DNA of 64,000 bases, taken from NCBI RefSeq assembly GCF_016906535.1, contig NC_057371.1:2666001-2730000 (forward strand), in the 5' to 3' direction. Made by a program: the position numbers and the translations under genes. This document shows, in pieces, positions 1-64,000 of the stretch. The notes beneath the pieces were generated by a model, which saw only the letters and a list, made by a program, of their open reading frames with translations, had not been told where the DNA came from and ran no database searches. The DNA is from Rhizoctonia solani. Lineage: Eukaryota > Basidiomycota > Agaricomycetes > Cantharellales > Ceratobasidiaceae. The first letter of the stretch is position 1; the number at the start of each line of letters is the position of its first letter.

Positions 1-221
1 GGCGCGTGCTTCAGGCCGTCGGTGACTGGAAAGAACGAGAAGGTGGTGATGCCGCGGCACCCGGTCAACTCGAGGACAGGAGTGACATATACGTGGAGGG
101 GATACTGGGACGTCGAGTCGAAGAAGGAGTGCAGCGGGGAGGAGGTGGGCGAGGAGGACTGGGTTGTGCTCGAGTGATATGTGGTTGAGCAGAGTGGGAT
201 TTGGATAAAGGGGGCGTATGA
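1..221 (-). other. Open frame running off the left edge
   Basis: On the minus strand a frame stays open from a TAG at 222-224 to the window edge, about 73 codons, and contains no methionine. It is rich in Ser, Thr and Pro at first and then more mixed. The GC content is higher than in the flanking AT-rich DNA. It could be an internal exon of a gene lying to the left or simply chance; no family is recognised. Confidence 0.2.
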
Positions 222-224
222 CTA

Positions 225-754
225 GCGTGTATCTCTAGCAACATGTTGTATTACTACGCAAGATATAAACTGACGAAATCGAGGATCAACTCGTATCATG
301 AAGGCATAAACTCGTATTTCATGGTCAGAAGATCTACATCGCTTCTCATCTATTGTATTGCTTTGACATTTGTCTAGCGATCATAAACGCAAATCGACAG
401 AGATGTACAAACGTGCCCTGTTCGCAGCATATAGTGCCATATTTATCGGACACTGAAGCTGATATGGACTCTGATTTATATGCCGTAGCACGTGTTAGGT
501 CGCAAACTGTCTGAGATGGGCCCGCTCAATTCTTGGTTTATATTGCTGATTTCTGACGGTCGGGTGCCAGAGGCTTCTACAGAACCATAGATTAAATTCA
601 GGACGGGTGATCAGTGGTTGGGTGAACGGGTGTGCGGCGCAGGCAGGCCAGCACATCGTCCTGCGTCCAAATTCTTCAAAAGCGTCATGAGACTAGAATA
701 ACGTATTTAGAGCAATAGTGTGTAAATTTCCATAAAGGATCAATACAACGAGGA
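225..754. other. Intergenic, nothing recognised
   Basis: AT-rich sequence between the left-edge fragment and the start of the first large duplicated unit. I see no open frame of note, no RNA gene and no repeat. Confidence 0.4.
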
Positions 755-2727
755 GCGGAAATGAAGTCGGTCGAGACGCGACCTGAAAGCGTGAGCTAGG
801 CGCGGCATTTCGAGCCGACGTTCCTCTCCTACACAAGAGTATCGGCCCTTACCGTAATCCATCTCTATCGCCTCCTCGACCATCCTCCTGATGTGCATGT
901 CTGATTCGTCCGCTGCGGGCTGACTTGGTGCCTGACGGAGCGACATGCCAAAGTGCTGCTGGCTTCTATTCGAGTTGCGGGATGCTATAACAAGCTGGGG
1001 GGGGGGGGGAGGGGGAGTAAACGAGTACCTAACTCACTTGTGCATTCAATGAGTCACAAACCCGAACGTCGTCGATGCCCTGAGCATAAGTTCAGACCTT
1101 TGCATCCAGCACAAGTAGCGCCGACATCCCCGATCTGTTTCCTTGATTCGTACTGTTTGATTGGCTGTTGATTGATCGCTTGGTTGACTGGGAAACCCGC
1201 ATACGCCTATTCAATTTGCGACATTTCGAAAGACAGTTCCTCGACTCAGTCCTACAGTTAGAATCACACAGGCCGCCATGCAAAAGTGAAGGATCGTGCC
1301 ATGGCCATATCGAATTCGTGGCTATAACTCGGAAGCATGGAGGGGGACGTATGTGACTCACACGCAGCCAGAGTATCTCGTGACTATCATATCGTTGAAG
1401 CTGTTGAGTGTCGAAACTTAGATAGCGCAGAGATTGCGGCGAACATACTCCACAACACGTCCGCCATGATGCTTGATGAGACAAGAGACATCCGGGATAT
1501 ATAGGCGCCGAAAAAAGGGCGGTGTTTTCGTTGCCTGGCTGTTAGAAAGTATCATTCTTTTTGATTTCAACAAACTAAGGATTGTTGCCAAGTAGCATTC
1601 GGTCGTAGCACTGGAACAAACTATCGCTGGGCATGAATAGCCAGGTCAAAGTACATACTATTTATTATATAAATATCCACTCACCCAGAGTCAATCAAAA
1701 AGCGTTCAGCACATTCCGTAGTTCGCACCCGAACCCCCCCCTCTTGACACATACCCACGGGAGTCAGCGAAGCTTTGACGAAGCTATATTCTCGCCATTT
1801 GCGTAGATTCGAGCCATCATGTTAGGGATAGTTGAGTACGGTGAATTGGCTATCTGTTGTGACCTGCTACTCTGACACCGTATCAGTTGCCGTATCGTAG
1901 ATGGGGATGCAGTAGACACTCCTTCGACATCACATGAGCATGCGTGTTGAACGCTGTACCAAACCAGATCGGGAGTAGGCGGCCTCGTTTCGTAGAAAGC
2001 ATAAGAGATTAACAGTTATGAACAAAATAATTCGGAAGTGATGCGGACCCTTTGCGTCTGGACTCGGACAGCTTTTGGAGTTGTGTATTTGCGTTCAAGA
2101 GACGATCACCAGTGTAGTGAAAATGTTGTTCCAGTGTATATAGATTGTGTGACATAGGTTATTGTGCTGTACCGCTGAATATGGACACACAACTCAGACA
2201 TAAACATCGAGCGTTCAATATGCGTGGATATCGACGTCGAAACTGAGTGATGGGTGGGCGTCTAGAGAGACCCTAGCCTGGCCAAACAAAGTGACAGCAA
2301 AGCTTGATTATAAGCCCCAGCCCGATCTTCTGATCGATCCACGATCGAGTCAGATTCTGATAGTAGTCCAACAGTTCTTCAGTTCTCTCGCATATCATGG
2401 ATGTCAGGAACGCATACGCTCTGCAGTACCGGAAGACTGACAGGAAGTTATCAAGATAGAGAGATCCTAACACTTTGAGCGGCCACAAACGCCAATAAGA
2501 CATCAGACCGACTCTGATATCAATTCAAGTTGACCAGCCATAAGGCATTATCCTCTTACTTTTGATCGATAGTGCTTCGGTTTGCTAAGACCTAATCTTT
2601 CTGAGCCCGGTTAGAACGTGGCTCAAATGAAACCATATGATACCTGCAAAAAGGTGTCTGCCACACTGGGACCGAATAAGATACATGCACCCCGTGTTCA
2701 TGAGCTTACGTATGACTCTGATCATTA
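755..2727. other. Unit-1 5' non-coding block
   Basis: Repeated almost unchanged at 13213-15183. It includes a G homopolymer of about a dozen bases near 999 (replaced by a mixed GA tract near 13456). The only frame conserved in both copies is a 76-codon minus-strand ORF at 2273-2503 (paralog 14729-14959). It has no recognised family, and its conservation is no better than that of its flanks, so I do not call it a gene. Confidence 0.4.
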
Positions 2728-3651
2728 AGGTGGACGACAGCAATTGCCCACCACCTAACCCGCGGATGTGCGCTTTTACTTGGCGCTGAGGCAAAAATTC
2801 ACGATGAATGCCTATTTTCTCGCCAACTAAAGCGAATTCAAACAAAAAACGTGGTAAAGTTACGCGAAATTTGTGTAGCAGCATACGTATCTAGTTTATA
2901 TCCCGTTGGTGGCATTGTTCATCGCTCTGCATCCAAAATATGACCGTGCTCGACGGTCTACACATGATGAGAAACGACTGTCGCTACTCGCGACCACTCG
3001 CAATTGTGTCAAGATGGATTCCTTAGCTCATCTGCAGGCTCCGGGGTCCGTGTTGTCAATATATAAACGCTCAAATTAGTTCTAAGTGAAGGATTTAACC
3101 AATATATGCATTATCTTGCGTATGTACATGTCTTAGGGCGATCTGCTTGTATGGAATGTGACCTGGCGTCTGGCGATGGCTTCGGAACGCTTTGGTTGCC
3201 CATTCTATTGCCATTTCGCCGCTGTTACCATTAAACATACCACTCTCCGAGCAATCCCAATCTGCCTCTTTTTTCGGAGTTTTGTCTTGCTGGGAGGCAT
3301 TGTTTTGATTACCAGATGGGGTGCAAAAGGACCCCAGAGTCCATTGCTGAACTAAAGAATCCACTATGACCGAATTACAAGTGCTTGCGAGCAAGGACCG
3401 TTGGTTCCTTGTCACGTGTAGACCACCAAACCCAGTTGTATTTTCGATGCACGGTTCTGTATGATACATATGATGCAATTTAACTCGTATCTTTACTCTT
3501 TCCTTAAGTTTTTGAACAACTTTACCACGTTTTTTGTTCAAATTCGCTTTAGTTGGCGAGAAAATAGGCATTCATTGTGAATTTTTGCCTCGGCGCCAAG
3601 TAAAAGCGCACATCCGCGGGTTAGGTGGTGGGCGATTGCTGTCGTCCACCT
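2728..3651. mobile_element. 924-bp TIR element with TA target duplication
   Basis: The ends are inverted repeats of about 134 bp (2728-2861 and 3518-3651) with about five mismatches, beginning AGGTGGACGACAGCAAT. The element is flanked by TA at 2726-2727 and 3652-3653. The second duplication unit has a single TA at the same place (15182-15183) and no insertion, so both boundaries are exact. The interior has a 158-codon minus-strand frame at 3095-3571 that overlaps the right TIR and has no recognisable transposase motif. This looks like a non-autonomous DNA transposon. TA duplication fits Tc1/mariner-like elements, but the TIRs are unusually long, so the superfamily is uncertain. Confidence 0.85.
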
Positions 3652-3770
3652 TACTCGAATGAAACGTCGTTGCGGCAAAACATAATGGAATAAGGCAGGA
3701 TTGTGGATAATTGCAATTCTTTTACGATACTGTGGTACACGGTAGTCCGAATCGCCCCCAATATCTATTC

Positions 3771-4043
3771 TTATTGAGCTAAATGAATTTTAATAGCTCA
3801 GGTATAATATTGTCGCAGTGAATAGAAGCGATACTGAGCCTGTTAAGTATATGATAAAATCGAATGTAGATTGAGTGTGTATAAATGCGACGAACAGCGT
3901 CGCTTAAATACAGTAGAGCTAACAATGAACGCACATACCGCGTAGTGCAGACAAAAGAAATACTGACAATAAGGAAGAGCAAACAATATTCTGGGATGAG
4001 GAATATGAGAGCTTCGATGGGAAAAAGAAGTCTCGTTCAATAA
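3771..4043. mobile_element. 273-bp AT-rich MITE-like insertion
   Basis: Absent from the same site in unit 2 (15299-15301) and near 25263 by the third NLR gene. The ends are TTATTGAGC and GTTCAATAA, a short imperfect inverted repeat, with TTC on both sides (3768-3770, 4044-4046) and a single TTC in the empty site. A three-base target duplication with short TIRs resembles PIF/Harbinger-type MITEs, but TTC is not the usual TWA target, so the class is unsure. There is no coding capacity. Confidence 0.65.
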
Positions 4044-4106
4044 TTCTCAACCCGCAAGTCAATACATGACCACTGATCGACCATATTAACAGTGCTCACC
4101 TCGCTC

Positions 4107-7100
4107 TCAGCCAACAAAACATCGCTGCCACTCATATCCAAGCGACAACGGCTTACTATAGTCCGCTCGAAGCGTGCCTTCAGGCCCGATCGTATAAACT
4201 GTCTCGGGGCGGGGAAAGACCTTGCGCAGATCAGATGGAACCCAGAAGAGTAGCCGCGAGTCGTGGTTACGTGCCCACCCCCCACTGTCGATCGTCAGTC
4301 CACCGGCAATGGCGCGATGAGGCTCCCTCTGATCCGAGGTTGAAGAGGCAGATCTGGATAAGTAGCATGCAGCGCCCCTTCCTGGTGTCTTCCATACTCG
4401 AACCGTCGAGTCCCATGAGCCCGAGACGATGTATGCACCGTCGGGTGAACATGCCACCGAGCTGATCCCACCTTGATGTCCTTCAAGTGGCTCGCATGCA
4501 GGAGCACCATCTCCCACCCTCCACACTCGAACACTTCCATCATCCGAGCCAGATACGATGTGATTGCCGTCGGGTGAGAACACGATTGACCTTACCTGGT
4601 CCTGATGTGCCATGAGAGGACCGAGAGCCAACTTGCCCCTGCGCGAGTCAAAAATGCGGATAGCGCCATCATCGGATCCGGAAGCAATGAGTCTGCCGTC
4701 AGGCGAGAACGTCACTGACATTATACGCTCTTTATGCCGCAGCGACCCAAACGGACGGAACACGCGTGATAGCGTCTGCGAGCCCCACATCCGGATCTTC
4801 CCGTCGTCAGACCAAGAAACAACATGCTTGCCGTCGGGGGAGAATGCCGCTGAGTTGACCTCGTCGTCGTGTGTTCTGACCAGGTCTGTAGGTGTCAGAG
4901 TGTCATCATCCACATCCCACACGCGTATGTTCTTGCCCCGCGAGGCAGAAACAACGTGCCTGCTATCGGGTGAGAACGACACTGACCATATCCTTTTTTC
5001 ATGCCCTCGAAGTGGACCGGATAGCAGCTTGCCACTTGCGGCATCCCATAGACATATGCCGTTGTCGTTGCCACCGGAAATAAGGTACCTGCCGTCGAGT
5101 GAGAACGCCACCGAGTTGATATCGTCGGTGTGTGCGACAAGTGGCTGGAGAGCAGCAGTGCCATCCTGTGTGTTGAACATGTAGATCGCTTCGTCGGCAC
5201 CCGCTGCGGCAATGCGTGACCCATCAGGCGAGATTGCAACCGACCAGACAGCGCTGGTTGGTGCGTTGGAATGTGAGGAGTGAGATGATGTCGAGTAGAG
5301 TCTGTTCCACATCTTGACGGTGCGATCGTCTGAGCATGATGCGACTCGTGTGCCGTCGGGTGAGAACGCAGCGGAGGAAACCGGTCCGTTGTGTGTGCCA
5401 AGTAGGCAAGGGTTGGAGTAGCCGGTCTCTACATCCCATATATACACGCACCTATCCCAAGAGCCAGTGACGAGTTTGTCTCCGAGTGGCGAAAACCCAA
5501 TGGATCTGATTGTGTCGTTGTGTACTTTGGGTGGGGAGTGTGTGGCGGTGCCGTCCTGTAGACTCCAGACGCGCAGATCACCGGATTCATGGCCAGTGAC
5601 AAGGTGCTTGCTGTTTGGCGAAAAGGCGATTGAATAGACTGAGGACCGATGAGCGTTGAATGGAAAAGGGAGTGACTCTCTGGTGGATGCGTCGTAAACA
5701 ACAATCGGACACGTATTGCTATCCAAGCCACATGCGATTTGCTTGCCATCAGGAGAGAATGCCGTGCAGAGGACTTCATCAGGATGGCGTTTGATGGAGT
5801 TGGGTATTTGACTTCCGTTGCCACTGTCCCATATCCGCGTTGTCTTGTCTTTGGACCCTGAGAGGATGTGCTTGCCCTCGGGTGAGAACGATACTGACGT
5901 CACCCAGCTTTCATGCCCCTTGATGACGTCATATATGCAGGTGCATGTCTGCGCGTCTCGCACAAGGATCGTACCGTCATAAGAGCCAGAGACAAGCAGC
6001 AGCCCATCGGGAGAGAACGCTACGGAGTTGACCTGCTTGGTGTGCCCCTCGAGGGGGCCAAGAGCAACCGTTCCATTGTGGCTATAAACTACATGTACTG
6101 TGCCATCTTGGAATCCAATTGCAAATCGAGACCCATCAGGAGAGAATGCCAGTGAGAGGGCAGCCAAGTCCATTGGCCATGTTGCTAGTAGCGCCGTTTG
6201 ACTTTGTTCCATTGCAGATCCTTCCAGGCTGAGAAGATCCCGAGTACGACCCCAGTACTGCTTGCGTACCGAGCTTGTCCGATGGCAGAATGCCAATGCC
6301 GAGATGTATATATGCGGCGTCGACTGCGAAACAGATCCAGCAGCATACTTTGACACAAAGATCCACGAGTCGTTCAGCAGCTTGGTCAGATATGATGATC
6401 CGTCTTCAATCTGTTACTCATCATCAGCCTCATACTCATACTGCACTGCTTAGATGCCTTACCGTCACCCATGGCTTGAGCGCTAACAGCATCCTCATCC
6501 CTTTGTCCAGCGTACGCTTCAGGCTCACCACCTCCATCCAGAACAGCAGTCGGTATGATAGAAGCTCTTCCAGCCCTTTCCGCACTGTCTCGCATGGCGC
6601 GCTCTTGACTACATGGTCTCCCCAGTGGTGTACTACGTATGACAGCATTGGCGAGATTGACCTTGCTATCCGATCATCTAGGTCTTGCACTTCGCTATCC
6701 GGTATGAACGACGTCTCTAGACTACAGATGTTGAACCGCAGCTGGTCTTCCATCACCTGGAAGCACCGTTCGGCGAGCAGCTGACTGTGCTTTGCTTCGT
6801 CGCAGTAGAACTTGGTCGACCGCGCCTCATCAAACATAAAGTCGGGGAACGATGCATGCAGCGTGGTGATCATCTTAGTTGCTTGCGACACGTGCAGCAC
6901 CGAATACAGAGGCTGCAGCAGTATGTTAGCCTTTGTCGCCTTGATCCCCGTCAGAGATGCCAGTGTATCGATGTCCACCGGCTCCCGTGTGCATACTGCG
7001 GTCCAGAGAACCAGTCGCATCTGTTGCTGCTCATGGGGGTTTCGGCCAGTTTGGCGTATTGCAGCCTCCAGGATTGTGGTATACAGGTCATCGATATCCG

Positions 7101-8937
7101 AGTGCTCATAGCCCGAGCTTGGTGACGAACTGAGAATGGCCTCGAGCCGATCTGGGTCGACCATTGTACCCATCTGTCGGACATATCGAATGGCGGTGGC
7201 GGCGTATATGAAAAGCCTTCCGGATAGCTTAGCAAGCTGGGTCAAATCGTGCTGGGAGATGCTGTCTCCGAGCTCTTCACGAAGGTACAGCTCGATGTCT
7301 GCTTCGACCATCGACCTCTCGATCTCGTGTAGCACGCATATCGATCGATTCAGGTCGGATTGTGCCTCGACCCTGTGACGGATGTCCGGCTCCGGTCGAC
7401 TGGTCACGAAGAACTTGAGTGGCAGGGTTGGAGTCATTCTGAAAAGTGCGTCCAAGATGGTTCGCACCCCGTTTGCGTTGCTGCATTCGTCAAGTGCATC
7501 GACCACGACCACAAGCCCTTTTGTAATCCCGGTCTTTACTCTCGATAGCGGCTCCTTGATAAGTCGCTCGCATTGCCTGTCTATCGACTGTGACTTGATG
7601 TTAGGCTGTTGTCCCAAAACCTCCAGCAACGCTGATCGAAAAGCAGGCGAACACTGTGCCAACTGATAGGCGATAGTCGGTATGATTCTTCCCACGTTTC
7701 GACATTCCTCGGATGTGCGGGTGCAAAAAAAGCTAGCCCCAAGTGCACCACGTTCTTCAAGACATTCGGCAAAGGTGTATGCGATCGTTGTCTTGCCTGT
7801 GCCGGCCATTCCGTTCATCCAGAACACGTTGGGCTTCGTCCAATCGACTGACCACTGTTCGAGCTCCAGCAAGATCTGCGACCGAGTGTTCCGAGTGCAT
7901 GCTCTACGATTCACATCGTGCGACAAAAGCGAGTTGTAGACCGCAGACTCCACAGGTGACAAACCTGCAAGACGAGAGTCCTGACCGAATAAACCTCAGT
8001 GTTCTCATTTATACATCCGATCTCGAGCTCACCGCCCGCCGTTCTTCGGCAATGTTCCACATTTTCAGGTTTGCTTCAATCTGTCCCGCATGTTAGCAAT
8101 GCCATTTACCAATATATACCTATCTCCCACCTTTATGTCCTTCAGTATGTCAGCTATGTTCTTGTACCCGCGTAGTATTTCCTCCTCGTCCTGGTCCGCA
8201 TCCGTAAGATATCTTGTAGTTCGATGGTCCTGCTTTCTGCGGATGATCGTCACTTGCTCTTCGACAGACCTTTGTATTCTGTCAGCTTTGCGGATTCGAC
8301 CTGTTTTGCATGACTTACGCTGCGATTCCTTCAAGGAACTCCGAAACATCGCTCGACTTGGCTTCCTGTATATGCCGGTGAAGCCTTTCAAGGAGCAGCG
8401 ACAGCCGTCTTGCTAATGCCTCCATTTCGCTATGATTCTTAGAGCTCAGCTAGACAAGAGTCTGGATTAGCCTCCATGAACCCGGCGGATATAGCCCAGA
8501 TCACCGACCTCTATGTGCTCGACGGAGGCTAGCAGTCCTCCAATAGCAGCCTGTAGAGGCGGAAACAGCTTCGTTGCGCTATGCAATGTTCTCAGTGTAC
8601 TGGTCAGGACTTGTATGGCTGGAAGCGCGGGGGTGGTGGGCCGAGGGACTTTGACGGTTGCAGTGTCTGTAGCAGCGTCGGTGCCTTTGCGTGGATCAGT
8701 TGCAACCGGCAGTTGACTTGTGTCTGAGTGTCCCAATGGGCTGCTTGACGGCACCGCGTTTTTATCAGCAGTAGAACGTGATTGAGAGGCGGACGGCTCC
8801 GCGTGTAAAGACTGGGTATTGGGGTGGATGGAAGGTGTGGGGGTAGAAAGATCCAACGCGTTGAGTCTTGCTACAATTTTATTTTTCTTGCGCCGCAAGG
8901 AGGCAAGAAAGCCTGTCGCTTCATCTGGGGAAGCCAT
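4107..8937 (-). CDS. NACHT-WD40 NLR receptor, copy 1 (1522 aa, six exons)
   Basis: Probable intracellular non-self receptor of the fungal NLR class (NWD/HET-E type). Exons by splice signals: 8937-8509, 8449-8319, 8269-8131, 8080-8033, 7980-6463, 6410-4107; all phases join without a stop. The first about 143 residues are Ser/Pro-rich with a helical end; exons 2-4 encode a charged, probably coiled-coil linker. The NACHT has Walker [10 protein letters not shown] near residue 306 and Walker [11 protein letters not shown] near 406. About 14 WD40 repeats span roughly 827-1437, enough for two seven-bladed propellers, and an 85-residue tail ends the protein. In the family NACHT drives oligomerisation and WD40 repeats sense ligands. 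The N-terminus matches no effector domain I know (not clearly HeLo, Goodbye or Patatin). No disabling change is seen. The exon-1 donor GTCGGT is weak and the least certain junction. Confidence 0.9.
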
Positions 8938-11900
8938 TGGCCGACCGTAGTCGTTGAGCTGGACAAGGGCACAAGCGCTTGAGGCTGCTCAGGTCAAGCG
9001 CGAATGATCGGCGCTTGCACGAACACCTTGTGGGGTCTTTGCATTTGTCATTCAGCCAACCAGTGCCAATGTCAGATTTTGCCATTTGAAGAGATTTGGC
9101 GTAGAGCGCTCATGTATTGGGGTGCGAGAGACTTGTCCGGTGCAGTTCTAGAAAAGCCTGATATCAAAGGCTCAAGGAGCTGGCTGGCTTGGAGGTCAAC
9201 ACGAAAACATATCATTTACCTAGTAACGATCCTGTGTCGGGACTTTGCTTTTTAGACGGACTGCGATATCTCACTGAATAAAACCAGGATACTACAACAT
9301 CGCATATTTGCTCAAGGTAACTACAGGATCTGAGTGCAGGTCAATACTAGGTACGATGATAGCTCATAGTACTTACCACTCAACTCAGGAAGCTGACCTA
9401 GTGGTTATTTTCTACGCCGCGGAACGGACCTTGTATGTCATCAGAGTGAAATCGATGGGCAAATGCGAATGGAATGTACTTTTCGGATGGGAGAATGCTG
9501 CCAGGAGAACAGTTTGGAACCTGAGGGACTTTGCACCGGGGCAACACGATATAAACTGAACAGAGCAGAAGTCGATAGAAAGCCGACGTGGATCGTCAAC
9601 TTGGCAAGCCCGTGGGAGGACCTATTCGAGGAGTCAGTCTTTACTCTTGATATAATTCGACAATTGCAGTTCTTGTATCTGTGCTAATTTCAACGATCAT
9701 AAGCAACTCATGAATGTGTGCATCACCAAACAAGCCAGCCGGACCAAGTCCGAGGGGAATCTGTCGTCAAACACTCACCGGCCGTCCCGGGTCTACATAT
9801 GAACTGACATACCCAAGTCCTTGGACTATCCGCATGATTCGTTCCGTTTGGTTCACCAAACATGAGCTTGCTACGAGTGACCAGTGCCTTGTCACCGACT
9901 TCGAACCCGACCGCCGAACACTGCGCATTTGAGTGAGGTTTCCTGAGCCGGGGTACCTCTGGTTCTTGGGTCCAAGAGAGACGAAGAAATCAATCACGCC
10001 GCTAATGCTGAGCTTTGATATGCGTATTCGGCCAAGTGTGAGGTCCTGCAGTAGTGGAAAATGAGAGGGAAGCATTAAGAGGAAAAAATAAGAAGTATCT
10101 ACTTATGCACATACAACTTGCGTCCCAGTCCAGACCTACTCGGTCAGCATGATCGTACACGTACGACGGCCTTGCCCGTCTTCGACCCGACAGCCTCTGG
10201 AGCAATCCTGTCACGTACACCTTGAGCCACCTCCTCCAATTTACGCGACACAACCGTACCTTTGGCTATGTATACCTAATCCCAAGCTTTGTTGCGAACT
10301 GGATTCCCGGGAGTGCTTTGGAGCGAGTAGAGATCGACCCTCTGGCCTGGACTTAGAGTGGACACAGCTCCACATTGGTGGCCGGTATAGGACGACCCAA
10401 CCAAAGCTGCAAGCTTCTCGCCTGTTTCAGCCAGCTTTTCTGCTCGGGTCTGATTGGGCATGTCGACAAGTTCTGCCAACCACAGTCAGCACGCAATATT
10501 CATCCGGCAGTCTGACAATCGCACCGGACTCGGCTTGCAAAAACACCCAGAAAATCTCCACGCGGTCGTCCGAGAAGGTAGTACTTCATAAAGTACGGCT
10601 GAGTGCCCAGTCTGAAGACGCAGCCCCCGCACACCCATGAGGTAGCTGCAAAAAGTCCCCGACACTGGCCATCTACGTCTGCTCGTTTCGACGGTTTCGG
10701 GATCGAAACAGAGTATGAGTCGTACGTGGGACACTCCAACAGCGTCTCTTCTGCTTCCCATCGTTCGCGCAGTTTCCTCGAGCGCATCACACGTTTTTGG
10801 GTCTATCTCCGATACTGCCTTGTATCAGCGGACGACGCATCAGACCTTTCATTGCACGCACTTTCATGTATGACCAGACTTTGCAGCTTTCGCCATTTCG
10901 CTCAGTGCTGAGTCGAGGTGGGGTCTGTTCGTCTTTGGAGCGGTCATTCGCCAGACCTTATGGCTGTGTGGGCATCTGCAGCACGGAGTTATTGGGGAAC
11001 GATGGTAGATGTGTGAAAATGACTACTCACAGACGGGTACAGAGGTATTCGTATAGTATCAAGGGTCGATCAGGATACACCTGCTGCGAGTGTGAATGGT
11101 CGCGTTTGGGCGGTGAGGCGTTGATACCGTTCGCAGCGTATATGACTTTCTAGATCCTATCTGCTGGCAATTGTGATGTTTCTGCGACGAGACTGGCATT
11201 TTATGCTTACCACAAGGTCGTGTGATGGGTGCATTCGACCCTCTCAGCACGCTATCGAGTACGTCCTCTTATTCTTCTGACAGACTACGGCGAGAGTGCG
11301 CATGGGACTTCAATGACGCAGTCTCGGTGATAAGACACGAGCAAAAGAACATAGTCGAGCTGACTCGGATGGTATGGACTTGCATGTCTGGGATAGTGAT
11401 GCTGACAAAAGCCGGTGCCCATTTCGTGCTGAGCATCCAAGCATGGACGATCGTAGTTCAGAACTCCCAACAGGCTCAAGCGCCAGAACCCTGAAGCTGA
11501 CTCAGCGTGGACCCGAGCAGTTGTGACTCCCTGCGCCACTCTCTCGGTCACCTCATACTCGAATATCGTCTTGTTCATTTTTCCGCTCTACTATCCACTC
11601 GTCAGAAATGCTCAACACGAGACGGGAGTATGGATCACGACCGAGGGCGGACGACGTCAGTTGGAGTAAACGCGAATATGAACCCGGATATTTGACTCGT
11701 CCCAATCTCAGCGGAACTACCCTCATCCCTCCTTATAGACACGGTGCTCATCATAACCTGCTCCAGGCTGGGCAAGCTGGGAGCTCGACCCTAGGATACA
11801 GCGTCTCGTTGGCGAGGCCATGGTTTATCAACTCGTGACGGATGCCACGGAATTGCCGAGGAGAGAAGGTTCACTCATCAAACTAAACATGGACTCGATC

Positions 11901-12150
11901 TGGCGCTGTTACTATGTCATTCTCTCAGTAGGTCTACGGCCTTGCACGAGTGGACAAGTAGAGCTGACTGTCTTCTAAGCGTCATGTCTGCCCTTTTGCA
12001 GGAAATCGCATCTATCCTCCCTCGGCTTTTCCTGTCAGCTCTCATAACCAACACGTCCTTGAGGGTTTGTGACGCGCTTGCTCCGATGCAATGTGCTTCC
12101 AGTAGCAGTGATTCAATGTACGTATATATCTCTAGCTCAAGATCCTTATC
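8938..12150. other. Unit-1 spacer, no recognised gene
   Basis: About 3.2 kb between the start of the NLR gene and the GMC remnant, repeated at 20193-23410. Several short frames are shared by both copies, for example minus 10276-10479 (67 codons, paralog 21528-21731) and minus 10500-10790 (paralog extended to 21605-22042). Their ends shift between copies and none resembles a known family. It may hold a decayed gene or long regulatory sequence. Confidence 0.4.
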
Positions 12151-13210
12151 ATGCCTGTCTACCCAGCGAACACCTATAAGTCCACCACTCACAGGCTTAA
12201 CCTTGGCGTATTGACCGAGGCGCGAGCCACCAATATCGACCTTGATCACTCTGACAAAAATGGCAAGACGAGGGGTACCTCTTTTCAGTCCAAGAGCAAG
12301 CCGTTGATTGCTAATGCTGGAAATGAAGTTGTGCTTTCGGCTGGCGAGTTCATCGTGCGCTACGATGGCATCTTCAAGGCTAACAAGGAATATCCAGGTA
12401 CTCTTCTGATCCCTGAACTTCTTGAGCCGAGCAGCATTGACAGTCGCAACGTGTTGAGGAAGCGCAAGACTATCCCAAAGATCGACCTTTCTGAAGTTGG
12501 GGAGAAGTACCAAGACCATATCTTGGTTTCGACTACATACGAGGTAAGGAAAGGGCTCGTCACCTGTGACAGCCCTGGGTATAATGATACATTTAGTGCA
12601 GCTGCCGAAGCTCAATAGTAAGCAGGCTTAAGATATATTAGATGAATGGGAGCTTACACGAGAACAATGAAAAGACTCATGACTGGCCACTTGTCGCTTC
12701 TAACTCCATGCTATCATAGATCGACCTTCACTACCTTGCTAGTTGTGGCAAGATCGCGCACATGCACGGGTCGCTGTGGGAGGACCTGAGGAAGGAAAGG
12801 CCTCCGATGCTTCAGAAGGAGTAGTACAGAATCCAAGGGCTGTGGCTGAGGAAGAAGATGTGTAGCGTCGAAATGATTCTGCATCAAGGCAAGTATGCTG
12901 TTCGGCGGTTTTCCAAAAGTCTTGTTGACTGTGTGACCCTATCAGGATACTTTGGACCCGGTCCAGCAAAGTCGGATACGTCATGTATCTCATTTATCAT
13001 GTGCAATCAACATCCATTCTCCAGCTGACGCATTGTCAGTCATGATTGCTATCCGCCATGCGCCACCCAATCAACCGGCTTACGTCATAGCCAACTCTTT
13101 AACACCTCAGATCCCCTGTCACCTCCAGCCATCGACCCTACCCACCTACCCAAGCGACTATGTATATTGTTTGCAATCTATTACTACTTTTTCTGAAACC
13201 TCGTCACCGG
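12151..13210 (+). pseudogene. GMC oxidoreductase remnant, copy 1 (truncated)
   Basis: The residues resemble the middle of a glucose-methanol-choline flavoenzyme: NLGVLTEARATNI, a VVLSAG-like strand, a degenerate LLEPSSI version of the GMC signature 2, and an EVGEKYQDH stretch matching the usual DLPGVGeNlQDH. Lesions: the intron acceptor before the next exon is AACAA where copy 2 has AACAG; TAG at 12717-12719 replaces a Trp codon; TAG at 12822-12824 replaces a Gln codon. The FAD-binding N-terminus is not recognisable, and the 3' end is cut off at the duplication junction near 13210, so the C-terminal catalytic region is missing. Confidence 0.75.
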
Positions 13211-13212
13211 TG

Positions 13213-15361
13213 CAGAAATAAAATCGGTCGAGACATGACCTGAACGCGTGAGCCCATGCGCAGCATTTCGAGTCTATGTTCCTCTTCTGTACAAGAGTAC
13301 TGGCCTTTACCGCAATCCACCTCTACCACCTCCTAGATCATCCTCCCCTTGTGTATGTCTGATTCGTTCGCTATGGCCTAGCTTGGTGCCTGACGAAGCG
13401 ACATGCCAAAGCGCTGCTAGCTTCTACTCGAGTTGCCGGATGCTATAACGAGCCGGGGGAGGGAGAGGGGGGGAGCAAACGAGTACCTAACTCGTACGTC
13501 TAACGAGTCACAAACCCAAACGTCGTCGATGCCCTGAGCATATATTCAGACCGTTGCATCCAGTACAAGTAGCGCCGACATCCCCGATCTGTTTCCTTGA
13601 TTCGTACTGTTTGATTGGCTATTGATTGATCGCTTGGTTGACTGGGAAATCCGCATACGCCTACTCAATTTGCGACATTTCGAAAGAAAATTCCTCAACT
13701 CACTCCCACAGTCAGAACCAGACAGGCTGCCATGCAAGAGTGAAGGATCATACCATGGCCATATCGAATTCGTCGCTATAACTCAGAACCAGAGAGGGGG
13801 ACATATGTGGCTCACATGCAGGCGGAGTATCTCGTGACTGGCATATCGTCGAAGCTGGTGAATGTCGAAACCCAGATAGCGCAGAGATTGCGGCGAACAT
13901 ACTCCACGACACGTCCGCCATGATGCTTGATGAGACAAGAGACATCCGGGATATATAGGCGCCGAAAAAAGGGCGGTGTTTTCGTTGCCTGGCTGTTAGA
14001 AAGTGTCATTCTTTTTGATTTCAACAAATTAAGGATTGTTGCCAAGTAGCATTCGGTCGTAGCACCGAAACAAACTATCGCGGGGCATGAATAGCCTAGT
14101 CAAGATACATACTATTTATTATATAAATATCCACTCACCCAGGGTCAATCAAAAAGCGTTCAGCACTTTCCGCAGTTCGCACCCGAACCCCCCCCCCCTT
14201 GACACTTACCCATGGGAGTCAGCGAAGCTTGGACGAAGCTATATTCTCGCCATTCGCGTAGATTCGAGCCATCATGTTAGGCATAGTTGAGTACGGCGAA
14301 TTGGCTATCTGTTATGACCTGCTACTCTCACACCGTATCAGTTGCTATATCGTAGATGGGGATGCAGTAGACACTCCTTCGGCATCACATGAGCATGCGT
14401 GTCGAACGCTGTACCAAGCCAGATGGGGAGTAGGCGGCCTTGTTTCATATAAAGTATGAGAGATTGACAGTTATGAACAAAACAATTCGGAAGTGATGCG
14501 GACCCTTTGCGTCTGGACTCGGACAGCTTTTGGAGTTGTGTATTTGCGTTCAAGAGACGATCACCAGTGTAGTGAAAAATGTTGTTCCAGTGTATGTAGA
14601 TTTTGTGACATAGGTTATTGTGCTGTACTGTTGAATATGGGTCCACAACTCAGAGATAAACATCGAGCGTTCAATATGCGTGGATATCGACGTCGAAACT
14701 GAGTGATGGGTGAGCGTCGAGGCAGACCCTAACCTGACCAAACAAAGTGACAGCAAAGCTTAATTATAAGCCCCAGCCCGATCTTCTGATCGATCCACGA
14801 TCGAGTCAGATTCTGATAGTAGTCCAACAGTTCTTCAGTTCTCTCATATATCATGGATGCCAGGAACACATACGCTCTGCAGTACCGGAAGACTGACGGG
14901 AAGTTATCGAGATAGAGAGATCCTAACACTTTGAGCGGCCACAAACGCCAATAAGACATCAGACCGACTCTGATATCAATTCAAGTTGACCAGCCATAAG
15001 GCATTATCCTCTTACTTTTGATCGATAGTGCTTCGGTTTGCTAAGACCTAATCTTTCTGAGCCCGGTTAGAACGTGGCTCAAATGAAACCATATGATACC
15101 TGCAAAAAGGTGTCTGCCACACCGGGACCGAATAAGATACATGCACCCCGTGTTCATGAGCTTACGTATGACTCTGATCATTACTCGAATGAAACGTCGT
15201 TGCGGCAAAACGTAATGGAATAAGGCAGGATATATGGATAATTGCAATTCTTTTACGATACTGTGGTACACGGCAGTCCGAATCGCCCCCGATATCTATT
15301 CTCAACCCACAAGTCAATACATGACCACTGATCGACCATATTAACAGTGCTCACCTCACTC
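13213..15361. other. Unit-2 5' non-coding block
   Basis: Matches 755-4106 apart from the two missing insertions. Empty target sites for both lie here (TA at 15182-15183; TTC at 15299-15301). No gene is recognised. Confidence 0.45.
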
Positions 15362-18300
15362 TCAGCCAACAAAACATCGCTGCCACTCATCTCCAAGCAA
15401 CAACGGCTTACTATAGTCCGCTCGAAGCGTGCCTTCAGGCCCGATCGTATAAACTGTCTCGGGGCGGGGAAAGACCTTGCGCAGATCAGATGGAACCCAG
15501 AAAAGTAGCCGCGAGTCGTGGTTACGTGCCCACCCACCACTGTCGATCGTCAGTCCACCGGCAATCGCACGATGAGGCTCCCTCTGATCCGAGGTAGAAG
15601 AGGGAGATTGTGATAGCTCCGATACAACGCCTGTTCTTGGTGCCTTCCATACTCGGATCGTCGAGTCACCTGAGCCTGAGACGATGTATGCACCGTCGGG
15701 TGAACATGCCACCGAGTTGACCCAACCTTGATGTCCTTCAAGTGGCTCGCATGCAGGAGCGCCATCTTCCACCCTCCACACTCGAACGCTTCGATCAGCC
15801 GAGCCAGATACGATGTGATTGCCGTCGGGTGAGAACACAATTGACCTTACCCAGTCCTGATATGCCTTGAGAGGACCGAGAGCCAACTTGCCACTGCGCG
15901 AGTCAAAAATGCGGATAGCGCCATCATCGGATCCGGAAGCAATGAGCCTGCCGTCAGGCGAGAATATCACCGTCCAGATAGGCCCTTTATGCTGCTGCAA
16001 CCCAAACAGATCAAACACGGGTGATAGCGTCTGCGAGTCCCACATCCGGATCTTCCTGTCGTCAGACACAGAAACAACATGCTTGCCGTCGGGGGAGAAT
16101 GCCGCTGACTTGACCTTGTCGTCGTGTGTTCTGACCAGGTCTGTAGGTGTCAGAGTGCCATCATCCACATCCCACACGCGTATCGTCTTGTCCTCGGAGG
16201 CAGAAACAACGTGCCTACTATCGGGTGAGAACGACACTGACCATATCCTTGCCTCATGCCCTCGAAGTGGACCGGATAGCAGCTTGCCGCTTGTGGCATC
16301 CCACAGACATATGCATTTGTCGTCGCCGCCAGAAACGAGGTACCTGCCGTCGAGTGAGAACGCCACCGAGAAGATCCAATCGGTGTGTGCGACAAGTGGC
16401 TGGAGAGCGGGAGTGCCATCGTGTGTGTTGAACATGTAGATCGCTTTGTCTTCACCCGCTGCGGCGATGCGTGACCCATCAGGCGAGATTGCAACCGAGT
16501 GGACACGCTTGGTTAATGCGTTGGAGTGTGAGGTGTGAGATGATGTCGAGTGCAGTCCATTCCACATCTTGACAGTGCGGTCATATGAGCATGATGCAAC
16601 TCGTGTGCCGTCGGGTGAGAACGCAGCGAAGGAAACCTCAAGGTGGTGTGTGCCAAGTAGGCAAGGGTTGGAGTAGCCGTTCTCTACATCCCATATATAC
16701 ACGCACCTATCCCAAGAGCTAGTGACGAGTTTGTCTCCAAGAGGCGAAAACCCAATGGATGTGATTGCTTTGTTGTGTACTTTGGGTGGGGAGTGTGTGG
16801 CGGTGCCGTCCTGCAGACTCCAGATGCGCAGTTCACCGGACTGATGGCCAGTGACAAGGTGCTTATTGTTTGGCGAAAAGGCGATTGATCGGACTGGGGA
16901 TTGATGAGCATCGAATGGAAAAGGGAGAGACTCGCTGGTGGATGCGTCGTAAACAACAATGGGACACTTATCGCTGCTCAAGCCACATGCGATATGCTTG
17001 CCATCAGGAGAGAATGCCGTGCAGTTGACTGGGAAAGGATGGCGTTTTATGGAGTTGGGTATGAGACTGCCGTTGCCACTGTCCCACATCCGCGTTGTCT
17101 GGTCATTGGACCCTGAGAGGATGTGCTTGCCGTCGGGTGAGAACGATACTGACGTCACTTCTTCTCTATGCCCCTTGATGACGTCATATATGCAACTGCC
17201 CGTCTGCGCGTCTCGCACAAGCATTGTACCGTCCTCAGAGCCAGAGACAAGCAGCAGTCCGTCGGGAGAATATGCTACGGATCTGACCAAATTGGTGTGT
17301 CCCTTGAGGGGGCCAAGAGCAACCGTTCCATTGTGGATATAAACTACATGTACTGTGCCATCTAAGAATCCAATTGCAAATCGAGACCCGTCAGGAGAGA
17401 ATGCCAGTGAGAGGGCATACGTGTTTATCGGCCATGATGCTAGTAGCGCCGTTTGACTTTGTTCCATGGCAGATCCTTCCAGGCTTAGAAGATCCCGAGT
17501 GCGACCCCAGTACTGCTTGTATACCGAGCTTGTCTGATGGCAAAATGGCAACGCCGAGATGTATATATGCGGCGTCGACTGCGAAACAGATCCCGCAGCA
17601 TACTTTGACACAAAGATCCACGAGTCATTCAGCAGCTTGATCAGATATGATGATCTGTCTTCAACCTTTTACTCATCATTAGCCTTGTACTCACACTGCA
17701 CTGCTTAGATGCCTGACCGTCACCCATGGCTTGAGCGCCGACAGCATGCTCACCCCTTTGTCCAGCGTACCCTTCAGGCTCACCACCTCCATCCAGAACA
17801 GCAGCCGGTATGACAGGAGCTCTTCCAGCCCTTTCCGCACTGTCTCGCATGGCGCGCTCTTGACTACATGGTCTCCCCAGTGTTGCGCTACGTATGACAG
17901 CGTTGGCGAGATTGACCTTGCTATCCGATCTTCTAGGTCTTGCACTTCGCTGTCGGGTATGAACGACGTCTCTAGACTACAGATGTTGAATCGCAGCTGG
18001 TCTTCCATCACCAAGAAGCACCGTTCGGCGAGCAGCTGACTGTGCTTTGTTTCGTCGCAGTAGAACTTGGTCGACCGCGCCTCATCGAACATAAAGTCGG
18101 GAAACGATGCATGCAGCGTGGTGATCATCTTGGTTACTTGCGACACGTGCAACACCGAATACAGGGGCTGCAGCAGTATGTTAGCCTTTGTCGCCTTGAT
18201 TCCCGTCAGAGATGCCAGTGTATCGATGTCCACCGGCTCCCGCGTGCAAACTGCAGTCCAGAGAACCAGTCGCATCTGCTGCTGCTCATGGGGGTTTCGG

Positions 18301-20192
18301 CCAGTTTGGCGTATTGCAGCCTCCAGGATTGTTGTATACAGGTCGTCGATATCCGAGTGTTCATAGCCCGAGCTTGGTGACGAACTGAGAATGGCCTCGA
18401 GCCGATCTGGGTCGACCATTGTACCCATCTGTCGGACATATCGAATAGCGGTGGCGGCATATATGAAAAGCCTTCCGGATAGCTTAGTAAGCTGGGTCAA
18501 ATCGTGCTCGGAGATGCTGTCTCCGAGCTCTTCACGAAGGTACAGCTCGATGTCTGCTTCGACCATTGACCTCTCGATCTCGTGTAGCACGCATATCGAT
18601 CGATTCAGGTCGGATTGTGCCTCGACCCTGTGACGGATGTCCGGCTCCGGTCGACTGGTCACGAAGAACTTGAGTGGCAGGGTTGGAGTCATTCTGAAAA
18701 GTGCGTCCAAGATGGTTCGCACCCCGTTTGCGTTGCTGCATTCGTCAAGCGCATCGACCACGACCACAAGCCCTTTTGTAATCCCAGTCTTTACTCTCGA
18801 TAGCGGCTCCTTGATGAGTCGCTCGCATTGCCTGTCTATCGACTGTGACTTGATGTTAGGCTGTTGTCCCAAAACCTCCAGCAACGCTGATCGAGAAGCA
18901 GGCGAACACTGTGCCAACTGATAGGCGACAGTCGGTATGATTCTTCCTACGTTTCGACATTCCTCGGATGTGCGGGTGCAAAAGAAGCTAGCCCCAAGTG
19001 CACCACGTTCTTCAAGACGTTCGGCGAAGGTGTATGCGATCGTTGTCTTGCCTGTGCCGGCCATTCCGTTCATCCAGAACACGTTAGGCTTCGTCCAATC
19101 GACTGACCACTGTTCGAGCTCCAGCAAGATCTGCGACCGGGTGTTCTGAGTGCATGCTCTACGATTCACATCGTGCGACAAAATCGAGTTGTAGACCGCA
19201 GACTCCACAGGTGACAAACCGGCAAGACGAGAGTCCTGACCGAATAAACCTCAGTGTTCTCATTTATACATCCGATCTCGAGCTCACCGCCCGCCGTTCT
19301 TCGGCTATGTTCCACATTTTCAGGTTTGCTTCAGTCTGTCCCGCACGTTAGCAATGCCATTTACCAATATATACCTATCTCCCACCTTTATGTCCTTCAG
19401 TATGTCAGCTATGTTCTTGTACCCGCGTAGTATTTCCTCCTCGTCCTGGTCCGCATCCATAAGATATCTTGTAGTTCGATGGCCCTGCTTCCTGCGGATG
19501 ATCGCCACTTGCTCTTCGACAGACCTTTGTATTCTGTCAGCTTTGCGGATTCGACCTGTTTTGCATGACTTACGCTGCGATTCCTTCAAGGAACTCCGAA
19601 ACCTCGCTCGACTTGGCTTCTTGTATATGCAGGTGAAGCCTTTCGAGGAGCAGCGATAGCCGTCTTGCCAATGCCTCCATTTCGCTATGATTCTTAGAGC
19701 TCAGCTAGACAAGAGTCAGGATTAGCCTCCATGAACCCGGCGGATATAGCCCCAATCACCGACCTCTATGTGCTCGACGGAGGCCAAAAGTCCTCCAATA
19801 GCAGCCTGTAGAGGCGGAAACAGCTTCGTTGCGCTATGCAATGTTCTCAGTGTACTGGTCAGGACTTGCATGGCTGGAAGCGTGGGGGTGGTGGGCCGAG
19901 GGACTCTGACGGTTGCGGTGTCTGTGGCCGCGTCGGTGGCTTTGCGTGGATCAGTTGGAACCGGCGGTTGACCTGTGTCTGAGTGTCCCAATGGGCTGCT
20001 TGACGGCACCGTATTTTCATCAGCAGTAGAACGTGATTGAGAGGCGGACGGCTCCGGGGGTAAAGACTGAGTACTGGGGTGAATGGAAGGTGTGGGAGTA
20101 GAAAGATCCGACGCGTTGAGTCTTGCTACGATTTTATTTTTCTTACGCCGCAAGTAGGCACGAAAGCCTGGCGCTTCATCTGGGGAAGCCAT
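15362..20192 (-). CDS. NACHT-WD40 NLR receptor, copy 2 (1522 aa, six exons)
   Basis: Paralog of the NLR at 4107-8937 with the same exon plan: 20192-19764, 19704-19574, 19524-19386, 19335-19288, 19235-17718, 17665-15362. The NACHT exon is nearly identical to copy 1, including GMAGTGKTT and the [11 protein letters not shown]alker B. The N-terminus shows scattered replacements. The WD40 part differs mostly at the residues after the GH dipeptide and around the SGSxDx turn of each repeat, while framework residues (FSPDG, the Trp/Asp pairs) are kept. The gene is open throughout. The last-exon acceptor is AAAAG, whereas copy 1 has AACAG. Role as for copy 1, presumably with a different recognition surface. 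Confidence 0.9.
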
Positions 20193-23100
20193 TGGCCGAC
20201 GGTAGTCGTTGAGCTGGACAAGGGCACAAGCGCTCGAGGCTGCTCAGGTCAAGCGCGAATGATCGGCGCTTGCACGAGCACTTTATGGGGTCTTCGCATT
20301 TGTCATTCAGCCAACCGGTGCTAATGTCAGATTTTGCCATTCGAGCGGATTTGGCGTAGAGTGGTCTTGTATTGGGGCCCAAGAGACTTGTCCGGTGCAG
20401 TTCTAGAAAAACCTGATGTCAAAGGCTCAAGGAGCTAGCCGGCTTTAAGGTCAACACGAAAACATATCATTTACCTAGTAACGATCCTGTGTCGGGACTT
20501 TGCTCTTTTTACGCACTGCAATATCTCACTCAATAAAACCAGGATACTCCAACATCGCATATTCGCTCAAGGTAACTACAGGATCTGAGTGCTTGTCAAT
20601 ACTGGGTACGATGATAGCTCATAGTACTTACCATTCAACTCGGGAAGTTGACCTAGTGGTTATTTTCTACGCCGCGGAACGGACCTTGTATGTCATCAGA
20701 GTGAAATCGATGGGCAAATGCGAATGGAATGTACTTTTCGGGTGGGAGGATGCTGCCAGGAGAACAGTTTGGAACCTGAGGGACTTTGCACCAGGGCAAC
20801 ACGATATAAACTGAACAGAGAAGAAGTAAATAGAAAGCAGACGTGGATCGTCAACTTGGCAAGCCCGTGGTAGGACCTATCCGAGGAGTCAGTCTTTACT
20901 CTTGATATAATTCGACAATTGCAGTTCTTGTATCTGTGCTAATTTCAACGATCGTAAGCAACTCATGAATTTGTGCATCACCAAACAAGCCAGCTAGACC
21001 AAGTCCCAAGGGAGCCTGTCATCACACACTCACCGGTTGTCTTCAGCCTACATGCCAATTGACATACCCAAGTCCTTGGACTATCCACACAACTCATTCC
21101 GTTTGGTTCATCAAACATAAGCTTGCTAGTGATCGGTACCTTGTCACCGGATTCGTACTCGACCGCCAAACACTACACATTCCAGTGAGGGTTCCTGAGC
21201 CGGAGTACCTGTGGTTCTTCGGTCTAACAGAGGCGAAGAAATCGATCATGCCGCTAATGCTGAGCTTTGATATGCGTATTCGGCCGAGAGGGAGGACCTG
21301 CAGTAGTGGAAAATGAGAGGGAAGCACTAAGGGGAAAAAATAAGAAGTATCTACTTATGCACATACAACTTGCATCCCACTCCAGACCTACTCAGTGAGC
21401 ATGATCGTGCACGTACGACGGCCTTGCCCGCCTTCAACTTGACAGCCTCCGGAGCAGTCCTGTCACGTACACCTTCAGCCACCTCCTCTAATTTATGCGA
21501 CACAATCGTACCTTTGGCTATGTATACCTAATGCCAAGCTTCGTTGCAAACTGGATTCCCGGGAGTGCTTTGGAGCGAGTAGAGATTGACCCTCTGGCCT
21601 GGACCTAGAGTGGGCACAGCTCCACATTGGCGGGCGGTATAGGACCACCCAAGCAAAGCCGCAAGCTTCTTGCCTGTTTCAGCCAGCTTTTCTGCTCGGG
21701 TCTGATTGGGCATGTCGACAGGTTCTGCCAACCACAGTTAGTACGCAATATTCGTCCGGCAGTCTGACAATCGCACCGCACTCGGCTTGCAAAAACACCC
21801 AGAAAATCACCACGCGGTCTTCTGAGAAGGTAGTGCTTCATAATGTACGGCTGAGTGCCCAGTCTGAAGACCCAGCGCCCGCAGACCCATGAGGTAGCTG
21901 CAAAAAGTCCCCGACACTGGCCATCCACGTCTGCTCGTCTCAACAGTTTCGGAATGGAAACAGAGTACGAATCGTACGTGGGACACTCCAACAGCGTCTC
22001 TTCTGCTTCCCATCGTTCGCGCAGTTTCCTCGAGCACATCAAACGTTTTTGGATCTATCTGCGATACTGCCTTATATCAGCGGACGACGCATCAGACCTT
22101 TCATTGCACGCACTTTCATGTATGACCAGACTTTACAGCTTTCGCCATTTCGCTCAGCGCTGGATCGAGGCGGGGTCTGTTCGTCTTTGGAGCGGTCATT
22201 CGCCAGACCTTATGGCTGTGTGGGCATCTGCAGCACGGAGTTATTGGAGAACAATGGCAGATGTGTGAAAATGACTACTCACAGACAAGTGCAGAGGTAT
22301 TCGTATAGTATCAAGGGTCGATCAGGATATACCTGCTGCGAGTGTGAATGGTCGTGTTCGGGCGGTGAAGCGTTGATACCGTTCGCAGAGTATATGACTT
22401 TCTAGATCCTATCTGCTGGCAATTGTGATGTTTCTGCGACGAGATTGGCATTATAGGCCTACTGGAAGGTTGCGTGATGGGTGCATTCGACCCTCTCAGC
22501 ACGCTGTCGAGTACGTCCTGTTGTTCTTCTGACAGGCTACGGCGAGAGTGCGCATGGGACTTTCAATGAGGCAGTCTCGGTGATGAGACACGAGCAAAAG
22601 AAGAAATTCAAGCTGACTCGGATGATATGGAGTTGTATGTCTAAGATAGTGATGCTGACAAAAGTCGGTGCCCGTTTTGTACTGAGCATCCAAGCATGGA
22701 CAATCGTAGTCAAGAACTCCCAACAAGCTCAAGCGCCAGAGCCCTGAAGCTGACTCAGGGTGGACCCGAGCAGTTGTGACTTTCTGCGCCGCTCTCTCGG
22801 TCACCTCATACTCGAATATCGTCTTGTCTATTTTTCCGCTCTACTATCCACTCGGCAGAAATGTTCAATACGAGACGGGAGTATGGATCACGACCGAGGG
22901 CGGACGACGTCAGTGTTAGAGTAAACACGAATACGAACCCGGATATTCGACTCGTCCCAATCTCGACGGAACTACCCTCATCCCTCCAATGGACACGGTG
23001 CTCATGATAACCTGCTCCAGGCTGGGCAAGCTGGGAACACGACCCTAGAATATGGCACCTTGTTGGCGAGGCCATGGTTTATCAACTCGTGATGGATGCC

Positions 23101-23410
23101 ACGGAATTGCCGAGGAGAGAAGGTTCACTCATCAAACTAAACATGGCGAAACCCACTCGATCTGGCGCTGTTACCATGTCATTCTCTCAGTAGGTCTATG
23201 GCCTTGCAGGAGTGAACAAGTAGAGCTGACTGTCTGCTAGGCGTCATGGCTGCCCTTTTGCAGGCAATCGCATCTGTCTTCCCTCGGCTTTCCCTCGCCA
23301 ACCCTCATAACTGATACGCTCCAGGAGGCTTGCGACGCGCCTTTTTGATGCAATGTGTTGCTAGTAGCAGTGAGTCAATGTATGTATATCTTTAGCTCGA
23401 GATACCTATC
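20193..23410. other. Unit-2 spacer, no recognised gene
   Basis: Counterpart of 8938-12150. A 145-codon minus-strand frame at 21605-22042 is the longest; the unit-1 copy breaks it at a stop, so coding function is doubtful. Confidence 0.4.
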
Positions 23411-24749
23411 ATGCCCGCTTACGCAGCAAACACCTACTACAAGTCCGCCGCTCACAAGTCCAACCTTGGCGTATTGACCGAGGCGCGAGCCACCAATATC
23501 GAACTCGATCATTCTGAGAAAGATGTCACGACGAGGAGTATCTCTTTTCACTTCAACAGCGAGTCATTGACTGCCAAGGCTGGAAAGGCAGTCGTGCTTT
23601 TGGCTGGTGAGCTCATCATGCGTTACGACGGTGTCTTCAAGGCTAACAGCGAACATTCAGGTACTCTTCTGGTCCGCCAACTTCTTGAGCCGAGCAGCAT
23701 TAACAGTAGCAATGTATTGAAGAATCTCAAGTTTATTCTAAAGGCCGACCTCCCTGGAGTTGGGGAGAACTACCAAGATCATGTTTTGGTTTCGACTACA
23801 TACGAAGCAAAGAAAGGGGTCATCACCTACGACAACCTTGGGTATAACGATACCTTTAGGGCAGCTGCCGAAGCTCAGTAGTAAGTGGGCTTGCAATATA
23901 TCCGATGAACGGGAGCTTACACGAGAACAGTGAAAAGACTCATGACGGGCCACTTGCCGCTTCTAACTCCATGCTATCATGGATCGACCTTCACTACCTT
24001 GCTAGTTGTGGCAAGATTACGCATATGCACAGGTCGCTGTGGGAGGACGTGAGGAAGTACAAAGCTACGTTGCTTCAGAAGGAGCAGTACAGGATCCAAG
24101 AGCTGTGACTGAGGAAGAAGATGGGCAAAGTCGAAATCATTCTGCATCCAGGCAAGTATACTATTCGACACTTTGCCAACAGTCACGCTGACCGTGTGGT
24201 CTGATCAGGATCCTTTGGACCCGGTCCCGCAAAGCCGAAAACGTCATGCATCTCGATTATCATGTGCATTCAGCATCCATTCTCTTGTGGAAACATTGCA
24301 AGTCGTGACTGCTATCCGCCACGCGCCACGCAATCAGGCTGCTTATGTCATGCCCAGCATTTGAACACCTCACACTCCCTGTTGCCTCCAGCTATCGATC
24401 CTAACTACCTGTCCAAGCAAACAGGTGCGTTATTTGCCATCTATTACCCACCTTTCTAAAACGTTGTCCCCAATATAGACCAGAGCATCCTCGTGGGGTC
24501 AGTCAAGTTTGCCAGTAAGATTGCCGAGACTGACCGACTGGCTGCGATGCTTGTTGCCTAACAGGACTCCAGTCCAGGTGTCAAGTAGTACGAGGATATT
24601 AACAAATGGGTCAAGGGCAAATCCGCACTTTGCACCACCTAATAGGAACTGCGGCGATGGCGGCCAAATCGGTTGGAGGGGTGGTGGATGAGAAGCTGAA
24701 GGTGTATGGAACGAGTAATCTGCAAGTGGTATATGATGTTTCGGAGTAG
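23411..24749 (+). pseudogene. GMC oxidoreductase remnant, copy 2 (3' part preserved)
   Basis: More complete GMC remnant. It reads through NLGVLTEARATNI and a VVLLAG strand. Removing a 54-bp GT-AG intron then joins AG to TLLVRQLLEPSSI, followed by ADLPGVGENYQDHV. Further exons give AIDPNYLS, FASKIAETDRLA and, near the end, IGTAAMAAKSVGGVVDEKL and YGTSNLQVV, the typical GMC C-terminal block. The catalytic His usually before GTAAM is not clear. An in-frame TGA at 24106-24108 sits where copy 1 keeps TGG, and another stop lies near 24586. Members of the family include aryl-alcohol oxidases and choline dehydrogenases; this copy looks inactive. Confidence 0.75.
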
Positions 24750-25255
24750 TGATATGTGATATTCCGTTCTGAAAATTGTCACGATGATAGGTGGACGCAA
24801 GTGTGATCCCTATGCACCTCGCCGCTTATCTGCAGCGCCCTGTCTAAGGTGTTGCGGAAAGGGCAACTGATACTATCAGGGACGATTCGGAGCTCTAACT
24901 TCGAGTTATGTTCGGAGCATTTTATTTTCTATGTTGAAATACTAGAAGACTATTTCCCGAAGTTTTTCGAGCTGTGAGATGCCTTTGCACTACATGTACA
25001 GTGGATACAAGCGACAGCGATGTACTCTATGTGTTCCGATTTCATATGCATTCCCATATGTTGTGACTTACCCGACGGCTAAGGCTTCACTCATAGATTG
25101 AGGCGTACCTCGCACGTTGGGCCTTGCTCGAGCGGGGCCTGATTGGAGCAGAAATTTGTGGAGCACGACAGACTGTTATATTGCGTCAGCAAAAGAAATA
25201 CATCGTACTGGGCGGCATAAACGTCCATGGATATACATAAAGCACACTACGGACC
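24750..25255. other. Spacer between unit 2 and the third NLR gene
   Basis: About 0.5 kb unlike the spacers of units 1 and 2. No gene or repeat recognised. Similarity to the other NLR 3' flanks resumes near 25256. Confidence 0.4.
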
Positions 25256-28200
25256 ATTCGGTATCTATTCTCTGCCTAAAAGTAAATATATGACTACACA
25301 TTGACCACATCAACAGTGCTCACCTTACTCTCAGCCAACAAAACATTGGTGCCACTCGTCATCAAGTAACAAAGGTTTGTCATAGTCCACTTGAAGGCTG
25401 CCTCGAGGGCCAATGATGCATACTTCTCCGGAGCAGGGGAAAATCTCGAACATATCTGATGGAACCCAGAAAACTAGCTGTAAGTCAAGGTTGCGCGCCC
25501 ACCCACCACTGTCGATCGTCAGTCCACTGGAGATCGCACGATGAGGCTCCCTCTGGTCTGAGGTCGAAGAGGCAAATCGAGATGAGTCGTATGCAGCGCC
25601 CCTTCCTGGTGCTTTCCATACTCGAATCGTCGAGTCATCCGAGCCTGAGACGATGTATGCACCGTCGGGTGAACATGCCACCGAGCTGATCATATCTTGA
25701 TGTCCTTCAAGTGGATTGCATGCGGGAGCCCCATCTTCCACCCTCCACACTCCAACGCTTCCATCAGCCGAGCCAGATACGATGTGATTGCCGTCGGGTG
25801 AGAACACAATTGACCTTACCCGGTCCTGATGCACCATGAGAGGACCGAGAGCCAACTTGCCACTGCGCGAGTCAAAAATGCAGATAGCGCCATCATCGGA
25901 TCCGGAAGCAATGAGTCTGCCGTCAGGCGAGAATATCACCGACCAGATAGGCCCTTTATGCTGCTGCAACCCAAACAGATCAAACACGGGCGATAGCGTC
26001 TGCGAGTCCCACATCCGGATCTTCCCGCCGTCAGACCCAGAAACAACATGCTTGCCGTCGGGGGAGAATGCCGCTGAGTTGACCTCGTCGTCGTGTGTTC
26101 TGACCAGGTCTGTAGGTGTCAGAGTGCCATCATCCACATCCCACATGCGTATGGTCTTGTCCTTGGAGGCAGAAACAACGTGCCCACTATCGGGTGAGAA
26201 CGACACTGACCATATCATTTCTTCATGCCCTCGAAGTGGACCGGATAGCAGCTTGCCGCGTGTGGCATCCCACAGACATATGCATTTGTCGTCGCCGCCA
26301 GAAACGAGGTACCTGCCGTCGAGTGAGAACGCCACCGAGAAGATCCAATCGGTGTGTGCGACAAGTGGCTGGAGAGCGGCAGTGCCATCGTGTGCGTTGA
26401 ACATGTAGATCGCTTTGTCTTCACCCGCTGCGGCGATGCGTGACCCATCAGGCGAGATCGCAACCGAGTAGACACCATTGGTTAGTGCGTTGGAGTGTGA
26501 GGAGTGAGATGATGTCGAGTGCAGTCCATTCCACATCTTGACCGTGCGATCGTCTGAGCATGATGCGACTCGTGTGCCGTCGGGTGAGAACGCAGCGGAG
26601 TTAACATCAAAGTGGTGTGTGCCAAGTAGGCAAGGGTTGGAGTAGCCGTTCTCTACATCCCATATATACACGCACCAATCCCAAGAGCTAGTGACGAGTT
26701 TGTCTCCGAGTGGCGAGAACCCAATGGATCTGATTCTGCCGTTGTGTACTTTTGGTGGGGAGTGTGTGGCGGTGCCATCCTGTAGAGTCCAGACGCGCAG
26801 TTCACCGGATGAATGGCCAGTGACAAGGTGCTTGCTATTTGGCGAAAAGGCAATTGAAAAGACTGGGGATTGATGAGCATCGAATGGAAATGGGAGCGAC
26901 TTGCTGGTGGATGCGTCGTAAACAACGATAGGAGACTTCTTGCTACCCAACCCACATGCGATATGCTTGCCATCAGGAGAGAATGCTGTGCAGTTGACTT
27001 CATTAGGATGGCGTTTGATGGAGTTGGGTATCAGACTGCCGTTGCCACTGTCCCACATCCGCGTTGTCCCGTCCCAGGACCCTGAGAGGATGTGCTTGCC
27101 GTTGGGTGAGAACGATACTGACGTCACTGCTCTTTCATGCCCCTTGATGACGTCATATATGCAGTTGCCCGTCTGCGCGTCTTGCACAAGGATTGTACCG
27201 TCATAAGAGCCAGAGACAAGCAACAGTCCATCGGGAGAGAACGCTACGGAGTTGACTTCCCTGGTGTGCCCCTCAAGGGGGCCAAGAGCAACCGTTCCAT
27301 TGTGGGTATAAACTACATGTACTGTGCCATCTTCAAATCCAATTGCAAATCGAGACCCATCAGGAGAGAATGCCAGCGAGAATGCTCTCGAGTCCATCGG
27401 CCATGTCGCAAGTAGCGCTGTTTGACTTTGTTCCATGGCAGATCCTTCCAGGCTTAGAAGATCTCGAGTGCGACCCCAGTACTGCTTGTATACCAAGCTT
27501 GTCGGATGGCAAAATGGCAACGCCGAGATGTATATATGCGGCGTCGACTGCGAAACAGATCCAGCAGCATACTTTGACACAAAGATCCACGAGTCGTTCA
27601 GCAGCTTCATCAGATATGATGATGTGTCTTCGACCTATCAGCCGTCATCAGCCTCGGACTCATACTGCACTACTCAGATGCCCTACCGTCACCCATGGCT
27701 TGAGCGCTAACAGCATGCTCGTCCCTTTGTCCAGCGCACCCTTCAGATTCACCACCTCCATCCAGAACAGCAGCCGGTATGACAGGAGCTCTTCCAACCC
27801 TTTCCGCACTACCTCACACGGCGCGCTCTTGACTACATGGTCTCCCCAGTGGTGCGCTACGTATGACAGCGTTGGCGAGATTGACCTTGCTATCCGATCT
27901 TCTAGGTCTTGCACTTTGCTATCCGGTATGAACGACGTCTCCAGACTACAGATATTGAATCGCAGCTGTTCTTCCATCACCTCGAAGCACCGTTCGGCGA
28001 GCAGCTGACTGTGCTTTGCTTCGTCGCAGTAGAACTTGGTCGACCGCGCCTCATCAAACATAAAGTCGGGGAACGATGCATGCAGCGTGGCGATCATCTT
28101 AGTTGTTTGCGACACGTGTAGCACCGAATACAGAGGCTGAAGCAGTATACTGGCCTTTGTCGCCTTGATTCCGGTCAGGGCTGCTAGTGTATCGATGTCC

Positions 28201-28490
28201 ACCGGCTCCCGCGTGCAAACTGCGGTCCAGAGAACCAGTCGCATCTGCTGCTGCTCATGGGGGTTTCGGCCAGTTTGGCGTATTGCAGCCTCCAGGATTG
28301 TGGTATACAGGTCGTCGATATCCGAGTGCTCATAGCCCGAGCTTGGTGACGAACTGAGAATGGCCTCGAGCCGATCTGGGTCGACCATGGTACCCATCTG
28401 TCGGACATATCGAATGGCGGTGGCGGCATATATGAAAAGCCTTCCGGATAGCTTAGCAAGCTGGGTCAAATCGTGCTCGGAGACGCTGTC
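25256..28490. repeat. Third, partial copy of the NLR block
   Basis: Strongly similar to 15290-18530 and 4045-7275, covering the 3' flank, the whole WD40 exon and the 3' part of the NACHT exon. Near 28485-28500 similarity falls sharply although the reading frame and exon lengths continue unchanged. Confidence 0.8.
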
Positions 28491-30161
28491 TCCAAGCTGT
28501 TCGCGAAGGTATAGCTCGATGTCTGCTTCTACCATCGACCTCTCGATCTCATGTAGCACGCATATCGACCGACTCAGGTCGGATCGGGCCTCGACCCTGT
28601 GGCGGATGTTGGGCTCGGGTCGACTGGCGACGAAGAACTTGAGAGGCAAGTTGGGAGCAATCCTGAAAAGCACGTCTAGGATCATTCGTACCCCGTTCGC
28701 GTTGCTGCATTCGTCAAGTGCATCGATCACGACCACAAGTCCATCGGGTATATCGTCCTTTGCCTGCATGATCGGCTCTTTGATCAGCCTCTCGCATTGT
28801 TCCGTTATAGCCCGGGTCCCGATGTCAGGATTGCTCCCCAGTACCTTCACGACCGCTGATTGGAAGCTCATGGAGTACAGTGCAAGCTGATATGTGATCG
28901 TTGGTATGATTCGTCCTACGTCCTTGCACTCACTGGAAGTTCGCGTGCAGAAAAAGCTCGCGCCAAGAAGTCCTCGTGACTTGAGCGACTCGGCAAACGT
29001 ATATGCGATGGTGGTCTTGCCTGTGCCAGCCATGCCGTTCATCCAGTATATGTTGGGCTTCTGAGGATTGACTGACCATTGGTCAAGCTCGGACAGGATC
29101 TGGGTTCGTGTGTGTTTGGTACAGGCTCGGCGATCGACCTCGGTTGAGAGAGTGGAGTTATGTGCAGCTAATCTGGATGGAAAAAGTTTATCGAGGCGGC
29201 TATTCTGTTATCGACCGACTCAGCCTAACATCTCCTTGTGAGCATATTCCAACGTACCGCAGTCTGCTCCGCTACACTACTCCATATATCCATGGTCGCA
29301 TCGGTCTGTTATCCACCGTGAGCAACTCACCAATCTACCAACTGGTACTGACCTGTAGCTGGCGAAAGGCGCTCTCAATCCCACGATATGCCGCCAGGAC
29401 TTCCTTCTGGTATTGCTCGGCCTTGTCCATGTTGCGTTCTATGGGCTGATCTCGCCGTTTCTTGATCACTTCCGTTTGTTTCTCGATCGACCTGTGCATC
29501 CTATGAGTTGCTTTATCTCATCTGACCCTTGGTGCTAACCTTTTCATTCTAGTTATGCAGTCCGACATATGAGCAGAGTTCGACCTCGGCACATGATAGG
29601 CTAAGGAACCGCTCAAGGCCTGAAGCTCCTGTAAGAGTGCTTCATACTCCGACTCGTACCCTGGGTCTATCTGCGTTTGCGCGAATGCATCAGTAGATTG
29701 CATTCGCTTCATTGTGTAGATCGTATGCAACTGACCTTGAGTGTCTCGAAACATGATATCACGTCGGTGATAACGGCTTGAAGTGGCGGAAATACACCCG
29801 CACTTTGACTCAAGTCTTTAAGCGCCGCGCCAACACGTTGTAAGCGTGGTCTGTTTGCTGTATTTTTCTGAGAAGCTGGCGTTCTAGGGCCCGCAACAGA
29901 TGTTGGTCCATGAAGAGATGGCGAGCTCGGACCTCGTATTACACTATCCTCGATTGCAGGCGGAGGTGTGGTTGACATATCACGAGGGACTGGGGTGGCA
30001 GATTGCATTTGAGACGTTTCTCCCGAGGCGTTTGAGGTTTGTGTCGCATTATTGGAACTTGAAGCGGGCTCTGGGGTTGTTACATTTGACCGTGGACGCT
30101 TTGTAATTTTAGACACCAAAGAGTCAAGCGCACCCCGTTTGGCGCGGGGCGTGGAAGACAT
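25331..30161 (-). CDS. NACHT-WD40 NLR receptor, copy 3 (1524 aa, mosaic)
   Basis: Six exons: 30161-29736, 29670-29540, 29500-29353, 29305-29258, 29204-27687, 27634-25331. Exons 2, 4, 5 and 6 have exactly the lengths of copies 1 and 2, and exon 1 ends at a good GTCAGT donor. Walker [10 protein letters not shown] and Walker [11 protein letters not shown] are intact. The N-terminal 142 residues start with a basic segment (KITKRPRS) and share only a core around VFPPLQA with copies 1 and 2. The linker and the first half of NACHT are diverged; from the segment SEHDLTQL onward the protein is almost the same as the paralogs except at WD40 surface positions. This looks like recombination between NLR alleles or paralogs. 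The annotated ATG gives a full N-terminus. Confidence 0.9.
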
Positions 30162-30993
30162 ATGAGTAAATATGTGGGGGGAAGCTAGGTAGTTTTAGAT
30201 ATTCGAACTCTTAATCACTGGAATCGACCTATAAGTACTGCTCGGAGTAACTTGAATCACTAACCAAGTACAGAACTAGCTCGTCTGAGGTGGTTAGGGG
30301 AAGCCCAGCCAGGCAACACAGCCACATATAAATCGGTAAACGCCCGGTTGCAGATTATGATCATCAGAATTGTGCTTGGAAATCACCAGAAGCGCTCGTA
30401 CTTTCAGGCTCGCACTGCAGAGTTGAGTATGTGCTGTCGAAGCCAAGGACTGGTGATGCGGAGCACTCCGGATTTCTTACGACTCGTATTTGCGATTTTT
30501 TGTTATGCTGGTGAGTATTCGCCAGCAACATCATAATCTGGTTTTAATGTAACTTTTCGTCTTTTCGTCTTTTCGTCTTCACAAGTGGTCCGAAGGTGGA
30601 TGAACAAACATTTCAATCGATAAATAAAGCTACAGTATATGCTAATGCATGAACGGGTGCAAGGCCTTTTTTCGGAATCCTATTATAGTCGTGTTGGAGC
30701 CCAGCCCCATGATAGACTACACAATACCGGGGAGCACCCCACGAATCAGAGAGAGGTCCAGTAGTTCATAGTATACACTAGCGATGAAAAACAACATAAA
30801 GGAGAAAAGATAAAAGACTGAGGTAAATGCGAGCTTGGTAATTGTGCGTGTCTATCGGACGCGTCCGGGCGCGGAAATAAAAGAGAATAAGGTAGGATAG
30901 AGTTCCAGGGATGAGAGGATGACACCCATGTTAAAGTAGGTTGGGCAGCGAAGGCTTGAAATCAGGGTATCGAAGTTCCCAGCCTCAACATGA
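30162..30993. other. NLR-3 upstream region, nothing recognised
   Basis: AT-rich flank. It holds three direct repeats of TTTTCGTC near 30554-30578 and no convincing ORF. It is unlike the sequence upstream of the other two NLR genes, in line with the diverged 5' half of copy 3. Confidence 0.4.
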
Positions 30994-31203
30994 CACGGTG
31001 AACCCCAAAAGTACGGAAATTGCGCATGACGTCCAGATTTTGCCAGACATTCGCACCTAAAATCTCAGAATCCATATCTCGACGACACAGGGGTGAGCTA
31101 TGTATGCAGATTCATGGAAAAACTGGTCAGATTTCGCCAATACTCCGCATATAACGCACGATTTTTTACGTTCAGAAAATCTGCACTTTTGGGGTCGACC
31201 GTG
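30994..31203. mobile_element. MITE-like element, copy A (210 bp)
   Basis: The ends form an inverted repeat: CACGGTGAACCCCAAAAGT on the left and the complement of CACGGTCGACCCCAAAAGT on the right. A second member lies at 53305-53420. A 30-bp internal block at 31142-31171 is shared with 53337-53366 in inverted orientation with one difference. No clear target duplication is seen here. No coding capacity. Confidence 0.65.
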
Positions 31204-32570
31204 AGATCAATATGAATGATCGATTTATCATGACCACGGGGGAACCTTTTTGCGAAGTCTAGCTTTGCGCTGGATCTCCAGTTGGGCGATTATGATTCGT
31301 GGACATATGCTCATGTAAACCATTGTGAAGATTCATGAGTTTGTACGTGACAAACCAGAAGCGTGTAAATACCGGTGGTTCAAAGTTACGTGTGATCGAG
31401 GCCGGTGTAGGAGCGGATCAGTGATGCAATCGTACTGGGGCGATCAACGTATTCTTCTAGAAAGGTGTATTACGTACTTCCCATTTGGGAATATCAACAT
31501 TGTTCATAGGACTAAGCCGAATCCATTGGAGGTAAACATCATAACTGCAATTCCATGTGTCTTTGAAGCGTGTAGATATCAGATGGCTTAAGGCCTCTGA
31601 TAGTTAGGTCAACTTGCCTCAAATCGTAACCGACGAAATGGCAAGGGAGCCATTACAATCCAAGGGGTCTAGACCCAGCACTCCAAGGTGTAGATCTCGG
31701 GATCGCAAGATCAATCCAAATCGTAGTATTTGCTTCGAAGTACGATAGGCTACTGTGGACTTGGGGTTGAATTGTATTAATGGGCCCTTGAGTCCATATC
31801 CTGGCCGAAACCTGTAACCACGATCTTGTTACTGAAGAAGTCTAGTTTGGGAAACCACCCTACGTGGGTTGCTGTTCGGCACAGTGAAATCCTGAAATAT
31901 GGGCTATTGCGGGCTTGCATCTCCACTCTCGTGTGCCACACATTAAAGGTACAAGTACGTACAGATACAAATGAACTCTACTTTGAATGCGGGACGTCAA
32001 ACTCAACTGTGATCCATGAACTGTTCATTGCCATAAGCCGAAACAATGAACTGCATAGAAAAGCAAAAGATTGGCTGGATCAGCGCATCTGGAGCACCAA
32101 TACCATTGCATCCAGCCTGTGAAACAATTGGATCAACGCTCAGCCCTAGAAAGACTCGCTGGGTATCAACAGATGGCCGAAAGGTGGAGCGAGATAATTA
32201 ATACAAACCCCTATGTTAGCACTGCTCCCAGTGTCGCGCTACACCACTTCCAGCATTCTTTCTTTCCTCCGTTCTGAAGGATCGAAAGATATGGCAGCCG
32301 GCTAACATACACCAAGAGCCGCGCCGGGAGGCGATGACTGAGACATTTCTATATAAGGAAGCGAGCTGAGCGGTCCACGTGCTTTCCCAAGTTGGCCATG
32401 CAAATCTATGGGCGAGTGTACAGCAGAGTTCCTTAATAGGGCTGATTTGCGGAAATGAGTTTCCAGCTCGAATTTCGATGATTCCGGGTATATGAACCCG
32501 AGATGAATGCTGCTATGGGCCCTCAGTACCCCTTCTCTCTTACGTTCATCTAATTATCATTAACATTATA
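31204..32570. other. Intergenic, no convincing gene
   Basis: Short frames only (88 codons at 31325-31591, 98 codons at 31826-32122), without recognisable motifs or credible splice partners. I treat them as chance. Confidence 0.4.
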
Positions 32571-32963
32571 ATGGCACCTCGGGCCCTTTCTATTTCTACT
32601 GGATCCAAGTTGACCCTATCCAACTCGGCCCAGGGCACAGCGCTTTTGACTTTGGTCATCCGGATTTTGCTGAACATTTTGCAAATGTTCATACACCTAC
32701 TTTTCAGGCTGGCCCTGGCTCCTATTGTTGATCATTTTGGTTTTGCTACACACGAGCCCTCGAAGGATTTGACCCACGAACCCAATCTACCAGATTTTCC
32801 GAAAGTTAAGCAGGGCCGACGTCGCGGTCTGCCTGTAGTGCAGGCAGAGATACGAACCGACAATACATCCATTCTCCCCGTTCCCAGCCCTTCCATTGCC
32901 CCTCCTAACCGAATTTACAACCCACCATTGTCGAAATCGTTCATAGGAGTCTCTCTTGAATGA
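32571..32963 (+). CDS. Possible small membrane protein, 130 aa
   Basis: Intact single-exon frame starting after an AT-rich leader. Residues about 25-60 are hydrophobic and could form one or two membrane segments; the rest is polar with a KQGRRRG patch and a Pro-rich end. No family recognised. It could be a chance frame or a small lineage-specific gene; the two ORFs that follow on the same strand have similar character. Confidence 0.35.
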   Translation: MAPRALSISTGSKLTLSNSAQGTALLTLVIRILLNILQMFIHLLFRLALAPIVDHFGFATHEPSKDLTHEPNLPDFPKVKQGRRRGLPVVQAEIRTDNTSILPVPSPSIAPPNRIYNPPLSKSFIGVSLE

Positions 32964-33281
32964 GCATTAGGGCCTAACTTTGTAGGATTTGGAACTGTAG
33001 TAAGCCGACTTCATCGTTTAGGGCTGGGACACGGCTGAACCAGCCAAGACTCAGAAGTTTTGACCGGAAGGAGAGACCGTCGCTAATCAAGTGCATTAAC
33101 CTTATTCGAACCACATATATATTAAGTTATATTTACAGTATTTTGGTTTTATGTATTTCCTCTGTTCGTGATTTAGCCCTTATTTTATTCATTCAACGGT
33201 ACCCTACATCTTTCTGTATGCTCCACATATGTACCAAGCCCTCCATGCGCCATCCATGATCACTGGTTATGTTATGGGTCT

Positions 33282-33614
33282 ATGCTTCCATTTTTATCTA
33301 TCCTATTCTCCTGCTTTAGCTGTGTTTCTACAGTCGCATCTTTCCACTTATTACAGTCCACCGTTTCAGCTATTTTGTTACTTTGTTTTGGATTGACTGT
33401 ATTTATTCATGGAGGCCGTTCCTTGCCGTTACATGATGTTTGCACAGGATTGAAATATGACTGTGTATCCTCTGGCCGTTCTTTACACGGACATACAGTA
33501 TCTCAAACTTCAATTTCTACAGGCTCAGCAATCAGAAGCAAAACGGTCAGGGCAAGAGTGATCCTAGCCCACGTTTGTGACAGATGGATAGAACATTACG
33601 AATTCGGAGTGTGA
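33282..33614 (+). CDS. Possible small membrane or secreted protein, 110 aa
   Basis: Single-exon frame with a strongly hydrophobic first half (about residues 1-45) and a polar second half. No recognised family. The surrounding DNA is AT-rich, which favours hydrophobic chance frames, so support is weak. Confidence 0.25.
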   Translation: MLPFLSILFSCFSCVSTVASFHLLQSTVSAILLLCFGLTVFIHGGRSLPLHDVCTGLKYDCVSSGRSLHGHTVSQTSISTGSAIRSKTVRARVILAHVCDRWIEHYEFGV

Positions 33615-33805
33615 AGAGACGCCAAAGACTCGGGTGCCTGTGAAATGTCGGGAGTGTGCAAAGGTCAACGAGGAGGGTGTGATGATCAAGAGAGGCGCCA
33701 TACATCCCAAATGAACTTGGATCTCGATTTGCCCTATGGTACATTGGTCTCGCATTTGGATAATGCAAATGAGCAATACTCATCCATTTTTTTTTCAATA
33801 GTCAG

Positions 33806-34192
33806 ATGACGAATCTGTTGTTTTGGCCATTGGATAGCCCGATATCGCGTCGGGGGGACATTCTCTGGGACATTATTCGTACCAGCGCTTTGACTTATAT
33901 AGTGAGTCCTGCAATTGAGCTATACACCTTCCTCCTAGGCCCTTACTTGAAGTCTCTGCGCCAATTGTTCATTCAAGGTGGCAGCATGGGTCGTAAGAAT
34001 ATGCTTCTGGACAACGCAGTCGAGACTGTGGATCCACAACCTCGAACAGGGGTGATACCCTCCTGTGAGAATGACGAGTTGCTCCGTGAAATGATTCTCA
34101 GTCGAGCTCGAGATATTACGGCGTTTATCATAACGAAAGTGACCGAGTTCTTTATATTCCAGGTGTGTTTTTCGAGAGTCGGCTTCTTCTGA
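33806..34192 (+). CDS. Possible membrane-associated protein, 128 aa
   Basis: Frame with hydrophobic segments near residues 25-50 and 105-125. A GTGTGT follows the FIFQ codons near 34162, so it may continue in another exon. It could belong with the two preceding ORFs as one spliced gene, but I could not join them convincingly. Function unknown. Confidence 0.3.
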   Translation: MTNLLFWPLDSPISRRGDILWDIIRTSALTYIVSPAIELYTFLLGPYLKSLRQLFIQGGSMGRKNMLLDNAVETVDPQPRTGVIPSCENDELLREMILSRARDITAFIITKVTEFFIFQVCFSRVGFF

Positions 34193-34776
34193 TAAAGGCT
34201 AAACTCACATATATGGCTTATATCGAAACAAGGATAAATGCTGGGGTAGTAAATGCATTGTTCTAGTACCCGATTGTGCCAAGCGGGTCTCTTCAAAATA
34301 TCCCCTTCAAACTAAAGTCTACAAAAGTAAAATTTTAAAAGGTTGTGGAGCAATAATTCAGGACCCACTGGGTAAGCGTAGGCCCAAAATCTCAGCTGTG
34401 ATCTGACTGTACTATCAGCATCTGTTTGCTTCAGAGGGGTCTGTTGTGCAATCATGTTATGCACCATTATCACCGATAATGGCTCGGTCACACATTCTAT
34501 AGATCATCGGCCATTAGATGGCCATTAATAAGCCACTATTAAACCCATGAACTGAGTTCAGCCAACCTTTTGTTGAAGTATGCCATGGCGCTCATCGTAG
34601 TCCAAGTTCGTTCACGTCGTAGTTTTCATGTGTATGTATATACGCCATGGGTCGGGCAGAAGCTGTGCCACATGACCAATCAGGAGCTTGATGACAAAAA
34701 ACACCGGTGTGGATCAGTCAGCACAAACTACGACGTATAAAGCTTGGTGGAGGTGTAAACGCCATCTACCCAGGCC
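34193..34776. other. Intergenic upstream of the ABC transporter
   Basis: About 0.6 kb with no recognised gene. It should contain the transporter promoter, but I cannot define elements. Confidence 0.4.
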
Positions 34777-40972
<6,196 letters not shown>

Positions 40973-41633
40973 TCCCTGTTCATATACGGGACATATTACT
41001 GCGATTCTTCGGGTACCTAAACTTAATTACGGCCATTGACGGGAGAAATCTTTAATAGCATAGATTTTTAATACAATACGTAACCGATACAGCACCTCGC
41101 GTAAGAGACGTTTAAGATAGCTCAAAGGTACAGGGTGGATGAGCAAGTTGTAAGTAAGTGGGTATGACAAGAAATGATCAAGCCTGAGGGGTAAATCGAT
41201 ATCGAGGTCATGTTCGTTGGACAATATCGTGCCAGGCATATCCTCAAGAGCTAGTTCTGATGTTTGAGAGATGTGTAGCTCACCTTCGCTCACTACATTG
41301 ATAATACCGACCGTACAACCTTGATCTGCCTCCAAATATTCAAATTCGGTACTTACCAGGATATCATCCTCGTATGCATATACTCATACCCGCCTTAGTC
41401 TCGATTCACCTCTGGCTAATTCATATTTACTCTGCATCGGGACATAACTGAAGACTATTTTATTTAATTATAAGATTATTCCTATGGATCCAATTTATAA
41501 CGAGGTGTAAATTTTGCACCATATCTTATAACGCCGCACCAAAATCTCAATCAGATCATATTCGACGGACTTTCTCTACATTGTGAATCAGAACATTGAA
41601 GAACGCTACGATCATTCCAATCAATCTACGCCA
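40973..41633. other. Convergent spacer between transporter and amylase
   Basis: AT-rich intergenic sequence between two convergent genes. No ORF with support. It should contain both 3' ends. Confidence 0.45.
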
Positions 41634-44226
<2,593 letters not shown>

Positions 44227-46979
44227 TCTGTTGAATGCTTTTGCGATGAGTAAATCAACAGTCGATGGGTTATATTTATACAACTGCGAATGTCTCAGGC
44301 CAACTCAATTAGTTCTTGGAAGATTCTACGCGTAAATAGCCTATAGGCGAGCGCGCTTCGTTCGGGCAACAAGGCCACATATACTATCATGTGAAGGCGA
44401 TAGAAGATTCTCATCAGCGAGCGCTGAGCTCGGTACCCATATATAGCGCATTGCTGAGCTTCGTAACTATTTGAGAAGCAATCTCAAGGAATGGCTAAGG
44501 AATGGTTACCACGCAGTCCGTGTTAGTTATACTTCATTTGTAATCTATCTTATACACGTATGTCTGTACCTTAATCAGAAACGTTTAATAGCCTGGAATG
44601 TTTTGTGCCAAAGCTGAGATTTAGCATAGAGTAGTTACAAGTGAAGGAGGGCTACACATTGGAATAACGCAGGTTGATCGATTAACCGAATTCAGGGTCA
44701 GAACAATTTACTCCTTGATCTGGAGACTAATCGAGTAATAATAACGCACCAATGAGGACCAACCTGATCGCATTACTTCATTAGGAAATAATTGTCGGGT
44801 AGACCGCCATATTGATGCATATTAAAATTGTGCCTACAAATTATCGGCTAAATTAGCATGATTGCCTCAGTATTAAGCGGGAAAGCCAGAATATGCCGTA
44901 ACGTAACTAACAAATAGGCTAGAATCGGACCTGCTTTTCAAACTATCAAATGGCTATTACTAGTAGTTCTATATAAGTATGAATATTGAGCAGGTGTTGA
45001 TCAATTACTAGGACCAGAACCATAACATAGACGATCATGGTCGTGACCATGGTACACTTCAAGCATTCCCACAAACCTTCAATTTGCGATTTATTTGGTC
45101 ACCTCATTAACATTCACCCGGCCCGACCTCGATCGGCTCGACCTTCTGCACCTACAACACTTTATCATACAGCTTTAGATAAATATGTGGCCGTGGGATG
45201 ACGTCCAGTAAGCAATATGATTCGGATAGGCCATCACGGCCGGAGCTTAGGCTGACCATGTATGCCTGGCGCGCTGAGAGTGGATGAATAGCGATGATAT
45301 TCTGACAATTACTGTATTGAAATTAAATACAGGTATGAGAAGTAGCTCAGCTTTGCCCTGCAGGTATCATCAAGGTGGTGTTGGGTGGTAGGTTGGACAT
45401 AAGTTACTCTAGAGACCAAACCCACACTATGGCGTGATAAGATCTTGAAAATCAGTATATCAGTAAAAGACATCTTTTTTCAGTATAATTCGACCTGAAA
45501 ATTACAACGTCAGTATGCTTTCCTCAGTACAAATCAGACCAAGAGAGAATTGATATTTAAAGTTAGCATATATTGGCCTTGATTTCAGTTCAATTCCTAC
45601 TTAAATACACATTCTTATTTTCAGTATTTTAACCTTGTACAGTGGGCCATTTGAATAGTTAGGCCACGGGAACGCATGTCTTGCGTTGGTTAGTCACGGA
45701 TACGAGTGATCGCTGGTCAGGGGAATATTGTGCTATAGTCGTTTCGAACTCATTGGCCATGGCCGGATTATATGATGATCATACAACAAATATAATGCAT
45801 CCATCGGAGGTTGACTGAGGCCCATGAAGGGAAGAAGTTCGATTGAGCCTGCGTCGTGCCACATCCGCCCAGCCAGAAAATGAGACGTCTGTTCAATTTC
45901 GTATGGATCTATCACTGACAGAATTACCCGGGTTCTAACGTGACTATGACTCAACCTGCACTCTCGGGGTGCTTTCCAGCTGGCACAAGTTCATGCGGAG
46001 CTGATTGGGCGAGGTCCCAGTCACAACTGAAGTTCAACGAAAGCTCTGCGATTATGGGACGGTGAGGTGGGTCCAGGAAAGAGATGAATAGGCTGGGTTA
46101 CCGTATGATTTGTTGGAATATCGTGTATTCGGCGTCTATTCTACATGTACTGTACAGGACCGGAAGATATCTTCCGATGACTCCCCCCCCGTGTACTTAA
46201 AGATTTTGTCCTACTTTGAATACGATTGCCCCTCCGCGTGGACTACTTTGTGTGTCTTTCAAAATGATTTACTACCGCTGGGATATCTGTATGATCCTCT
46301 TTGGGAGCTATTCTGGGGAAACGGCCGAGCTCGCACGGTGCCATCAACACGCAGTGGCCTCTCCAGAATACGCATTGCGCACGAGGTACGAGCCACCCTC
46401 CAAAAAACCTGGTGTGGATCTCTTTATTGTTCTCAGCAAATACCTTTCTAACACTTTTCATGGCAAATCACATACGGATGTGCCTTATTCATGCATTAAT
46501 TAATGACATAGTTCTCATATAATTTAAGTTCTTACTTACTGTTCTGAGAGCGCCCACCATGCTTTCTTAATGTTAGCCGCAGTGGGAAACTCAGCTTCTG
46601 ATGAGGTTGGTTCAATGGAATTCAAAGGGGGTATCAGACTTGCGTAGTAGCCTGCTGTGGGCACCATTCCCTTTAATAACTTTGTTCGTTCATATATACA
46701 TGTCTGCTTATATTTATTCCTTTTACGTTCACAAGGTCTGAGTGTTGTGTCTATGTGTGGTTCATCCAAAATCTTGGTAGACCTATCCTGAGAGTCTTAC
46801 TTAGCCTATTCCACTTGGCGAGAGTATATGCATGACAGCGTGTCAATCCATATCATTCGTTATACACTAAATACATGCATACTGCCCAATTATAGACCAC
46901 AGCCATAGACAAAATTCAACGCGAGAGTGAAAAGTTTTTCCAAAATACTTCTATCGACTTTCTTCATCTAACTGGGCAT
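44227..46979. other. Gene-poor AT-rich interval
   Basis: About 2.75 kb with only short frames (for example 46110-46451 plus, 45733-45954 minus) that show no family, signal or splice logic. It probably contains the amylase promoter at its left and the MFS 3' flank at its right. Confidence 0.45.
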
Positions 46980-49289
46980 TCATGCTGATGCCCGATTTGA
47001 TCTAGCCATAGCCCGCAACATTGGCCCATACTTATAGAATAAGAATGGCGAAGGACATCCAATCACCAATGCGACCAAGGCCAACACACTGTTCCCCCAG
47101 CCTAACTTGCGGTCAGCGCTTATTTTGCATTTTTATCAACTGCTGTCACTTACCAACTCCTAGTGTGGTGAACATTTTAGCTAAACAGGAACGATAGATA
47201 TTAGATCAGATGTCTCGTTACATCAAGCGCACTTACTTGAAAATAGAGGAAAGGCGAACCCCGCGATTGACCTGAACGATGACACTGCTGCCACTGCACT
47301 TGCAGCATGAAGTCCATAAGTGTCGACCTATTTCAATTGGTTGGCGAGATTTTTGCAGGATGTGCGATACTACGTACAATGTATGTCTGTATGCACAGGA
47401 AACTAGCAATTATACCTGCGCGCGACGATATCAGAGCCAATCTCTGAAATTACAGAATCCGCAAAACCTCACCAGTACAATATATGAACACCCCAATATC
47501 GGGTGCGAGCCAGAAGATGCGATACTAGAAATGATGTAAGAACCACGATGGGGATCGGGCCTTTGAGTAGACTTGCCTCTGCCGTCCAACCGTAAAGCAA
47601 CAATCCTGCCGGTAGCATGAGTGATCCAACGACAAGCAAGGGAAGCCGCATTTCAGGTGTAGGAACACCGTCATTTTGAGCCTTTAAGTGTCTATATATG
47701 CGATCTAACGCTCGGGCGCCTAGTTGTGCTCCCGCCTGGTACCCACACGTGAGGAATCTGTTATGCGATTCATAGTACGGAAACTTACCGTAAAACCGGC
47801 ACCCATAAACAAATAATTTAACCCTGCAATACCAACGCTCTCGCCGTATCGTTGCGTCCAAATGGAGGCAAAAGCTAAATCATCCAATTAAAATCCGCTG
47901 TATGGTCTCCAAGTATTAAGCTTACTGGTAAGCTGGAGATACATGGTTCCTAGTAGCCAACGTCAGTCCCAGCTCACTTTTATTTCGAATTTATACTCAC
48001 CATACATTACAGCCATGTATGTTGCCATCACCGTCATTACTGGATCAAACATCAGGAATTTGATGCTTCTCAGCAATGCAGTGGCAATAAACCTCCAAGT
48101 CGAGACGTTTCGCCTCTTGAATTCATGAGCGGTACAAATAGTCTCGTCTCCAGTTGACTTTCGGAGTGTGCGTGCTTTTGCTGCGAGAATCGTTGGTGCA
48201 TATGTTTCTGTAAGATACCACTAAAATAATTGTTTATAACATCCTTTGGGGTGGGGGTGGAGGAGGGGGTGGGGATAGGTAAAGAAACTGACCAAGCCGA
48301 CTAGTTGGATAACGCCATCCGCAATCGATGTCGAGTAAAACACCCAGCGCCAACTCGTCCTCTCGGCTATCCAAGCTCCTGCAACAGGTCCAATCGCAGG
48401 GCCAGTCTAGACGGGTTTAATCGAACGAATTTATAAGGTCAAAAATTGTGTACTTACAAGAGGGGCAAGACTGTACAAGCTCATAGCCATTCCTCGTTCC
48501 TCTGGCGCCCAGAGATCGGCAATTGTACCGCCACCGATCGCCAAGGGAGCAGAGCCTCCAAGTCCAGCAAGGAAACGAAAGGCTAAGAGCTGGGAGCTAG
48601 TTTGTGCCCGCGAGCAAGCGATATTAAAACCTGTCCACTTGAGATTTTATGTCTCGAGTGCATAAAATGTAAGAGAACCTACCAAGGAAGAACATATTGG
48701 ATCCCTGTAAAATAAGTCGTCGGCCGTATATTTCGCTAAGCGGTCCCTTGAAGCGATCAAGATTAGTCGGTCGACTGGGAATTAACAGAAAGGGCGTTAA
48801 CTTACGAAGAAAAGCGGACCAACAGCGTAAGCGAGTACGAACACAGATAGAGTCATTGATTCGAGTACACTTCCCTGCTCGAGACCCAACTCTCTTGTAA
48901 CCTGAGGAAGTGCGGGAGCAACCATACTCGATGCAAGAGGGCTAGGTGCGCGAGATATCTTCTCAGTACCGAGCACATAGGATGAAATTAAATTTCTCAC
49001 CTCATGAAAGTAAACAAGGACACCACCGCCGTCGCTGCCCATCTGTGCCGAAAGGTCCAGTTTCGTGGATTCTTGAGATCATCTGGACTGTCCCAGTCGA
49101 CGAAATCGGATTTCTCCTTTGATACAGAAGCTTCTATGTCGTGAAGAGTTGAGGGTGTATTCTGGCTCTGTGCATCATCCTGAGTAGAACTCTGAACTAG
49201 TGTCTTGGCTAAGGCAACTAATTCAGTTAGATTAAAATAAGCTTCTATGCGAACTTACGATCTTGTGAACTCGAATCCTGAGTTGGCAT
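46980..49289 (-). CDS. MFS drug:H+ antiporter, DHA1-like
   Basis: Twelve-helix-type major facilitator gene with many introns. It starts MPTQDSSSQD at 49289. A polar cytosolic N-terminus ends with DWDSPDDLKNPRNW, a motif typical of fungal DHA1 multidrug transporters, before the first helix. Later segments are SPLASSMVAPALPQV, MTLSVFVLAYAVGPL, PLSEIYGRR, RFLAGLGGSAPLAIGGG, GPAIGPVAGAWIAE and SWRWVFYSTS. Near the C-terminus are YGLHAASAVAAVSSFRS and GWGNSVLALVALVIGCPSP, with a stop at 46980-46982. The family exports drugs, toxins or polyamines by proton exchange at the plasma membrane; the substrate is not predictable. The exon boundary near 47535 is uncertain. No obvious lesion. Confidence 0.88.
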
Positions 49290-49948
49290 CGGAATGAAGT
49301 AGGAGTAGTAAGGAACAAGCAGGTGGAAGCCCATCAATATATAGCCTTCATCCCATTTGCCGCACTTGGGAATATTACGAAGCGTTTTGAGAACAAAAAT
49401 ACCTGCGGCATTAAATGTGATATGAGATTCCTGTTTCCCACCGCAAAAGTCGGACTCGGGGGCCGCCCACGCGAGATATCGCTTCGATTCGGCCAGTCAC
49501 GTGACTCGCGGCAAAATAACAAGCGCACCATATTTGGGGACTTGCTTAGGGACTAACTTCAAAGACAATCTCATCAACATAAATAGTGACGAGCCAAAAG
49601 GACAAGTAGGGTTTCGCGCTGGAGACCGTTAATACCCAATAATCAGCAGAGAATGACTGAATGAGCCGCCATGAGCCACAAACTATGTGAGCTTACAAGG
49701 CCATCCATTACATCAAGAAGAGGCATTCAAATGTGTTTATTAAATGAGCTGATTAAATTCTGTGCGATTTACCAGCTAATACTCTCCAATCACAACCGTG
49801 GTGATGCTGAGACTCCCCTGGGTCATGTGAGAGGCCTGACTAAGCCATCAACTCATGACAGAGTTGCCGGCTTGGACTTGGCCGTCACCTTCCCCGGTTC
49901 AGGAAGCCATTTCCACCCCGATTAAATTGGATTTACCCTTCTACGAGG
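49290..49948. other. Divergent promoter region
   Basis: About 0.65 kb between the divergent MFS and membrane-protein genes. No recognised gene; the short opposed frames at 49323-49556 are not credible. Confidence 0.45.
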
Positions 49949-51633
49949 ATGTCTGGGGTTATTGGAACGGTAATTGATGACGCGGATACAAGTGCCCTTG
50001 GGTTTCAATACTACGGCATTTGGACAACAGGCAATCGTCTTCAACAACACTATGCAAGTACGTCAACATACTCGGATGCGCCTTACAGTCGAGCCGTTTT
50101 ATTTTTTCGAGGTAAGCGCCCATTATGTATGAGTTTTGTCTTGAGCTCACACCTCGCACCCGGCATAGGAAGGTCGGTAACGTACTACGCAGACCAAGGC
50201 AACTTTAGTCAGGCAGCAGTTTCCATCGACGGACAGGCTGAAGATTTTGTCAATCTAACGAGTTCAACGCCTATGTATAAGCAACCTGTATGGAGTAAGA
50301 ACCTCACAGAGGGGGATCACCAATTGGTGATTCGGCATGCCGGTCCACCCAATACGAATATCATGATAGACTATGTATCGTGCGTCGACCTGTGCAACCA
50401 TGTGCGACCCATGAGTAACGATCTTCAACGACAGCTTCCTTTCTGGCGATGGGGCGGTATCTACATCTGCAGGACTGTGAGTGGTTTGACTGGGGAGTCA
50501 AAATCAGCTAATGATCGTTCCACAGTGCAGCTTCAAGCGTGGCAAATACAGCTGTGACCGTCAATTGCACTGATCCTAGGATGATATACACCCCCAACTG
50601 GCGGCCGGTAGAGGTAGAGGCTTTCCTTTCTTCTATAATTGTGGATCTGATGGCTATGTAGGATGGAATGTTTTACGCTCGACGCAGCCTGTTGACTCAG
50701 TCGTCAGGAGCGAGTGCTCAATTTACGTTTAATGGAACCGCAATATGGTACTTTACCGACACCAATAGCGATCACGCCCAACTTCGAATTCGAATTGATG
50801 ACGATGAGGAAGGGCAGATTGTTCGGGGATATTCGCTTAATCCTGTGTGTATACCAAGGCCCCTGGGATCCCAGTGTTGTATTCTGGATCTGACTATTTG
50901 CTCCAGCTTGTTCAACGTCTTGTTTGGTCAAAAACCGATCTTCCTCCAGGAACCCATACCATTAATATCACACATGATGATTCGGACGGAAAATACGCGA
51001 CGCTTGACTTCTTCAGATATGTGGAAAGGTGAGTGATGCATTCTATTCAAAAGAGGGCCTCAATCTCAATGGACCATTTATTAGCGCCGGAACCGAGCCT
51101 TACGCAAAAACAGGAGGACTTACAGTCGGGGCTATTGTCGGCATTGTGATTGCTGGTTTGTTCTTGCTAGGGATACTTTACTGCATTGCTATCCGTTGGG
51201 CAGTACCTCGTTCTCGAACGGATCGAGATAGCGATGCACCACCCTCATACCATGCTGCAAATAGTAACAGCCAGAGCAGTATCTCCAGCTCTCAGCGGCC
51301 TGATTTTATTACTACTCCTCATATGACTCACTTGGGTGACCCGAGAATCGTGCCTAGTCCGGCCCCTTTTACCACCAGACAGGCGACTCCAGAGCCAGCA
51401 GAGGTTGTTCTCGATACACCCGCCCAACGATACCGTGACAGTGCCCGGTTGCTACTCGCTGGAAATCGGGCATCTCATGGCTCGAGCATAGGAGCATGTA
51501 AGACTATTAGCCACCAGCTCATACACTGTCGACTCACCTGTTTCTACCAGCCAATCGTCTTCGTTCAGCAAGCACTCCCGATTTACACGCAAAGATACCT
51601 AGTAATCCTCCCTCCTACCAAGGTCACACCTAA
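49949..51633 (+). CDS. Single-pass membrane protein with two related ectodomains
   Basis: Type of protein common in agaricomycetes. Domain 1 begins VIDDADTSALGFQYYGIW and includes GRSVTYYADQGNFSQAAVSI, ending GDHQLVIRHAGPPNTNIMID. Domain 2 follows VNCTDPRMIYTPNWRPVED and ends GTHTINITHDDSDGKYATLD, so the two share a galactose-binding-like beta-sandwich pattern with several N-glycosylation sites. One membrane helix (VGAIVGIVIAGLFLLGILYC) leads to a Ser/Pro-rich cytosolic tail with PPSYH and a terminal PPSYQ motif, possible WW-domain ligands. Introns inferred include about 50846-50908. I see no signal peptide at the chosen ATG, so an upstream exon may be missing. Role unknown; surface sensing or adhesion is a guess. 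Confidence 0.75.
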
Positions 51634-52115
51634 CTACTTCCTCTGATTTATCTTCCTCATTTTACGGACTCACGTTTGAGCTGTTGTACCAAATTCTCTG
51701 GGTTGAACGGGACATTTTACTTTGATTGCTTTCTTGTTTTCAGTTATGATGCTATGGATCTGTCACATGCGTATCACGGTGCCGGTTGTTTCTGTACAGT
51801 TTGTAGATGAGTTGTCTGCGGGATATCTTCGCCGAAGTATACCCTTTTGAACATCAATGAACGACGATTGTCGACTAATGGTCCACGTTTCCTCATCATG
51901 TTTCCCGCGTTTCAGAGACCTTCCCACGCAACAGACGATCCTTGTACCGAATATAGAGCGGATATGACCTAAAGTCTCATAGCGCTATCATGTAGAGCCA
52001 CGAGGGGAGCACAGCGATACAATCTCATCTGAACCATCACTGGGGCCCTGGCTGAAGAACAACGCGATTCCTTCCTTGTTTCATTAAAGCGTCCTACTTA
52101 GCAATCATTAAACAC
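51634..52115. other. 3' flank of the membrane-protein gene
   Basis: No gene recognised in this interval of about 0.5 kb. Confidence 0.4.
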
Positions 52116-52314
52116 ATGAGCAACCGGGCGCCGAGAACCTACGCTTGTAGCGCGTGCGAGGTATGAACAGTGGGGTGCCTGGTTAGTCCTTTGGGGTGTT
52201 TACGCAGGCGCTGATCGCTCGTTCCACCTGACGCAGAAGATATGCACATGCTCGGTGTGTCAACCCAGAACATGTGCGGCGATCAAGATCCTCTATGTTT
52301 GCCGGAAACACTGA
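52116..52314 (+). other. Doubtful Cys-rich mini-ORF (two exons, 40 aa)
   Basis: ATG at 52116; the first exon runs to 52160 before a GTATGA donor, and a second exon at 52237-52314 follows an ACGCAG acceptor. The join is in frame and gives seven Cys in 40 residues, with the core CSACEKICTCSVCQPRTC. The spacing resembles a metal-binding cluster. It may be a fragment of a zinc-finger or transposase-associated Cys cluster, a small secreted peptide (though no signal peptide), or chance. Confidence 0.25.
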
Positions 52315-53304
52315 TCTACATTTATGAGCTTCCGCTGGTGCGTAGCGGCACCATAATAATGGAAGATTACGTCTGATCGAAGTGAAGGACGTATCTTGTA
52401 TTGAAAATTATATTTTACTCCGTTGGAACCCGGATCAGCGCATTTGCCTTCTGGGTGGTATGGGGGGTGCAACTGGATATTGATACATCTCCATCATGCA
52501 AAGTTGGGTGGCGCATATTATTGCAAATAACTCAAGGTACACCTTATAGAACTGTTGATCGAGATGCCTCCGAAGATGCATAGATTAATTCAAGGAATCT
52601 GTCACAAGCTCCCGAGAATATGCGGAGTATAGTCCTTCTGGGACCGTACGACTGTTGTGAACGGGTTGCCTGTTTGTTGGTAAGCTGGTAAACATGAAGA
52701 CAAACGGGAAGGACATACTAACCCACCAGGAGAAGGAGACGATATACTCACCAGACTTCACAGAGCGATTCGAGTAGACTTGGTATACGTGGTGGCCACG
52801 GGACAAATAACCGGGTAGTCACCTGTTATTCAAGAGAGGGCCCGTTTTGTCCTTATCCTCAGGAGCTTATAGACTTCGGCCAAACTCAATAAACATGTAT
52901 CCGGATGGAAAGCCCGCTCGCGGGGTAAGTGGAGTACCACAGCATTATCAATTATACTCGAAGTCCTCTTCGGGCATGTATCCCGTTTGGATACGTTCAA
53001 TGGTCTCAGCTTGCGAATGCTTTTGTTGGGATTGGATCTCACTTTCACCACATATTCGGGATGCTCAGTTTGTGCTCCGCGTGGGTCATTAATCCGGTAT
53101 TTGAGGAATGCTCCGGTGATTACGGAGGGAGAGTCGAGGGCACTGTCATAGACTCATCCTCTTCAACTAAGATGCCAGGACTTGTGGACTCAGTTTGTTT
53201 GTTGTACGGACTGTTGAAACCAGTAGGGTTGAACACATACATTAGCAGCGATGGTATATGGGGAACCATGGATTGATATACTGAATAACCTTGGACCTCT
53301 TATT
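52315..53304. other. Ambiguous interval with frames on both strands
   Basis: A plus-strand 115-codon frame at 52929-53276 with a possible acceptor near 53007, and minus-strand exon-like pieces at 52585-52806, compete here. Neither shows a known family, so I call no gene. Confidence 0.3.
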
Positions 53305-53420
53305 CACAGTAGACCCCAAAAGCGCGAATCTTCTGGACGTAAAAAATCGCGCGTTATATGCGGAGTGCTGGCGAAATCTAAACATCATGTGAATTTTCTG
53401 TACTTTTGAGGTTCGCCGTG
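53305..53420. mobile_element. MITE-like element, copy B (116 bp)
   Basis: Left end CACAGTAGACCCCAAAAG; right end is the complement of CACGGCGAACCTCAAAAG. It is flanked by ATT on both sides (53302-53304, 53421-53423), which would be a three-base target duplication. It shares its ends and a 30-bp core (53337-53366) with the element at 30994-31203. Non-coding. Confidence 0.65.
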
Positions 53421-53667
53421 ATTGGGTTAATTGTAAGACCTGAAACTTTCTGAGCCCTCACGAGTGAAGCTACAAGACGCTGAATCTCCATCTAGACTAA
53501 CAAATACAGGGCTCCACGGTGTGTCTATCAGCGACTGACTGAGTACATTCCATCACAGAGACTACAACCCTCAGGTAATCTAAAAGGCTTTCCTGAATCT
53601 AAGTCAACAGCGGTTACAATCGGTCAGAAGGGCTATAATGATACAAAGGCTCACACTTACACTCTGG

Positions 53668-53871
53668 TTATTCGAGAAATCCCCGTAGAGACCCGTGTAG
53701 TGGTTCGGACTTGTTCCCACCTCCACCGTTCCCATTGCCATTGCCATTGACATTGCCGTTCCCATTGCCGTTGCCGTTACCAGCAGCTGAATTTCCATGA
53801 GGATTATCCCCAGGCGCATTGCCAGCAGGATTTTCAGCAGGCGGATTACCGTTAGGAGGCTGGTTGTTCAT
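53668..53871 (-). CDS. Possible Asn/Gly-repeat small protein, 67 aa
   Basis: Open frame beginning MNNQPPNGNPPAENPAGNAP, then a run of alternating Gly-Asn dipeptides and a short basic end. The DNA is a CCATTG/CCGTTN hexamer-like tandem tract (about 53725-53790), so the composition reflects a microsatellite. It might be the first exon of a longer gene: a GTAAGT lies about 15 bp beyond the stop, but in another frame. Function unknown. Confidence 0.3.
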   Translation of the reverse strand: MNNQPPNGNPPAENPAGNAPGDNPHGNSAAGNGNGNGNGNVNGNGNGNGGGGNKSEPLHGSLRGFLE

Positions 53872-56800
53872 AATTGAGTGGTAAATAAGATGATCAACAA
53901 AGACCTAATGACAAGGATTTGGATTATTTTCCAAACCTGCTGGAGTGCAGCGAGGGCGTAAAAATATGAGTGATAGGGATTTGAGTTGGGCTAGTGCTCA
54001 GTGTTGTTGAAAGGACCTGCAGTACGAGAGATCTCGGTCTTATAGCTCAACCTCGACATCAGCAGTGACCTAGTGTTCCTGAAATGGTTCCCTGGTGCCC
54101 ATAAGGTACATAGCATATTCGAAACTTCGCCCGCCAAAATGATCAGTCCTACATTCATTAAAAACCAAATTCAGCCGCTTGTGATCTTTGTAGCTGTCAA
54201 GCCTGCGACAACTTGGGGAGAGTACATGTGAGATAGCCACCTAGCCGTGAATCTTGGCCATGGGTCATATGTGCATCCACGTGGGTGTGCAGTTAGCGTC
54301 ATTTAATTGACCACGAATCATGATAATCAAGCAGTCAAGATACTAAGATAGTAAAGTACCCCGTGCACCCACCGATGCCGGAAATTCCCATAAATCAAAC
54401 CTTGGAAGGTACAGCATGTATATATTTATGAAGGCTTTGACTCATGGGTGTACTAGAGCGTGAGATTTCAGCGTGAAGAAGAACAGTCAGTACACTTTCC
54501 AATGCTGTTCTAAACCTTGTTGTTTGCCTCAGGTTTCTGGCTATTGTACGCTTTAATCGGGTGGGTGAAATCCAGAAACAGTCTGCCAGCTCTCGATCGA
54601 TGATAAGGTGCTTGTTCAAGAGGAGTCAATGTACATTTATACTAACTACCGTTAGTTAAATATGTTGGTAGTCAGTAGAATTAATTCCCCCTTAGCTCCC
54701 CAGATCGAGCCCTTTGTAAACGCTCGTACTTCTGCCAAAGGTAGGGCTGGTAAAGAAGCAGAAAGCCAGTAGGAGACTAATAAGCACAACTAGGCCTTGA
54801 TACTCTCCATGCTTTTACATTGCCGGCTAGTTTTCCACAGCTGCACTCAAACTGATTCTTAACTGACAAACACTGTCGCTTAACGTTCGTGTTTCTTCGT
54901 ATGTCAAAATATCCAATTGTACTGATCCTATAGTGAAGCTCATTGGACATGGCAGCTAGTGGACCGAACTGTTCATTGATATCCAATTATTGGGTGTACG
55001 TTCATGTCTTCATGCTTTGGAGTTCCCAACATCGTTTGATCCATAGCTTTTGTCTGATTGGGACGTGATGATCCGATAGCACAGTAAATAGCGCTATTTA
55101 TATTGGTTACAAAGGCAGAGTGATAGCCTTATACTACTGAAAGGGAAAGAGGTAGTAGATTTGTGGGGCGCATATAGACGGGCAGACCTTCACATAAAAC
55201 AAGGCAAATCCTGTAACATCATCACAAGGTTTGCACACATCTGGATCAAACCATACATTACGCCCTGACGAAATATTCTAGTTGATGCTCTTTGGATGCT
55301 TATGGCGCCTGGCGCTCTCCTAATTCGGATGTGAAACCGAATATGTGCCCAGTTTCGAATGGAAATTAGGCTATCCCATGGTATTGGTCCACAAGGCTGT
55401 GCAAAAGTTATAGGGGGAGCGAGTTTTCACGCCTCGGTAATTGTTTGCAGAGAAATTGTTCATACTATGTATGAGCAAATCAACACGGAAAAGTGTTAGT
55501 CCGGCGTAACTAATGAGCCCTTTTTGTTATCTGATGAGGTGCAACCAGGGTGCGCCAATCTAGTTCAGCATAGCATAAACGCCCACTACAAGCCCCCATC
55601 ATTAGGGGTACCCACGAATTAGTACAAAATACGTACTTTCAAAGCGAAACGCTGGTCTGATTTCATTTAATGTTGAAGTGGTTCTACACTAAGAGGGAGA
55701 ACGGCGAAAACGACTACAGTAAATCAAAGTATCCAGTGAAACTCCATGCGCGATCCTATCATAGTCAAGTTATACTGGTGGATGAGCGTGCTTATCACAA
55801 TCGAAAATTCGGAAGCGTGATACACTGTGCTGGGCCACAAGGGATGCTTACCAGTGAAATCCAATAAACAGAGAAGCTGATGTATACATGTAGATTACAC
55901 GAATGTTGCGCGTCACGGAGAATACAAAATACTGAACCTAGCCAGAAGCGGGGTTGCATGATATTATGTGTTTGATGTTTCAAAGGAAGATAGCTGGCCT
56001 CTGGGTTTAACCTAGCCTTGCACAAGATTTTTGACCAGAATCGCTACGCCGAGGTGAATTTTATAGAAATAATAACACAACCACCAAGCTTGAATGCGTT
56101 GGAGTTTATGAGGAATCGATATCAATACCTTGTATAGTAAGTTTTTATGGCCAGATCAGAGTACTTGAATGCAACGGTGGTGATGTGCAGCACGGGTCCA
56201 AGTCATATAGTCAAGGATATTCACAAGCGGTACAAATGATCACCAAATAGAGACCTACTTCATATGTAGTGCATCGGCTGTTGCAGCGGGACCGAACCCA
56301 TGACATTATGAGTTTGCTAGATAAAACCTGATCTCTACCAAAGTATGCGCACACCCAAGGCAGCCTGTTGTAGTGGGTTTGCATTGTAGGCCTACGATGT
56401 TGGCTCCACGTGGGCTATAACTAATCCTACCCACTTCTCATATGCGGAGCCTAGCTGTATGAATTGCATATCCCAGGATAAGCTTTAATCCACACTAGAA
56501 ACTTCCAACTTGTCATGCAATACCCTAATCCAGTGGCTTTTCCGATAGCCTTAGGCGTAGTCCGAGGTCAAGTATTCTGGTACTCAGATAGATGCTCGTA
56601 TGCAGATGCTCAGATCAGGCGTTAGTTCCCATCAGATAACAGGTAGCCAAACACTCTCAAGGCTCAGATTACGAGGCCATAAGATACAGATCGATAGTGG
56701 TGTGAGTCGAAGGATTCTCAGGAGCCGAACCCTGGTCCAAGATGAGATAAAAATCTCGGCTAGACAACCTGATTTATATGGGGGAAGAAATAACTTTGCG

Positions 56801-58489
56801 ATGGATGACCAGAGTTAAAACTTGTAAGGAGCATTAGCCGTGGTGATAGAGCACAAGTGGACCAAAAACGGCTACGTTTTGCGGCCCAATCTCCAAGGAG
56901 CCGAGACGAGTAGAGTGCAGAGCGTGGACCAGAGTAAGTGGTTGGGAAAACATCGATTCTCCGAGTTTCTAACGAGTGGAAACCGTAGTCAAGCGATAAC
57001 AGTTAAAAATCATGTGACGAACTTTGCCGGTCCAATCTGTTGATATACATGCAGGCACAAGCAACGTCTTACCACAGCCACATTTCGAAGCAACCGAATC
57101 GAATTTCACCTAGTGAAACATCATCACAAGAAAGTTCAGGGATATCGATGAGCATTCGGATGTGATCACCTTGTAATTAATTGCTGGACGCAGGTGAAGA
57201 TAGGGAGCTATTGTGTTTTTAGATACAGATCACTCTAACCTACTATAACGCAGAATTCTAACCCTGGTTTGTGAGATCAACACTCCTTTGAATCCTTCTC
57301 ACTAAGATCGTGGATTTTGATGGCTTTTGGGTTATGTATAACATTATAGTAGTGTTGTAATGTAAGTAGAACGGTGGTTGTTGTAAAGCGAATCTATTCA
57401 AAGGCAAAAAAATATATCAAGTACTATATGGATGAGAGGGAAAATGTCAGAGAAAACCTGCGGCAGCGGCGGCGCTTTAAAGTATAGGCTGAGTGGGCCC
57501 CGAATACACGATACTTGAGCAATGATGCACATGGGCTAGACGCTGCTTTTACCTCGCATTTTTTAGTCGCCGCTTCTCCTCATCAGTCACCAGTGCGTTG
57601 AACCACTGATAGCAATTATACCCGGCCCATTGTGCCATTCATTGCTTTGTAAGCCTTGACGAGATAAGACACTATTGCGGCCAGTGATTATCCTTTCCTC
57701 ATTCTATCCTACCAAGGCCCCGGTCGGATGGAATCACTGGTTTTAGCAAAAACTCGTCTTGTGAAAACAATGAAAACTTAAGAACGTCGCTGATTATGAT
57801 AGGCTCCTAGTCCTATTAGGGACAGGAAAGGTGCGGAGTCCCAGCAATTGTTACGAACCTTGAACTCCCTCCATTGTCGTTATGATCTCTGGGAGTACAC
57901 GGCTGTAAATGGAAACAAGGTTTGATCCAAAAAGTCCGGCACTCACGAATAATTGACGCATCTGGATATATTGTCAAACAGCATCTACCGATCACGTTAG
58001 CCCAAGATACGATCACTGCAATTATCTTAACGATTCTTATCGAGGGGTTTCTTTGGGAGAGGGGATCTTTCAAAGGTCCACGTGTAATGTATAGTCTAGT
58101 ATATTCATAATCAATTCATGTGGACCCGGCTCCAAGTATGAGTCCGAACCATGCAATTTTGGGGGAGCTCTCGGGCCAAACCCATTGATAATCCGACTGC
58201 GAGATGAAATAAACAGGATTAGTAGCCGATGTCAACATACAAAGGGGCAAAAGCCCACTCGGGTAAAGCTTGTGGTGAGCGAAGCAGGTTCCGACGATTA
58301 GATCTAACGATGAAGGAGGTTCTTTTCGGCAACACAGGAACCCACGGTGCTGAGGGTGAGGTGGACATCTGTGACTGGCCTTTCGTACCTTCTCATGTAT
58401 CGACTCTGAGATGACAGAGTTTTAGCTTAGTACTGAGCACTTCATGGCTCAGACGATATTCCAAGCTCGGTGTTTCAGGTCCCGTGGCG
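53872..58489. other. Long gene-poor interval
   Basis: About 4.6 kb of AT-rich sequence. I see only short frames with no motifs, signal peptides or plausible splice chains, and no tRNA-like or transposon-like structure. It may be old, decayed repeat DNA. Confidence 0.45.
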
Positions 58490-60400
58490 GAATAAATTAA
58501 GTGTCTACTAGCTAAGCGCCGAGCGCGAGCGTCCAAATTTCTATCACCACTTGGCAACTCCCTCCACTCGACAAATTCGTGATTGGCTATGTTTATCTCG
58601 AGGGAACATGAGAATATCTCTATCGAATGCATTCGGCAGAATGTTATGGTCTTTTGTCGTTCTGATGTCAAATCTAACGTAGAAACATATCCCTCTTCTG
58701 CGCGGTTATGTTGACTTTCCGTAATTGGCCATGGCTTTATTCACCGCCATAGCGCGAGAAAGCGGTCTGAACTCAAGAGTAAAGTGGCTATAGCTGGTGG
58801 CCCATGGATATAGCTATGATTCGCGGCGAGCCAGCATCCTTGGAGCCTGAACCGACACCAGAGGGTAGAAGCAAACATGATGTCCGGATGCCGGATGATC
58901 AAGATAATGCATTCCTTCCTCGGATACTGCCCTCTTGATCCTAATGTTCCTTGGAGCACAAAGGTAGTTATATCCAACCACGTGAACCTTCTGAACACTT
59001 GAGCTAATCTATCAGGTTCTGCAATATAACAGACATGCTCGGCATATCCGATCTCGTGATCCTTATAATTATGTGCCTGATGGGCGTCTGTCCCTCAAGA
59101 AGAGACGTTCCACCCGCCAAACTTCACCCAGTTATTATTTATCCGGACAAATAAGTGAATAGCTGTCATCGGAACAATTCACATGAGGACCGTTTGGACT
59201 GGCTGCCTATTGACACCACGTATTCACACAACATCAGAACTTACAAAATGTCAACTGACAAGCCGGGGTCTTCCTGCAGGAGCGTACAAAATAGCGGGCA
59301 ATCGTCCCTCTGTGTCACTGTGACCCATTCCCAGACTTCCACCCTTAAACATGCGTCTCTGTCTGCTTACTGCCGTCCTTCCTGTTGTGCTGGCCTTGAG
59401 TGCCCTTGTATTGAGCGCTCCCGTCGACACGGAGAAGCATGTGACTGCTCGTGGTGGCACCTCCTTCGCCAACTGTCCCTCCGGCGATTCCATTCTCGTG
59501 ATTCTGAAAAAGCTCCAACCCGACCTGCTCTCACGATACACCCAGATTGGTATGTCCAATATGCCCTGAGCGATATCTTTTCTCAGATACAGGTGATTGT
59601 TTAGATGACCATATTCAAGCAAATGTCGACCCCACAGAAGAAATAAGAAACATTATTCCGCTTTTCAATGCCGCTACCACCCAAATAAGCGACTTACCCA
59701 TGGACAAGCCCTGTGTGTTTGACGGCAAATATCACCAGGTTGTGGAAATTTTTATTGTCATGCTCAGCGTGAGTGCTGCCCATTGAATCACTGATCGGAA
59801 GACTATAGGCTCATCTCATCGACTGTAGGATTTTGCTAAGCAATTCGCCAAGTTGCAGGTCCATAGGACACGCGATATCAATAGCATCTCTACGAGTATC
59901 TCCGAAGCATTGAGCGACTTGATTGCAGCTTTACGGACTTTGCTGGAGAATATAATAAGGATCCTTCAAAAATTACTTCCGACACTGTAAGTTGGTTACT
60001 ATTGACATATATAGTTATCTTCAGCTGACCATGCGCTCGTACTTGACGAAAGGAACGAAAAATCGATACAATTGCTAAGTGAACTTTTGGGGCAATTGTC
60101 AACTGACATTGGTTCGGTTTTGGAAGCTATCGATGGTATACAGGGCTCAATTCTTGGCTGAATCATTCCACGCCCTCTGACAACATAAGAATACCTCACT
60201 TCATCTCTTATCAAGGAATTGCGACTTAATTCTGAGCCAACTCCTTTATTTCTCCTTACCTCGATTGTTTTTGGCACCCTCCCCCTTTATCTCTGTGTAC
60301 TGCTTCATATTTGATTCAATGAAATTTTTTCCCAGTGGAAAAGCATTTGGACAATCCTGTAGAGCCTCCTCAGACGAGTCTGGCTCGAGGCACTCGCCCT
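58490..60400. repeat. Tandem duplication, segment 1 (secreted-protein locus)
   Basis: Direct, diverged repeat of 60765-62660, offset about 2,280 bp. Shared landmarks are AAGCGCCG followed by GCGCAAGCG-like sequence, the promoter block with TCTATCAGGTTCTGCAATAT, the whole small secreted protein gene, and 3' sequence with CTCTGTGTACTGCTTC. Divergence is clearly greater than in the NLR units, so this duplication is older or faster evolving. Confidence 0.8.
59351..60161 (+). CDS. Small secreted protein, tandem paralog 1 (209 aa)
   Basis: Four exons fit: 59351-59549, 59605-59768, 59829-59986, 60053-60161. The signal peptide MRLCLLTAVLPVVLALSALV is followed by SAPVDTEKHV, with cleavage likely before APV. 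The mature part is mostly amphipathic helix (SILVILKKLQPDL, IIPLFNAATTQI, ALSDLIAALRTLLENI). The first three exons share phases with the neighbour at 61631, exons 2 and 3 having identical lengths (164 and 158 bp). The last acceptor (CGAAAG at 60047-60052) lacks a pyrimidine tract; the earlier CAG at 60022-60024 would give a stop at once, so the C-terminus is the least certain part. The role is unknown; it resembles helical small secreted proteins of plant-associated basidiomycetes. Confidence 0.75.
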
Positions 60401-60764
60401 TTATATACTCATAATTTTGCAGCATTAACATCGTATTATACTTGGCTTCGGGCCTCTACAGCGGGAAAGAGACACTACAAGGTACATGTAGCAAAACACA
60501 AACGACTGGGGCAGGGAGACGGAAAGGATAGGAACATAATGAGCAACGTGCCTAACCGGGGTACTAAAGGAATCGCGGGGTCACTTTTGTCTTTGTTAGA
60601 TATTCGGTAGTCAACCATTTTTGTGGTGCACATATGACAATAGCGTGTATCTGTCGGTAGATTCTAGTATATTCTGTTAGCTATGCCCTGGCAATTAAGC
60701 CGCAAGAGAACAGGTATTGCCGTATATGCGTATTGTGTGCAACACTAATAGGACGCGTTATTTA
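60401..60764. other. Spacer between the two duplicated segments
   Basis: Unique AT-rich sequence; nothing recognised. Confidence 0.4.
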
Positions 60765-62660
60765 AATGTGTGTTTGCTAAGCGCCGCGCGCAAGCGTTCA
60801 AATTTCTAATTGGCCACGACTGACAACCTCCCTTTGCCTTGGCCAATTCGAGAGCATACGAGAATGTGTCTATCAGCTGCATCCAGCAGGGCTTTTTTTT
60901 TGTGGCTGTTTACCAAAGTCACATCCAAAGTGAAGCCATATCTTTCTTCTGCGCGGATATATTGGCTTTGCGTGATTGGCTTTATTCACCGTCGCAACAT
61001 GAGAAATTGGTATCGAAGTGAAGAAAAGAAAGACTTTGGTCGATCGGCCACGTATACAGCCGTTCTTCAAAATGGATCGCCATCCTCGAAACTTAGGACA
61101 CGGTACGTGACGGGGAGGGGAGAACCAAATATCCAGTCTCTATGCTTAGACCACCAAAGTAGCGCGTCCATCCTCAAGACATCGACCAAACATCACCATT
61201 TTGATCACAGCATTCCATCGGACACAAAGGTAGCTGTCTAATCATGCAAATCACCCAGCTAACTCAACGCTCAAGTTAATCTATCAGGTTCTGCAATATA
61301 ACAAACGCGCTCGGCGCATCCGATCTCGTGACCCATACGTCTACGATGGGCGTCTATTCGCCTAGGAGAGACGTTCCGGCTGTCAAACGTCTCCCGGCTA
61401 CTGCCTGCTTGGGCAAATAAGCGAATGGTTATCATCGGGACAATCCATATAGGGACGATTTGGGCCGACTGCCTACTGATATGAGGGAGTATGGGAATTT
61501 CTAAAATGTCAACTGGTCCGGCGCGCCAAGTCAAAGTCTTCTTTCAGGAGTCTACAAAATCGCTGACGATCATCCCTCTGTATACTAGTCCCATCCACCG
61601 TGGCTTGTCCCTAGACTTCCATCCTTAAACATGCTCCTCCGTCTGCTTACCCGCCTCTTTGCCGTCTTGCCTGTTGTACTAGTGTTTGGTGCTCTTGTAT
61701 CGAGCGCCCCCGTCAGTACGGAGACGCATGTGACTTCCTGTGGTGACACTTGCTTCGCCAACCGCGCCTCTGGTGGTTCTATCTACTCTATCTTGACTCA
61801 GCTCCGATTCGATCTCAACAAAGAATGCGATCTAGTTGGTACGTTTAACACCTCTTGAGCGGTATCCTCTCTCTCTCATACAGCTGATCTGCTCAGATGA
61901 GCATTTAAAGGCCGGTACCAACCCCATCGAAGCTTTCAAGGCAATCATTTCGGATTTCAATGTCGCTGCCGCCAAAATCAATAACTTGCCCAAGGGTATG
62001 GCCAGCCTACCTGACGGCAAGGGTCCTGAGGTTGTAAAAGCTTGGACTGGCATACTCACTGTAAGCGCTGTTAATTGGATCGTCGATCGGCAGACTGTAG
62101 GCTCATTTTGTCAACTGTAGGATTTTACTACGCGATCTGCCAAGTGGCAAGGACATAGGACACGTGCCATTGGTGATATTTTTGCGGGCCTTTCTATGCA
62201 AATAGGCGGCGCTGTCTCGGCTGCACAAGGTGCCCTCACTGGCGCATTGGGTGGTCTCCAAACATTGGGTTCACAGATGTGAGTTATAACTACTATCGAA
62301 ATACACGACTATCATCTAATCATGCGCGCAGATTGGATGCTAGTAAACCGCATTGGGAACAATTGCAAGAGCAGCTTGTAGGTCATGGGCTCAATGCTCT
62401 TGGTTCATTATTGGAAACTATCAATAATGTACACGGCTCGGTTATTGGAGACCGCTCCACAACGTAACAATGTCTCATGCGTCCTCGTCAAAGAATAGCG
62501 ACTCACTTTGAGCCAATTCCTTTACTCGTACTTACTTGTATTATCTCCTGTGCTTCTCTGTGTACTGCTTCGTTTGATTGAATAAAGCCTCCCGATCAAA
62601 ACGGACTTTGCTCACCGTACAGGGCTTCCTCGCTCAAGTCCAACTCAAGCAGCTTTCCCG
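60765..62660. repeat. Tandem duplication, segment 2 (secreted-protein locus)
   Basis: Second copy of 58490-60400 in the same orientation, carrying promoter-proximal and 3' sequences as well as the gene. Confidence 0.8.
61631..62467 (+). CDS. Small secreted protein, tandem paralog 2 (221 aa)
   Basis: Exons 61631-61838, 61897-62060, 62121-62278, 62332-62467 join cleanly. The signal peptide MLLRLLTRLFAVLPVVLVFG ends before SSAPVS. Four Cys occur in the first 66 residues (TSCGDTC, then Cys 66), where the paralog has one in the aligned stretch. The middle contains FKAIISDFNVAAAKINNLP, and the third exon is Gly/Ala-rich (IGGAVSAAQGALTGALGGL), which could insert in or bind to membranes or surfaces. 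The last exon ends GSVIGDRSTT. Introns match the neighbour in position and phase. Extracellular; function unknown, no named family assigned. Confidence 0.82.
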
Positions 62661-63503
62661 GTGTGCATCAGTGATTTCGCACCATTTTAATCAAGATGTA
62701 TACGCTACAAAGTACTCAGAATTATTTGGATCTGAATATAATATGCCACGACATCTGAACAGGATAAATGCCACCACGGAACCGACGCCACCACGGAACT
62801 AACGCTATAGGCATAGGTCTCCCACCGTATTGCTGATCCTGCCAGCACTAATAGTACTTCTTAATATATCCAATTTATTGTTCTCGCCTAACAAGCACAT
62901 ATGTCGCCCCACTGCCAGTCGTTTGATTTTCATATTCATGTCTCTTATACTTAGCATATCTTTCCTTGCGGTTCTAGTTAAGCCTGATACGGCTCTGGTC
63001 AACTATATGCGTAGTAGTACCTGCATTATTGTCGGGTCCAACAAAGTTCAACGAAGACTTTCGGCGCATGTAACTGGAGCTTAGTATACTCAGTATACAA
63101 TACTTCCTGCGCCTGGCTGATGTTCACCCTATAGCGCTCCAGATGGGTGCCACCGCCAATGGCATCCATCTGACAGATGTTTTAAAGATGCCCGGTTTTC
63201 GTAAGAGCCTGGAAGGTTTAAGTAATGGGAAGAATGAAAAAATTAGAAATGGCTTTGTGGGATTAGAGGTGAGCGGTATTAATTGCGGCAAGATAGATAG
63301 TGGTAACGTACACAATACAAGCTCTCCATCCCTTTTCGCAACCATCGGGGCTGTCTGGCATGTCAGGGGATGTTCAAGAATAATGTTGGTACTCGCAATT
63401 GCAATTACGCGCCACTCACTATAGTACCAAAGCAGGGCGGTACGCCACGGTATCAAAATAATCGCTTACATTGTAAGGTCGCTATTGAAGCAGCCACACC
63501 TGT
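62661..63503. other. Right-edge intergenic sequence
   Basis: Short frames only, such as 63143-63424 plus (93 codons), with no recognisable motif. Nothing called. Confidence 0.4.
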
Positions 63504-63505
63504 TA

Positions 63506-63698
63506 CAGTCGTGTCCCTCAGCTTGCAGCCTACTGATTGCAGGATTTCTCAGCAGCCACTCCACTAATTAACTTCGGATCTACCGGAAAATGTGCGCGTG
63601 AGGTGCCGGAGTCTGTTCCGGGGCCCCCAGAAGCGATTAGTGCATGTACGGACAAGATATCTGGCAATCAGTAGGCTGCAAGCTGAGGGACACCACTG
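63506..63698. mobile_element. 193-bp Tc1/mariner (pogo-like) MITE
   Basis: Near-perfect terminal inverted repeats of 35 bp (63506-63540 and 63664-63698, one mismatch) begin CAGTCGTGTCCCTCAGC and CAGTGGTGTCCCTCAGC, and are flanked by TA on both sides (63504-63505, 63699-63700). CAGT-starting ends with a TA duplication are typical of pogo/Fot1-type elements. The loop of 123 bp has no coding capacity. A stem-loop RNA is the alternative reading, but the TA-bounded ends favour a transposon. Confidence 0.75.
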
Positions 63699-63700
63699 TA

Positions 63701-64000
63701 TCTAGTTCAATCTGTAGATTTTTACCATACCAATGATGTGGATAATGACCACCTTGGTTGGTAAGCACTATTATATGCGGACCATCTCATACACAACGCG
63801 CGCATGGAGCCAGTATATTGGCTTATTTATGAATAGATGAGACCTTTGATATCTTTTGGCATAGGTATCAGCCTCTCCTAACGTTAGGATTTGGTAGAAC
63901 TTTCTTGTGAGACTCACTGTGGGAAATTAAAGGAAGAGCGACAGTAGTAGTTTGACAGGTGGCTGTTATTAATTGGTTAGCTTCCCTTAAAGTGAATTTT
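63701..64000. other. Right window edge, nothing recognised
   Basis: AT-rich sequence without ORF or repeat support. Confidence 0.4.

Follow-up and report, generated by a model that had tools for sequence, protein, structure and literature searches.

Diversifying selection at the WD40 propeller top faces of a NACHT-WD40 gene family in Rhizoctonia solani

The window analysed here is a stretch of 64,000 nucleotides of Rhizoctonia solani DNA (contig C2, positions 2,666,001-2,730,000). Three NACHT-WD40 genes of the NLR type lie in tandem on its minus strand, with spacings of 11.3 and 10.0 kb. A first-pass annotation of the window noted that their WD40 arrays differ mainly at predicted surface positions, and proposed that they may form a recognition-diversifying allorecognition or immune locus. 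Do these positions evolve under diversifying selection, and what might they recognize?

Gene structure and genome-wide family

The three genes and their domains are listed in Table 1. Each WD40 exon contains 14 WD units in a single register. P0185, a public R. solani protein, is as long as copy 1 and 100% identical to it over query residues 100-700 and over the 767 residues of the WD40 exon. The Pfam matches listed for the window copies and the scanned homologues include no peptidase that would back the public name of P0185, 'peptidase C14'. Two features by which fungal NLRs (STAND proteins) are recognized are present. A NACHT/STAND NTPase is identified by PF24883 and PF05729, and the structure search matches STAND proteins and Apaf-1. 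The C terminus carries superstructure-forming repeats, the 14 WD units, which the predicted model arranges as two propellers, for the most part at high local pLDDT. An Rfam scan of the window gave no match.

Table 1. Features of the three NACHT-WD40 genes in the window
Feature	Position	Strand	Description and basis
NLR gene copy 1	4107..8937	-	1522 aa; splice-site search and open spliced frame
Copy 1 exons	8937-8509, 8449-8319, 8269-8131, 8080-8033, 7980-6463, 6410-4107	-	Six exons
Copy 1 WD40 exon	4107..6410	-	14 blades, two predicted seven-bladed propellers; Pfam PF00400 (4e-129), unit register, AlphaFold model
Copy 1 NACHT exon	6463..7980	-	STAND NTPase and downstream helical region; PF24883 (1.6e-30), PF05729 (2.6e-8)
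Copy 1 N-terminal exons 1-4	8033..8937	-	Low-complexity leader, then predicted helical bundle; gene model and helices in modelled homologue P0001
NLR gene copy 2	15362..20192	-	1522 aa; exon structure as in copy 1 at +11255, open frame
Copy 2 WD40 exon	15362..17665	-	14 WD units; Pfam
NLR gene copy 3	25331..30161	-	N-terminal region and initial part of NACHT derive from a different lineage
Copy 3 WD40 exon	25331..27634	-	14 WD units; Pfam

Copy 3 is a mosaic. Its N-terminal part shares 36-49% DNA identity with copies 1 and 2, which is close to what unrelated DNA would show. The identity rises to 62-79% in the first part of NACHT and to 76-98% over all downstream sequence. These steps indicate that modules have been exchanged between genes.

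The structure model of homologue P0001 predicts a helical bundle ahead of the NACHT domain. For copies 1 and 3, the ORF of the first N-terminal exon matches no Pfam family at E<=0.001. In the homologues P0001, P0002 and P0004, scanned against Pfam at E<=10, there is no match to the HET domain or to MLKL, HeLo or Goodbye, and no credible match for the N-terminal bundle. A PDB sequence search with P0001 returned two matches only, both at chance level (E 0.4), and the match lists of two structure searches for the N terminus were filled by the NACHT domain. The Goodbye/HeLo/MLKL-like superfamily is described as the most frequent one in basidiomycete NLRs (PMC9815663). The R. solani proteins resemble the basidiomycete MLKL-like (BaMLKL) NLR effectors in having a predicted helical bundle ahead of NACHT, but no MLKL, HeLo or Goodbye match in the three scanned homologues places them in that group.

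The three window genes do not stand as a single locus but belong to a family spread over the genome. A search of the genome (40.7 Mb, 16 contigs) identified 25 close copies of the WD40 exon (62-100% identity), including those in the window. Eleven are on C2, ten on C10, and one each on C5, C11, C12 and C14. Of these WD40 exons, 18 have no stop, six contain stops, and one is truncated. One copy, L024, has two extra tandem blades. Two NACHT searches of the genome gave 85 and 104 matches, or about 100, some of which are fragments of one gene.

Selection on the top face of the propellers

The motifs that the annotation quoted for repeats 2, 3, 4, 7 and 8 and for the repeat 3 turn are present letter for letter in all three copies. 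Among the three copies, 164 of the 768 WD40-exon residues vary. The WD unit is numbered after Paoletti et al. 2007, with the register inferred from conserved codons 8 and 26, which are flanked by selected pairs. Unit positions 6, 7, 9, 25 and 27 vary at 53 of 70 residues, as compared with 111 of the 698 other residues (odds ratio 16.5, p 6e-25), and position 7 varies in all 14 blades. Mapped onto the modelled double propeller, positions 7, 9, 25 and 27 fall within the d-a and b-c loops or enter strand a by one residue. They are thus at the predicted top face, as had been claimed, and variable sites are not spread over strand or bottom-loop positions. The structure alignment used 17 of the 18 copies, with L024 left out.

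Selection was estimated with our own implementation of a codon model rather than with PAML or HyPhy. The model is HKY-type with F3x4 frequencies, and synonymous and nonsynonymous changes each have a rate of their own. The main test included 18 of the 25 paralogues, after the six with WD40-exon stops and the truncated one were dropped. Selection is here read between paralogues of one genome, which do not reveal selection within populations.

The codons at positions 7, 9, 25 and 27 (56 codons in total) have a dN/dS of 4.05, with a 2dlnL of 135 against neutrality. The remaining 712 codons of the WD40 exon have a dN/dS of 0.454, and the overall value is 0.608. Taken singly, positions 7, 9, 25 and 6 have values of 7.4, 5.0, 5.0 and 1.85, respectively. 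Position 27 alone gives 1.64, just below significance (LRT 3.66). The conserved neighbour codons 8 and 26 have values of 0.19 and 0.50. Of the 39 sites in the WD exon (768 sites) with a posterior above 0.9, 34 are at positions 6, 7, 9, 25 and 27. In these copies, dN/dS across the NACHT exon is 0.232, and none of 472 sites there is selected. Removal of L018, whose NACHT exon is interrupted by a stop, leaves the result standing (4.37 at the face and 0.45 in the rest). The elevated dN/dS that the annotation anticipated at its sites is therefore borne out by the paralogues, at 4.05 versus 0.45.

Both propellers are selected at the face, with dN/dS values of 3.91 and 4.25. The point estimate for the face exceeds 1 in all 14 blades (2.2-10.7, with the rest at 0.16-0.61, scaled to the mean synonymous rate). 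The selected sites are at loop or near-loop positions, as would be the case if exposed loops were simply free to vary. Such relaxed constraint is extremely improbable and already contradicted, since the dN/dS of the face is well above 1 and the bottom-face loops of the same blades are conserved, with a value of 0.37.

The 252 blades contain 236 distinct four-residue combinations, a diversity that a targeted mutator or a mutation hotspot in the loop codons could also generate. The synonymous rate, however, is raised neither at the face (0.90, 0.74-1.11) nor in the adjacent codons (0.90, 0.82-1.00), which makes a local mutator very unlikely. Multi-nucleotide changes were rejected as a cause. When only single-nucleotide codon differences are counted, in eight pairs sharing no copy, the ratio is still 3.68 for face codons and 0.33 for the others.

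Recombination occurs in the family, as the mosaic copy 3 demonstrates, and gene conversion or a wrong tree could in principle mimic selection. The outcome is the same when 14 separate per-blade trees are used (face dN/dS 4.06) and when pairs are counted without any tree, where the face has pN above pS in 133 of 153 pairs and the other codons in 0 of 153. This agreement argues against a recombination artefact, of which there is very little chance.

The stop-bearing copies provide a partial pseudogene control. On their own branches the face rate falls to 2.18, compared with 3.68 (2dlnL 25), but is still above 1, perhaps because the copies were functional along the greater part of these branches. 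Outside the face, the exon shows no relaxation in these copies (0.44 versus 0.41, 2dlnL 2.6).

Recurrence in another clade, species and isolates

The same positions are selected in a separate clade on contig C8, which comprises 11 copies with 8 blades. Its dN/dS at the four positions is 5.05, with a 2dlnL of 66. The set represents 11 of 15 fetched loci. Two short frames and two divergent loci were left out, and L037 was kept despite a stop in its NACHT exon.

In Ceratobasidium theobromae, the highest entropies among the 40 unit positions are those of 7, 25, 9 and 27, a measure of variability and not of dN/dS. The set consists of 42 proteins of 1450-1580 aa found among the best 120 of 224 matches.

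Other R. solani records contain presumed counterparts, which were compared at the protein level, with orthology presumed, in the seven pairs with at least 94% identity. Seven records with 100% identity, on contigs equal in length to those of this genome, and the stop-bearing pair L012/P0212 at 91% were left out. Over the seven pairs, 59 of 489 face residues differ, compared with 80 of 4865 other residues (odds ratio 8.2). The check on other isolates suggested in the annotation, done here on proteins and without dN/dS, thus finds face differences enriched in four of the seven pairs. The differences at the face and elsewhere number 14/10, 15/26, 8/26 and 21/16 in these four, and in two of them most differences are off the face, which is only enriched. 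The other three pairs come close to identity, with 0 to 2 differences over all aligned residues, and carry no signal.

Alternatively, adaptation may have been a single event in each paralogue, towards an endogenous partner that is fixed and particular to it, and no arms race would be going on. Most of the data are between paralogues, and three of the isolate pairs hardly differ, both of which fit such directional specialization. It is nevertheless rather unlikely, as the face is enriched for differences in the four pairs above, each between presumed counterparts of one gene.

Comparison with known systems and possible role

Podospora anserina NWD/HNWD proteins (HET-D, HET-E and HET-R) share the NACHT-WD40 architecture. 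Paoletti et al. 2007 (PMC1805685) report positive selection in the Podospora NWD genes at codons 7, 9, 25 and 27, which flank the conserved codons 8 and 26. The R. solani genes are under diversifying selection at these same four WD codons, in agreement with the correspondence drawn by the annotation. Strong diversifying selection at Podospora-equivalent positions gives good support to its reading of the array as recognition-diversifying. The two systems also display differences. The HET domain of the HNWD proteins is absent from the scanned R. solani sequences, and the HNWD genes belong to Ascomycota whereas the R. solani genes belong to Basidiomycota. The R. solani proteins would work like the Podospora recognition surface, yet they are not HNWD members.

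A further difference lies in the repeats themselves. Podospora repeats are described as having about 85% internal identity and undergoing repeat exchange (PMC4986451). In R. solani, different blades within a gene share a mean identity of 31.8%, with a maximum of 55%. The same blade shares 72.8% between genes. Diversification in R. solani therefore proceeds without repeat homogenization of the Podospora type. Dyrka et al. 2014 (PMC4986451) count 1,589 NLR hits for 22 species of agaricomycetes. Across fungal NLRs, they give the share of WD repeats with high internal conservation as 21.6%. The R. solani genes resemble the basidiomycete NACHT-WD NLRs without highly conserved repeats in that survey, being agaricomycete NLRs with WD repeats. 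As described there, selection was tested only on the highly conserved Podospora repeats, whereas the non-homogenized R. solani family shows selection. Our literature search, which reached few subscription journals, found no published site-level selection on basidiomycete NLR propellers. The result suggests that fungal NLRs with non-homogenized WD repeats should not be presumed non-diversifying.

Apaf-1 has a CARD at its N terminus and 7+8 WD blades. The R. solani proteins differ from it in having another helical bundle in place of the CARD, 7+7 blades, and diversifying top faces.

The genes probably encode intracellular NLR-type receptors, which is the best explanation of the data. Their predicted architecture has a helical bundle at the N terminus, followed by a NACHT/STAND switch and, at the C terminus, a double WD40 propeller with seven blades in each half. 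Selection repeatedly swaps the top-face residues of both propellers (positions 7, 9, 25 and 27, and 6 more weakly), and preserves the framework together with the bottom faces and the NACHT module. By analogy with NLR biology, the top faces would bind a variable or fast-changing ligand, and binding would free the NACHT domain to oligomerize. The N-terminal bundle might then set off local cell death.

It is quite possible that such receptors guard against parasites (mycoviruses, bacteria or other fungi) and not against conspecific cells, with incompatibility, if any, as a by-product. Large clustered families with stop-bearing copies are typical of immune NLR birth and death, and stops are present in six of the 25 WD40 exons here. 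The roughly 100 NACHT hits in one genome also fit a guard function. On the other side, we know of no parasite-derived ligand. In addition, the WD40 differences in Podospora are reported to decide the recognition of an endogenous incompatibility partner (PMC12881547). The ligand of the proposed NLR-type receptors may thus be a conspecific protein, as in somatic incompatibility, or be derived from a parasite, and the data favour neither.

R. solani is classified by hyphal anastomosis groups, that is, its groups are defined by hyphal fusion. Tentatively, the genome-wide NACHT-WD40 repertoire might constitute a somatic self/non-self system, with about 56 to 70 selected top-face residues per receptor that change by point mutations without repeat shuffling. 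If so, diversifying WD40 recognition in fungi would be independent of concerted evolution and would span Ascomycota and Basidiomycota. The genes of somatic incompatibility in basidiomycetes are poorly understood, and all current models rest on ascomycete work according to a 2021 paper (PMC8229728). The present result provides mapped candidate receptors together with the exact residues.

A co-duplicated ORF in the window (12151-12618) was considered as a linked partner gene and rejected. It is at best weakly similar to GMC oxidoreductases (E 0.18), and 15 of its 18 matches in the genome are partial or broken by stops. For these reasons it is treated as a hitch-hiking relic.

The Podospora partner whose recognition is decided by WD40 differences is HET-C, a glycolipid transfer protein (PMC12881547). 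One glycolipid transfer protein (GLTP) gene, of the HET-C family and hence a first ligand candidate, was found in the R. solani genome. It lies on contig C8, where a NACHT-WD40 pair is 12 to 20 kb away.

Mosaic structure of copy 3

Copy 3, one of three tandem NACHT-WD40 genes on the minus strand, is composed of parts whose DNA matches copies 1 and 2 to unequal degrees. The identity is 36–49% in the N-terminal part, 62–79% in the first part of NACHT, and 76–98% downstream of it. This profile marks an intragenic domain swap in copy 3, with another lineage as the source of the N-terminal region and the first NACHT part.

Features in the window and on contig C8 of the same genome
Feature	Position	Strand	Description
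Divergent part of copy 3	27660–30161		N-terminal region plus the first NACHT part
Element with inverted ends	2726–3653		928 bp; 136-nt inverted ends
Co-duplicated ORF	12151–12618; 23411–23881	plus	weakly GMC-oxidoreductase-like
GLTP (HET-C family) gene	C8:787243–787581
NACHT-WD40 pair	C8:799496–807953

WD40-exon paralogues

Three of the six stop-bearing paralogues, L013, L023, and L025, are depleted in CpG, with observed/expected ratios of 0.65, 0.75, and 0.39, respectively. The ratio is 0.86–0.91 in the remaining three and 0.87–1.02 in stop-free copies. The depletion is consistent with the CpG-biased hypermutation reported in R. solani AG8 (PMC4014442).

The WD40 exon of L024 encodes 852 residues and contains two additional, nearly identical tandem blades, an expansion present only in this one of 25 copies.

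Associated elements and genes

The 928-bp element has seven full genome copies of 97–100% identity, along with more diverged ones, and may explain most of the 1.2 kb by which the repeat spacings differ. Relatives of the co-duplicated ORF are mostly partial or broken, and many adjoin other NLR genes on C2, the window's contig.

A genome search found a single GLTP gene, which lies 12–20 kb from the NACHT-WD40 pair on C8.
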